From a virus: a stretch of DNA of 38,744 nucleotides. The notes beneath the pieces were generated by a model, which worked only from the letters and a program-made list of their open reading frames with translations, searched no databases and was not told the origin of the DNA. The DNA lies in IMG/VR virus record IMGVR_UViG_3300018422_000006, positions 1 to 38,744 of that record. One strand, given 5' to 3'. Shown one piece after another: positions 1-38,744 of the stretch; positions within the stretch are counted from its first letter, which is position 1; each line of letters starts with the position of its first letter. The translations under genes and the position numbers were made by a program.

Positions 1-123
1 GAGAAAAGAGAGGTAACGCATCTTTAGGTGATCTCCTCCCGGCGGAAGCTGCCGTCGTCGCTGATGTAAACCAGGAACCGTTTGAGCCCGCTGGGCTGGC
101 TGCGCATGATGAACGTGTCGACC
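1..123. repeat. Terminal redundancy, left copy
   Basis: These bases are identical to 38622-38744. The overlap falls inside coding sequence (the end of the tail gene at 24-626 and the start of the fibre gene at 38642), so the two ends join seamlessly. This is what an assembler produces from a circular or circularly permuted genome. A true short terminal repeat cannot be excluded from sequence alone. Confidence 0.95.
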
Positions 124-626
124 ACGTCGCGGCGCAGATATCGCCCGTCAGATTCCTGCTTGGTGATGTAGCTGGCCGCCGGCTGAGGCACGGTGGACCC
201 GGACAGGTTCACCGATCGGCGAATCGTCACTGGGAACATGGCCCGCAAATTGGGCAGCTTGATCTCGAGCTGGGTGGCCGCGTCGCCTGAGGAGACCATG
301 GTGTTGATCCCGGAGGTCCGAAGGTCCAGCTCGCCGGTAAACTTGTTCCCCGCGATGGTCCAGGAATTCTGGCTGGCGTGTGCTGTGCCGGCCGGGCCCA
401 CGGAGATCGTGAGCGACATGCCGGAAGGATTGATCACCTCGTAGAAGGGTGATTCGGCCCACGAAACCCGGCGCACGAGGCTAAGATCAATCGAGGGGAT
501 CTCCTCCTGATAGAGTTCTGGCAGCGAGTAAGATCCCCCCTCGCTGATCGAGCGGATCAGGGTCTTGCTCGTAACATCCAACAAAAGAATTAGCAGCGAA
601 GGCACTCGTGGCCTCGCCCCAGTCAA
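24..626 (-). CDS. Tail protein of unknown function, last before the fibre cluster
   Basis: A 200-residue protein without a signal peptide. Its N-terminal part (LLDVTSKTLIRSISEGGSY) resembles the start of phage baseplate or tail-attachment proteins, and the C-terminal part (YITKQESDGRYLRRD) looks like a short linker found in tail-fibre proteins. The start is uncertain: a TTG at 626 directly follows the TGA of the upstream gene, and a GTG at 605 has a GAGG before it. Across the circle junction its TAA is followed two bases later by the ATG of the first signal-peptide fibre protein, so it sits between the tail tip and the fibres. A role as an adaptor is inference from position. Confidence 0.75.
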   Translation of the reverse strand: MTGARPRVPSLLILLLDVTSKTLIRSISEGGSYSLPELYQEEIPSIDLSLVRRVSWAESPFYEVINPSGMSLTISVGPAGTAHASQNSWTIAGNKFTGELDLRTSGINTMVSSGDAATQLEIKLPNLRAMFPVTIRRSVNLSGSTVPQPAASYITKQESDGRYLRRDVVDTFIMRSQPSGLKRFLVYISDDGSFRREEIT

Positions 627-2738
627 TCAAGACTCAAGCTCGAGCAAATCCAGCGTGTCGTTGTACTGATACGCAAAGGCGTAACCGCCCCGGGCCCGAA
701 CCTCGCTGGTGGGGGCCCCAAGCGCACCATCCTGGGAATAGGGATCCCGGGTATTCGGCCAGCCGTCTGTGACTCGGTAAACTTTGTCAGGCGCATTAGA
801 CGCGCCGAACCAGCGGGTGACTTCCAATTCATCCAGAGCCAGCACCTGAACGTGAAAATCCGCGGGGCTGTAGTGCAACGTCTTCGCGAAGACACGGAAA
901 AGAGGAGCGTGCATCCTCTTGACCACCCCTTGTCGGCCGGCCGGAATTTCAATAGTCGCCAGGACGGTGTTTAGCGTCCCGCTCGGACTCTTGCTACCAA
1001 TCCGCACGGTGACAGAGGAGCTCAGATCAAAGGTGCCATCTGCTCGTGGACGTCGGCTGGCGGCGATGGCCCACACTACCAAAACCGTTCCTCCTCCCAC
1101 CTGGACAGCGGCTGTGGCCGAATCCAGAGGGCGAACAGGCCAGAGGTAATGGCCTCGAAATAAGGAGGAGCGCACCCGGCGGGGGTCTGATTCATCGAGT
1201 GGGGCTGATGCAAACGCCTGGGGGGCGAAAGCGCTCAGGTGTTCATCTGTTGGCGGATCCACTGGCGGAAAGGTATGGACCGTGGCCAGCCCGTTCACGG
1301 TCTGATTGGTAGCGTAGAGGATCGAGCTGAGGGCGGCGCCGGGGGCCACTCCCTGGTAGATCTCCTGATTCATAGGAGCGCCTTGCCCAGCTGTCCGATA
1401 CACTTGAGAATCTGGCATGCGCAGCTGGAAAAAACGGGTGTGGTCTTCGCCGTTGATGACCGTCCAGCCACCGCCATTCTCACCGGAGATCCCGGAAGGG
1501 GTTTCGGTAGGCGGGGCGTTGCCGGGGGTTAACGTGGTGTGAAACCGAATTCCACTCTCGCTGGGAATGAAATCCAGACCGAAGTTTGGCACGTGGCCAT
1601 GGGATGCGGCCCAGCGCCAGGGCGTATCCAGTTTCCCGTCATCCTGGATCGGCACGTTGGAAAAGCCCATCTGGGCCCTGACAGGGCCGTTGTACCCCGT
1701 CAGGTTCAGCCGAACATGGACGAAGACACTTGTGCCAAGGATTGTTCTGCGGAGCGACTCATAGGGTGGGGTGGTAATGACATCGAAGTCCCGACCTGGG
1801 CGCGCGCTGACATAAGGGTTGTCAGCTATGGGGATGGTTTGTCCCAGCATCGTTATCAGATCTACCCGCCACTGGGAACCGTCGGGCGGTGCTACGGCGC
1901 CGATCTGATCCCAACCAGTGACCCAAACCCCGTCCACCTGCTTGAAACAGATCTGCAGGTCGTGACGGATCTGTATTTGAGGAGTGGTCGCCCCTTCCGG
2001 GATTTCGGGGATCCAAAAGGAGACACCGGAATACTTGCGTGAGGGTGGGGCATCGCCACTGAGCGAACGAAAGCCTGAACCGGGCGACGAGCCAAATGGC
2101 GTGAACCAGGGGCCAGAGACGTGCATCGTCTGCTCAAGGTTATCCGTCTCCCGCGGCGCGATCGTTTTAAGGTAGTAGCGCCGGTAGATCTCGGCGCGCG
2201 TCCTGTTTATCTCGGTCAACCAGCCACGGTATGCCTCGGCTTGCTTCTGCGTCCCTGACAAAGTGCGCGCGGTGTAAAGGCCTCGGCCGGGAGGCCGGAC
2301 GATGTAGAGCCCGTCTCCAATTGCCCACCGGTTGCTTTCGGGCGCGCCCACGAGTTGTTCGTAACACCAAAGATTTGTGAGCTCGGTCCAGTTGCTGAAG
2401 TCGGTTTGAGGATGGCGGTCCAATCGCCAGGCTTTGTATTGGTGGTAGGGAGGGATAGCCGTGGCTGGCTCAATATTGACCGCAATGTCCCCCGGCCGCA
2501 TGGGTGCCGCCGCGGCGAACGTTCGGACGCCGTTTATATCCACCATCACGTTGCGTGTGCCAACGTGACCCAGCTCTGCCAGCACGGGAGCTACAACCAG
2601 AGGATCATTGGTCGGGGCGGAAAAGGTCCGGACCTTTCCCAAAAAATGGATGGGCGGCAGCCCTGCCTTGGAGTTGTTCAAATCCTCCAGGGCCTTCATC
2701 TGCTCCCAGGTGACTTCTGTGCCGCGCGTTACTGCCAC
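627..2738 (-). CDS. Large tail-tip/baseplate-region protein, function unknown
   Basis: A 703-residue protein that I do not recognise by family. The start is a GTG at 2738 with a perfect AGGAGG Shine-Dalgarno about six bases upstream; it overlaps the upstream gene end by 10 bases. The protein is rich in beta-type segments, Trp and Gly, has no signal peptide and no obvious enzyme motif. It lies downstream of the tape measure, where siphophages place distal tail, hub and tip proteins, so a structural role in the tail tip is likely. It is the largest non-fibre structural gene. Nothing visible separates hub from receptor-binding function. Confidence 0.8.
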   Translation of the reverse strand: MAVTRGTEVTWEQMKALEDLNNSKAGLPPIHFLGKVRTFSAPTNDPLVVAPVLAELGHVGTRNVMVDINGVRTFAAAAPMRPGDIAVNIEPATAIPPYHQYKAWRLDRHPQTDFSNWTELTNLWCYEQLVGAPESNRWAIGDGLYIVRPPGRGLYTARTLSGTQKQAEAYRGWLTEINRTRAEIYRRYYLKTIAPRETDNLEQTMHVSGPWFTPFGSSPGSGFRSLSGDAPPSRKYSGVSFWIPEIPEGATTPQIQIRHDLQICFKQVDGVWVTGWDQIGAVAPPDGSQWRVDLITMLGQTIPIADNPYVSARPGRDFDVITTPPYESLRRTILGTSVFVHVRLNLTGYNGPVRAQMGFSNVPIQDDGKLDTPWRWAASHGHVPNFGLDFIPSESGIRFHTTLTPGNAPPTETPSGISGENGGGWTVINGEDHTRFFQLRMPDSQVYRTAGQGAPMNQEIYQGVAPGAALSSILYATNQTVNGLATVHTFPPVDPPTDEHLSAFAPQAFASAPLDESDPRRVRSSLFRGHYLWPVRPLDSATAAVQVGGGTVLVVWAIAASRRPRADGTFDLSSSVTVRIGSKSPSGTLNTVLATIEIPAGRQGVVKRMHAPLFRVFAKTLHYSPADFHVQVLALDELEVTRWFGASNAPDKVYRVTDGWPNTRDPYSQDGALGAPTSEVRARGGYAFAYQYNDTLDLLELES

Positions 2739-3088
2739 AACTGGCCTCCTGTGAGATCAGCGATCTTCACCCATCTCTCGCCTTCATAAGGGGCGGGCGA
2801 CGTGGAAGAGGCAGCCTGGATGCACAGGTAAGTGCCGGCATTGGATCCGCCACTTACCCTGACCACGTCGTCGATGTCGTAAGATTTAGGGCTCCACTCT
2901 CCGCGCCATGTCCAGCCACCACCAGCTTTTCCTTTCTTGAAATCGATCTCGATAGCCGTGCCACGGCTAGTCCGATGGACGCGGTAATTCGAGCCATCGA
3001 TGAGGTGTCCTTCCATGACCCAATCCCATAGCCGGCCGAGGAACCTGGACAGAGGATCCCGTGCGGTGGGTCGAGGTAGTGGGGTCAT
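2729..3088 (-). CDS. Small tail protein with a carbohydrate-binding-like C-terminus
   Basis: A 119-residue protein. The ATG at 3088 overlaps the upstream TGA as ATGA, so I prefer it to the TTG-type start at 3118. The C-terminal half (SYDIDDVVRV...GTYLC...GERWVKIAD) has the YxxGDVV...Y.C...W..L pattern of small chitin-binding-like beta modules often carried by phage tail and fibre proteins. The N-terminal half contains a Trp-rich stretch (LWDWVMEGHLIDGSNYRVHR). It sits in a translationally coupled chain between two tail-tip proteins. Sugar binding is inference from a weak pattern. Confidence 0.75.
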   Translation of the reverse strand: MTPLPRPTARDPLSRFLGRLWDWVMEGHLIDGSNYRVHRTSRGTAIEIDFKKGKAGGGWTWRGEWSPKSYDIDDVVRVSGGSNAGTYLCIQAASSTSPAPYEGERWVKIADLTGGQLWQ

Positions 3089-3825
3089 ATCAAATTGCCG
3101 TAGAGGAAGGTGGACCAAAGCCCGTACTCGTATTCCTGGGTGAGCACAGACAGGTTGCCTGACCCTGGCTCGACCTGAGGGCCGTGCTTAAGCCATCCAT
3201 ATACGAAGCCGTCCGGGGGGGCGGAGTCGTGTGACGGTAATCCGATCCGGAGATCTGCCCCTACTGCTGCATCCGCGATAATGCTGCCGTTGCCGATAAT
3301 GGCCCCCACATTCGCGTAGCTTACGTTCCAGTGCGTGGTGTTCAGGCTGGTGAGGGTTTTGATGAGGAAAGGCTGCTCGATGACTCTGCTAGTCACTCCA
3401 CGAAGGGCTAAGGAGTACAGTTTCCCGGCGGCCTCACTCCATGGAACGGTGAAATCGCTGAAGGTGTTATCATCAATGAATCGCTTTATGTCCCTCAGTT
3501 CGTCTTCGGTGATACCGTTTGGGCCGGGGGGTTCGAAGATCGATTTTTGAACCCGGTGATTGATTAGCCGCGTCGCGGTAACGACTGGGTAACTACTGGG
3601 AACGGCCTCCTTAACGAGGCGCAGTTGCCACTTGGGGCCGTCATGGCTCGCCTCCAGCTCAGCGATGCCATTACCCACGGAAGGGCCATGGAATCCGTAG
3701 AGAGCGGTGATTGCTTCCCGAGTGCCTTCCCAAATCTCCTCAAGGAAAAATCCGCCGTCAGATCGCTTGCGCGCAGTAACGGTCTTGAGAACGATGTTTG
3801 TGGCACCGGTGGCTTTAGATGGCAT
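3085..3825 (-). CDS. Tail protein downstream of the tape measure, function unknown
   Basis: A 246-residue protein starting 17 bases after the tape-measure stop. No family is recognised. It is a mixed beta protein without a signal peptide or membrane segment. In siphophages the first gene after the tape measure usually encodes the distal tail protein or a minor tail protein such as lambda gpM/gpL, so a tail-tip role is likely by position only. Its TGA overlaps the ATG of the next gene, indicating coupled translation. Confidence 0.78.
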   Translation of the reverse strand: MPSKATGATNIVLKTVTARKRSDGGFFLEEIWEGTREAITALYGFHGPSVGNGIAELEASHDGPKWQLRLVKEAVPSSYPVVTATRLINHRVQKSIFEPPGPNGITEDELRDIKRFIDDNTFSDFTVPWSEAAGKLYSLALRGVTSRVIEQPFLIKTLTSLNTTHWNVSYANVGAIIGNGSIIADAAVGADLRIGLPSHDSAPPDGFVYGWLKHGPQVEPGSGNLSVLTQEYEYGLWSTFLYGNLI

Positions 3826-3842
3826 GAAGCCTAGAAGGCGAG

Positions 3843-5138
3843 TCAGTACGGATAACTGGAGCCGCCAGTTGCCCTGCCACCGCTTGCTGCCAGCGTATCC
3901 CGAATCGCGCGCAGATGTCCGTCGATCGAGACTAACTTGTCCACCTGAGCTCGCCCCGGATCACCACCCAGGAAATTGCCGATCGAGGTAAGTGAGTCGC
4001 TTTGGATCCCAGAGCCGTCGCCGAGCAATTTTTTACTACCGCCGGCATCCCGTTCCATCTCCTCAATCTGTTGCTGCTTGCGGAGTGCTTCCATGCGGGC
4101 CTTGCTGGCATCGACTGGGTTCGTGTCGTCGAAGTTGTTGAAAACCGCTTCCAAGCCGGCAATCTCATCCTTGAGCATTTGAATCTTCCCGGGTTTGTCC
4201 TGACGGGAGAAAAGAAGATCGCGTGTTGCGTCTTGTTCTATTTGCATCTGAGCCCGGAGGCGTTCCTCCGCAACCTTCTTTTCTTTGGCTAGTTTCTCAT
4301 CCTCCTTGCGTCTCTTTTCGTTGGACTCTTCCGTGGCCTGGTCATTGATCAATTGGTTCCGTTCCTCATCTGTGATCGTTCCACCTGTGGGGCGATTGCC
4401 GGCCCTTCCTGTCACAACGCCGACAAGCGGGGCCACGAACGCCCCAATTTTACGAAACAGCGAATTCATACTGCGCCCCACTTCCGCAGCGTCATCGCCC
4501 ATAGTGTCTAACGCATCGATCTCCTTTTGACTTGGTGCGCTAACTGCCCCAAACTTGCTATTAAATAATGCACCTTTGAAGCCTGGGATGAGCTCTGCCC
4601 CTCCGCGGCCTAAGAGCTTTTTGATATCGGTGAGTGCCTGAGCGTCGATCGATGTATTGCGGATGCTCTCGCCAATCTTGGTGAAGATATCCTCAGCCTT
4701 CAAATTCTGCAGATCAGCAAACGAGACCCCTAATCGTTCGAAGGCCTGAATGTATTCCTCGGTTCCGCTTTTCGCTTCGACGATGGCGGCCGCCTGTTTT
4801 TCGAAAGCCGTCTTTACGGCATCCAAACCAGACCCTTTATCTTCGAAAGCGATTTGAAATTGTCCGAGCTTCTCGGCAGGAATGTTGAGTCGCTCGCTCA
4901 AGTCGGAAAGCTTGCTGGCCTCCTCGACAGCGTCCCCAATTTTCATTGCCATCAGGGCGCCGGCGGCGGTGATGGCAGCAAAAGCCGATGTCCACTGGGC
5001 CTTCATTTGCGTGGCGGTATCCGCGTTATGGCGCTGAATGATAGAGTTCCATTGACGAGCCTGCTGGGCTGTGAAGTTCATCCCCTGGGTGAACTGCGTC
5101 CCGTCCAGTGCGATCCTGGCTTTTAGCTCGAAAGGCAT
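3843..5138 (-). CDS. Tail tape measure protein
   Basis: A 431-residue protein. It begins with a short beta segment (FELKARIALDGTQFTQGM) typical of tape-measure starts, then an Ala-rich hydrophobic stretch (about 50-65), long helical segments and a charged coiled coil (about 265-310, rich in Glu/Lys/Arg). Tape-measure length scales with tail length at roughly 0.15 nm per residue, so 431 residues would suggest a short tail of about 60-65 nm. It starts three bases after the stop of the chaperone-position gene. The hydrophobic patch near the N-terminus is shorter than in many family members. Confidence 0.85.
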   Translation of the reverse strand: MPFELKARIALDGTQFTQGMNFTAQQARQWNSIIQRHNADTATQMKAQWTSAFAAITAAGALMAMKIGDAVEEASKLSDLSERLNIPAEKLGQFQIAFEDKGSGLDAVKTAFEKQAAAIVEAKSGTEEYIQAFERLGVSFADLQNLKAEDIFTKIGESIRNTSIDAQALTDIKKLLGRGGAELIPGFKGALFNSKFGAVSAPSQKEIDALDTMGDDAAEVGRSMNSLFRKIGAFVAPLVGVVTGRAGNRPTGGTITDEERNQLINDQATEESNEKRRKEDEKLAKEKKVAEERLRAQMQIEQDATRDLLFSRQDKPGKIQMLKDEIAGLEAVFNNFDDTNPVDASKARMEALRKQQQIEEMERDAGGSKKLLGDGSGIQSDSLTSIGNFLGGDPGRAQVDKLVSIDGHLRAIRDTLAASGGRATGGSSYPY

Positions 5139-5141
5139 CAG

Positions 5142-5783
5142 CTATTTCTCCATCTCGGCGACAATTGTCTCGTGCGTGAGCGTCTCGCCGCGCGCAAGGA
5201 TCCGCGCGATGGCGTCATCCATGGCGGAGGCCATTTTTCGGTTCTCCACGTCGTCCTGGGAGAAGAGCTGCACCGCGCCCTCCATTTCCCAGAAACCGAA
5301 GTAATCCCAGATCGCCTCGCCCCACGGTTTGTTGAGTGCCTCGGATAGGCTATGCCCAAGCTTGCCCTGCAGAATCATCTGCACCCGGTGGACAAAGGGA
5401 GAGCCAGAGGAACGACCGCTGTGGGCAGGGTTATGCACCTCGGGCCACTTGGATCCGTCAGCGATGTATTGCGTGAACCGGTTGCACTTCCCTGCGAAAT
5501 CAAACTTGCCGACGTTCTCCCCCCACTTCTTTAGCTTGCTGTGGAGGTTTCGGTCAAAGAGGCCTTCGGTGCATTCCTCCCAACTTTGGCAGCAGATCCA
5601 AACACCCATGATCAAGTCATGCAGTTGGGGAGGGGCGTCAGCGCGGTCCTCGATGGGAAGAACAAACCAGTTCTTCCAACGGAGCAGGCGTTTGTAGTGC
5701 CCCAGAGAAAAGGGCATCAGGCGCTGGCCCAGTAACGTAACGGTCTCCGGCAGGGCCGCCGAAAGATATTCGTCGGCATTCAT
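5142..5783 (-). CDS. Probable tail assembly chaperone
   Basis: A 213-residue acidic, helical protein between the tail tube and the tape measure, the position of lambda gpG/gpT. I chose the ATG at 5783, 15 bases after the tube-gene stop; the longer reading frame to 5933 would overlap the tube gene heavily and encodes an Arg/His-rich extension of poor quality. The protein has many Trp and Cys residues (for example ICCQSWEEC). I do not see a convincing slippery site leading to a fused longer product, unlike the classic G/GT arrangement. The function is inferred from gene order. Confidence 0.65.
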   Translation of the reverse strand: MNADEYLSAALPETVTLLGQRLMPFSLGHYKRLLRWKNWFVLPIEDRADAPPQLHDLIMGVWICCQSWEECTEGLFDRNLHSKLKKWGENVGKFDFAGKCNRFTQYIADGSKWPEVHNPAHSGRSSGSPFVHRVQMILQGKLGHSLSEALNKPWGEAIWDYFGFWEMEGAVQLFSQDDVENRKMASAMDDAIARILARGETLTHETIVAEMEK

Positions 5784-5797
5784 CCGGGGAAATGGTC

Positions 5798-6244
5798 TTA
5801 CGTGACTGCAGCGGTGAGATCTCGGTTCGGGCTCTTGCGGATCTCCAACTCGTAGGTGGCGATGCCGTCCTTGGTGAAGGCGATGCGCCAGCCTCCAGCA
5901 TAAAACCAGGTGGCAGAATTGGCTCCAGCCCACATGAAGTTCGCCAGAGTTACCCTGGCGATCGGCGTCGGAGGTGCCAGAGACAGTTTGGCGTTGGCAA
6001 TCGTGTTTGTGCCGGCGGCCGCGCGAGGAGTGAAATTGAGCTTGGCGATATAGAGCTGGCCCGAGGCAATGACCGTTTGGGGCTCATTGTCCTGATCACT
6101 CAGGATGTCTAACTTGAAGTCATCCCGGAATTCGAAGTTCTGCGGAAAAAGGGTGCCGATTCCGGTCCAGGTCCAGTCCGTGGCGTTCACGCTGTAGCCA
6201 GGGAAACCGAAGATCGTTGCGATTCCAGATTGAGATGATGGCAT
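5798..6244 (-). CDS. Probable major tail tube protein
   Basis: A 148-residue protein with alternating beta strands, located between the tail-terminator-type gene and the chaperone/tape-measure pair, where siphophages encode the tail tube subunit. It contains a repeated beta-hairpin pattern (LDILSDQDNEPQTVIASGQLYIAKLNF, and GWRIAFTKDGIATYELEIR near the C-terminus) consistent with a single tube domain and lacks any signal peptide. The length fits a minimal tube subunit. The assignment rests on order and fold-type pattern, not on a recognised signature. Confidence 0.7.
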   Translation of the reverse strand: MPSSQSGIATIFGFPGYSVNATDWTWTGIGTLFPQNFEFRDDFKLDILSDQDNEPQTVIASGQLYIAKLNFTPRAAAGTNTIANAKLSLAPPTPIARVTLANFMWAGANSATWFYAGGWRIAFTKDGIATYELEIRKSPNRDLTAAVT

Positions 6245-6315
6245 GTTGCTCTAGCCCCGCAGTTGTTTACCGGCGGTGCTCTAGCAACCTCCTTAGTCAA
6301 GTCGGGGGAGGAGAA

Positions 6316-6774
6316 TTAGGCGGTCAGATCGTTTCCACAGCAGTAGAGACGCAGTCCGAAGATGGTCCGGAAGGTTCGGCCGACCACCTGCCGATTGTCA
6401 CATCGTCGATCGAAGGCACCTAAGACATAAAAGTCCTCGGCCTCCGCTGAGAGGATGTCCGCCAGGTTGGCGTAACTAATGGCGATCTCGATCTGCTGCA
6501 CGGCGGCGGCGTGGACGGCGCCGCGGTCCTCATCCGGATCAGAAGGATCAGGCCGACCGGCTCTGGTTCGGACCTGGATGGTGGCTGTCTTCCACCAGTT
6601 GCCAGGGAGGCCGCCCGGTTCACTTTGCCCAGCCTCACTGTGGACAATAACCGAATCCAGGACGTGATCATCTGAGGTTTGGCCTTTGAGAAACGTCCTG
6701 CCCAGCGCGGCCACACCTGGCTCGCCCAGGAGATGGGCGATGATGGCGGACTCAACCTTATCATCCAGGCTCAT
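6316..6774 (-). CDS. Tail terminator / minor tail protein U-like
   Basis: A 152-residue protein just upstream of the tail tube gene. The ATG at 6774 is preferred: it overlaps the TGA of the preceding small gene as ATGA and has a GGAGG about 12 bases upstream. The N-terminus (SLDDKVESAIIAHLLGEPGV) and the beta strands with a Gln/Glu-rich helix (AAAVQQIEIAIS) resemble tail-completion proteins that assess a list of sample positions on the tube end. A role in capping the tail is inferred from position. The ORF could extend to 6810, but that would add a Gly-rich leader without support. Confidence 0.62.
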   Translation of the reverse strand: MSLDDKVESAIIAHLLGEPGVAALGRTFLKGQTSDDHVLDSVIVHSEAGQSEPGGLPGNWWKTATIQVRTRAGRPDPSDPDEDRGAVHAAAVQQIEIAISYANLADILSAEAEDFYVLGAFDRRCDNRQVVGRTFRTIFGLRLYCCGNDLTA

Positions 6775-6947
6775 GGCTTCACTTCCTCCACCTTTCCTTC
6801 CCGGATCCAATGCGCCGCCACGGCAGGGGACAGTTCGGTCTCCTCACCAGGTTTCAGACACTTGCCTTCGTGGTGGAATGGTTCAATGGCCCTAACTTTC
6901 ACTGTGAGCGTCGGATCCGCCAGGGGCGTGGATTTGTTATTTTTCAT
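6771..6947 (-). CDS. Small DUF7210-like phage protein
   Basis: A 58-residue gene that is easy to miss. The ATG at 6947 overlaps the upstream TGA (ATGA) and its own TGA overlaps the ATG of the next gene (ATGA), so it is locked into the operon on both sides. The sequence follows the pattern VKVRAIEPFHHEGKCLKPGE...L.PAVAAHWIREGKVE, which matches short phage proteins of the type 'K(A/V)xxPVxHdGxxyxPGdxvel...A..Li..GaVe' found among head-tail connector genes. Their function is unknown. Coding evidence from the double overlap is strong. Confidence 0.8.
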   Translation of the reverse strand: MKNNKSTPLADPTLTVKVRAIEPFHHEGKCLKPGEETELSPAVAAHWIREGKVEEVKP

Positions 6948-7561
6948 GCGTTGAACTGATCAGCAGTCGGTTGCATTTTCTCCGCGATATACTGCCGCAT
7001 ATCGAGGGCGGCAAGGTCGACGGCTGTTTGCAAAGCAGCCGAAGCCACTATGTTCGCGCCTTTGGCTTTGTTGATGATCGTGGCCACAACGTCCCACCCT
7101 GGTTGAGCAGGAATGGCGTCACCGGGCGGATTCCGAATGCCGGCCGTGCCCGAGAGCGATCTCTGGAGAGCCTGGAGTTTACGGACTGAGAGAATGCGGA
7201 TGGCCGGTACCCACCCCGAACGCATATAGCCGCGCCGCTTCTTTCTGTTGGAGACTAGCTTTGCAGAGACTTTGCGCGCCTCGGCCCGGGTGTAGCCCCC
7301 CTTGATATGTTTCTTTTTCTTTCCGCCCAGGGTAACGCCGCGGCCGCTGATCCTCTTGGCCACATATTTGGGCCACCATGGTTTTTGGGGCAGGGCATCG
7401 ATGTCAGAGCTATCGGCCAGAGGCGTGGCCTGGCCGGCCTTGATTGCGACGTTCAGCGCGGCCCGATTGCAGACATAATCCATATCCTTCTGCGTCACGT
7501 CCAAATACTGGGCAAGTGACGCGTCAAATTCGCGGGTGTCGAGGGTGGTCGTTACTTCCAT
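6944..7561 (-). CDS. HK97 gp10-like / minor tail protein Z-like connector
   Basis: A 205-residue basic protein. The ATG at 7561 has a GGGGGA five bases upstream and is preferred over the frame start at 7594. A central Lys/Arg-rich block (LGGKKKKHIKGGYTRAEARK) is followed by a helix and a C-terminal helical pair. Size, charge and position between the head-tail joiner and the tail terminator match neck proteins of the gp10/gpZ type, which connect the tail to the portal ring. The family call is tentative because no single diagnostic motif is visible. Confidence 0.6.
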   Translation of the reverse strand: MEVTTTLDTREFDASLAQYLDVTQKDMDYVCNRAALNVAIKAGQATPLADSSDIDALPQKPWWPKYVAKRISGRGVTLGGKKKKHIKGGYTRAEARKVSAKLVSNRKKRRGYMRSGWVPAIRILSVRKLQALQRSLSGTAGIRNPPGDAIPAQPGWDVVATIINKAKGANIVASAALQTAVDLAALDMRQYIAEKMQPTADQFNA

Positions 7562-7630
7562 TTTATCCCCCATGTCTGGATAGCGGAGGTCCAATCAAAG
7601 TCGCTCATATCGCAATTGTGGGGGGACGTT

Positions 7631-7951
7631 TCACCGCGGATTCTGCGGATCGGTGAGTTTGAGGGTATAATGAGATTCAGAAGCGGAGAGCTTGGCCGAG
7701 AGCACTTCCCGTAGTTTGCCACGAAATGTTAGATGGTTCCCGGGACGAGGTGCAGTCGGGAATAAATCCGCTCGCACGAGCACTATGGCCGTGACAGGGT
7801 AAAGCCTGCCTCCCACCTCGATCTCCAATCCTTCTTCAAAGGAGGAGGGCGAACACACGATCTCCACACCATTCCACGTCAGCTTGGGATTGCCCAGGTC
7901 GCGTTCGATGCCGGCTAAATCTCGGCGGATTTCGTTTCTTCGTTGGGTCAT
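7631..7951 (-). CDS. Head-tail joining protein, FII-like
   Basis: A 106-residue protein with an N-terminal helix (RRNEIRRDLAGIERDLG) followed by a small beta-barrel pattern (LTWNGVEIVCSPSSFEEGLEIEVGGRLYPVTAIVLVRADLF...PGNHLTFRGKLREV...ESHYTLKL). This arrangement is typical of lambda gpFII-like proteins that form the interface between the portal-connector and tail. Its ATG overlaps the upstream TGA (7948-7951), so the two genes are coupled. Confidence is moderate because the family is short and divergent. Confidence 0.65.
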   Translation of the reverse strand: MTQRRNEIRRDLAGIERDLGNPKLTWNGVEIVCSPSSFEEGLEIEVGGRLYPVTAIVLVRADLFPTAPRPGNHLTFRGKLREVLSAKLSASESHYTLKLTDPQNPR

Positions 7952-8436
7952 TCGGATTTCTTGAGCTTGAAACTGACTCGCGGCGAGGAAGGCTCGCTCA
8001 TGGCTTCCAGCAAAGGCTGCCGGTCCGCCTTCGGAAGAAGGAGCGGCACCAGGTCCCGGAATGCCTTGGCCGGGCGATAGAGTGGAGCAAAGAGGTTATC
8101 GAATTTGTCCCCGGCCAGCTTTTTTATGTCTGCCCCCAGAGGAACCAATTTCTTGTCCTCATAACGGTTGGCCACGTCGCCAATGAAAACGATCGGGCTG
8201 ACCAGTTTGTCCTCCGGGAAACTCACCTGACAAAATACTCCGTCAGTTCCTTCGCCTTCCCACTGTTGTCCGGCGACCGGTTGATCCTGGGGAATGCCCT
8301 CTCGTTTTCGAACCGCATTTTCTGCATGCGCGCGAACCTTTGCTTTGATCTCGTTCAGGTCGCTGGTCTTGTCGGCGATCTGCTTATCGAGGCGCGCACC
8401 TAATTGGATTAGGGCCGCGATTTGGCTGGAAGTCAT
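7948..8436 (-). CDS. Head-completion-region protein, unknown
   Basis: A helical protein of 162 residues if the ATG at 8436 is used. The open frame extends to 8589, but the first 25-50 codons run into the hairpin at 8560-8621 and are Arg-rich, so a start at 8436, or possibly 8508, is more likely. The N-terminal helix (SSQIAALIQLGARLDKQIADKTSDLNEIKAKVRAHAENA) is coiled-coil-like and the C-terminus is basic. It is the first gene after the capsid-gene terminator and is coupled by ATGA to the FII-like joiner. A head-tail connector or assembly role is inferred from order only. Confidence 0.65.
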   Translation of the reverse strand: MTSSQIAALIQLGARLDKQIADKTSDLNEIKAKVRAHAENAVRKREGIPQDQPVAGQQWEGEGTDGVFCQVSFPEDKLVSPIVFIGDVANRYEDKKLVPLGADIKKLAGDKFDNLFAPLYRPAKAFRDLVPLLLPKADRQPLLEAMSEPSSPRVSFKLKKSE

Positions 8437-8555
8437 GTGTCGCGCCGGACAGTCAAGGTGTCCCGGCTCATCCAGGAAGAGCGATTCTGCGAGCGGTGAG
8501 GCCCTCATATTCCGTGAAATATAGCCGATTCGGCAAATTTCCCGGTGGAAACGAG

Positions 8556-8626
8556 AAAACCGGCGGTGGGTTGGGAGAACCCCTCCCACCGGGGGGAGAA
8601 TCCTCCAAATCCCACCGCCGGCTTTT
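8556..8626 (-). terminator. Hairpin terminator after the capsid/decoration genes
   Basis: A perfect 11-bp stem (8560-8570 with 8611-8621, CCGGCGGTGGG and its complement) encloses about 40 bases that contain a second hairpin (TGGGAG at 8572-8577 with CTCCCA at 8583-8588). On the minus strand the stem is followed by TTTT; the plus strand also has TTTT after the stem, so it could act in both directions. It follows the stop of the putative decoration gene and precedes the connector genes. The likely effect is to keep capsid-type transcripts more abundant than connector and tail transcripts. Confidence 0.7.
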
Positions 8627-8649
8627 AGGCGGCAGAGAGAGAGATTGAG

Positions 8650-9258
8650 TTACTTGAACTCGCAGTAGCCCGTGACGGTAATCACGTTGTTAGTCGTCGA
8701 TCCAGTAGCGGAAATCTGGATCAAGCCTGGCTTTTCGGACTGCGTGTGCCAGATCGGTTCGCCATCCCAGTTCACCAGGGTGGCTCCGACCAGGTAAGAG
8801 CCAGCGCTTGCCATCTTGTAGACCTGATCACCCGGAGCGAGGGCAAAGGACGTGGTCGCCGCAGTGAGGGCGTTGGTGATTAGGATCCCGGAGCCGTTCG
8901 TGCTCGAGAGCAGGACCCGCTGATAGGTGTTGTTAGCCACCGAACGAATCAGGAGGACGTCGAACTCGGACCATGTGGTTCCTTCGAGCTTGCACAGGAT
9001 ATTGCTGTAGCCCACGGCCAAAGCATTCGTCACGACTGCCGCTGGGCCGGTCGGGTTATAGAACGTGATCGTGCCTGCAGAGCTGTCGCTCTTAGCCAGG
9101 ATCTTTCGCACGGATCCAACCCCGAGAGCGGGCACGGCGGCGTAGGCCACGTTCGTGCTGATGGCGGTAGTACCGGAGCTGAAGGGAACCTGGGCGGCGC
9201 GGGCAGGGAGCGCGAAAGCGCACAAGATGCACGTAAGCAAGAGGGCGAATGTCTTCAT
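8650..9258 (-). CDS. Secreted-type structural protein, putative capsid decoration
   Basis: A 202-residue protein with a clear N-terminal Sec signal peptide: Lys near the start, a hydrophobic core (FALLLTCILCAFAL) and an Ala-X-Ala-type cleavage region (ARAA about residues 19-22). The mature part is Ser/Thr/Asn-rich and beta-predicted. It begins immediately after the stop of the small gene that follows the major capsid gene, which is where decoration proteins are normally encoded. A signal peptide on a protein in this position is unexpected because capsids assemble in the cytoplasm. It may be a decoration protein or a secreted accessory; sequence does not decide. Confidence 0.75.
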   Translation of the reverse strand: MKTFALLLTCILCAFALPARAAQVPFSSGTTAISTNVAYAAVPALGVGSVRKILAKSDSSAGTITFYNPTGPAAVVTNALAVGYSNILCKLEGTTWSEFDVLLIRSVANNTYQRVLLSSTNGSGILITNALTAATTSFALAPGDQVYKMASAGSYLVGATLVNWDGEPIWHTQSEKPGLIQISATGSTTNNVITVTGYCEFK

Positions 9259-9582
9259 TTATTTCTGGGCTTTGATGGCTTTCGGAGCTTTGGATTTGGT
9301 CACTTCGACGGGAGCGGACACTTCTTCAGCGGCAGCTGGCGCGCTAACTGGGGCGACGGGCTGAGAGCGTTTCACGCTTAGGTCCACCGACTCGGTGACC
9401 CAGGCTTGGACGACCTTGGAGAGGCGATCGGGCCGGCGACTCTTGAATCGAGCCACGCTGGCCGGCTTCGCCACGCCGTGATTTTCCATCGCCGCAGTGG
9501 CGGCAACGGGATCGGTCCCGACGTAGACGCAGTGATACTTGCCGTCCTCGTCCAGGACCGCCGTGAAAGAGACACGCTTCAT
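9259..9582 (-). CDS. Small basic protein between capsid and decoration genes
   Basis: A 107-residue protein of unknown family. The first 60 residues form a compact alpha/beta-type segment (MKRVSFTAVLDEDGKYHCVYVG... repeated Ala and Val). The C-terminal 40 residues are a low-complexity Pro/Ala/Lys/Val tail ending in KAPKAIKAQK. The stop abuts the next gene's ATG, so the genes are coupled. Position suggests a minor head component or a capsid-stabilising protein. The Lys-rich tail could contact DNA or capsid, but this is inference. Confidence 0.68.
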   Translation of the reverse strand: MKRVSFTAVLDEDGKYHCVYVGTDPVAATAAMENHGVAKPASVARFKSRRPDRLSKVVQAWVTESVDLSVKRSQPVAPVSAPAAAEEVSAPVEVTKSKAPKAIKAQK

Positions 9583-9613
9583 TTAAGATGGGGTTTTACA
9601 CCCCGAAAGGGGA

Positions 9614-10519
9614 TTAGACCGAGACGATTCGGTGCAGGTTGTTGGGCACGCCGGCCTTCACGCCGAACAGGGTCGCCAAAGCGATGTACCATTTGCGTTC
9701 TTTGGGAACGTAGAACATCTGGAATTGGAGCGGGAAACCAGTTTCAGGCTCGATCAGGTTCTCGACGTCGACAACATCGTTGCCCTGGTCAGGCATTGTA
9801 GGGAAGCGGGCAGCAATTAATAGCGCCTCGCGGGATCCAAAAAAGCCGTGGAGATTTTCGTCGGCAGTGGTTCCGGTTGTTGGAAAACCGTTGAATTCTG
9901 CGAGGTCGAATCCGCTCAACCGGCGTACTTGATGTTCGCGCAGGGCTTCGCTCGAGCCGGACGTGTTCACGCCCTGGATGATGTCATCGGTGGCGAGGTT
10001 GCCGTAGTAGCTGGGCTTTAGGATACCGAAGCGTTCGGAGTCGGGAACGTTCAGGTTATTAAGAGCGGTCGCGATCGCTGCGACTGTGTCGGCGGTGAAC
10101 GCCGCGGCGGCCACCGTTGTCTTGTTCGCGAACGTGCCGTTCATGATCAGTTTGACCACTTCCTTGATCACTCCTTTTCCGACCGCGTTCACGATCGAGG
10201 GAAGGAAGGTGCGACGGAGCAAATCCATCCCGCCCTTCGAGAGTTCCGCTTGGGTGAATGAGTGGGCTTTGCCCAACTCCTTATCGAGGGTGATCGTGTA
10301 AGGGGTGGACGTCGCATCGCTCGCGGTAAACCCGCCACTCACATCATCGGCTTCCAGGTCGGTCGCGACGCGAGTCGTCACGCTCTCACCGGAGCTTTTC
10401 AGATCCATGCTGAAGTCGCGAGTGAACTGTTTGAGAGCGCGTAGTTTCGGGCTGAGGACGCGAAGGCCTTCCTGCGCGATTTGGGCGATGTTAATTCCGC
10501 CGAGGCTATTTCCAGGCAT
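9614..10519 (-). CDS. Major capsid protein
   Basis: A 301-residue protein following the protease and scaffold-like genes, the canonical place for the major head subunit. It starts with an amphipathic region (NIAQIAQEGLRVLSPKLRALKQFTRDFS), then shows segments typical of HK97-fold coat proteins: a beta-rich stretch about 40-75 (SGESVTTRVATDLEADDV), a long central helix region about 85-145, and a C-terminal beta strand and Arg/Tyr-rich end (KERKWYIALATLFGVKAGV). The length is at the small end for the fold. No transmembrane segment or signal peptide is present. The fold is inferred; the role follows from gene order. Confidence 0.85.
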   Translation of the reverse strand: MPGNSLGGINIAQIAQEGLRVLSPKLRALKQFTRDFSMDLKSSGESVTTRVATDLEADDVSGGFTASDATSTPYTITLDKELGKAHSFTQAELSKGGMDLLRRTFLPSIVNAVGKGVIKEVVKLIMNGTFANKTTVAAAAFTADTVAAIATALNNLNVPDSERFGILKPSYYGNLATDDIIQGVNTSGSSEALREHQVRRLSGFDLAEFNGFPTTGTTADENLHGFFGSREALLIAARFPTMPDQGNDVVDVENLIEPETGFPLQFQMFYVPKERKWYIALATLFGVKAGVPNNLHRIVSV

Positions 10520-10560
10520 ATCTGTAGATCAGTAGAGGGGTCAGGTTCGGGTGCTAACGT

Positions 10561-11088
10561 TTACTTGGGGTGCAGTTCCTTGTGGGCGTTGTAGAACGCG
10601 ACCTTGGCTTCGGGGCCCAGCGTCGCGTATTCAGCCCAAAGAGTTTCGACACTTTTGCCGTTGCCGGCTCCGCCGACGTGGGCCGCGGGACCTGCGTTGG
10701 GCTTCAAGCCCTGGCTGGCGGCGAGTTCCTCGAATTGCGTCTTCGCGCGAGCGGCGACCGATTTCTCTTTTTCTTCCAGAGCGGCCGTATGTTTGGTCGC
10801 GGCATCGGTAAGCTTGGCAATCTCGGTATCCTTGGCCTCGATATTCTTCTGCAACGTGCCAATGGTTTGTTTGGCCGTGCCCAGATCGGTTTCGCCTTGC
10901 TCGACCCGTGCGGTCAGTTCGCCCACTGTGGCTGCGAGAGCTGCCAACTCCGGAGCGGTTTCAGCGCCGGCAGTGGGAGTGGTCGCAGTGGAGCCAGCGG
11001 CGCCAGTTTTGGTGCCGTTGGCGACGAGGGCGGAAATGGATTTGGACAGCTCGGTGAGCTGGTTCTTGATTTCGGTGAAGATGTTCAT
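10561..11088 (-). CDS. Probable capsid scaffolding protein
   Basis: A 175-residue acidic, Ala/Glu/Thr-rich protein. The central part (about 45-120) is a long predicted coiled coil with heptads of Leu/Ile/Val (GELTARVEQGETDLGTAKQT and following), and the C-terminus is short and charged (HKELHPK). It lies between the S49 protease and the capsid gene, where separate scaffold proteins are usually encoded. In lambda the scaffold is nested inside the protease gene; here it is a separate gene. The role is inferred from order and composition. Confidence 0.75.
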   Translation of the reverse strand: MNIFTEIKNQLTELSKSISALVANGTKTGAAGSTATTPTAGAETAPELAALAATVGELTARVEQGETDLGTAKQTIGTLQKNIEAKDTEIAKLTDAATKHTAALEEKEKSVAARAKTQFEELAASQGLKPNAGPAAHVGGAGNGKSVETLWAEYATLGPEAKVAFYNAHKELHPK

Positions 11089-11154
11089 CGGTGATGTTCT
11101 GGCGGATTAACGGGCCGCGAGACATGCACCGATAAGTCAAGGGGAGGGGAAGGA

Positions 11155-11985
11155 TCAGATCAGCGAGAGAGCTTCCTCAAAGCTATCCACTGTAGAATCG
11201 ATCAGACCAAATTCGGCAGCAATGGCGCCGGTGAAGATCTGGCCTTCCATGTGTGCCGGTTCCAGTCCGGGACGGTGACTGGTCATGTGCTTCTTGAACT
11301 CCGCTGCGCGTTCATTCACGAAGCCCTGAACCCATTCGGACTGCTCTGGCGTGAGGCTCTTTCCCGGATGGCCGAGGGCTTTGTATTTGCCCGAGGTGAA
11401 AACGTTGAACTGGATCCCGAACTTTTCGAGAAACTTCGAGGCGTCGACCATGGCCAACATCGTTCCGATGGATCCGACGATCGCGCTCGGGGTCGCGAGG
11501 CTCATTGTGCAGCCGGCGGTGATATATTCTGCGGCACTGCATTTTTGGTCCTCGGTGTAGCTGGCGATCGGATAGCCGCTGGCAGCCAGGTCAGCGATTC
11601 GACTGGCCAATTCGTGCGTGCCCACCACGGTCCCACCCGGAGAATTCACGTAGAGCATGATCGCCCGGGCGGAGCTCCGGGCACGGGAGATGTCCTCCCA
11701 AATATCCTCGTGTGAGGTTAGCCCGTAATAGGCTTTGTCGGATCCCTTCGCACCTTTGAGGATTCCACCGACGATGGGCACGACAGCCACGCGCGATGGC
11801 GTCATCGATGCCTGCATGATCGCGTTGCCGCGCGCATCCACCGTGGGACGGAGAGCAACAGGTCCGGAAGATTGCGGTTCGCGCGTCTCAGGCCTGACAG
11901 TCGCGTCCACAATCAATCGTTCAATGTATGAGCCCGGCCGAACGTACCAATCCTGGGCGCAAATTCTATCGAGAGCTGTCATCAT
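11155..11985 (-). CDS. Head maturation protease, S49 (SppA/gpC-like) family
   Basis: A 276-residue serine peptidase of the ClpP/SppA type. Visible motifs are NSPGGTV (about 114-120), which forms the oxyanion loop, KCSAAEYI with the likely nucleophile Ser150, and SGKYKALG (about 198-205), with the likely general-base Lys. These are the features of S49 head-maturation proteases such as lambda gpC, which clip scaffold and portal or capsid proteins during head assembly. The start overlaps the end of the portal gene by 20 bases, which supports coupled expression. No transmembrane anchor is present, so it is the cytoplasmic phage type. Confidence 0.9.
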   Translation of the reverse strand: MMTALDRICAQDWYVRPGSYIERLIVDATVRPETREPQSSGPVALRPTVDARGNAIMQASMTPSRVAVVPIVGGILKGAKGSDKAYYGLTSHEDIWEDISRARSSARAIMLYVNSPGGTVVGTHELASRIADLAASGYPIASYTEDQKCSAAEYITAGCTMSLATPSAIVGSIGTMLAMVDASKFLEKFGIQFNVFTSGKYKALGHPGKSLTPEQSEWVQGFVNERAAEFKKHMTSHRPGLEPAHMEGQIFTGAIAAEFGLIDSTVDSFEEALSLI

Positions 11986-13567
11986 CTGGTTCCTTCTCGG
12001 GATCTTGTTCTTCCTCTGGCTTCCCCTTGTCGGGCGCCGGCGCCGGCGGACTGCCGCCGGATCCAGATTGCCATAACATCGAGAGGACTAATTCGAATGG
12101 TTTGCCGGTCTGCGTGGAGATCTCCTGGGCCTCGGTGATCATCGCTCGCACCTCAAGTCCTCGTTGCTTGAGAATACGCTCTTCGTTTTCGCCATTCTTG
12201 CCGGCCAGAATTGCCCGAGTCGTGGTTCCCATGCGCAGAGCGTCGAGATCGGCCTTGGCGTCGTTGCCCGAATCGACGCTTATCTCAGCGGGCATCTGGA
12301 AATTGACGTACTTCCACCACTGATCGGCAGTGCCGCGGACCGATTTACGCGTGATAGCTTTGGCGACCGCAAACTTTGCCGCTCGCGTGGCGCGCTTCCA
12401 AAGAGTGTTCTGGCGGCCCGCTATGTTCTTGCGCGCTCCATCCTGGATCAACCTGGTATTGGCTCCCCGAAGGCTGGCTGGATCCAAAAGCCCACGGTGC
12501 CATCCCAGCGCGTAGAGACCAATGGATTCCAGCCTTTGCACGAAGGCCTCGACGTTGGGGTGGGGACGTTGGGATGTGAGGATGTCTATCTTGCCTCCTG
12601 TATTGGACCTGAAGTACTGAACTTCGTTGCCTTCGAGATACTCGATCTCCACGTCCGGATTGGAGGTGTTCCGGTCGCGGGGATTCTCTTCATCACCGCC
12701 GACAATGCTGGTGCCGGTGGGAGGTTCGCCGTCTTCGTTGTCGACCTTCAGGCCGAGCATGGAATCCTGTTTGACCTGGCGCGTGAGGAAGTGATTGATG
12801 TCCTCAACATTGATCATCTCGATCAGACTGACCGCGGCGCGCGGGATGCCGCGGCCCTGGTCCGACCAAACAGGCTCAAAGATCATTTGCGCGTTGTTGG
12901 CTGGAACGTCCATATCCTCGGCCTCCGTATCGCCCAGGATGCGAAAGGCTAAGTTCGCGCCGTCGCGATCGACAATCACTCCGTTATACATGCGGGCGCC
13001 TTTGTAGGGGCCCTTCTCAACGAGGCAAAACCCACCCTGGTTCTGACCGCCGGACGCGCTCTGTCGGTTCCCAATGCGGTGTGCCGCCACCAATTGCAGT
13101 CTGGGAAGGCCTTCCTCGCTTTCCCGCATCACCATGACATTGTCGCCATCGTGATCGATCGCGCACCCATCCAGGAACAGGGTGGTCTGAAAATCGTAGG
13201 GCTCGCCGCGAATGTTCGCGATCGGATACCAAAACTCGTTGATCCATTCCTCGATCTCGCCCTTGAAGAGTTTGTCAGGGCCGTCGTAGCAAAATCGCCA
13301 GCCCTGGCCCACGGCATAGCCATTCTTCTGCATGATTGCCCCATGCAGGATGCCGACGCGTGAGACTACCTGGCGCGACAGATCAACCAACCTTTGCCAA
13401 TCGTAAGTCGAGACTGCTTTACGGTTGTCGGTGAAGACGTTTGCCGTTCGCGGCCGGTAACCGCGGCCAGTCTGAGTGCGGTAAAGATGATCGATGCTCT
13501 TGAAGCGAGCAGGCACAAGCAGGTCGTAACCAGCCGGCGTCTTTAAAACGGTGGGGGCAGGGGGCAT
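11966..13567 (-). CDS. Portal protein, lambda gpB-like
   Basis: A 533-residue protein upstream of the S49 protease, forming the dodecameric portal through which DNA enters and leaves the head. The body follows the lambda gpB pattern: an early helical part with a conserved DxxxLVxxSRQVVSRVGI region, a central Gly/Asn-rich part (about 130-230), a helix with ISLIEMINVEDINHFLTRQVKQDSMLGL-like sequence, and a long C-terminal helix. The C-terminus is disordered and acidic (Pro-rich, ending PDDDSSR). Its stop overlaps the protease start, and it starts 4 bases after the gpW-like joiner stops. Confidence 0.9.
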   Translation of the reverse strand: MPPAPTVLKTPAGYDLLVPARFKSIDHLYRTQTGRGYRPRTANVFTDNRKAVSTYDWQRLVDLSRQVVSRVGILHGAIMQKNGYAVGQGWRFCYDGPDKLFKGEIEEWINEFWYPIANIRGEPYDFQTTLFLDGCAIDHDGDNVMVMRESEEGLPRLQLVAAHRIGNRQSASGGQNQGGFCLVEKGPYKGARMYNGVIVDRDGANLAFRILGDTEAEDMDVPANNAQMIFEPVWSDQGRGIPRAAVSLIEMINVEDINHFLTRQVKQDSMLGLKVDNEDGEPPTGTSIVGGDEENPRDRNTSNPDVEIEYLEGNEVQYFRSNTGGKIDILTSQRPHPNVEAFVQRLESIGLYALGWHRGLLDPASLRGANTRLIQDGARKNIAGRQNTLWKRATRAAKFAVAKAITRKSVRGTADQWWKYVNFQMPAEISVDSGNDAKADLDALRMGTTTRAILAGKNGENEERILKQRGLEVRAMITEAQEISTQTGKPFELVLSMLWQSGSGGSPPAPAPDKGKPEEEQDPEKEPDDDSSR

Positions 13568-13570
13568 CTG

Positions 13571-13825
13571 CTAGAGAATCTCTTGAATGGTCCGCTGGAC
13601 GCGCCGGGTCTGCCGTGCTGGAAACTCGATAGGCCATCGCCGATTGAGCTCCCGGTAGAGGAGTTCGATCCTCCGCTCCGGACGCAGATGCGTGTGACCT
13701 TGCTTTGTGGCGCTGGCGTCTCCCTCGGACCAGCCTGAAGAGCTGCTTCCGGATGCCAGATCTGCGCGGGCGGCCGCCAGATGGTCCTCAAGCTCTTGTC
13801 GTGAGACGCCGAAATATGGATTCAC
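13571..13825 (-). CDS. gpW-like head-tail joining protein
   Basis: An 84-residue protein between the terminase and portal genes, as lambda gpW is. The start region (SRQELEDHLAAARADLASGSSSSGWSEGDASATKQ) fits the gpW-type pattern of an N-terminal helix with LxxARxxLxSG, a turn, and a second helix. The C-terminal extension is Arg-rich (RIELLYRELNRRWPIEF and following) and longer than in lambda gpW (68 residues). Its ATG overlaps the TGA of the hydrolase gene. gpW-type proteins bind below the portal and stabilise packaged DNA. Confidence 0.78.
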   Translation of the reverse strand: MNPYFGVSRQELEDHLAAARADLASGSSSSGWSEGDASATKQGHTHLRPERRIELLYRELNRRWPIEFPARQTRRVQRTIQEIL

Positions 13826-14487
13826 TCTGGCCGGTAGACAGTCAAGCGATTGTCAGTCAACCGGTGCAGGCTAGCCATGAACCCCTCGAAGCGCTTGTCA
13901 GTCCAGAACTCGCTATGTCCCCAGCTCAAGTAGGGAATTACCGCGACCCTGGCCTCAACCTCGGCGGTAACGTTCTGTGGACCTTGGCGTCCCAGGTCAC
14001 CATAACCAAATCCGGTCCAGCCGATGAAACGTCGGGAAAGCTGAGCCATCTGCATCGCCTTATCGGCGGTGGCCCAGTGAACGAAAACGCGCTCGAGCCG
14101 GTAATCCTTGAGGTGCCGGTTAAGGCCGTTTGTTTCAAAGCTGGCATCGCAGGCCGGCGCAACCAGGTGCAAGGTGCGCAATCTGGTTTCGGTTCCGGGT
14201 AGGAGATCGAGCATGCGCAGCGCAATATCGGCACCGTTGCTATGTGCCACCAGGTGAATGCGCCATGGTTCCCGGTCATTCATGTAACAGAGCAGCTTGC
14301 GAGTGAACCGTTCCGCCCGCTCCTGTTGCAGCAGTCGGCGAGTGAGGGCGCCGGCGGCGTACTCAAATTTTTCTCCCCGTCCATCCTCGGTGTTGCGATG
14401 CACCCAAGTGACGGCCTGGTCCGTCCAGCCGTCTGCGGCCGAGGGCCAGCTGAGGATCCCATTGATGAAGAACCAGACTGATTTCAT
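13822..14487 (-). CDS. Alpha/beta hydrolase (esterase/lipase-like)
   Basis: A 221-residue alpha/beta-hydrolase. The nucleophile elbow is HLVAHSNGADIA with Ser83; the likely acid is Asp142 (VHWATADKAM) and the likely His is His191 (LSWGHSEFW), giving a Ser-Asp-His triad in the canonical order. The start MKSVWFFINGILSW is hydrophobic but short, with an FINGI oxyanion-type motif. It lies between a lipoprotein gene and the gpW-like joiner inside the packaging/head operon, and both neighbours overlap by ATGA. Phage hydrolases of this fold include mycobacteriophage LysB, but substrate here is unknown. It may serve lysis, membrane modification or a moron role. Confidence 0.82.
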   Translation of the reverse strand: MKSVWFFINGILSWPSAADGWTDQAVTWVHRNTEDGRGEKFEYAAGALTRRLLQQERAERFTRKLLCYMNDREPWRIHLVAHSNGADIALRMLDLLPGTETRLRTLHLVAPACDASFETNGLNRHLKDYRLERVFVHWATADKAMQMAQLSRRFIGWTGFGYGDLGRQGPQNVTAEVEARVAVIPYLSWGHSEFWTDKRFEGFMASLHRLTDNRLTVYRPE

Positions 14488-14795
14488 TTCGGTACGGCTT
14501 GTATGAGTCCAGAGGCGGCGGCGGCGCCAGCTTTGATGAGCTCCACGTCATGCCTCGTCTTTGCGTCGATTACGTCAGGATTCATTCTGAAATTGCCGTT
14601 GCTGATTACCAACTCGGTGACTACGGGATTGCCCAGCGCGTCCTTGAACTCTTTGCGGTAGCGGAACACATCCCATGAAGCATCCTTTGGCAGGCGCATC
14701 TTGAGATCGCCGGTGGATGGTTTGGCCCGGATGTAACTGTCGACGGACATACAACCGCCCAACAGGAGGGGTAAAAGGAGAGCTACAATTCTCAT
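14484..14795 (-). CDS. Small outer-membrane-type lipoprotein
   Basis: A 103-residue protein with a type II signal sequence: a Leu-rich core and a lipobox LLGGC at about residues 11-15, followed by MSVD. The mature part is charged and ends in an Ala-rich helix. Its TGA overlaps the ATG of the hydrolase. In phages small lipoproteins are often outer spanin subunits, but the usual partner inner-membrane spanin is not seen next to it. Its pairing with the hydrolase, not with a spanin, is unusual. Lipidation is inferred from the motif. Confidence 0.78.
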   Translation of the reverse strand: MRIVALLLPLLLGGCMSVDSYIRAKPSTGDLKMRLPKDASWDVFRYRKEFKDALGNPVVTELVISNGNFRMNPDVIDAKTRHDVELIKAGAAAASGLIQAVPK

Positions 14796-14813
14796 GCAGC
14801 CATCCGTGTGGAT

Positions 14814-16679
14814 TCAACCTTCGCCCATTTCCTGGACGATCGATGTCTCCCCCAGAATCCCCAGGATGGCGGCGGCCACGATTTGCTCGCACTCGTCATC
14901 CCAATAGTGGTTGCGCCGGGTGGCGGAAATCTTCACCCACTTCCACCGCTCCCGGTTGGTGGTCTTATCCAGGACAGGACGCTTCCTCTCACTGTTGAGC
15001 TGCGCGATATATTCCTCTTCCTCCGCGGTGTCGGTGGGCGGCACCGCTGGCGCGAGCCACTTGGCTCCAGCCTTTCCATCCCGGCGGCTCTGCAGCTCGT
15101 CTTTGACCTGTTCGTTACTCCAGAAGAAAAAGGGAGCCCGGTGGGATCCGCGTTCATTGCGCCCGATCGATGGATCCCCGTACTGGATTGGTGAATAGAT
15201 GCGCCTGGTCTTGACCTGATTTCTGGTCTGCGGATGGGTCTCCAGGTGGAGGAAGTCAAAATCATCGGTCCCCTTAAGCCCGATCCAGCAGAGCCAGATC
15301 CGTCGCCGGCCAATAATCCCCCAGTGTCCAAACCGAACGCATTGCTGGAAGACCTTGCGTTGTTCGTATCCGATATCCAGGAACGTGTTCTGGTCCTGCA
15401 CGCCATGCTCTTCCTGGCGCTCCCGGATCTGTTCGAAGGTCCTACACTGTCCGCGCCAAACTCGTCGGCTCTCCCCGGTAGCGATGCACCAATCCCGGAT
15501 AACGCAGAAGAACAGCGCAAGATCGGCCTGGCAATCGACAGTCAGGAATCTCTTCCAGCCTTTGGCGGCGCCGCACGCCGGCGAGTCGTAGAGCTCGATG
15601 ATCGGCCGCCGAAGGTCCGCCCTGGTCAGAGAGAACATCTGAGCCATTTGCTTCTGCCAGAACTTCTGACTCGCTGCCGGCGATCCCTGGCGGTTGGCAT
15701 TGCGACCCTTCAGGTAGATATCGAGTAACTCGACCCAGGGGAAGTCGATGATGGCCGACCAGTGGAAGCTCTTCTTGTTTCGGTTAGGGTCCCCGACGAC
15801 GAGGTACTTGCCGGTCCGATTCCATTCGGCTTTTGTCTTGATCCCGTCGATGTGCGGATGTGCGCACTTCTCGCATTCAAATCGAACTGTGGAAAGGCAT
15901 CGGTTGATGTCCCAAAAATCTCCCTCGCGGCGATACTCGTTCCAGACGATGCCCCACCTGGTTCCATCCGGACGGTAAGCATTCCAGAGGGGTAACATGA
16001 AATGATTGCACCGGGCGCACTCGATGAACCACTCATTGAGTTCACCTGTCCGATATTGTTGGTCCCACTCATCATCCTCCCAGCCTCCCTGGCTGATGCA
16101 GATCAACTTTGAAATCTGTTGCTTGAGGAACTCTCCCAGGCGCGCGGCAGCCTCGGCGATCGTGCCAGGCTTGTATCGCCAACACTCATCCAGGATGACA
16201 TAGCGAAATCCCTTGGACTGGAGATTGTCCATCGCCTGGCCGCGGAGGTAGACGGCCATGTCCGCGAAAATGATCTCACTGGTCCGGTCCTGGTCCGGGT
16301 GAGGCAGCATCGCCTTGATCTCCTCGACACTGCGCAACACCTTAAGCGCTCTTCGCTCAGCGTGTTCTTTGGCCAGGAGCGCACGATGGAAGATCCAGAG
16401 GACGTCGCCGGGTTCATGTGTCTTGATCCAGGGGATAGAGATGTCCGCCAGCATCGATTTGCCCGACCTTGGTGGGGCCAGGACGTTCACCTCGCGCACG
16501 TGCGGATCCGCTATTCCATTAAAAGGCGCGATGAAGTGTCGTGACTTGGAGACATCGAACGGGCCGGTGGGGACGTAAGGAGCCTGCAGGACAATCTGCT
16601 GTGCGTACTCGTAGATCGATCGTCGGTCGAAGGGGCTGAAATTTCGGCGCCAAGCCGAACGGATCACATCGTCTTCCAT
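14814..16679 (-). CDS. Terminase large subunit, GpA family
   Basis: A 621-residue packaging motor/nuclease. The ATPase has Walker A APPRSGKS (about 68-75) and Walker B VILDE (about 161-165). Two CxxC pairs (Cys221/Cys224 and Cys269/Cys272) form a zinc-binding insert, as seen in lambda gpA-type terminases. The nuclease part has acidic candidates at TVDCQAD (Asp382), FLDIGYEQ (Asp435) and HYWDDECEQ near the C-terminus. It is linked by a 16-base overlap to the small subunit. GpA-type enzymes of this kind generally cut at cos sites. Confidence 0.93.
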   Translation of the reverse strand: MEDDVIRSAWRRNFSPFDRRSIYEYAQQIVLQAPYVPTGPFDVSKSRHFIAPFNGIADPHVREVNVLAPPRSGKSMLADISIPWIKTHEPGDVLWIFHRALLAKEHAERRALKVLRSVEEIKAMLPHPDQDRTSEIIFADMAVYLRGQAMDNLQSKGFRYVILDECWRYKPGTIAEAAARLGEFLKQQISKLICISQGGWEDDEWDQQYRTGELNEWFIECARCNHFMLPLWNAYRPDGTRWGIVWNEYRREGDFWDINRCLSTVRFECEKCAHPHIDGIKTKAEWNRTGKYLVVGDPNRNKKSFHWSAIIDFPWVELLDIYLKGRNANRQGSPAASQKFWQKQMAQMFSLTRADLRRPIIELYDSPACGAAKGWKRFLTVDCQADLALFFCVIRDWCIATGESRRVWRGQCRTFEQIRERQEEHGVQDQNTFLDIGYEQRKVFQQCVRFGHWGIIGRRRIWLCWIGLKGTDDFDFLHLETHPQTRNQVKTRRIYSPIQYGDPSIGRNERGSHRAPFFFWSNEQVKDELQSRRDGKAGAKWLAPAVPPTDTAEEEEYIAQLNSERKRPVLDKTTNRERWKWVKISATRRNHYWDDECEQIVAAAILGILGETSIVQEMGEG

Positions 16680-17191
16680 TCGGTCTCCAGGGATTGGATC
16701 TGCGCCAGGATCTCATCGGCCAACCGGCCGCCGTAGAGGCGCGCCTGGGGAACATCCATGCCGGCCACCGCAGCGGGATACTCAACACGCAACCGATCGA
16801 GCAGCTTTTTGATCTGTGGCCCGATGCGGTCGATCGACCCAACGACCAACGATTTCTGAACGAGCAGCCTGGCCCGCTGATCGTTGGCCATCTTCTTCCG
16901 GCGCACGTCCTCAGCCAGGTCATCCAACTCGAGCTGCCGTTTTGTGTCCGGACTCCCCGACGCGGCGGCGGCCTCCTGTGGATGCTCCTTTAGCCAGGCG
17001 CTGAGCTCGTCGAGATGAACGCGACCACCAGCCCGGAAGGCGGAACAGCCCGCGCCTTTAGCCGATCGCAACGTCTCTTCGGGCAGGCCCAGCGCGCCCG
17101 CAGCTGATTTAAGACTGTCGCACAGGCGGCCGGTCGCTCGAGCGCGGCGAGGCTTGGCCGTGTGTGTGACGGTTTTTTTGGGGGCAACCAC
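16664..17191 (-). CDS. Terminase small subunit, Nu1-like
   Basis: A 175-residue DNA-recognition subunit at the head of the late operon. The N-terminus is basic (PKKTVTHTAKPRRARATGR). Residues about 25-65 form a winged-helix-like DNA-binding segment (SAAGALGLPEETLRSAKGAGCSAF...GGRVHLDELSAWLKEHP), as in Nu1. The second half is a helical assembly domain (about 85-175). The gene begins 132 bases downstream of a likely late promoter. It overlaps the large-subunit start by 16 bases. Confidence 0.85.
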   Translation of the reverse strand: MVAPKKTVTHTAKPRRARATGRLCDSLKSAAGALGLPEETLRSAKGAGCSAFRAGGRVHLDELSAWLKEHPQEAAAASGSPDTKRQLELDDLAEDVRRKKMANDQRARLLVQKSLVVGSIDRIGPQIKKLLDRLRVEYPAAVAGMDVPQARLYGGRLADEILAQIQSLETEWKTM

Positions 17192-17262
17192 ATGGAAAGA
17201 GGGTGCGTCAAGGGATACCTGCCACGTTGCATGCCATGAATAGATTCCTTAAGGGGGGGGGT

Positions 17263-17290
17263 ACCTATATGCGCCCAGGCCCGTATAGGT
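17263..17290. promoter_or_regulatory. Leader dyad before the small terminase gene
   Basis: ACCTATA (17263-17269) and TATAGGT (17284-17290) form 7-bp arms with 14 bases between. The repeat lies in the presumed late leader. It could be an operator or RNA hairpin. The rest of the 17192-17550 gap holds no gene I can support; it also contains a CGCACA/TGTGCG hairpin near 17450-17475 and a run of eight or more G near 17253. Confidence 0.35.
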
Positions 17291-17322
17291 GGCGTGCCAT
17301 TCGGTCGACAACCTGACGGATA

Positions 17323-17328
17323 ATTATA
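17323..17328 (-). promoter_or_regulatory. Late promoter -10 (extended, TATAAT)
   Basis: On the minus strand the sequence reads TGGTATAAT, a perfect -10 hexamer with the TGn extension. No -35 hexamer is found at 17 or 18 bases. Transcription would start near 17316, giving a 125-base leader before the small terminase gene. A dyad lies upstream (17351-17381) and another in the leader (17263-17290). An extended -10 without a -35, plus an upstream dyad near -50, is the layout of an activator-dependent promoter. This is inferred from sequence only. Confidence 0.55.
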
Positions 17329-17350
17329 CCAAAAGAATGGCATATATTTC

Positions 17351-17381
17351 CTTGGCAAAGTTTGGGGAGAAGATTGCCAAG
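17351..17381. promoter_or_regulatory. Inverted repeat upstream of the late promoter
   Basis: CTTGGCAA (17351-17358) and its complement TTGCCAAG (17374-17381) are perfect 8-bp arms 15 bases apart. Relative to the predicted start at 17316 the centre is near -50, where activators commonly bind. The phage-encoded NarL-type regulator is a candidate partner, but that link is a guess. Confidence 0.45.
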
Positions 17382-17550
17382 CTCGTCAGCTTTACCTCTT
17401 AGCCTGGCCGGTGTTGCCGTTCCATTCCTGAGCCAAGCGTAGGGCCAACGCACACTTTTTTAACCTTTGTGCGCTTGGTAACCTTGGCGACGATAGCAAC
17501 GAACGCACGAGCTTGACGGGCCATGGAATCAGTAGAAAAGTCCGGTCCTT

Positions 17551-18153
17551 GTGCCCCAGACCGACGAAGCCATAAAGAGAATTTCTGCCATTCTTGAACG
17601 CCTTAAGTTACCAAGTGAATTGGTTTGGACCGTACACAATCCACCGCCCCCATCACCTGGAATTTATGTTCTCTTAAACGGACCGGAAATTGTTTATGTC
17701 GGCCAGTCTTCCATTTGTTGCCATACCCGATTGCCGGACCACCGCGTAAGTGAGCTCAAGTTTGAAACCGCTGTTGTCTTTAGGATTCTATCCGCCCGCC
17801 GAGCCGAGATAGAGAACGCCTTAATAAAGGCCCTTCAACCGAGATACAACCGCGCCGGCAATCCGAGGACCTTCACTCAGGCCAAAGAACTGGACGCCTT
17901 GCCTCAGGCAATAGAGCAGGCCATTGACCGAGGAATGGACCGGACCGTTAGGGATTTCTTAAAGCACCATCGGAACCCTGACGATTTAGACTTAATCTGG
18001 ACCTTCCTTTGTGCTAACCGCCAATGCTTCCGAGAGCACATTCAAAGCTTCGGCTATACAAAGGAAGCGGCCGTTATCGTCTCTCAGGATATCGAAGCCG
18101 CCCTTTGGATCCGCTATTTTGATTTAATCGACGAGGACGCATCGGGCGAGTAG
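17551..18153 (+). CDS. GIY-YIG nuclease
   Basis: A 200-residue protein with a single GIY-YIG domain in residues about 35-100: GIYVLL (37-42), IVYVGQSS (47-54) with the YVG that forms the second strand, an Arg at about 60, a Glu at about 87 (RAEIENALI) and the closing PRYN. The C-terminal half is helical with no recognised DNA-binding finger. GTG start at 17551; no clear Shine-Dalgarno. It sits alone on the plus strand between the late promoter region and the accessory genes. It could be a homing or stand-alone endonuclease, or part of anti-host/defence functions. It does not contain an intron-like context. Confidence 0.85.
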   Translation: MPQTDEAIKRISAILERLKLPSELVWTVHNPPPPSPGIYVLLNGPEIVYVGQSSICCHTRLPDHRVSELKFETAVVFRILSARRAEIENALIKALQPRYNRAGNPRTFTQAKELDALPQAIEQAIDRGMDRTVRDFLKHHRNPDDLDLIWTFLCANRQCFREHIQSFGYTKEAAVIVSQDIEAALWIRYFDLIDEDASGE

Positions 18154-18163
18154 TCATCGTCTT

Positions 18164-18179
18164 TATTCCACGTGGAACT
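18164..18179. promoter_or_regulatory. parS-like palindrome
   Basis: The 16 bases TATTCCACGTGGAACT contain the perfect 12-bp palindrome TTCCACGTGGAA. They match the commonly cited bacterial parS TGTTCCACGTGGAACA at 14 of 16 positions. The site sits in the 28-base gap between the GIY-YIG gene stop and the convergent small gene. I found no second copy. Host ParB or the phage ParB-like protein could bind it; this is inference. Confidence 0.5.
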
Positions 18180-18181
18180 TT

Positions 18182-18454
18182 CTATGAGCCCCTAACGTGT
18201 TTGATCACGTCCTCGACTCGCATGCAGTTCTCGCCATACGCGCGGATCTTGATTCCAGGCAGAATGTTAATCGTCAGTAGCCCAGTCCTACCGATAGCAG
18301 TGACGAATCCCGCGACCGCCGTACCGTCGACTGTTCGACCGAAAGCACAATCGCCGCGCTCGACCGGTCGACCATCGCGGTATCGTGACCGCACGCTGCC
18401 GCTGATTGGTCGGCCAAGCTTGGTTGCGGAATGCTGATTAGGATTAGCTTTCAT
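18182..18454 (-). CDS. Small protein of unknown function
   Basis: A 90-residue open frame. The sequence contains an SGSVRSRYRDGRPVERGD stretch followed by a beta-rich segment (VAGFVTAIGRTGLLTINILPGIKIRAYG), which looks like a small SH3-like or OB-like barrel. Its start at 18454 lies only 26 bases from the start of the divergent acb2-like gene, leaving no room for separate promoters in between. It may therefore be expressed from further inside the neighbour or be spurious. No family is recognised. Confidence 0.5.
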   Translation of the reverse strand: MKANPNQHSATKLGRPISGSVRSRYRDGRPVERGDCAFGRTVDGTAVAGFVTAIGRTGLLTINILPGIKIRAYGENCMRVEDVIKHVRGS

Positions 18455-18480
18455 TACCCCAGACGTGGTAGTCAGCGGGG

Positions 18481-18732
18481 ATGAGTGACGCAGAGCTCGT
18501 AAGAAGGTTTACCTACCACGCCCCAACCCCAGAACAGGCGGATAAGTACGCGCGTATCCGGGAAACGGCATTGAGCCTCGCCAGGATGATCGTTGAGCTG
18601 GCTCCCAACAACAGGGAAAGGTTGACGGCGGTCAGCTACCTTGACGCGGTGGTGATGAACGCCAACGCATCGATCGCCCGGGGACCAGAGCCTCCTCTTG
18701 TCAAAACCCAGGCGGCGCCGGCCACAACCTAA
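18481..18732 (+). CDS. acb2: Acb2-like cyclic-nucleotide sponge (anti-CBASS type)
   Basis: An 83-residue helical protein. The sequence MSDAELVRRFTYHAPTPEQ...KYARIRETALSLARMIVELAPNNRERLTAVSYLDAVVMNANASIAR follows the Acb2 pattern: FxYHxPxPxQxxRY near the N-terminus, a long helix with xxAxxLAxxIxELxPxSRExxxA, and a C-terminal xAVMxANAAIAR motif. Known family members are small phage proteins that bind signalling nucleotides made by CBASS or Thoeris defence and so blunt the response. The extra C-terminal tail (GPEPPLVKTQAAPATT) is disordered. Its stop is directly followed by the ATG of the coiled-coil gene, so the two are coupled. The symbol is by family resemblance. Confidence 0.82.
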   Translation: MSDAELVRRFTYHAPTPEQADKYARIRETALSLARMIVELAPNNRERLTAVSYLDAVVMNANASIARGPEPPLVKTQAAPATT

Positions 18733-19203
18733 ATGAAAATCCTAGTGGAGTGCTCATTGTCGGAATGGAACAGCTTCAAGTCTCTGTTCGATTCCGCAAC
18801 CAAAGACGACTTGAAAGAAAGCCAACACAAAATCATGGACGCTATCCAATTATACTCCGCGCGCGTGCGCGCCTACCAAACGGCCACCCAAGCCGCCATC
18901 GCCAGCCTCACCGTCGACCAGGCGGAAGCCTCCACGGCGATCGAGGGGATCGCTGAAGACATTGCCGAGCTGAAGGCGATCATCGAGCGGATCCAGAGCT
19001 CGCCCGGCACGCTCTCCCCTGAAGATCAAGCTGCCCTCGATGACGGCGAAGCTCTCATCGCGAGCTCGACGGCGAATATCGAAGCGGTCGCCGCAGTGAT
19101 GAAGGCAGGAGCCGAACGGCTCAAGGCCATCGATGCAGCGACACCCAGGCCGTTGCCTCCGACCCCGCCCGAGGAAGAGCAACCTGAGGAAGTCGCGGTT
19201 TAA
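18733..19203 (+). CDS. Coiled-coil protein co-transcribed with the Acb2-like gene
   Basis: A 156-residue protein, almost entirely helical. It starts at the base after the Acb2-like stop. The first 20 residues resemble a short beta segment (MKILVECSLSEWNSFKSLFDS); residues about 25-130 are coiled coil with Ala/Ile/Glu heptads; the C-terminus is Pro/Glu-rich (PLPPTPPEEEQPEEVAV) and disordered. No family is recognised. The tight coupling suggests a related job, perhaps in counter-defence, but there is no direct evidence. Confidence 0.8.
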   Translation: MKILVECSLSEWNSFKSLFDSATKDDLKESQHKIMDAIQLYSARVRAYQTATQAAIASLTVDQAEASTAIEGIAEDIAELKAIIERIQSSPGTLSPEDQAALDDGEALIASSTANIEAVAAVMKAGAERLKAIDAATPRPLPPTPPEEEQPEEVAV

Positions 19204-19463
19204 AACACTCCTCCCTGCACCGGGGTATCTGGCTTCTCCCCTTGGGCTGGATACCCCGTCTTCTTTTTCGGGGAGATTGTCCCGACGTCGGGACAACCCC
19301 CTTCGCACAGGCTCTGCTCGTCATCATCGACGGGCTTAATCCCCCAGACCTCATCGCACGTCACCACTTCTAACCGAGGAATGACTCCAATCGTCGCTTC
19401 GTGCACGATAATCTCCCCGTGGAATAAGACAGAGCCGTCGATGCCGTAGATGGTTCCCTTCAT
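19200..19463 (-). CDS. Small protein, uncertain
   Basis: An 87-residue open frame. The first 45 residues (KGTIYGIDGSVLFHGEIIVHEATIGVIPRLEVVTCDEVWG) look like a real small beta protein, and the ATG at 19463 overlaps the upstream TGA as ATGA. The C-terminal half is low-quality Pro/Gly/Lys sequence because it runs through the plus-strand terminator and the 20-bp palindrome at 19277-19296. It may be genuine with a DNA-constrained tail. No family is recognised. Confidence 0.5.
   Translation of the reverse strand: MKGTIYGIDGSVLFHGEIIVHEATIGVIPRLEVVTCDEVWGIKPVDDDEQSLCEGGCPDVGTISPKKKTGYPAQGEKPDTPVQGGVF
19221..19268 (+). terminator. Rho-independent terminator after the Acb2-like operon
   Basis: A 9-bp stem (CGGGGTATC at 19221-19229 with GATACCCCG at 19250-19258) encloses 20 bases and is followed on the plus strand by TCTTCTTTTT. 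It lies 18 bases after the coiled-coil gene stop. It overlaps the 3' end of the minus-strand reading frame at 19200-19463. Confidence 0.7.
19277..19296. repeat. 20-bp perfect palindrome, copy 1
   Basis: TTGTCCCGACGTCGGGACAA is a perfect palindrome and is repeated exactly at 28464-28483. This copy lies just beyond the terminator of the Acb2-like operon and inside the small minus-strand frame. An operator role is likely because the two copies fall in different reading frames. Confidence 0.85.
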
Positions 19464-19900
19464 TTGTCGGAGGTCACTGTGATGCCCTTTGGGAAAGGAG
19501 GCCGGTTCGGTGGGGACCCCGAGTGGGAAATGTGAACGTAGCGGTTAGCACCAAAATGAACCGTCGTGCTGGCGTCATCGAAGATCGTACAGAGCGGATG
19601 CTCATTGCTGATAATCCGCAGCGCCTTTTCGATGTTATCCAGCTCCAGGCTTAGCTCTGGCGTGAAGGGAAAATTCTCCTTGGCCACGACCTCGAGATAG
19701 CGGGTCACGAGGACCTGCTGGACGTAGTAGGCTATTCGGTCGCCGTACTCTGTTATCTGATCTGGGTCCATCAATAGGAAAGTCTTAGTGAAGGATGGAC
19801 CCAAACGGGTAACGGTTACCAGTATCGGCTTCCCGCATTCTTGGGCCCAGGCACGTCGGTGGGACTCTGGTAAAGAGACCAGATGAGCGCGCCAACCCAT
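19460..19900 (-). CDS. Hypothetical protein downstream of the immunity gene
   Basis: A protein of about 146 residues if the ATG at 19900 is used, which overlaps the end of the immunity gene by 85 bases; the next ATG at 19771 would avoid overlap but remove a good beta-type segment (PILVTVTRLGPSFTKTFLL). The frame continues to 20026, but that part lies fully within the immunity gene. The C-terminal half is acidic and helical (LSLELDNIEKALRIISNEH) followed by HFGANRYVHISHSG. No family is recognised. Its stop overlaps the next ATG as ATGA. Confidence 0.5.
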   Translation of the reverse strand: MGWRAHLVSLPESHRRAWAQECGKPILVTVTRLGPSFTKTFLLMDPDQITEYGDRIAYYVQQVLVTRYLEVVAKENFPFTPELSLELDNIEKALRIISNEHPLCTIFDDASTTVHFGANRYVHISHSGSPPNRPPFPKGITVTSDK

Positions 19901-20352
19901 CCTATGAGCGTCCAACCAAAAAAGAAATTTAGGATCACCACACCCACAACGTTTCGATGTTTTCGCAATACCGCCAGAATGGTGGGAAGGAAGTAGAGCC
20001 CTATCAGCATGAGGGTCAGAACACATATGGCCATAAGCGCTGCATACGAGCCTGCGACTTCTCGAATCTTAATTGGACCGTAAAGAAACAGCGTAATGAG
20101 GCCGCCGAATATCAGCAGGATGGTGCCAATCCAAAAGTATGGCTTGAGCGAGGAAGATGGCCTCCGAATTGGGCCGAAGCCAGACGGGCGGGAACTTGAG
20201 GTGACCGCAGGAGGAAGAATGGGTGGAAACTCGAGGTCTTGGCTGCAGTGGGGGCAAACAGCCAGCGTCCCACTCAGTTGATGGGGATATTCAATAGGGC
20301 CCTTACATAAAGGACACTCATAGCGAAGAAATGCCGGGATTATGGGATTCAC
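19816..20352 (-). CDS. imm: Superinfection immunity protein, Imm type, with zinc ribbon
   Basis: A 178-residue membrane protein. Residues about 10-42 form a zinc ribbon (YECPLCKGPIEYPHQ...AVCPHCSQDLEF). Residues about 70-165 carry three hydrophobic segments, ending in LYFLPTILAVLRKHRNV and FFFGWTLIGWVGALIWSLY, which match the Imm_superinfect family (T4 Imm-like). Those proteins sit in the inner membrane and block DNA entry by related phages. GTG start at 20352. The zinc ribbon in front of the Imm domain is an added module compared with T4 Imm. Symbol given by family. Confidence 0.85.
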   Translation of the reverse strand: MNPIIPAFLRYECPLCKGPIEYPHQLSGTLAVCPHCSQDLEFPPILPPAVTSSSRPSGFGPIRRPSSSLKPYFWIGTILLIFGGLITLFLYGPIKIREVAGSYAALMAICVLTLMLIGLYFLPTILAVLRKHRNVVGVVILNFFFGWTLIGWVGALIWSLYQSPTDVPGPKNAGSRYW

Positions 20353-20357
20353 GGCTC

Positions 20358-20386
20358 ATTACATCGGCAACTTCCTTGCGAGTCCA
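20358..20386 (-). promoter_or_regulatory. Putative promoter of the immunity gene
   Basis: On the minus strand TGGACT (20381-20386) and TGTAAT (20358-20363) are 17 bases apart, matching -35 at 4 of 6 and -10 at 5 of 6. The predicted start falls at or within a base or two of the GTG, so the mRNA would be leaderless. An operator-like 15-mer lies just upstream at 20400-20414. Confidence 0.45.
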
Positions 20387-20399
20387 AAGTCATTTCCAT

Positions 20400-20414
20400 C
20401 TGGTAACGTTTCCA
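20400..20414. promoter_or_regulatory. Operator-like site shared with the ParB-like gene
   Basis: The 15 bases CTGGTAACGTTTCCA are the exact complement of TGGAAACGTTACCAG at 23643-23657. The site lies near -55 relative to the predicted immunity promoter. The same core GGAAACGTTNCC occurs three times at 42-bp spacing inside the ParB-like gene. Confidence 0.6.
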
Positions 20415-20427
20415 GTGGGGGCGGCGC

Positions 20428-20468
20428 GGGACCGAGTCGATTACCCGACGAGTGATCGACTCGGTCCC
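20428..20468 (+). terminator. Strong hairpin with T-tract between integrase and immunity genes
   Basis: A perfect 14-bp stem (GGGACCGAGTCGAT at 20428-20441 with its complement at 20455-20468) has a 13-base loop and is followed on the plus strand by TCTTTT. Only minus-strand genes surround it, so as a plus-strand terminator it would stop antisense transcription. As a minus-strand RNA hairpin it lacks a U-tract. Confidence 0.6.
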
Positions 20469-20480
20469 TCTTTTGGTGGG

Positions 20481-20507
20481 TGTCTGCGGGTTGCTATCCC
20501 GCAGACA
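20481..20507. other. Second perfect hairpin downstream of the integrase
   Basis: TGTCTGCGGG (20481-20490) and CCCGCAGACA (20498-20507) form a perfect 10-bp stem with a 7-base loop. It is 13 bases after the integrase stop on the minus strand, without a U-tract. It could stabilise the integrase mRNA end or be a protein-binding site. Confidence 0.6.
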
Positions 20508-20519
20508 TGAGTAAATCAC

Positions 20520-21518
20520 TTAGGTTTTGAATTCCAGCGCAAGTAGCTTGCAGACTTGGCCTTGCATCGGAAAAATCTCAAACCACGTTTTCGCGTGTTC
20601 CGCCGTCGCTCCGACGATTTCCAAGTACTCCGCTTCCAAAACGCGTGGGCTGTTGCCGGCCTCCCGGCTGACCAAACCGAGGTCGTTGCTGACGATCGCG
20701 TGATAGGTGCTGCCTGAGTTTCTCAGTGCGTTGCGTTTCCACTTAAGGCCTACCGATGCGGCGAGACGGCGCAATTCTCGGTGGATATTGCTGGAAGTAA
20801 CGATCCTTCCCGAGAGTTTTCCGTAGGGCCGGATCCATTCGATCAGATTCATTGGCATGACGATCTTGCGAACGCGTCGGGTCTTGGCTTGCTTACGGCG
20901 GATGACGATAGTGCCTTCGTCGAAACGAACTTGCTCCCAATCCAATTGGAGGAGCTCGGAGGTGCGCACCTTGGCAAAAGCGCCGATGGCCAGATAGGGG
21001 ACCAGCCGGGGCCAGTCCGATGATGCCTTGACCAACAACTCACGCATTTGGTCAGGCTTCCAAATTTCATTGTCCGATTGCTCGACGATCGATTTGCTGA
21101 TGATGAACTCGGCCTTGGTGTAATGCTTCACGCGGCGGCACCAAGTGAGGAAGTTCATGACGGCGTTGTGGTAATTGTTGCGCGTCCTGTTGCTCCACTC
21201 CAATTGCCCGAGCCAGATGTCGACCTGCGGGACAGTCAGCGCATCGATGCGACAGGTGAAGGCGGCCCGGAAAGGTTTCAATCGTGACGCCAAATCGTGG
21301 TGATGGCGCTCGCCCACTCCCCGTCTTTTTTCCCAAATGAGAAACTCTGAAACCGCGGCATCGACAGTCGGCACGTTCTGAAGGTGCATGGCCACAGCTT
21401 GGTGGGCTGCTGCCTCGAGCAGCACAAGGTCTCCTTTCACAATTCCGTACAGTCTGGAAAAGACATAGATCGCGACTTCCGCCGAGACGCCCGCGGGTAA
21501 ATCAGTGACGTGATTCAC
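20520..21518 (-). CDS. Tyrosine recombinase, second of a tandem pair
   Basis: A 332-residue tyrosine-family recombinase. The catalytic set is visible: Arg185 (AFAKVRTSELL), Lys212 (KQAKTRRVR), the second box ALRNS with Arg266 (usually LRHS), AGNS near 287-290, and the nucleophile Tyr298 (LEAEYLEIV). The N-terminal 130 residues form a SAM-like core-binding domain. GTG start at 21518, 29 bases after the first recombinase ends. The unusual Asn replacing the second-box His and the GNS replacing GHS follow the same style as the neighbour, suggesting duplication within a lineage followed by divergence. Which of the two acts on attP is unknown. Confidence 0.88.
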   Translation of the reverse strand: MNHVTDLPAGVSAEVAIYVFSRLYGIVKGDLVLLEAAAHQAVAMHLQNVPTVDAAVSEFLIWEKRRGVGERHHHDLASRLKPFRAAFTCRIDALTVPQVDIWLGQLEWSNRTRNNYHNAVMNFLTWCRRVKHYTKAEFIISKSIVEQSDNEIWKPDQMRELLVKASSDWPRLVPYLAIGAFAKVRTSELLQLDWEQVRFDEGTIVIRRKQAKTRRVRKIVMPMNLIEWIRPYGKLSGRIVTSSNIHRELRRLAASVGLKWKRNALRNSGSTYHAIVSNDLGLVSREAGNSPRVLEAEYLEIVGATAEHAKTWFEIFPMQGQVCKLLALEFKT

Positions 21519-21547
21519 GCCGCCGTTTTATTCGCGGGGCAAAACTT

Positions 21548-22438
21548 CTACAAGAGGAACCCTTGCAAACTTTCGGGAGCATAAGTTTTGCATGGGGAAT
21601 TTTTCAAATCTTTCGGAAAGATCGACCAGAAAACCGATGCGCGCTCTCGAGGAACCAATTCTCGATAGTGACGCAAAAGAATTCCAGCACTGTTCCCGAG
21701 CTCATGCGCGATCTTTCCCGCGTCCTGCCACTCGGCCAGCCAATAACTCGCGCACGTGTGGCGCAAGATGTCCTGCGGCCATTTGCGCAGTCGAAGGTAC
21801 TCTCGGAGCCGTCTGAGAAAGCGTCGCCGACGTTGATGCTTCATCGGCAATGCCCCTGCGAGTTCTTTGGCGTGCCGAAGCCAGGCGATGGCGCTGGGCA
21901 TCGGTTTCACGATTCGTCGTTGCCGTACCTTCGAGACGACCGCATCGATGCGAATGAACCCATTTACTAAATCGATGTCGGCCCACGTGATCTGCTCGCT
22001 CTCTTCTGGCCGCAATCCGCACAGCAGTCCAAGCACGATGATCCCAAGCGCATCAGGCCGATGGCGGCGGGTCCAAACCAGGATTCTCATGCACTGGCGC
22101 ACGGTGAAGATCTGAGGCGAGCGGTGATCGATCCGAGGTCTCTCCAGGAACTCACATGGATTTTCCTGAATCCATTTATGCCGACGGCAATGAGTGAACA
22201 GTGCAGAGAGCCTACCGATGTTACTTCGCTGGGTCGTGGGCTTCTCGCGCCTGGCAACGAACCAATTCTCGACGACGAACAGATCGATGCTTGCGACTGG
22301 ATCAGACTCACGACCACGGATGAAGAGTGTTAGATACTGCCGCAACCCGCGAATGTAATTCACTCGATAGTTTGCACGCTCTTTTGAGGCAAGAACGGAA
22401 GAGACAGCTTCGCCGAGGGTGACCATCGAAGTATGCAT
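21548..22438 (-). CDS. int: Tyrosine recombinase (integrase), first of a tandem pair
   Basis: A 296-residue recombinase. Catalytic residues are Arg143 (CGLRPEES), Lys170 (VSKVRQRR), Arg226 in ILRHTCASYWL, Asn249 in LGNS where His is usual, and Tyr258 in LLRHYRELV. The C-terminal sequence HYRELVPRERASVFWSIFP matches the ending style of many integrases from Verrucomicrobia and Planctomycetes. It starts 64 bases from the tRNA-Ala fragment at 22502-22539 and reads in the same direction, the usual arrangement of int next to attP. The HxxR histidine position appears changed (DILR). Likely the main integrase. Confidence 0.9.
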   Translation of the reverse strand: MHTSMVTLGEAVSSVLASKERANYRVNYIRGLRQYLTLFIRGRESDPVASIDLFVVENWFVARREKPTTQRSNIGRLSALFTHCRRHKWIQENPCEFLERPRIDHRSPQIFTVRQCMRILVWTRRHRPDALGIIVLGLLCGLRPEESEQITWADIDLVNGFIRIDAVVSKVRQRRIVKPMPSAIAWLRHAKELAGALPMKHQRRRRFLRRLREYLRLRKWPQDILRHTCASYWLAEWQDAGKIAHELGNSAGILLRHYRELVPRERASVFWSIFPKDLKNSPCKTYAPESLQGFLL

Positions 22439-22501
22439 CGGCGCTTAACGAGATCGACTTTAGAAGGGGAACTTGTTAGGGTTGTGGGGTTCCGGCAGGT
22501 G

Positions 22502-22539
22502 ATGCCATTGTGGTGCTCTACCAACTGAGCTACGACCCC
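22502..22539 (-). other. tRNA-Ala (GGC) 5' half, putative attP core
   Basis: On the minus strand the sequence reads GGGGTCG-TA-GCTC-AGTTGGTA-GAGC-A-CCACA-ATGGCAT, the acceptor, D-arm and anticodon loop with GGC anticodon of a tRNA-Ala. After position 38 it changes to CACCTGCCGG and has no anticodon 3' stem or T-arm, so it is not a working tRNA. It lies right upstream of the integrase gene. The fragment probably is the identity block where the phage inserts into a host tRNA-Ala(GGC) gene. It is the 5' half of the gene, whereas most attP sites keep a 3' part. Confidence 0.75.
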
Positions 22540-22581
22540 ATCCAGCAAACGCCGGACTTTAGCCGTGCATCCCTCAGAGGG

Positions 22582-22857
22582 TCAAGCGGCAACAAGGGCA
22601 TTGTGACTCGCGGGGGCCAGGGGCAATTTAAAAGACGAGTCTAGTTCCTTTCTTCTCTTGGCTTCGAGCTCCTTAATTCTGGCTGCAAGGCCAGCAAGAA
22701 TAACAGGACGAACAAACTCCGTTTGGTCATAGCCGAGCCTTTCAGACGCCCTTCTAAGGTCGTGAACGACTTTAGCGGGCAAACGAAAGCACACAGCAAT
22801 TTCAGGCTCGGACGGAGCCTCCGATCGGGGACTGGGGATTGCTTTTTTCATGCGCAT
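22582..22857 (-). CDS. Ribbon-helix-helix-type regulator
   Basis: A 91-residue protein. Residues about 19-60 (EIAVCFRLPAKVVHDLRRASERLGYDQTEFVRPVILAGLAA) fit the RHH pattern: a short beta strand, a helix with KVVHDLRRA, a turn, and a second helix with DQTEFVRPVILAG. It is flanked by a Pro/Ser-rich N-terminus and a Lys-rich C-terminus (KELEAKRRKELDSS). It is divergent from the gene at 22935 with a 77-base shared promoter/operator region, the layout of a phage genetic switch. It could be the lysogeny repressor, but RHH proteins also serve other roles. Confidence 0.75.
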   Translation of the reverse strand: MRMKKAIPSPRSEAPSEPEIAVCFRLPAKVVHDLRRASERLGYDQTEFVRPVILAGLAARIKELEAKRRKELDSSFKLPLAPASHNALVAA

Positions 22858-22934
22858 TTTTCCAATGCTGGCAATCCACTAGTGTAGTTTTGTCATACAA
22901 GCAAGAAATATGTGTTGCATCCACGTCATAACGT
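22858..22934. promoter_or_regulatory. Divergent control region with GTCATA operator repeats
   Basis: Between the two divergent genes is the dyad GTCATA-ACG-TATGAC (22925-22939) and a half site TGTCATA (22891-22897) about 34 bases away. The region is AT-rich compared with its neighbours. I could not fix clear -10/-35 pairs. The dyad overlaps the start of the plus-strand gene, so binding would block its expression. Confidence 0.5.
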
Positions 22935-23129
22935 ATGACATTAATACGTTCCATGAGCCACAAGATGGAACGCGGCCGTAAGAATCGGACTGCCAGGGTA
23001 AACTTCAGACTTACCGCAAAGGACTTCGATCGACTAAAGGAGACCGCGTGGAGGAACCGAAAAACAGTTTCGGATTTTGCACGCGGTCAAATCCTCGAAG
23101 CGCTTTCATCCAAACGTAAAGCAGCATGA
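22935..23129 (+). CDS. Small basic ribbon-helix-helix-like protein
   Basis: A 64-residue protein. The part ARVNFRLTAKDFDRLKETAWRNRKTVSDFARGQILEAL has the RHH pattern of strand, helix and helix, with many basic residues (RGRKNRTARV near the N-terminus). ATG start at 22935 lies in the operator dyad; a later ATG at 22953 is possible. The stop overlaps the ParB-like start as ATGA. It is the first gene of the plus-strand early operon and likely binds DNA, perhaps as a Cro-like regulator or a replication accessory. Confidence 0.75.
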   Translation: MTLIRSMSHKMERGRKNRTARVNFRLTAKDFDRLKETAWRNRKTVSDFARGQILEALSSKRKAA

Positions 23130-23827
23130 CCTTCGGGACATCCCGCATCGTTGCGCTCGATGAGGTCGTTGTGGACCAAACGATCCAAGTCCGGGCAATC
23201 CTCCGCGAGGACATCGTTGCGGAGTATTGTGAGCGACTCCAGGCGGGGGATGCTTTTCCACCAATTGTTGCGTTTGTCAGCAACGATAGTCCCTCGCTGC
23301 TGTTGGCCGACGGCTGGCATCGACTGCTCGCTTTCAAAATGGCGGGCCGGCGCGAGATCCACTGCGACGTCAGACAAGGGGACAAGACGGAAGCTCTGAA
23401 ATTTGCCCTACGGGCAAACATGAGTCATGGCATCCGGCGCACGCATGAGGACAAGCGAAAGTGTGTTCAGCTGGCGCTAAGCGAATTTCCCGAAGTAAGC
23501 GACCGCGGCATTGCCCTGATGTGTGCAGTGTCACACCCTTTTGTCGCCAAGTGTCGCCTTTCGCTACTGCAGCGCAGCCCCGTGATTCCAGCCGCTCAGT
23601 TGGAAACGTTGCCAGGTGACCCAGTCGAGACGCCGCCACAAGTGGAAACGTTACCAGGTGATGCCGTCGGAACGCCTCCCCCAGTGGAAACGTTTCCAGT
23701 GGTTGAGCCCAAAACGCGAAGGGAACTGCTGAGCCGTCAACTGTTGAGTCGTCTCCGGCAACTTTGGGAGGTGGCCGACCGAACAGAGCGAAACCAGTTT
23801 CTGACTTGGGCTCAAAGCCAACTGTGA
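23126..23827 (+). CDS. ParB-like protein with embedded 42-bp-spaced DNA sites
   Basis: A 233-residue protein. Residues about 15-100 form a ParB/Srx N-terminal domain: VDQTIQVRAILREDIVAEYCERLQAGDAFPPIVAF, then ADGWHRLLAFKMAGRREIHCDVRQG, and ALKFALRANMSHGIRRTHEDKR. A helix-turn-helix follows (about 125-145, EVSDRGIALMCAVSHPFVAKCR). The region about 157-198 is three repeats of a 14-residue unit starting VETLPGD. The C-terminus is helical. The DNA beneath the repeats carries three GGAAACGTTNCC sites exactly 42 bases apart. The gene may autoregulate or have a partition/replication role. Its stop overlaps the next gene as GTGA. Confidence 0.82.
   Translation: MTFGTSRIVALDEVVVDQTIQVRAILREDIVAEYCERLQAGDAFPPIVAFVSNDSPSLLLADGWHRLLAFKMAGRREIHCDVRQGDKTEALKFALRANMSHGIRRTHEDKRKCVQLALSEFPEVSDRGIALMCAVSHPFVAKCRLSLLQRSPVIPAAQLETLPGDPVETPPQVETLPGDAVGTPPPVETFPVVEPKTRRELLSRQLLSRLRQLWEVADRTERNQFLTWAQSQL
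23602..23697. repeat. Three GGAAACGTTNCC sites at 42-bp spacing
   Basis: Sites at 23602-23613 (GGAAACGTTGCC), 23644-23655 (GGAAACGTTACC) and 23686-23697 (GGAAACGTTTCC, perfect palindrome) start exactly 42 bases apart, four turns of B-DNA. All lie in the coding region of the ParB-like gene. A fourth inverted copy is at 20400-20414 outside any gene. This looks like an operator or iteron array. Confidence 0.8.
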
Positions 23828-24036
23828 GCGACATCGAAGAATATTACATCGGGGAAGGGGATCGGCAGCTCCTGCTGTTGTCATTAGCCCTCCTTTCACG
23901 GCTGCGGCCAGGTTTTGAGCCTGCCTGCAGGAAAAGCGCCATCCTTCTGAATGGCGAACAGCTATATCAAGCTCTGCAGAAGTATAATTCCGACGTCCAG
24001 CCTCAGCCAGGCTTACGCGGGATGTTCCACCCCTAA
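23824..24036 (+). CDS. Small early protein, unknown
   Basis: A 70-residue protein from a GTG at 23824 that overlaps the ParB-like stop (GTGA). The frame extends upstream but only inside the ParB-like gene. The sequence is largely helical (EGDRQLLLLSLALLSRLRPGFE and LNGEQLYQALQKY). No family is recognised. It belongs to a coupled chain of small early genes. Confidence 0.68.
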   Translation: MSDIEEYYIGEGDRQLLLLSLALLSRLRPGFEPACRKSAILLNGEQLYQALQKYNSDVQPQPGLRGMFHP

Positions 24037-24038
24037 CC

Positions 24039-24374
24039 ATGAAAACAAAACCTCCATGCGAAACCGTTTTGCCCTGGCTCAAAGCCAACCTTGGCAAGCA
24101 CTGTCTGGCACCACTCACGAGCACCGACGCGAAGGCATTAGCGGCGGCGGTGCAGATCATTGAACTCTACGCCTATCACCCTGGAATAAATGTCATCGAT
24201 GCTTTCGGGGAGATCGTAGGATGCATGCAGCAATCAACCCAGGAATTGGCTTATCACTCTATCGCGATGGTAATGAACTGGGAAGACCGGGAGCCGCTTT
24301 GGGTGGCAGCTGGCCTGCCCGCGATCAATCCACGCAAGTGCGCCTTCGAACCAGCTACCTCCGTCCTGGCATGA
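24039..24374 (+). CDS. Small early protein, unknown
   Basis: A 111-residue helical protein starting 3 bases after the previous stop. It contains a Trp/Cys-scattered sequence (KANLGKHCLAPLTSTDAK; EIVGCMQQSTQELAYH). The TGA overlaps the next ATG as ATGA. No domain is recognised, and no membrane segment is evident. Confidence 0.72.
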   Translation: MKTKPPCETVLPWLKANLGKHCLAPLTSTDAKALAAAVQIIELYAYHPGINVIDAFGEIVGCMQQSTQELAYHSIAMVMNWEDREPLWVAAGLPAINPRKCAFEPATSVLA

Positions 24375-24757
24375 ATGCTGAGACCGTTTGGGAATTGCTG
24401 TGCGAGCTTCGAGCGACTCGAAAACGATTTGAGGCATCCGTGGACCTGCCGCAAGCAGTCGATGAACTTCTGGAAAGGATCGTCGAATTAGTCCCCGACA
24501 TTGGCGGCGCCGTAGACGAATCGATTCATGGGAGCAAGCGTCATGTCTGGGCTTTGGCCGCGCTGTGTGCGATTACAGTTTTGCGGGACAAGGCAGAGGC
24601 GACGAAGGCTGCTTTAGAGGACGCTGAGTCTCTCGACGTGGCCAGGTTATTGACCAATTGCGTGGAGTTATTGGATATCACGATCGACGCCGTCAGACGT
24701 CTGCAAGAGGAAACGGAGCGGGTCGAGACTGGTCTTCCAACCACATCTCGCCCATGA
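24371..24757 (+). CDS. Helical early protein, unknown
   Basis: A 128-residue protein. The ATG at 24371 (ATGA overlap) is chosen over the start at 24221, which would overlap the whole end of the preceding gene. It is almost all helix (ETVWELLCELRATRKRFEASV, RRLQEETERVE). The centre is Ala-rich (HVWALAALCAITVLRDKAEATKAALEDAESLDVARLL). No family is recognised. Its stop overlaps the next ATG as ATGA. Confidence 0.72.
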   Translation: MNAETVWELLCELRATRKRFEASVDLPQAVDELLERIVELVPDIGGAVDESIHGSKRHVWALAALCAITVLRDKAEATKAALEDAESLDVARLLTNCVELLDITIDAVRRLQEETERVETGLPTTSRP

Positions 24758-25050
24758 AAACTGACATCATTCTCCTGATTCACTCGAGCGTCCTTTGTAT
24801 GTTAGGGGTCACCGTGCTCTTACAGGCAATGATCCTTAAAAGCCTGAGAAAAAAAATAGAAGGTGTGGCCTCGGCCACACTGGGGGTGGTATCGGCCACA
24901 CTGGCGTTAAACAAGCTCGGCCAAGAATTTGCGTCGGCATCGGCACCGATGCCCGAAGGAAAAAAAGCCGGGGTCTTGCAGACTGACCTTCGCATTCCAG
25001 AACCCCCTGGATTGGATGCCGGCGCAATGAAAGGAAATCATGCCCCCTGA
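24754..25050 (+). CDS. Small membrane protein
   Basis: A 98-residue protein from the ATG at 24754, which overlaps the previous stop as ATGA. Residues about 3-25 form one transmembrane helix (TDIILLIHSSVLCMLGVTVL). It is followed by KSLRKKIEG, a basic stop-transfer signal, and two near repeats (ASATLGVVSATLALNKL). The C-terminus is charged and Pro-rich. The likely topology is N-out, C-in. Role unknown. Confidence 0.72.
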   Translation: MKTDIILLIHSSVLCMLGVTVLLQAMILKSLRKKIEGVASATLGVVSATLALNKLGQEFASASAPMPEGKKAGVLQTDLRIPEPPGLDAGAMKGNHAP

Positions 25051-25192
25051 CGACGAAAAAGCCGGCGTCCGTCACGACGCCGGCTGGGTAGCTGATGACT
25101 CAGCCAATGATGCAGCCTTGTGGGCTTACAGGAGATTAGCAGAAGACGTCCTCGTCCGCCACATGGCTTGTTCCCCCAGCGCACCTCACTAA
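25040..25192 (+). CDS. Short early protein, tentative
   Basis: A 50-residue frame from the ATG at 25040 overlapping the previous stop by 11 bases. Sequence: an acidic start (MPPDDEKAGVRHDAGW) followed by a helical part (DAALWAYRRLAEDVLVRHM). Within it the DNA holds a perfect 10-bp hairpin (25060-25069 with 25076-25085), and minus-strand TTTTT flanks that stem. The overlap spacing fits the operon, but no family is known. The frame may instead be leader sequence. Confidence 0.45.
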   Translation: MPPDDEKAGVRHDAGWVADDSANDAALWAYRRLAEDVLVRHMACSPSAPH

Positions 25193-25205
25193 CTGAAAAA
25201 GGAGA

Positions 25206-26324
25206 ATGTTCGACCAACTCGATGCTCTGGTCCGGCACTTTTTGGAGGAATTCCATTTCACTACCCGGGAGCTCAGGATTCTAAAATTCATCCTGAGAAG
25301 GTCCTACCAGATGGGAAAGGAGGCCTGTTTGATAACCAAGTGGGAGGATATGTACGACGAGACGAAAATAACCAAAGGTAATGTCTCGAAGTTTGTTGCG
25401 GGCTTGGTCAGGAAGGGCGTCCTTGTTAGAGATGAGATTGTTAGCGACAAGTGGATTGTTCTTCGTATTCTTGCTGACCCACGAGGATGGAAAGTATCAC
25501 CGATAAGAGACTGGAACACTCCTGGGATCGCCGAGCGGCAAATGGCATTGCAAGCGATGAACGAGCGCGGCGTTCAAGAAGAATTATTTGCGCGTCACCC
25601 TGAGCTAAACGACGCGAGGGTGGCAGTGGGCATAGAGGGGCTTTTACAATATGCAGAATCGCTAGGATTGCGAAAATCGTCCTCAACCGGTCGACCGGCT
25701 GGGGGTTCGGTTCCCGAATCGGGAACGAATCGATGGAACACACCCAACGAGGGTGCGAGACAAGCCAACGAGGCTTCGAAAACGGTCGTTCCCGATTCGG
25801 GAACCATTCCTTCGAGCGATGTGCGATTGGTTCCCACTTTGGGAACCAATGGAACGATCCAGGTTCCCGAACTGGGAACCAACCGACCGAATACGCTCAA
25901 CGAGAGCGTAAAACAACCAGAAACGATGGTTCCCACTTCGGGAACCTACCATTCGAAAAGTGCCGAGGTTCCCACTTCGGGAACCGCCGTATACGCGCGC
26001 GACGTTCAGTTAAACGTTAAGAACGTAATTTCTGAAGAACGTAAAACGTGTACAGAACGTAGTGTTAGTACGTTCAACGTGGAGCGGAAAGCCCACTTGA
26101 CCGAAAGGCTGAAGGACCTCCTGGATGAATCAGAACTTCACGGGATCAAGTGGGTTCGTTGGGAGAAAGTCATCGAGACGCGCCCCACACTTTTGGACGA
26201 GAAATTATCGTTGCTCAAAGCCCGGCTTATTCAGCCCGTCCCAGGCCATGAAATACGCAACGCCGCGGCGTTCCTATGGTCAGAGATGAAGCGCGCAATC
26301 CTTGCTAAGAGGCGCGACGCATAA
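25206..26324 (+). CDS. Replication initiator, lambda O-like, with origin iterons in the gene
   Basis: A 372-residue protein. The N-terminal 110 residues form a winged-helix domain (TTRELRILKFILRRSYQ, then a DETKITKGNVSKFVAGLVRKGVLVRDE recognition region), as in lambda O and RepA-like initiators. The middle (about 165-265) is low-complexity and contains six VPxxGT motifs because the DNA carries six GTTCCC-N5-GGGAAC dyads. The C-terminal third is basic/helical and probably contacts the helicase loader or helicase. A strong AAGGAG lies before the ATG. No helicase or helicase loader gene is recognised nearby, so host proteins are probably recruited. Confidence 0.85.
   Translation: MFDQLDALVRHFLEEFHFTTRELRILKFILRRSYQMGKEACLITKWEDMYDETKITKGNVSKFVAGLVRKGVLVRDEIVSDKWIVLRILADPRGWKVSPIRDWNTPGIAERQMALQAMNERGVQEELFARHPELNDARVAVGIEGLLQYAESLGLRKSSSTGRPAGGSVPESGTNRWNTPNEGARQANEASKTVVPDSGTIPSSDVRLVPTLGTNGTIQVPELGTNRPNTLNESVKQPETMVPTSGTYHSKSAEVPTSGTAVYARDVQLNVKNVISEERKTCTERSVSTFNVERKAHLTERLKDLLDESELHGIKWVRWEKVIETRPTLLDEKLSLLKARLIQPVPGHEIRNAAAFLWSEMKRAILAKRRDA
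25710..25984. other. Iteron cluster in the initiator gene, putative origin
   Basis: Six 17-bp dyads GTTCCC-N5-GGGAAC lie at 25710-25726, 25788-25804, 25830-25846, 25863-25879, 25929-25945 and 25968-25984. Spacings are 78, 42, 33, 66 and 39 bases, multiples of three. The first two are perfect through 8 bp arms. The arrangement matches lambda, whose O gene contains its own iterons. Origin function is inferred. Confidence 0.82.
26001..26081. other. AACGT-rich stretch next to the iterons, candidate unwinding region
   Basis: Within 81 bases AACGT or its complement occurs eight times. This stretch is richer in A/T than the flanking coding sequence and follows immediately after the sixth dyad. It encodes the end of the low-complexity segment and the start of the C-terminal domain. 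In lambda a similar AT-rich tract next to the iterons is where DNA first melts. That role is inference here. Confidence 0.55.
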
Positions 26325-26327
26325 ACC

Positions 26328-26534
26328 GTGACAAAACCTCTCTCCAGTCAAATCGCTTGCATCGAGCGGGAGCTCGCTGTGCGCCGGCGTGTCTATCCCC
26401 GGTGGGTCGCCAGTCAGAAGATGAGGCAAGAGAAAGCCGACCATGAAATAGAGTGCATGGAGGCGGTGCTCGATACTCTCCGTCGATCAGGACAACAGGA
26501 GTTAAACTTCGGGACAGCGCATCATGACCCCTGA
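26328..26534 (+). CDS. Small protein, common phage type
   Basis: A 68-residue protein from a GTG three bases after the initiator stop. The sequence (LSSQIACIERELAVRRRVYPRWVASQKMRQEKADHEIECMEAVLDTLRR) is a helical hairpin with an Arg-rich centre, a pattern that recurs in phage genomes near replication genes as an uncharacterised protein. It overlaps the next gene by 11 bases. Confidence 0.78.
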   Translation: MTKPLSSQIACIERELAVRRRVYPRWVASQKMRQEKADHEIECMEAVLDTLRRSGQQELNFGTAHHDP

Positions 26535-26805
26535 AGAAGCAAAGACGTTAGCCCAGTATGTCTCGCACACGCTGGACCAAACGATCACCCACATCGTGGA
26601 TCACAGCGGCATACCGAACGAGGACCCGGCTAGGCTCGCCCTTTGGGAGGCAGGCAGCCGTTTCCAATTTTGCCTGCAGGCATTTTTGCAAGGGTGTGAG
26701 ATCAGGAAGTGCCGTGTCTGCGGCTGCACCTGGGATAATGCATGTGCCGGCGGATGTGCGTGGGTGGAAAAGGACCTGTGCTCTGAGTGCGTGCGAAGGG
26801 CCTAA
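26524..26805 (+). CDS. Zinc-finger-like small protein
   Basis: A 93-residue protein with a Cys-rich C-terminus: CRVCGCTWDNACAGGCAWVEKDLCSEC (Cys spacing C-2-C-1-C-5-C-3-C-7-C-2-C), likely to bind one or two zinc ions. The N-terminal 60 residues are helical. Small C-rich proteins with this CxxCGCT...ACxGGCxW pattern recur among temperate phages of diverse hosts with no assigned function. It overlaps the previous gene end by 11 bases. Confidence 0.8.
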   Translation: MTPEEAKTLAQYVSHTLDQTITHIVDHSGIPNEDPARLALWEAGSRFQFCLQAFLQGCEIRKCRVCGCTWDNACAGGCAWVEKDLCSECVRRA

Positions 26806-26810
26806 CTTTT

Positions 26811-26839
26811 TTCAATGTTTTTTGCTTGCATCAGATAAT
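26811..26839 (+). promoter_or_regulatory. Possible internal promoter
   Basis: TTCAAT (26811-26816) and GATAAT (26834-26839) are 17 bases apart; -10 matches 5 of 6, -35 is weak at 3 of 6. It lies in the 65-base T-rich gap before the next gene, where readthrough from upstream may also occur. The runs of T without a hairpin argue against an efficient terminator. Confidence 0.35.
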
Positions 26840-26870
26840 CGGATATGAGAAAGTAAAACCACGATAAGCA

Positions 26871-27491
26871 ATGACGCATATCGTGAACGACCAGACCGAG
26901 GTCGGAAAAGTCCGGGAAGAAAAAATGAAAGCCTACAAGACTGTGATCCGCAAAAGTGAAGATTCCTACCTGTCGATTAATCGCCTCCTCGAGGGCGAGG
27001 AGAGTGTTTGGGTGTTGAGAGTAACCCGCAAGGCATCAGGCGGCTCGAATGACCATGGTAATTGGCTGTTTGCCTATCCATCCAAATTCTCCGCATTGAG
27101 CTACGCAACCACCTACGCCCCGAATGGCGAGGTAGTGCTGCTTGAGTGCGAGGTGGACGGCGAAAAGCGCGACGGCAAGCTATATTGCCGCTCTGTCACC
27201 CCGCTGTGCGAGATCCCGGTTCGCCGGTCTGGCCGCAAGCCGGCGCCCACAAAAATAGCCGGAACTCACGCGCCCATCAAATACGTCCCCGGCAATCAGT
27301 CCCCTGTCGAAACCGGTGAAGGATATTGCTGGGTAAGCCCGACGGGCAACGAGTGGCGCGGGAGCAGTGCCCCCAAATGGCCCTACTCGAAGACCTATCA
27401 ATATCAATCCTCCACCCGTCGAATTGAGGTTGGCTCTGATTGGAGCTCGCTCGAAATCGACCGTGACGCGATTTATTCCACCGACTTGTGA
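26871..27491 (+). CDS. Protein of unknown function
   Basis: A 206-residue protein. The start is uncertain: ATG at 26871 has no Shine-Dalgarno, while ATG at 26925 is preceded by GGAAGA. No family is recognised. It contains a mixed alpha/beta first half (LLEGEESVWVLRVTRKASGG; LEVDGEKRDGKLYCRSVTPL) and a Gly/Ser/Trp-rich C-terminus (EGYCWVSPTGNEWRGSSAPKWPYSK). The TGA overlaps the next GTG. It may be a DNA-binding or modifying protein, but sequence does not show one. Confidence 0.7.
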   Translation: MTHIVNDQTEVGKVREEKMKAYKTVIRKSEDSYLSINRLLEGEESVWVLRVTRKASGGSNDHGNWLFAYPSKFSALSYATTYAPNGEVVLLECEVDGEKRDGKLYCRSVTPLCEIPVRRSGRKPAPTKIAGTHAPIKYVPGNQSPVETGEGYCWVSPTGNEWRGSSAPKWPYSKTYQYQSSTRRIEVGSDWSSLEIDRDAIYSTDL

Positions 27492-28024
27492 CCAAGCAAC
27501 TCCACAAGCTCGCGTGGGCCGTGCAAGACAAACTCTTGCGCGGTCCGTGGCCCGTGCAGCCGGAGCAGCGCGTCCTGGTCGATGCGTGGGCTGCCCTGTG
27601 CGCGTGGCATGAGTCAGGGGAGCACATCTATCGCATGCGCGACGACGCGCGCTCGCCCGCTATTCCACCGGACCTGCCGCTGGGTGACGCGCCGATCCAA
27701 CGCAATGGCCAGTGCTACGTCATTGGCCGCGACCAGTGGATCATTCTGGCGCGGCACCAGGCTAACGTCCCGATACGCGTTCACGCGCCCGACCGCGTGC
27801 TGGGCTACGCTCAGCCGGTCCTGTGCTATGCGACTGATCTGAGGGGCGGATTGGCGAGCGGATACTTCAATCTGCTAGACCAGCCGACGCCGAGCAGGCT
27901 GCATTTGCGGCCTGGGACAGCTATAAGCGAGCTATGGACCCGCAATTTGGAAGCCGAGGAAATATCGGAGGAAGGAATTCTGTTGGTTAAGACCATCCCG
28001 CTTTTTTATGCCGTCCAAAAATAA
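27488..28024 (+). CDS. Protein of unknown function
   Basis: A 178-residue protein from a GTG that overlaps the previous stop as GTGA. It has a Trp-rich N-terminal part (HKLAWAVQDKLLRGPWPVQPEQ), a Pro-rich loop, and a beta-rich part with QCYVIGRDQWIILARHQ and VLCYATDLRGGLA. No catalytic motif is evident. The end of the gene overlaps the following short basic gene by 17 bases. Confidence 0.7.
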   Translation: MTKQLHKLAWAVQDKLLRGPWPVQPEQRVLVDAWAALCAWHESGEHIYRMRDDARSPAIPPDLPLGDAPIQRNGQCYVIGRDQWIILARHQANVPIRVHAPDRVLGYAQPVLCYATDLRGGLASGYFNLLDQPTPSRLHLRPGTAISELWTRNLEAEEISEEGILLVKTIPLFYAVQK

Positions 28025-28172
28025 AGCAGCCCAAGCTCTTGGACGCCTTGCCAAAGGCGTGCCTAAAAAATTCACTCAAGCCGAGCTCGAGCGAAGACGG
28101 AAGCGGCTCGCCCAAGCGCGCGCGAAGCGATGGCCAAACAATCCAAACCCGCCGCAACGCCAAGCCTGCTAA
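28008..28172 (+). CDS. Small basic protein at the end of the early operon
   Basis: A 54-residue, strongly basic protein. The ATG at 28008 overlaps the preceding gene end. The sequence (SKNKAAQALGRLAKGVPK, then FTQAELERRRKRLAQARAKRW) follows a pattern of small Lys/Arg/Ala-rich proteins of unknown function seen in several bacterial and phage genomes. Its stop overlaps the stop of the convergent minus-strand gene by 4 bases, so no terminator sits between them. It may bind nucleic acid. Confidence 0.65.
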   Translation: MPSKNKAAQALGRLAKGVPKKFTQAELERRRKRLAQARAKRWPNNPNPPQRQAC

Positions 28173-28762
28173 AGCCCCTTCGCCAGGTCCACGATCGGAT
28201 CCAGCTCCCTCTTCAAGCTAGCGCGCCGTTCAGGATCCCAGTTCATCACATCTTGTCGGCGGAACCACCGGACACCTTCTTCCACCCAGGACCTGGGGAT
28301 AAACCCCGGCGGCAATGCTTTTTCTTTCACCTCACCTTGTTCGTCCCGGATGGCGCGGCGGAGGTCGGAGACTGACCAGTTATTTTCCTCGGCCAGTTTC
28401 AGAAACCTCGTTTGATCTCTGGGGGATAGGGGGCCGACTTCGACATGGTGGGACCAATCAAGCTTGTCCCGACGTCGGGACAATGTCACCAAACTGCAGG
28501 TGCTGGCGAAGTTTCGGAGGGTTTGGTACTCCAGCTCCGTTGTATCCAGCGCCAGGGCGTAGCGTTCCCCGTATGCAGCCTTCCCGTGATTGATCCAATC
28601 GCCCAGGGTGAAATTAAAGGCCTTGCGGACGCGACGGAAGGGCAGCCAGAGACTCTTCCACTCGTGGGCGGTCAGGTCGGTGAAGCGAGCGCCGACAGCG
28701 CTCAATTGAACCTTATGCTGAAGAGGGGCGGGGATGATGGCGATGGAGGTGTCTTGGTTCAT
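28169..28762 (-). CDS. LmbU-like regulator
   Basis: A 197-residue protein. The central part (FNFTLGDWINHGKAAYGE, then YQTLRNFASTCSLVTLSRRR..LDWSHHVEVGPLSPRDQTRFLKLAEENNWSVSDLRRAIR) matches the pattern of LmbU-family and related phage/mobile-element regulators, where the SRR...L.W.HH.EV part is characteristic. The C-terminal 50 residues are basic/Trp-rich. It is the last gene of the late operon and is coupled to the upstream HTH gene by ATGA. DNA-binding is inferred from family. The gene contains one copy of the 20-bp palindrome. Confidence 0.78.
   Translation of the reverse strand: MNQDTSIAIIPAPLQHKVQLSAVGARFTDLTAHEWKSLWLPFRRVRKAFNFTLGDWINHGKAAYGERYALALDTTELEYQTLRNFASTCSLVTLSRRRDKLDWSHHVEVGPLSPRDQTRFLKLAEENNWSVSDLRRAIRDEQGEVKEKALPPGFIPRSWVEEGVRWFRRQDVMNWDPERRASLKRELDPIVDLAKGL
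28464..28483. repeat. 20-bp perfect palindrome, copy 2
   Basis: Identical to 19277-19296. Here the bases encode Leu-Ser-Arg-Arg-Arg-Asp-Lys within the LmbU-like gene on the minus strand, whereas the first copy would encode a different peptide, so the sequence is unlikely to be conserved for protein reasons. Confidence 0.85.
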
Positions 28763-29256
28763 GCAGCTTTGAGTTTACCTGGCCGGTAATTGGTCTGGCG
28801 CATCGTGTCGCGGGCTTTCTGGTCGCGCATTGTCCTTGTCTGGCGCAGGCCCAGTTCCTCGCGCAGTCGTTCCACCCCCTGCTGGAATGCCTCCTTGGAG
28901 ATGCCGTGCTTTTTGGCGAGCTCTGGCCCAGTGACGGAGGCGGTGACGTAGAGGCCGGCAGCGAACGCCAGTTGCGTGGCGGCCAGGCCTGGCTTTTTGC
29001 TTTGGATGATCACCGAGAGAAGTTTGCTGATGATCTCTTCCTTCTCCTTGCACATCCAGAGCCGTGCCAGGCGCTTCACCAGGTCAGAGACAGGTTTGCC
29101 GGCTGCCATGTGTTCTCTCACCTGGTCCTCGAGCGAATCGAGGTGCTCGAAGTCAAAAACCTCGATTTGGATCGCTTGGGCCTTATCTTCGGACCATTCG
29201 ACGGGGACGCGGAATACCCCGGGAGGGAGATGACCGCCTGCATGTTCTTTGGCCAT
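28759..29256 (-). CDS. Helix-turn-helix regulator
   Basis: A 165-residue protein from the ATG at 29256 (the frame opens at 29283). An N-terminal part (PPGVFRVPVEWSEDKAQAIQIEVFDFEHLDSL) is acidic and beta-rich. The C-terminal part (VTGPELAKKHGISKEAFQQGVERLREELGLRQTRTMRDQKARDTM) is a clear helix-turn-helix with a basic extension, similar to sigma-like or small phage regulators of the 'AKKHGVTRAAFSKRV' pattern. It is coupled to the LmbU-like gene by ATGA. The region 29257-29458 upstream holds no gene. Confidence 0.75.
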   Translation of the reverse strand: MAKEHAGGHLPPGVFRVPVEWSEDKAQAIQIEVFDFEHLDSLEDQVREHMAAGKPVSDLVKRLARLWMCKEKEEIISKLLSVIIQSKKPGLAATQLAFAAGLYVTASVTGPELAKKHGISKEAFQQGVERLREELGLRQTRTMRDQKARDTMRQTNYRPGKLKAA

Positions 29257-29458
29257 AGGGTGCCGCTTTTGGCCCCCAGTCACGCTGCCGGGGGTGGATC
29301 GCGCGCGAATCAGCCTATGGAGTCAGTGCAGGCCGCCTGGGAGGCAGCAGGTGATGACGGGATCTTGACGGGGAGTGGGAGGGGCAAGCAGCTTTTCATT
29401 CTGCGGCTTATTCTGGTCAGATCCGGGTTGGGTCGACTACTCCCCCTTTAGTGGTAGA

Positions 29459-30091
29459 TCAGAGCTGGTAGAGGTAGATGGCCTCCATCGTATTTTTCGC
29501 CCCGCACTTGTGGCGCGCGGTTTCAGCGTGCTGTTTGACGGTCTCTTCGGATATGCCCAGGGCTCCTGCAATTTCCTTGGCTGCATAACCCAGTTTCAGC
29601 GAGCCCAGGATGCGTCGTTCCCGGGCGGTTAAGGAGGGGAGGGGCTCAGCGAGCCGCTCGAAGATAAACCGGTAGAGCCTGCTATCCAGGTAATAGCCGC
29701 ACCCGTTAATGACCTCGTGCATCGCGGTGGCGAAATCCTCTCCCGCGTTGGCAGCGACAGGCCCCTTAAGCATGTAACCGCTGATTCCCTCGCGCAGACA
29801 ATCGCGGAGGTCTCTGGCCAGGGCCGAACCCGTCCAAATCATGATCCGCAACCGGGGCCATGTCTTTCGCAGGGTGCGGATCAGTTCCGGTCCGCACAGA
29901 GCAGGCAGGCCTAAGTCGACCAGGAGAACGTCAATTTGGTAGGGGTCGCAGTTGGCCAGGCACTGCTCGCCCGAATCGAAGATGGGGCCAGCTATGAGCT
30001 CAAGGGACGTCTTGCCAGACCCGCGGCGGCACATCTCCGCAAACATCGCCTGATCGGTCTTGTCATCGTCGATCAGCGCGAGAGTTGCCAT
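29459..30091 (-). CDS. Orphan response regulator, NarL/FixJ type
   Basis: A 210-residue two-domain protein. The receiver has the acidic pocket IDDD (Asp8-10), the phosphoacceptor Asp59 in LLVDLGLP, Thr87 in IWTGSA and Lys109 in YMLKGP. The output domain (about 152-205) is LuxR-type: LTARERRILGSLKLGYAAKEIAGALGISEETVKQHAETARHKCGA. All key residues are intact, so it should be phosphorylatable. No histidine kinase lies in the window, so it must be served by host kinases or act without phosphorylation. It lies within the late operon after the holin-like genes. This is an unusual cargo for a phage. Confidence 0.9.
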   Translation of the reverse strand: MATLALIDDDKTDQAMFAEMCRRGSGKTSLELIAGPIFDSGEQCLANCDPYQIDVLLVDLGLPALCGPELIRTLRKTWPRLRIMIWTGSALARDLRDCLREGISGYMLKGPVAANAGEDFATAMHEVINGCGYYLDSRLYRFIFERLAEPLPSLTARERRILGSLKLGYAAKEIAGALGISEETVKQHAETARHKCGAKNTMEAIYLYQL

Positions 30092-30138
30092 CAGGGGTTA
30101 GCTTAACACGGCGTGCTTCCCTCAGGAAAGAGCCGGGG

Positions 30139-30408
30139 CTAGCGCCTGGCCGGAGCTTCGACCTGAGGCAGCTTGATGCTGAGAATCCAGTCCAGAAGAA
30201 ACGCGATCGCAGCGTAGATATTGCTGCGCATGAGACCATCCACAAACGCGTCGTCGCGGTCGCTGGGTGTTTTCTTGACCAGATCCCCGAGCATGGAGAA
30301 GAGGACTTTGAAGATGACTCGGGCGACGCCGATCCAGGTGAACGCGGCGACAATCCAATCTTGATGCCCAGAGAGGGCGTTCCAAAGCGGGGCGAGGTTC
30401 TCGATCAT
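30139..30408 (-). CDS. Holin-like membrane protein
   Basis: An 89-residue protein with two hydrophobic segments (WIVAAFTWIGVARVIFKVLF at about 18-37 and IYAAIAFLLDWILSIKL at about 64-80) and a charged loop (KKTPSDRDDAFVDG). Length and layout match short two-TM class II holins or related membrane accessory proteins. It lies near the end of the late operon between the fibre genes and the regulators, where lysis genes often sit. No neighbouring endolysin is recognised. Its call is by architecture. Confidence 0.6.
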   Translation of the reverse strand: MIENLAPLWNALSGHQDWIVAAFTWIGVARVIFKVLFSMLGDLVKKTPSDRDDAFVDGLMRSNIYAAIAFLLDWILSIKLPQVEAPARR

Positions 30409-30435
30409 AAAAAAAAATGTTGCGCGTTAAATTAG

Positions 30436-30491
30436 CGTGAGACGCGCCCCTCACGGCGGATTTGCTTTTACGTGAGCCCGCTCCTCTCACG
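30436..30491. repeat. Twin CGTGAG/CTCACG dyads
   Basis: CGTGAG-N8-CTCACG at 30436-30455 and CGTGAG-N9-CTCACG at 30471-30491 start 35 bases apart. They sit in the gap and overlapping gene end between the two small membrane genes. They could be operator sites or RNA hairpins. The first dyad is just upstream of the holin-like gene. Confidence 0.5.
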
Positions 30492-30713
30492 AGAACGATG
30501 ACGTGGCTTTCGGTGTCGGTATCGCCTCCAGCGTCGCAATACCACCTCAGTCAACTTCAGGATGGTGTAGGCGCTGGACGACGCGAGGAGGACGATTTCA
30601 AGGAGCGGCTTAAGTTCGGAGAACATGGCAATGATAGAGAAGCCATCAAGCCGCACTGTGGAGAGAGCGAGCAAACATGAGGCCCAGACCTTTGCGAGGT
30701 CCAGGCCGATCAT
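30468..30713 (-). CDS. Small membrane protein with basic tail
   Basis: An 81-residue frame if started at the ATG at 30713; the ATG at 30626 would give a 52-residue version that follows better from the promoter just upstream. One membrane segment (LLEIVLLASSSAYTILKLTEVVL) is followed by a very basic tail (RRWRRYRHRKPRHRSRERS). This resembles small holin-like or phage-membrane proteins with a cytoplasmic basic tail. It is adjacent to the holin-like gene. Function not established. Confidence 0.55.
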   Translation of the reverse strand: MIGLDLAKVWASCLLALSTVRLDGFSIIAMFSELKPLLEIVLLASSSAYTILKLTEVVLRRWRRYRHRKPRHRSRERSGLT

Positions 30714-30722
30714 GTCACGGTG

Positions 30723-30750
30723 GTTAGAAGTCGAGTCCAAAGATTGTCAA
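30723..30750 (-). promoter_or_regulatory. Promoter before the small membrane genes
   Basis: On the minus strand a perfect -35 TTGACA (30745-30750) and TCTAAC (30723-30728, 4 of 6) are 16 bases apart. The start would be near 30716, so the ATG at 30713 would be almost leaderless and the ATG at 30626 would have a 90-base leader. It separates the lysis-like genes from the fibre genes. Confidence 0.45.
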
Positions 30751-30780
30751 GCGGCCGCACCTCACAAAATCCGAAGTCAA

Positions 30781-33700
30781 TTAGCGGCGGAAGATAAGCC
30801 GCGAAGTGCTGGAGTTGGGCCGCGCGCGCATAAGCGGGCTATTGCTAGCTTCCGGAAGTTCCGGCGTGCTCTCTTCGACGCTCGATGAGGGTTGCGATCG
30901 GTTCAGGTTGTTATCCGTCGCTTCGACGTAATAGGTGTGAGTGGAGTCAGGCGACAAGGGGAAATCTGAGTAGCTGGTGCTGGTGGTGTTCCCGATCGCG
31001 ACCCCGCTCCGGTAAATGGTGTAATGGCTGATGCCGCTGTCGTCGGTGCTCGCAGTCCAGGTCAGTCTGAGTTGTGTAGGGCTAAAGGGATTGACGACCA
31101 GGTCGGTCGGTGCGGTCGGTGGCGTCGTGTCGGCTTCCGGATCGGAACCGCCGGAGAAATATTTTTCCGCCAGGTAATTTTCGACTTGTTCGCGTTCCAG
31201 GACGGTGAGGGCGCGGAAATAAATCAGTATCTCCGCATATTTCCCGTAAAAGTAGGTGTTGAAATTATAGCCGCGTCCGATGTTCCCCACAGCCTGACAA
31301 CCGGCGATCGTCGGGAGTCGGCCGGTTTGGATCATTACCTGGGCGCCATTCACAAACAGGTAATCAACCGTGTTACTTTTCACGGCCGTGGTGATGCTCC
31401 AGGCGCCGGCGATGCTGGCGGGTCGGGTGTAAATAAAACGGTTGCCGCTCTGGGTCGTCCCGAACCTGAAAGGGATCGTAGCCTGGAACGGGGAGAGATA
31501 AATCGTTCCCCAGCTGGCTGTCTCATTCCAGAAAAGGGCCGCGCGTTCGGCTTCGCTCGCGCCAGCCGCCTGCACTTCCGTGTTCTTGGCGACCAGGAAA
31601 ATGGTCATTTCCGTTTCACCATTTACGGGGAGGTTAAAGGTCAGAAAGTCGGAGCTGCCGTTAAATTCCAGGGTCGGGTTGCCGTTCAAATCGCCCGCGC
31701 GGTAAATGGGTCGTGATCCAAGAGTTGCCTGCGACGCATGCCGGCCGTTGCCTGATTGGTCCGCCCAGCTTGAAACGACCGAAACATCAGCGGTGCTTTT
31801 GAAATAGGTGTTAGTGGTCACGCCCACGTCAGGTTTCAGCCAAAGCTCGAGGTCATCGAGCGGGAACGGAGGCGCTTCGTCGGTGGTGGCACCGGCCGAG
31901 GCGGAGGCGGTCGAGAGATTGCCGGCGGCGTCGAAGGCTTTAACGGTGTAGGTGTAAGTGGTTTCCGGGGCCAGGCCTGTGTCGGTAAATTCCACGCCTG
32001 CGGCGGTGCCGGCCAGGGTGGCGCCGCGATAAACATTGTAACCGGTCACACCAACATTATCGGAGGCGCCCAGCCATTGCAGCGATACGCTGGTTGAGGA
32101 GCGGGGCGTGGCGCTTAGTTGGCTTGGGGCGTTGGGTGCGGCTATGTCCGGAGACTGGGTGGTGATGGACTTGGAAGCTGACTGTTCGGAAACGTTCCCG
32201 GTGCCGTCGGCCGCAACCACTCTGTAAGTGTAGGTGGTGGCGGGGGTGAGGCCAGTATCGTTAAAACTTAACCCGGTCGACGTGCCTACTTCGGATCCAT
32301 TTCGCAAGATGCGGTAGTTAAAAACTCCGTTGTTATCGGTGCTGGCCGTCCAGGTGACGGTTGCCGTTGTGCCGCTCGTGGCTACTGCGTCCACGTTGCT
32401 GGGCGTCGTTGGTGCTTCGATATCCGCCTCGCCGGCTTCGAACTCGTAGGCGCCGCGGTCCCAGATTTCGCCGCCTCGGGTCGTGCCGTCAGGGTCGACA
32501 TTGAAGGGGGCGCCAAGGGCCAGGCCTGGATAAGCCGAAAGGCTGGCGTTAAGGTGGTAGTTTTTTGAGTTGGCGTTAATGAACGGGCTGGCCGTGATGA
32601 CTGATCGCTTTGTCGGATTCTCGACCCACGGGCTATCGTGCGCGCCATCTGGAAGCCAGCCGCCGGCGGATCGACAGTCAGAAAAATAATTATAGTCCTC
32701 GGTGCCATTGGGGATTAGCTGCAGCCAATAGCAGCGATAAAAGATGTTGTTGTAGATCTGGTTTCCAGAGCTTGGGTTGTAAAGCGTGATCCCGTGCATG
32801 TTTACCAGCTGCATTCCGTCGAAGGTGTTGTTGTAGAACTTGCAGTTGACCCAGGAGCCACTGCCGCCGGGGTGCTCGTTCGAGGTAATGGCTCCCATGG
32901 CCGTGACGATTCCGCGGAATACGTTCCCATAAACGAGCCAGTTTAGGTGGGGAACGTTATAGACGGTCATGCCCCCAGTGACCTTCTCCATGTTCATCAT
33001 CTCGTTGAACCTGTAGATCCAGTTGTTGCACGCCCGGTCCCGGATAACTAACCCGCTGGCGTGTTGCTCCGTGGTCGTCCACTGATCCTCGATGATCGTG
33101 TATTCGATGAGGCCATTATCCACGCCAATGAACCTGATCGGATATCCAGGTATCTCGTGGATATAGCAGTGCTGCATCGTAAATTTGTCGAAGTGCGACC
33201 AGCCGAGATTAGTGACCAGATACTTCACCTCCAATCCGGCGGACTGATGATTGACGCTGACGAACGTGGGACTATAGCGACTCGGGTAGTATCCCTCGAC
33301 ACATCGTATGACTGTGTTGGAGGCGGTCTTGAGAGTCCCGGGGATGAAGGTCTGAACGCCGTTGATGGTCTGGTATTCAGCCGTCCCGGTGATGTTGATT
33401 ATATATCCCGCCACAGTCGGCGCGACCTTGAATCCGTGCCCGCTGCGCTTGGCGCCAACGACCCCATCGAATATGTAATTCGGGCGCGTGAAGGTCAGGG
33501 TCGAGGTGAATGTCGCGGGGCCATCCCCATACGTGCTGTTCCATCCGGTGGCGCTGCCGTGGGCGGCGTCCGTTGCCTTCAAAATGCTAATCGTCTGCAT
33601 TCCTACGCCTTCATCGTCGAAGGTGTAACCGGAGTAGGTGCCGTCTGCGACATAGTAGGTTTCCCCCCGGGTCAAGGTCGAAGGAAGCGTTGTGTAGGCG

Positions 33701-33810
33701 TCGGTCCAATTGTCGCCGGAACCGGTGCCGCTGGCGCCGGCACGGACGTGCTTGGCGGCGTTGGCTGTTAGACAAACGGTGAGGAAAATCGAGACAATGA
33801 AAAACTTCAT
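30781..33810 (-). CDS. Secreted beta-helix protein with Fn3 domains, putative receptor-binding fibre
   Basis: A 1009-residue protein. The ATG at 33810 overlaps the upstream TGA and gives a Sec signal peptide (FFIVSIFLTVCLTANA). The next 430 residues look like a right-handed parallel beta-helix of the pectate-lyase-like kind (many short beta steps, Asn/Gly turns, NNIFYRCYWLQL and similar). Then come two Fn3 domains (about 465-650, with the repeated TTYTYRVVAADGTGNVSE and TTYTYTVKAFDAAGNLST), a LamG/concanavalin-like domain (about 660-860, starting LDDLELWLKPDVG), and a third Fn3 domain near the C-terminus. Polysaccharide binding or cleavage is likely. Catalytic residues are not identified. Confidence 0.82.
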   Translation of the reverse strand: MKFFIVSIFLTVCLTANAAKHVRAGASGTGSGDNWTDAYTTLPSTLTRGETYYVADGTYSGYTFDDEGVGMQTISILKATDAAHGSATGWNSTYGDGPATFTSTLTFTRPNYIFDGVVGAKRSGHGFKVAPTVAGYIINITGTAEYQTINGVQTFIPGTLKTASNTVIRCVEGYYPSRYSPTFVSVNHQSAGLEVKYLVTNLGWSHFDKFTMQHCYIHEIPGYPIRFIGVDNGLIEYTIIEDQWTTTEQHASGLVIRDRACNNWIYRFNEMMNMEKVTGGMTVYNVPHLNWLVYGNVFRGIVTAMGAITSNEHPGGSGSWVNCKFYNNTFDGMQLVNMHGITLYNPSSGNQIYNNIFYRCYWLQLIPNGTEDYNYFSDCRSAGGWLPDGAHDSPWVENPTKRSVITASPFINANSKNYHLNASLSAYPGLALGAPFNVDPDGTTRGGEIWDRGAYEFEAGEADIEAPTTPSNVDAVATSGTTATVTWTASTDNNGVFNYRILRNGSEVGTSTGLSFNDTGLTPATTYTYRVVAADGTGNVSEQSASKSITTQSPDIAAPNAPSQLSATPRSSTSVSLQWLGASDNVGVTGYNVYRGATLAGTAAGVEFTDTGLAPETTYTYTVKAFDAAGNLSTASASAGATTDEAPPFPLDDLELWLKPDVGVTTNTYFKSTADVSVVSSWADQSGNGRHASQATLGSRPIYRAGDLNGNPTLEFNGSSDFLTFNLPVNGETEMTIFLVAKNTEVQAAGASEAERAALFWNETASWGTIYLSPFQATIPFRFGTTQSGNRFIYTRPASIAGAWSITTAVKSNTVDYLFVNGAQVMIQTGRLPTIAGCQAVGNIGRGYNFNTYFYGKYAEILIYFRALTVLEREQVENYLAEKYFSGGSDPEADTTPPTAPTDLVVNPFSPTQLRLTWTASTDDSGISHYTIYRSGVAIGNTTSTSYSDFPLSPDSTHTYYVEATDNNLNRSQPSSSVEESTPELPEASNSPLMRARPNSSTSRLIFRR

Positions 33811-34493
33811 GGAATAGGTGAGGTGCTGGATTGCAGGGCATCGAACCGGCAAGCGTCGTTGTTTCCCCATTGCAGGGTTACCACGTCGGGCTGTTGTCCG
33901 CTGCCGTCCACGCCGCCGCCGTCAGGCGCGCCGGGCTTGGTGTCGGTAGTGCTGATGTAAAACTGAAAGGTGCCGTTGGATCCCGTGCCTTTGACCCAAT
34001 CCAGCCAAATCGTGTAAACCTGGCCGGTAACAATGGTTGTGTCCCCTTCGTCGTCGCCGGCGCCGTGGCGCATGACAACTTTTCCGTTGGACTGGATCTG
34101 AATAACGCAGTCATCGGCAACTCCGTTGCGAGACAGGGTAAACTTGGCATTTCCACCAGTGGCAAAGCCGGCGGAGTTAAATTTGAATTTCCAGTAGTGC
34201 TGATCCTTTAACGGGATCGAGGCCCAGGCGTATTTAAATTCCGAGGGCGCCGCGTAGGCCGATTGTGCGCCGGCAATGGGGGTCGTGGTGTTGTTCAGGT
34301 CGACGCCGCCAAAGGGGATAGTCCAGGTGTTATCGTTGGACCCTTCGAACGTTTCCTCAAAGTCGAATTCGCCTCCGCCTCCGCCGACGGCGGCCTTGGG
34401 CAGAAGTTGCGACAGGAACTCCGGACGGTACGGGGTCCTTTGAGCGAGACACGGCGAGGCCGCGACCAGGAAAAGAAGAAGAAACCTGATCAT
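33807..34493 (-). CDS. Secreted protein with a lectin/LamG-like fold
   Basis: A 228-residue protein from the ATG at 34493, which overlaps the upstream TGA. It has a signal peptide (RFLLLFLVAASPCLAQ). A Gly-rich linker (AAVGGGGGEFDFEETFEG) leads into a jelly-roll-type region with YWKFKFNSAGF, GNAKFTLSRNG and a CVIQIQSNGKVVMRHGA segment, matching concanavalin-like glycan-binding folds. It ends with a Gly/Asp-rich segment and NNDACRFDALQSS. Probably one of the fibre-associated adhesion subunits. The fold is by pattern only. Confidence 0.75.
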   Translation of the reverse strand: MIRFLLLFLVAASPCLAQRTPYRPEFLSQLLPKAAVGGGGGEFDFEETFEGSNDNTWTIPFGGVDLNNTTTPIAGAQSAYAAPSEFKYAWASIPLKDQHYWKFKFNSAGFATGGNAKFTLSRNGVADDCVIQIQSNGKVVMRHGAGDDEGDTTIVTGQVYTIWLDWVKGTGSNGTFQFYISTTDTKPGAPDGGGVDGSGQQPDVVTLQWGNNDACRFDALQSSTSPIP

Positions 34494-35956
34494 GGCCCCC
34501 ACACCGGATAATTGAAGGTGACGAAGGCCGCTGCTCCCAGCGCGTTATCCCAAGTGATTTTCCCGACCTTATTGGAAGGCATCCACACCTGGTTGATGAG
34601 AAAGTTGGTCCCGAGGATATTGGTGCGGAGTTGATCAGGCCAGCTGATCAACTTGTTAGTATTCCCAGATACAAACGTGGCGGTGATGTAGCGGCCGCCT
34701 CCGGAGAAATTCGTCCCGTGAACAATGTTCACAATGCTGGTGCTGTTTTGCTCGTCGAAGATCAGGTCGCCGGCTGCCTGGGGGGCGAAATTGAGAACGA
34801 AATTAGTGGCGGCACTCACCGCGGCGGGGCGCGACCCTGTCCACACGACATTGCTTGCGATCGTGAGCGCGCGAACGGTTAGGCCGGTGGCGCTTCCGCT
34901 GGAGCTGGCCACACGGCTTGCCGTCAGCGCATTGCTGGCGGTGTTGAGCGCAGCGGTCTGCACGGTCGCCAGGGCATTGGTAAAGAGGCTGGCAGCGGTT
35001 CGGACCGCGTTGCTGGCGGTGTTGAGCGCGGCCGTTTGGACCGTTGCCAGGTCGTTGGTCGCCTGGGCAATGTCGGAGGCGGTTACGGTCGGGCCGGCAA
35101 GGCCGCTTAAGAAGCCGACTAGTTCCTGGCCTTCGCCAATGACCGCAAAAACAAAAAGGTTTGTCCCGTTCCAGGAGTTGGTAATGCCTTCCGGGAATTC
35201 GGGGAAGTGCACGTCTTCAAAGGTGATCTCCTGCACGGTTGCAACCTTGAAATAGATGGAAGAGGCCGCGCCGTTGTAGGTGTTTCCGAAATTGGGCGAG
35301 AAGCCGGTGGTCAGGGTGATAATTTGCCGCGGGATGGCAAGGTCGATCGTGTCCGGGTCGGTGAGCTCTACCCATTCTCCTTGCAGGAATTGCCACAATT
35401 CGTTGGTGGCCCCCTGGAGTGCCGACAGGGGCGCTTTCAGGGCCAGAGCTCCACCTATGGGCTCGATGACGTCGGCCAGATTAGTCAGGATGTCCGCGTT
35501 GAGAGGTGAGTTGGTGACAAAACGAATACCGTCAAAGATCGCCACTTTGCTGGGCGTGGCATTAGGGACGATGAGCCCACGCGCCGAAAAATTCGTGGCT
35601 ACAGCGAACTCCTTGATCCCGAATCCGCTCGCGTTGGTGTAGAGCTGGGAGAGGTTAGGGAGTAAGGCGTAACTATTGTAGAGCAGGTTCGAAACAGTAT
35701 AGATGTCGTTGACCAGCTTGAGAGCCAGGGCGTTGGTCGCGTTCACGGCCACGGCGTAGACGACATTCGAAGCAGTATTGAGTTGCTCCATAGTGACTTC
35801 ACCGCCGGTTTCGATGGCATCGATGGCCTGGCGCAGAACGTTGCTGGCGCTCAGAAAATCAGCGAGCCACGCCACCTGATTGGTGCCGACTTGTAGATCC
35901 GCGCCCCGGACAGTCAGCGAGGCAAAGAGGCATAAGAGGATTAGGAGACGTTTCAT
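34490..35956 (-). CDS. Secreted fibre-like protein with internal repeats
   Basis: A 488-residue protein from the ATG at 35956 (ATGA overlap). It has a signal peptide (KRLLILLCLFASLTVRG). The mature part is Ala/Asn/Thr-rich and largely coiled or beta-fibrous. A near-exact 26-residue repeat starting LATVQTAALNTASNA occurs twice; the underlying DNA repeats at 34929-34981 and 35007-35059, 78 bases apart. The middle contains GALALKAPLSALQGATNELWQFL. This looks like a trimeric fibre shaft. The C-terminus carries a Trp/Gly-rich capping segment (GKITWDNALGAAAFVTFNYPVWGP). Confidence 0.78.
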   Translation of the reverse strand: MKRLLILLCLFASLTVRGADLQVGTNQVAWLADFLSASNVLRQAIDAIETGGEVTMEQLNTASNVVYAVAVNATNALALKLVNDIYTVSNLLYNSYALLPNLSQLYTNASGFGIKEFAVATNFSARGLIVPNATPSKVAIFDGIRFVTNSPLNADILTNLADVIEPIGGALALKAPLSALQGATNELWQFLQGEWVELTDPDTIDLAIPRQIITLTTGFSPNFGNTYNGAASSIYFKVATVQEITFEDVHFPEFPEGITNSWNGTNLFVFAVIGEGQELVGFLSGLAGPTVTASDIAQATNDLATVQTAALNTASNAVRTAASLFTNALATVQTAALNTASNALTASRVASSSGSATGLTVRALTIASNVVWTGSRPAAVSAATNFVLNFAPQAAGDLIFDEQNSTSIVNIVHGTNFSGGGRYITATFVSGNTNKLISWPDQLRTNILGTNFLINQVWMPSNKVGKITWDNALGAAAFVTFNYPVWGP

Positions 35957-36789
35957 GGTGAGAACCTGAGAAGCTGGATCCAGCCGGTGGGGCCCGTGCC
36001 GCTCTGCTTGAGATAGAGCGCTTTCGTGGTGTCCCAATAGAGCGTGGAGGGGTTGGCAGTTACCGCTCCTTCGGGAGAACCGTTCCCGCTTAGCACTTCA
36101 GATCCGCCGCCACCGCCAATCCCGCCTTCGTAGGGCGGGTATCCAGTTTTCAGAAGCTGGATCCAACCGATGGATTCTCCATCGATGTTGATCCAGAGGC
36201 TTTGAGCAGTGACGTCGTAATAAAAAACCGTTCCGGGATCAGTTCCGACTGGTGAGCCGGTGCCCATGGTGAGCAGTGATTCACTGGAGGATCCACCGCC
36301 GCCTCCGCTGGCGGTGCCGCTGATCGTGACAACGTTGCCGTTGGTGACTGCGACGATGTTGGTGCCGGCGGCGACGTAGACGAGGTTGCTCGAAAGCAGT
36401 GCGTTGATCTGCGTTTGTGTGTAGCCCGCGGTGGAGGCTGGATCGATCGTCTGGGAGAGCAGGCCTGTGGCGTTTAAAAAAGCATTGGTTTGCGGCACCA
36501 GGATCGTGAAAGGGGTCACCGTGTAAGGGCCGGGCACCTCCACGTAGTAGCTGCCATGAACCATGTTGCTCACCGTGAACGAGGCGTTGGCGTCGGTCAG
36601 AAACGACAGGCGATCACTGGAGGCAATTCGGCCGCTATCCACCCGAGGCGTGGATTTGGGCGTGATCAACACACGGCGATTGGTCAGCTCGACCGTGGTG
36701 GACGTGAAATCGTGAAAGTTAAAAAGGACGTGGGCGCCCTGGACGTTGAGAGCGATCGCCAAAAAGAAGAGAAGAGCCCAACCCTTCAT
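35953..36789 (-). CDS. Secreted fibre-like protein with Gly-rich repeat module
   Basis: A 278-residue protein from the ATG at 36789. It has a signal peptide (GWALLFFLAIALNVQG). The C-terminal half contains two copies of a module built as GxGSPxG...LYxDxT...LYxK...GWIQLL (the first ends GWIQLLKTG, the second GWIQLLRFS), a pattern familiar from phage tail-fibre ends. A Gly/Ser-rich hinge (TASGGGGGSSSES and GGIGGGGGSE) joins them. It is coupled by ATGA to the next fibre gene. Adhesive or fibre function is likely. Confidence 0.78.
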   Translation of the reverse strand: MKGWALLFFLAIALNVQGAHVLFNFHDFTSTTVELTNRRVLITPKSTPRVDSGRIASSDRLSFLTDANASFTVSNMVHGSYYVEVPGPYTVTPFTILVPQTNAFLNATGLLSQTIDPASTAGYTQTQINALLSSNLVYVAAGTNIVAVTNGNVVTISGTASGGGGGSSSESLLTMGTGSPVGTDPGTVFYYDVTAQSLWINIDGESIGWIQLLKTGYPPYEGGIGGGGGSEVLSGNGSPEGAVTANPSTLYWDTTKALYLKQSGTGPTGWIQLLRFSP

Positions 36790-36791
36790 TG

Positions 36792-38642
36792 CTAGTTGGC
36801 ACTCCGGTTGTCCTCGATCCAATCCGTTCCGTCCCAGGTCAGGCTGATCGAGTCGTATTGGCTGGCTGTCCAGGTCGATGCCAGGCGGTGGTTCCCACTT
36901 ACCGCGCCGGCGGAATCGTCAACCAGCTCAGCGCCGAACGCCCCGGTGAAATGGATTTTCAGGGTCTGCCCGGTGCTGCTGCCCGGTGTGAGAATGAATG
37001 TGCGCGAGGTGGCTGTGACACTGTCACTGGTCAGCCTGACGTAAGCCCGGTTGGTCGTGCTGACCGTCGCGTTGTCGCCACTCAACGTGACTGCGACGTT
37101 TGTCCCTAAGGCGACCTGAGGATAAACACTGTCAACATTCCAACGCGATTCGGCGGCATCATAGACCAGCGCAAAGAATCCACCGTGGACCACCGAGATG
37201 TTGTTCCCGTTGTGGAGCGAGAACCGGTTGGCCGGAGTCGGATCGATCGTGTTCTGACTGAGGGTGAGAATGTAACCGGTGTTATTCTCAACCAGGTAGG
37301 AGAGGCCGTCGCGGGCCCGGGCAACAATTCCACACAAAGCCGCGTCGCCCGTTAGGGTGCCATTGATGCGGATGTAGTGGTTCGTTCCGAAGTCGACCGC
37401 GAAATTGTTGCCGGCGCCGAGGGTGGTAAAAGAAAAGGCCGGGGTGGAAAGATCCCCTCGTAGAATATTCGTGCCCGTCCAGGTGTTGTTGGTCGCACTG
37501 GCCGCCTCCAGAATCCCAGCGATCGAGGTGGTGTGTTCGGGCATAGCGATGCGCACCTGGTTGGGGGCGGTCGTGGTCGTGCCGTAACCGATCGCAGTAG
37601 AGTTGGTGTGGCCGGAACCGACCGAGGCAAGGGCTCCTGCGGCCAGGGAGTAAGGCGCATTGGCTCCGCTCGCAGTGCCAATCGAGGTCGCGCCATCGGC
37701 CCCGTCATTGATTTCAGCGAACGCTCCGTAGGCTGCGGAGTTGCTCGCACCCGCCAGAGCAAAAGTGCCGACGGCAATTCCATTCCGACCAGTCACCACC
37801 GCATTCGCACCGACGGCCAGGCCGTTGGTTCCGTTGCCGGTTACGACGCCCCCACCGAATTGTTGTGACCCGGGGAGAGGACCTGGCGAGGAGAACGAAA
37901 GGCCGTAATTGGTGCCGTTGGTCGAAATCAGGGAGTGCAGAACCGCATTGCTGGCACTGAGCGCGGCGCCACTGATGGATCCGCCCGTCCAGGTCGATCC
38001 AGTGTGAGCCGAGTTCGCGAGCGTCGAATTAGTAACACTGATGGTTCCGTTACTGACCGCGACGTTCTGAAAATAGCTATTGGTTAGGACCTTGTTACCC
38101 ATGGTCTGGGCGGTTTGCAGGGTGGCGTATTTGGCCAGCGCCGGCGCGTTGGTCCCGATTGCATTGGTTGCTACGCCGAGATAGTCGACCAGCATCGATG
38201 CGATGTTGGTGGCGTTGGTCGAGGCCTCAGCGGTCCATGGCACCGTGACCACGAAGGTCGGAGCGGCCACCGTGTTAGTGGGGGGATAACTGACGTAACC
38301 CCAATTTCCTGTGATCCCGAGAGTTAAGTCCTCGCCCACAAAACCGACCACCGACACCACGTTGCTCGCGGACATCGAGACGATGTGCGCAAAGGACACC
38401 CGGTAACTGCCCAGGTGAATGGAGAGATTGGTCGCGGTCCACGGAACGGAATTGGTGATGAGGATCAGGCTCGAGGGCGAGGCGCTGACATCGTTGGTGA
38501 AGGTGTAGGCAGTGCCGTTGATCTCCGCCTGGTCGCCGATGGCCGGCACATTGGTGACATTGAAATACCCGGTGACCAGGTTCGCGGCCTGCAGTCGCGG
38601 CAGAAGCAGGGTCAGGAGAATGAGAAAAGAGAGGTAACGCAT
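36792..38642 (-). CDS. Secreted fibre-like protein with YadA-type head repeats
   Basis: A 616-residue protein. It starts with a signal peptide (RYLSFLILLTLLLPRLQA). The N-terminal third is Thr/Asn-rich. Residues about 260-360 carry Hep_Hag/YadA-like repeats (GLAVGANAVVTGRNGIAVG, AAYGAFAEINDG, TAIGYGTTTTAPNQVRIAM, SIAGILEAA), the beta-roll found in trimeric autotransporter heads and in phage fibres. The C-terminus has a beta-rich segment with FILTPGSSTGQTLKIHF and ends WDGTDWIEDNRSAN. Its ATG follows the previous stop by two bases across the circle junction. There is no C-terminal YadA anchor, so it is not a complete autotransporter. Confidence 0.82.
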   Translation of the reverse strand: MRYLSFLILLTLLLPRLQAANLVTGYFNVTNVPAIGDQAEINGTAYTFTNDVSASPSSLILITNSVPWTATNLSIHLGSYRVSFAHIVSMSASNVVSVVGFVGEDLTLGITGNWGYVSYPPTNTVAAPTFVVTVPWTAEASTNATNIASMLVDYLGVATNAIGTNAPALAKYATLQTAQTMGNKVLTNSYFQNVAVSNGTISVTNSTLANSAHTGSTWTGGSISGAALSASNAVLHSLISTNGTNYGLSFSSPGPLPGSQQFGGGVVTGNGTNGLAVGANAVVTGRNGIAVGTFALAGASNSAAYGAFAEINDGADGATSIGTASGANAPYSLAAGALASVGSGHTNSTAIGYGTTTTAPNQVRIAMPEHTTSIAGILEAASATNNTWTGTNILRGDLSTPAFSFTTLGAGNNFAVDFGTNHYIRINGTLTGDAALCGIVARARDGLSYLVENNTGYILTLSQNTIDPTPANRFSLHNGNNISVVHGGFFALVYDAAESRWNVDSVYPQVALGTNVAVTLSGDNATVSTTNRAYVRLTSDSVTATSRTFILTPGSSTGQTLKIHFTGAFGAELVDDSAGAVSGNHRLASTWTASQYDSISLTWDGTDWIEDNRSAN

Positions 38643-38744
38643 CTTTAGGTGATCTCCTCCCGGCGGAAGCTGCCGTCGTCGCTGATGTAAACCAGGAACC
38701 GTTTGAGCCCGCTGGGCTGGCTGCGCATGATGAACGTGTCGACC
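38622..38744. repeat. Terminal redundancy, right copy
   Basis: Exact copy of 1-123. It contains the start of the YadA-type fibre gene and, from 38645 onward, the 3' end of the gene at 24-626, reached through the circle join. It should be trimmed when counting the genome. Confidence 0.95.
38645..38744 (-). CDS. Repeated 3' end of the tail gene at 24-626 (partial, window edge)
   Basis: The last 100 bases duplicate 24-123 and carry only the final 33 or so codons (MRSQPSGLKRFLVYISDDGSF region) plus the stop of the tail gene. It is a consequence of the circular overlap and not a second gene. Confidence 0.9.
   Translation of the reverse strand, partial: VDTFIMRSQPSGLKRFLVYISDDGSFRREEIT

Follow-up and report, generated by a model that had tools for sequence, protein, structure and literature searches.

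Lambda O has served as a model initiator for decades, and four iterons are annotated inside its gene. Searches of the open-access literature returned no account of the array described here, of a recognition code, or of how O proteins choose their iterons, and no sequence relative of lambda O was found among solved structures. One report describes the O proteins of lambda and of the Stx phages as dimers that bind iterons in vitro, and the origins of the Stx phages P27 and 933W as containing six iterons (PMC7466680). Here we analysed a viral record of 38,744 bases (IMG/VR record IMGVR_UViG_3300018422_000006, hereafter the window) in which a replication initiator gene contains six copies of an inverted repeat.

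Lambda O with ori-lambda and the initiator gene of the window share a Phage_rep_O domain, inverted-repeat iterons located within the gene after the DNA-binding domain, and adjoining AT-rich DNA (PMC7466680). They differ in the sites themselves. The 6-5-6 core of the lambda iteron is TCCCTC-AAAAC-GAGGGA whereas the half-site of the window is GTTCCC. In lambda, four 18-bp iterons are annotated at distances of 20-24 bp, compared with six sites 33-78 bp apart in the window. Lambda also has a P gene, whereas none was recognised among the ORFs scanned in the window. The origins of P27 and 933W match the window in having six iterons, but the Stx iterons are of the lambda type and only four of them were strongly bound in vitro (PMC7466680). 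Also comparable are the Paenibacillus-type Rep_O genes (L041, L123 and those of the phages Jimmer1 and GBK2), which likewise carry 17-bp dyad arrays in the gene after the winged helix. L041 and L123 have the GTTCCC half-site of the window, in contrast to GTTAC in Jimmer1 and GTTGGT in GBK2. The winged-helix domain of L041 is ~16% identical to that of the window, the C-terminal domains of L041 and L123 are DnaB_2-like, and L041 is followed downstream by a DnaB helicase gene. The origin arrangement itself is of the known lambda-O kind; what the window adds is a proposed recognition code that can be tested.

The dyad array and its codons

The window was scanned for GTTCCC-N5-GGGAAC. Six exact copies (0 mismatches) were found where the original prediction had placed them, at 25710-25984, all within the initiator reading frame (Table 1). 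There were no further exact matches in the record outside the initiator gene, and the reversed control pattern had no match in all 38,744 bases. When the codon order of the initiator gene was shuffled, the mean number of sites was 0.095 and the maximum was 1, with up to two mismatches allowed. Together with the codon-usage test described below, the exact sites and the shuffles demonstrate that the six-dyad array is real and far above chance expectation. The start-to-start spacings are 78, 42, 33, 66 and 39 bp, which are multiples of 3 and not regularly of 10.5, so no helical phasing was apparent. Six copies had been noted as more than the four iterons of lambda. The number is nevertheless not exceptional, because P27 and 933W also have six and relatives have up to about 11 (counting sites with up to three mismatches).

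Table 1. Positions of the initiator gene, its predicted domains, the dyads and flanking elements in the window.
Feature	Coordinates	Strand	Sequence or basis
Rep_O-like replication initiator gene, 372 aa, ATG start	25206..26324	+	PF04492 match
Predicted winged-helix DNA-binding domain, aa 1-90	25206..25475	+	AF2 model
Predicted recognition helix, aa 57-69 (K57, G58, N59 at its start)	25374..25412	+	AF2 model
Predicted disordered linker, about aa 156-282, holds 6/6 dyads	25671..26051	+	AF2 model
Dyad 1	25710..25726	.	GTTCCCGAATCGGGAAC
Dyad 2	25788..25804	.	GTTCCCGATTCGGGAAC
Dyad 3	25830..25846	.	GTTCCCACTTTGGGAAC
Dyad 4	25863..25879	.	GTTCCCGAACTGGGAAC
Dyad 5	25929..25945	.	GTTCCCACTTCGGGAAC
Dyad 6	25968..25984	.	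GTTCCCACTTCGGGAAC
Six clustered hexamers (GAACGT / ACGTTC / AACGTT) within and beside the AT-rich block	26002..26075	.	
AT-rich block, candidate DNA-unwinding element	26008..26067	.	67% AT
Predicted C-terminal helical domain, aa 279-371	26040..26318	+	AF2 model

The dyads lie 500-780 bp into the gene and correspond to aa 169-260 of the initiator. From 5' to 3' they encode VPESGT, VPDSGT, VPTLGT, VPELGT, VPTSGT and VPTSGT, and all six copies are in frame 0, as would be the case if the array were a VPxxGT repeat maintained at the protein level with the DNA palindrome as a by-product. Yet all six are written with the codons GTT, CCC and GGA, for which the chance under peptide-only selection is ~6e-12, using the codon usage of the window itself. 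In relatives the same DNA dyad is translated as VPxxGT, SxxGN or FPxRE, depending on the frame. Exact dyads in 23 Rep_O genes were distributed over frame 0 (46), frame 1 (21) and frame 2 (9), and more than one reading frame was used in 18 of the 21 genes with two or more exact sites. Since relatives read the dyad in all three frames, selection acts on the DNA, and a peptide repeat is an extremely improbable explanation of the array. The earlier proposal that the DNA dictates VPxxGT holds in principle, with the correction that this peptide is forced in frame 0 only.

Domains of the initiator and the DNA beside the array

The 372-aa product matched PF04492 (Phage_rep_O, lambda O) with an E-value of 1.2e-7 and a score of 32.6 bits, above the Pfam cut-off of 28.7. 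An HMM built from 93 Rep_O genes lacking the GTTCCC dyad also matched it (E=4.6e-7). Matches to PHROG families were weak (DnaD-like helicase loader, 4e-4; O-like, 0.068), and the sequence of the winged helix is divergent. The AlphaFold2 model has block-mean pLDDT values of 82-96 over aa 1-100. Foldseek returned weak matches to the winged helix, the best being to a MarR-type winged helix-turn-helix (E=3.7e-3), and the Rep-DNA complex 5kbj was also listed, weakly, at E=0.013. The pLDDT falls below 50 over aa 156-256, 259-275 and 277-282, and the six VPxxGT copies lie within this predicted disordered linker, in keeping with the low-complexity segment that had been described from the sequence. The modelled order, with the winged helix ahead of the array as in lambda O, likewise agrees with the original prediction. 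From residue 291 onward the block-mean pLDDT is 82-97. The C-terminal domain is common to window-like relatives, which have one invariant W and an RNxxxW-like end, and it is presumed to contact the helicase or its loader. A profile comparison with the DnaB_2-type domain found in the Bacillota relatives showed no similarity.

The AT-rich block begins 23 bp 3' of the last dyad. It ranks second among all 60-mers of the window, for which the mean AT content is 43% and the 99th percentile is 58%. The AT content of the gene peaks about 40-45 bp beyond the array in many relatives, which is what an unwinding element would predict; in some the peak is upstream of the array or inside it. No DnaA boxes were found by the strict consensus. 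GC skew, which had been proposed as a check, showed no switch at the array and so provided no origin signal.

Occurrence of arrays in Rep_O genes and of dyads elsewhere

A second gene set was assembled without regard to the dyad, on the basis of Pfam family membership or of similarity at the protein level. In a de novo search, most of these Rep_O genes, lambda included, carry palindrome arrays after the winged-helix domain, so that the suggested comparison with related phages revealed the same in-gene layout in most of the genes fetched. The commonest optimum was 17 bp (6-5-6), in 25 of the 53 genes that scored above their own shuffles, a small control of 20 shuffles per gene. A spacer of 7 was optimal in a further 12 of the 53, often representing the identical site in another register. 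Some Rep_O genes had no array detectable by this search. The half-sites are lineage-specific and include GTTCCC, GTTGGT (Geobacillus phage GBK2), GTTAC (Brevibacillus phage Jimmer1), GTTAGT, CTTCTT, GACACC and TCCCTC (lambda). In HK97 and ST104 a DnaB-like gene directly follows the O gene. A further O protein (L190), from a genome assigned to the same order as Paenibacillus oryzae, is identical to that of phage lambda over 299 aa; this gene is probably lambda DNA contaminating an assembly.

We also searched for the dyad itself. Four scans found dyad pairs in 24 viral contigs and a scrambled dyad pair in none. In 17 of the 24 the pair lies inside a Rep_O-like ORF, as called with an HMM trained partly on those same loci; such ORFs make up only 8% of all the DNA fetched. 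Most GTTCCC relatives still match the independent HMM from the 93 genes, with L009 (E 0.03) and L005 (E 0.2) being marginal and L120 being missed. Close relatives of the initiator were found neither in a protein-based search of viral contigs nor by tblastn against named phages, and alignments of mixed composition proved too diverse for scanning.

Among 99 stretches from a dyad scan of bacterial genomes, a Rep_O gene was present in one only, L041 (Paenibacillus roseus). Most of the bacterial dyad pairs belong to repeats, either tandem or dispersed, or resemble operators, which means that the dyad by itself is not diagnostic. No Rep_O gene turned up when 14 genomes with GTTCCC pairs outside viruses were searched, and these pairs therefore look like other systems. 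At the Prevotella-type, Myxococcales and Victivallaceae MAG loci (L019-L117), the dyad forms tandem repeats of 22 bp, pairs with a distance of 52/63 bp and further pairs, and no Rep_O gene was detected there.

The repetition of the dyad in these three groups of genomes is what would be expected if it were a palindromic repeat of the selfish or dispersed kind, or formed mRNA hairpins. The window record, however, has the dyad in the initiator gene only, and relatives have other half-sites at the same place that track the recognition helix, which makes such an origin of the array very unlikely.

In Pseudomonas and Stenotrophomonas (L053, L058 and L065) the dyad pairs are 48-52 bp apart around promoter-like sequence and resemble repressor-operator arrangements. 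Other proteins may thus use such sites as operators, and by the same token the O-like protein on its dyads might serve above all to control the early operon, as a roadblock to transcription or by autoregulation, with replication starting elsewhere. Against this, the sites of the window lie well inside the gene, an AT-rich block is next to them, and the family prototype initiates replication from this position. Position and AT-rich flank together argue against the roadblock, which we regard as improbable, if somewhat less so than the other alternatives.

Collectively, the PF04492 match, the domain order, the array within the linker, the AT-rich block and the layout in relatives support the original prediction of an in-gene origin in the style of lambda O. 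Adding the computed DNA constraint, the occurrence across the family and the co-variation described below, we consider it likely, with considerable confidence, that this is a lambda-O-type initiator gene containing its own origin.

Co-variation of the recognition helix and the half-site

Many Rep_O genes contain the sites that their own products would target, so that pairs of protein and site can be taken directly from sequence. We selected genes whose half-site is of the NTT type and tested their merged half-site consensus against every one of the 111 columns of the winged-helix alignment, using 47 non-redundant genes (identity below 85%). The half-site register was picked by hand, nine genes with spurious-looking arrays were set aside, and the ranking was over all columns. 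The best predictor of half-site position 1 was the first position of the helix, p1 (K57 in the window; z 8.3, with the next column at 2.7). For position 4 the best predictor was p2 (G58; z 5.6), and for position 5 it was p3 (N59; z 8.0). At a 70% identity cut, p1 and p3 still ranked first and p2 third; at 60% (23 genes), p1 alone still ranked first. The pairs KNH/GTTCCC, KNN/GTTCTT, KTH/GTTACT and KTN/GTTATT form a two-by-two set of examples, and KSD/GTTGGT is a further one.

We repeated the test on a tree constructed by parsimony after removal of the three helix columns. The pairings of p3 with position 5 (p 1.6e-4) and of p2 with position 4 (p 6.5e-3) each ranked first, and that of p1 with position 1 ranked third (0.01). 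This tree-aware support is moderate, because each position underwent only 6-10 base changes. The results suggest that the three helix residues track which DNA letters the sites contain. There are exceptions. The window and its nearest relatives combine KGN with GTTCCC, whereas in Bacillota genes an N at p3 is paired with T at position 5; this departure from the rule that N reads T indicates that the code depends on context. IQD genes violate the corresponding D-to-G rule.

A broader reading, about as likely as not, is that the Rep_O family is a large set of self-contained initiator-plus-origin genes in which the code is simple and in part modular, the three helix residues setting positions 1, 4 and 5. 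If it is true, the protein sequence would predict the origin, and one could explain how lambda-type initiators attain their specificity. The co-variation of helix and site reduces the question of recognition to a few point-mutation binding tests.

The same co-variation bears on a further explanation. The ORF at 23126-23827 (+), which lies 1.4 kb upstream of the initiator, encodes a ParB-like protein (phrog_1033, E=7e-10), and the dyads could be its parS-like partition sites. This is very improbable, since the half-site bases co-vary with the recognition helix of the initiator itself, the dyads lie within the initiator gene across relatives of many lineages, and integrase genes are also present in the window. 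Co-variation combined with the use of three frames argues against ParB sites, a peptide repeat and a selfish repeat alike.

The preferred reading is that the initiator protein very probably binds the six dyads to start copying. Each 17-bp dyad would be bound by the N-terminal winged helix, probably in dimeric form, and K57, G58 and N59 in the recognition helix would contribute to reading the half-site. With several dimers bound across the six sites, the DNA may be wrapped or distorted, upon which the AT-rich block immediately 3' of the array would open. The C-terminal domain would then bring in the replicative helicase, directly or via a loader. By analogy with lambda we infer that dimers bind, that the DNA unwinds, that the helicase is recruited and that replication begins at the array; the helicase step is the least certain part. 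No DnaB-, DnaC- or P-like genes were recognised among the window ORFs scanned, which are part of all its ORFs in a record that may be a fragment. Elsewhere in the window, two adjacent ORFs at 20520-21518 (-) and 21548-22438 (-) have weak to moderate Phage_integrase matches, and an ORF at 29459-30091 (-) has sigma-factor-like PHROG matches in its C-terminal part.

Follow-up and report, generated by a model that had tools for sequence, protein, structure and literature searches.

Predicted Sec signal peptides on a run of five phage tail-region proteins and on fibre-knob proteins of unrelated phages

The sequence analysed here, IMGVR_UViG_3300018422_000006, positions 1–38,744 (the whole stretch, called the window below), contains a run of five open reading frames (ORFs), g1–g5, all present at the coordinates that the original prediction had assigned to them (Table 1). 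The junction between the upstream gene and g1 (TAA-AG-ATG, a 2-base gap) lies within a 123-bp direct terminal repeat and is therefore visible a second time, at the opposite contig end. A second 2-base gap separates g1 from g2 (TAG-CA-ATG), and ATGA overlaps are found at g2/g3, g3/g4 and g4/g5. These junctions, three overlaps and two short gaps, set the starts of all five genes; the original claim had named three overlaps and one gap, with the fifth start following the previous stop across a circle junction. A start-codon artefact is ruled out by these fixed junctions together with orthologues that also bear a signal peptide (SP).

Table 1. Features of the window referred to in the text
Feature	Position	Strand	Description
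g1	36792..38642	(-)	616 aa: SP, conserved N-domain, YadA-head-like repeats, fibre-type domain
Predicted SP of g1	38586..38642	(-)	MRYLSFLILLTLLLPRLQA; best cut between MRYLSFLILLTLLLPRLQA and A
g2	35953..36789	(-)	278 aa: SP, N-domain, C-terminal fibre motif
Predicted SP of g2	36736..36789	(-)	best cut between MKGWALLFFLAIALNVQG and A
g3	34490..35956	(-)	488 aa: SP, Asn/Thr/Ala-rich repetitive protein, no family match
Predicted SP of g3	35903..35956	(-)	best cut between MKRLLILLCLFASLTVRG and A
g4	33807..34493	(-)	228 aa: SP, no family match
Predicted SP of g4	34443..34493	(-)	best cut between MIRFLLLFLVAASPCLA and Q
g5	30781..33810	(-)	1009 aa: SP, beta-helix-like, three Fn3 and LamG-like domains
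Predicted SP of g5	33757..33810	(-)	best cut between MKFFIVSIFLTVCLTANA and A
Sixth SP protein	8650..9258	(-)	202 aa; located two genes past that of the major capsid protein; SP retained in L006
Predicted SP of 8650–9258	9196..9258	(-)	MKTFALLLTCILCAFALPARA
Small predicted lipoprotein	14484..14795	(-)	lipobox, MRIVALLLPLLLGGC; between terminase and portal
SP-less fibre-like protein	24..605	(-)	immediately upstream of g1; YITKQESDGRYLRR motif at its end; 38% identity with L006 counterpart
SP-less protein at tail-tip position	627..2738	(-)	703 aa, no family match
Major capsid protein	9614..10519	(-)	anchor for finding relatives

Signal peptides were called with a rule-based scorer. The prediction of a Sec SP on each gene of the run held throughout: 5/5 have a charged start, a core of 11–14 residues and a −3/−1 site. 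In g1–g5 as well as in the protein at 8650–9258 we find a positive n-region, a short uncharged hydrophobic core, small residues at −3 and −1 and no membrane segment nearby, so that all six are predicted Sec signal-peptide proteins, with export and cleavage likewise predicted. Applied as a test to stretches of E. coli and lambda, the scorer recovered the known exported proteins (8/8) and gave only two false positives, both N-terminal membrane anchors (PdeC and Rz). Random sequences with the composition of the proteome were flagged in 0.25% of cases, and shuffled N-termini of g1–g5 in 0.15–0.9% (versus 5/5 for the real ones); these controls rule out chance occurrence from low complexity. Among 45 other candidate ORFs, picked by eye, the predicted lipoprotein at 14484–14795 alone was flagged at the strict cut-off, and a broader control on related phage contigs gave 11 flagged genes out of 1128. 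All core virion proteins identified in the window (portal, capsid, tape measure, tail tip) are without SP. Predicted export signals extend beyond the five-gene run to 8650–9258 (SP) and 14484–14795 (lipobox), both overlooked in the first observation; a lipoprotein is also found at the latter position in the relative L006.

Fibre or adhesion modules had been described along the run, and this stands for part of it. Fn3, LamG and beta-helix are all held by g5, with the beta-helix match below Pfam's cut-off; the YadA repeat is below the cut-off in g1 and above it in the L006 homologue; Pfam searches gave no match for g2, g3 and g4. One domain of g1 recurs in L091, in an SP-less gene that occupies the tail-fibre position (9e-9), and the C-terminal fibre motif of g2 matches phrog_16355 (1e-4) as well as a 91-aa SP-less protein of L068, while for g3 and g4 no homology to virion proteins was found. 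AlphaFold models of 8650–9258 and g2 (pLDDT 32 and 35) were too low in confidence for a structure search. Cysteines are scarce in most SP proteins, so that disulfide formation is not an obvious reason for export.

Relatives were reached via an alignment of the capsid protein, which is 67% identical in the closest one, L006. Direct searches found no relative of g1 in phages, of the terminase in IMG/VR, or of 627–2738 in phages, IMG/VR and genomes; scans with alignments of g2 and of 8650–9258 returned the L006 contig alone, and a portal alignment returned this contig and an additional short one that matches just as closely. Homologues of g1 with SP occur in L006 (34% identity over 529 aa) and, for the conserved N-domain, in L095, and the N-domain of g2 is 45% identical to that of an L006 SP protein; no orthologues of g3, g4 or g5 were found. 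The L006 homologues of g1, g2 and 8650–9258 all keep an SP, with 16–33% identity within the SP versus 43–49% in the initial stretch of the mature protein. The SPs are selected features: they are kept, even though they change more rapidly in sequence than what follows the cut. The N-terminal domains right after the SP are conserved and the C-termini divergent, a pattern also seen in fibres whose N-terminus is the docking end. The mature part of 8650–9258 resembles an SP-less protein of prophage G344, encoded immediately behind the capsid gene; this match, not recovered by profile search, begins just past the predicted cut and reaches 47 bits, versus at most 31.6 in 1933 shuffles.

As a unit of five genes, the run is not conserved. 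At the run position L006 has three SP genes, with further ones scattered among its head genes, and other Verrucomicrobiota prophages have two to four SP-bearing proteins in a row. Portal relatives were present in 22 of 388 Verrucomicrobiota genomes; among those read, at least two non-lipoprotein SP genes were found in the structural module of G306, G344, G232, G383 and G147, and fewer than two in e.g. G156, G127, G144, G245 and G180. A profile of the g1 N-domain gave only weak, stop-broken matches in the 388 genomes. Portal matches in a Bacteroidota control (3 of 395 genomes) were too few for comparison. Several SP genes adjoin the capsid gene, where head surface proteins are expected. The nearest isolated phage found, Verrucomicrobia phage P8625, has terminase, portal, capsid and tape-measure relatives, but its fibre genes gp22–gp24 are without a convincing SP (gp22 and gp24 unflagged; gp23 at 3.46, below the cut-off).

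Outside Verrucomicrobiota, a fibre-knob domain follows an SP in 43 of the 80 contigs that share it, none of these 43 having been retrieved through an SP-based search pattern. Examples are BcepC6B gp19 and Xanthomonas phage PBR31 orf035, whose knob matches the solved virion tail fibre 8vbx gp47 (5e-18). Both resemble the run in combining an SP with a fibre shaft and knob, between a fibre/spike gene and the holin; they differ in being single copies in podophages of Pseudomonadota, instead of a run of five, and have no sequence match to g1–g5. Tail fibres with the 8vbx gp47 knob (for example Pectobacterium phage PPWS1 gp49, Enterobacter phage Mulvp2) share the knob family of BcepC6B gp19, PBR31 orf035 and G344 14779, but have another N-terminus and no SP. 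SP-less homologues of SP proteins exist. The N-terminal motifs of SP and SP-less knob proteins differ, so that docking of the SP forms is only putative. No relatives of BcepC6B gp19 were found in a plasmid collection. Further SPs precede virion-type domains in L070 (phrog_17312 tail protein, 1e-11), L095 (phrog_697, 2.5e-20), G383 (phrog_2889, 1e-87) and G344 (phrog_11393 tail fiber, 3e-15). Homology to virion proteins is stronger in such other members of the class than in g1 and g2. Unrelated phages commonly carry SP-bearing fibre proteins. Exported fibre-type proteins in the phage tail region, as originally proposed, are well backed by orthologue conservation, by domains common to virion fibres and by independent recurrence, but they are specific neither to the five-gene run nor to this phage.

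The genes g1–g5 lie in a contiguous minus-strand structural module with coupled starts and stops, their GC3 (0.69–0.73) is the same as that of the neighbouring structural genes, and promoter and terminator scans gave nothing above chance level. The shared GC3, the coupling and the lack of promoter-like sites above chance suggest late co-expression. Recent capture of host genes is ruled out, since the composition is not different; neither the foreign composition nor the promoter and terminator signals of a moron (lysogenic-conversion) gene were found. The SP proteins are, as far as their sequences tell, late-operon, virion-type accessory proteins.

Our preferred reading, to which we assign a probability of about 0.4, is that g1–g5 and 8650–9258 are genuine, late-made Sec SP proteins of a recurrent class of accessory surface-type phage proteins (fibre, knob, lectin, decoration), in which the cytoplasmic N-terminus would be replaced or extended by an SP, and which would be exported and then join the particles at lysis. 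Produced alongside the virion proteins, they would be taken across the inner membrane by Sec and, with the SP cut off, fold in the periplasm, away from the particles assembling in the cytoplasm; holin/endolysin lysis would then mix the compartments and the exported proteins could join finished particles. SP quality, orthologue conservation, the shared operon, virion-domain homology and SP-less homologues are supported by the sequences; export, cleavage and late joining we infer. With their SPs, g1–g5 depart from virion fibre and decoration proteins that assemble in the cytoplasm, and no tailed phage is known to add exported proteins after lysis. In a wider and more speculative form, many tailed phages of Gram-negatives might send virion surface parts (tail fibres, head fibres, decoration proteins) via Sec into the periplasm and complete the particle only at lysis, a two-compartment assembly that would be undescribed for tailed phages.

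Three roles had been suggested at first: maturation outside the cytoplasm, surface display, or another function of the leader. We rank late maturation and joining first and an action in the envelope second. Exported fibre proteins might, with lesser probability, not be virion parts and instead work in the infected cell's envelope, where they would attach to surface glycans or to the receptor that the phage itself uses, blocking superinfection and stopping progeny from sticking to debris, like T5 Llp or Cor. These are possible analogues as phage-encoded exported proteins acting on the receptor; however, known receptor-masking proteins of this type are small and lack fibre domains. An envelope role would fit the knob- and lectin-type domains without the N-termini found on SP-less fibres, and a frequent gene order in which the SP fibre gene comes right after an SP-less tail fibre/spike gene, with lysis genes or further virion genes behind it; this order suggests that the SP protein is additional to an attached fibre. 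It would not predict SP genes beside the capsid gene, nor the SP-less homologue there. Also in favour of an envelope role, the lambda gene of the exported protein Lom lies between J and the side-tail-fibre gene (PMC12309495). Lom, Bor and Rz1 are phage-encoded exported proteins too, but none is fibre-like: Lom forms an outer-membrane beta-barrel and the other two are lipoproteins. The lambda J and side-tail-fibre proteins, unlike g1–g5, have no SP according to our scorer.

Display by lysogens as adhesins (lysogenic conversion) seems improbable to us: the phage has integrase genes, and Fn3, LamG and YadA-like modules are also known from cell-surface proteins, but the genes are translation-coupled to late structural genes of the same GC3, with promoter signals at chance, and g1, for all its SP and weak head repeats, has no anchor domain of YadA-type trimeric autotransporters by Pfam. 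Even less credit is due to the view that the hydrophobic N-terminus is a structural or membrane-interacting segment retained in a virion protein. In its favour, the scorer's false positives are all single N-terminal anchors; against it, the cores are short and followed by a −3/−1 pattern in every case, the sequence drifts while its make-up stays, and SP-less homologues (the G344 protein; L242) start at the mature N-terminus.

Tailed-phage assembly is taught as entirely cytoplasmic, and fibre proteins determine host range. In open papers we found no published account of SPs on tailed-phage fibres; the passages on PBR31 that we considered name a signal peptide for gp40 and do not discuss orf035. 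An undescribed phage strategy, as first suggested, is compatible with this, but it would not be confined to the five-gene run or to this phage. The observation itself is real and recurrent, and the pairing of fibre proteins with export signals points to a widespread, apparently undescribed use outside the cytoplasm. Routine annotation as tail fiber or structural protein can overlook where a protein goes. The recurrence of export signals on fibre-type proteins would mean that phages either can finish their virion surfaces outside the cytoplasm or place receptor-binding domains in the host envelope.

The genes g1 to g5 of the original prediction are all present in the window, with starts fixed by stop/start junctions read in the sequence, and the Sec-type N-termini ascribed to them hold in 5/5 cases (positive start, uncharged core of 11–14 residues, -3/-1 site). 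Signal peptides (SPs) are predicted ones throughout, called with a rule-based scorer written for this analysis, which detected 8/8 known exported proteins (E. coli stretch and lambda) and made two wrong calls, both N-terminal anchors (PdeC and Rz). Its false-positive rate was 0.25% for random sequences of this composition and 0.15–0.9% for shuffled N-termini of g1–g5; in related contigs 11 of 1128 genes were flagged, several of which look like further SP cases. The run of five consecutive SP genes is not due to chance. Two further exported-looking proteins, a capsid-adjacent SP protein and a lipoprotein, lie among the structural genes.

Features of the window and of its closest relative, contig L006
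Feature	Position	Strand	Remark
g1	36792-38642	-	SP
g2	35953-36789	-	SP; after tail genes
g3	34490-35956	-	SP
g4	33807-34493	-	SP
g5	30781-33810	-	SP
Capsid-adjacent SP protein	8650-9258	-	near capsid gene
Lipoprotein	14484-14795		between terminase and portal
Possible alpha/beta hydrolase	13822-14487	-	between lipoprotein and portal; weak DUF900 match, below cut-off
Tyrosine integrases, two adjacent	20520-21518, 21548-22438	-	one locus in L006, similar to both
Complete response regulator (receiver + LuxR-type HTH), phage-encoded	29459-30091	-	downstream of g5
SP-bearing proline-rich protein (L087)	L006, 32428-32943	-	directly upstream of portal gene

A 123-bp direct terminal repeat (1-123 = 38622-38744, in a record of 38,744 bases) indicates that the map closes into a circle of 38,621 bp, whose break falls at the g1 start. 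Genes for terminase, portal, protease, capsid and tape measure identify the window as DNA of a tailed phage. Of the isolated phages, Verrucomicrobia phage P8625 is the nearest found (terminase 23%, portal 28%, capsid 31%, tape measure 27%). The host is likely a member of the Verrucomicrobiota, because a relative of the capsid protein is present in an Opitutae MAG. Since g1–g5 have the GC3 of the structural genes and translation-coupled starts, and a promoter scan of the SP genes gave no signal above chance, these genes are probably expressed late, with the structural genes.

The relative nearest to the window is IMGVR_UViG_3300026016_000021 (L006), whose capsid protein is 67% identical. There the homologues of g1 (34%), g2 and the capsid-adjacent protein (48%) all bear SPs, and the g1 N-domain with its SP is found again in a third contig, L095. 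Between window and L006 the SP segments are 16–33% identical and the mature parts directly after them 43–49%; that composition is kept while sequence is free is as expected for signal peptides. L006 carries additional SP genes too, and its terminase and portal genes likewise have a lipoprotein gene between them. Its g2-type gene (L086, 4058-4786) lies inside the head-tail connector block, a difference from the window that points to shuffling of genes or modules between sites. No orthologue of g3, g4 or g5 was found.

A portal relative is found in 22 of 388 Verrucomicrobiota genomes. Among their prophages, G306 has three SP proteins between capsid and tape-measure genes, G344 three at the tail module end, G232 (same lineage as G344) the same three plus one near the capsid gene, and G383 and G147 two each; other prophages from these genomes lack such proteins, which makes the distribution patchy. 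Domains of phage type are found in the SP proteins: in G344 14779 a match to phrog_11393 (tail fiber, 3e-15), in G383 16115 one to phrog_2889 (1e-87) and in L070 8601, encoded on a viral contig, one to phrog_17312 (tail protein, 1e-11). G383 16115 has six homologues in phages that infect other hosts; none of the six carries an SP, and one is annotated as antireceptor. The gene at L125 16115-17878, in a Verrucomicrobiota prophage, encodes an SP protein related to DGR-linked antireceptors (VHML, ACA1).

Two phages from outside the phylum were reached through the C-terminal knob domain of G344 14779: Burkholderia phage BcepC6B, by its gp19 (annotated as tail fiber), and Xanthomonas phage PBR31, by its orf035 (annotated as structural protein). 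Each of the two proteins has an SP and is encoded between the fibre/spike gene and the holin. An IMG/VR scan found knob proteins in 80 metagenomic contigs, 43 with SP, none of which came via the SP-based search pattern; counted as distinct N-termini, 40 of 66 have an SP. Motifs recurring after the SP are ATLNPIQLLNPAGSTSGQ (18 proteins with SP, 2 without) and QFVPGQ-LTAAELN and SYPSPT, both seen behind SPs only, two mis-called starts set aside. Knob proteins without SP mostly have other N-terminal domains. Where neighbouring genes match a family, the upstream gene is often one for a tail spike or tail fiber, and the downstream gene often encodes an endolysin or a virion protein. Since the knob has a match of solved structure, the tail fibre gp47 of 8vbx (5e-18), the domain that follows the SP is one that occurs in a virion.

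That this may be an undescribed strategy, as originally proposed, is compatible with the literature searched: no description of an SP on a tailed-phage fibre protein was found in open full text. Exported phage proteins amid tail genes are already known from Lom (PMC12309495), and known fibres share the knob of G344 14779, BcepC6B gp19 and PBR31 orf035 and differ in being without SP.

SPs are confined to accessory, surface-type proteins, and the identified core virion proteins have none. The mature part of the capsid-adjacent protein aligns (30%), from just past the predicted cut, with an SP-less G344 protein encoded directly 3' of the capsid gene (47 bits; maximum 31.6 in 1933 shuffles), and a stop codon lies four codons 5' of the G344 start. 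This match, not recovered by a profile search, gives moderate evidence for an SP-less homologue.

Lysogen surface display appears improbable, and an uncleaved structural N-terminal segment slightly more so. Both rank below action of the exported proteins in the envelope, e.g. receptor masking, a rather unlikely second choice with which the position of knob proteins downstream of an attached fibre, whose N-terminus they do not have, is in keeping. Ranked first, at a tentative probability of about 0.4, is that the SP proteins would be exported and then join particles at lysis, because the capsid-adjacent SP genes and the SP-less homologue favour a virion role.
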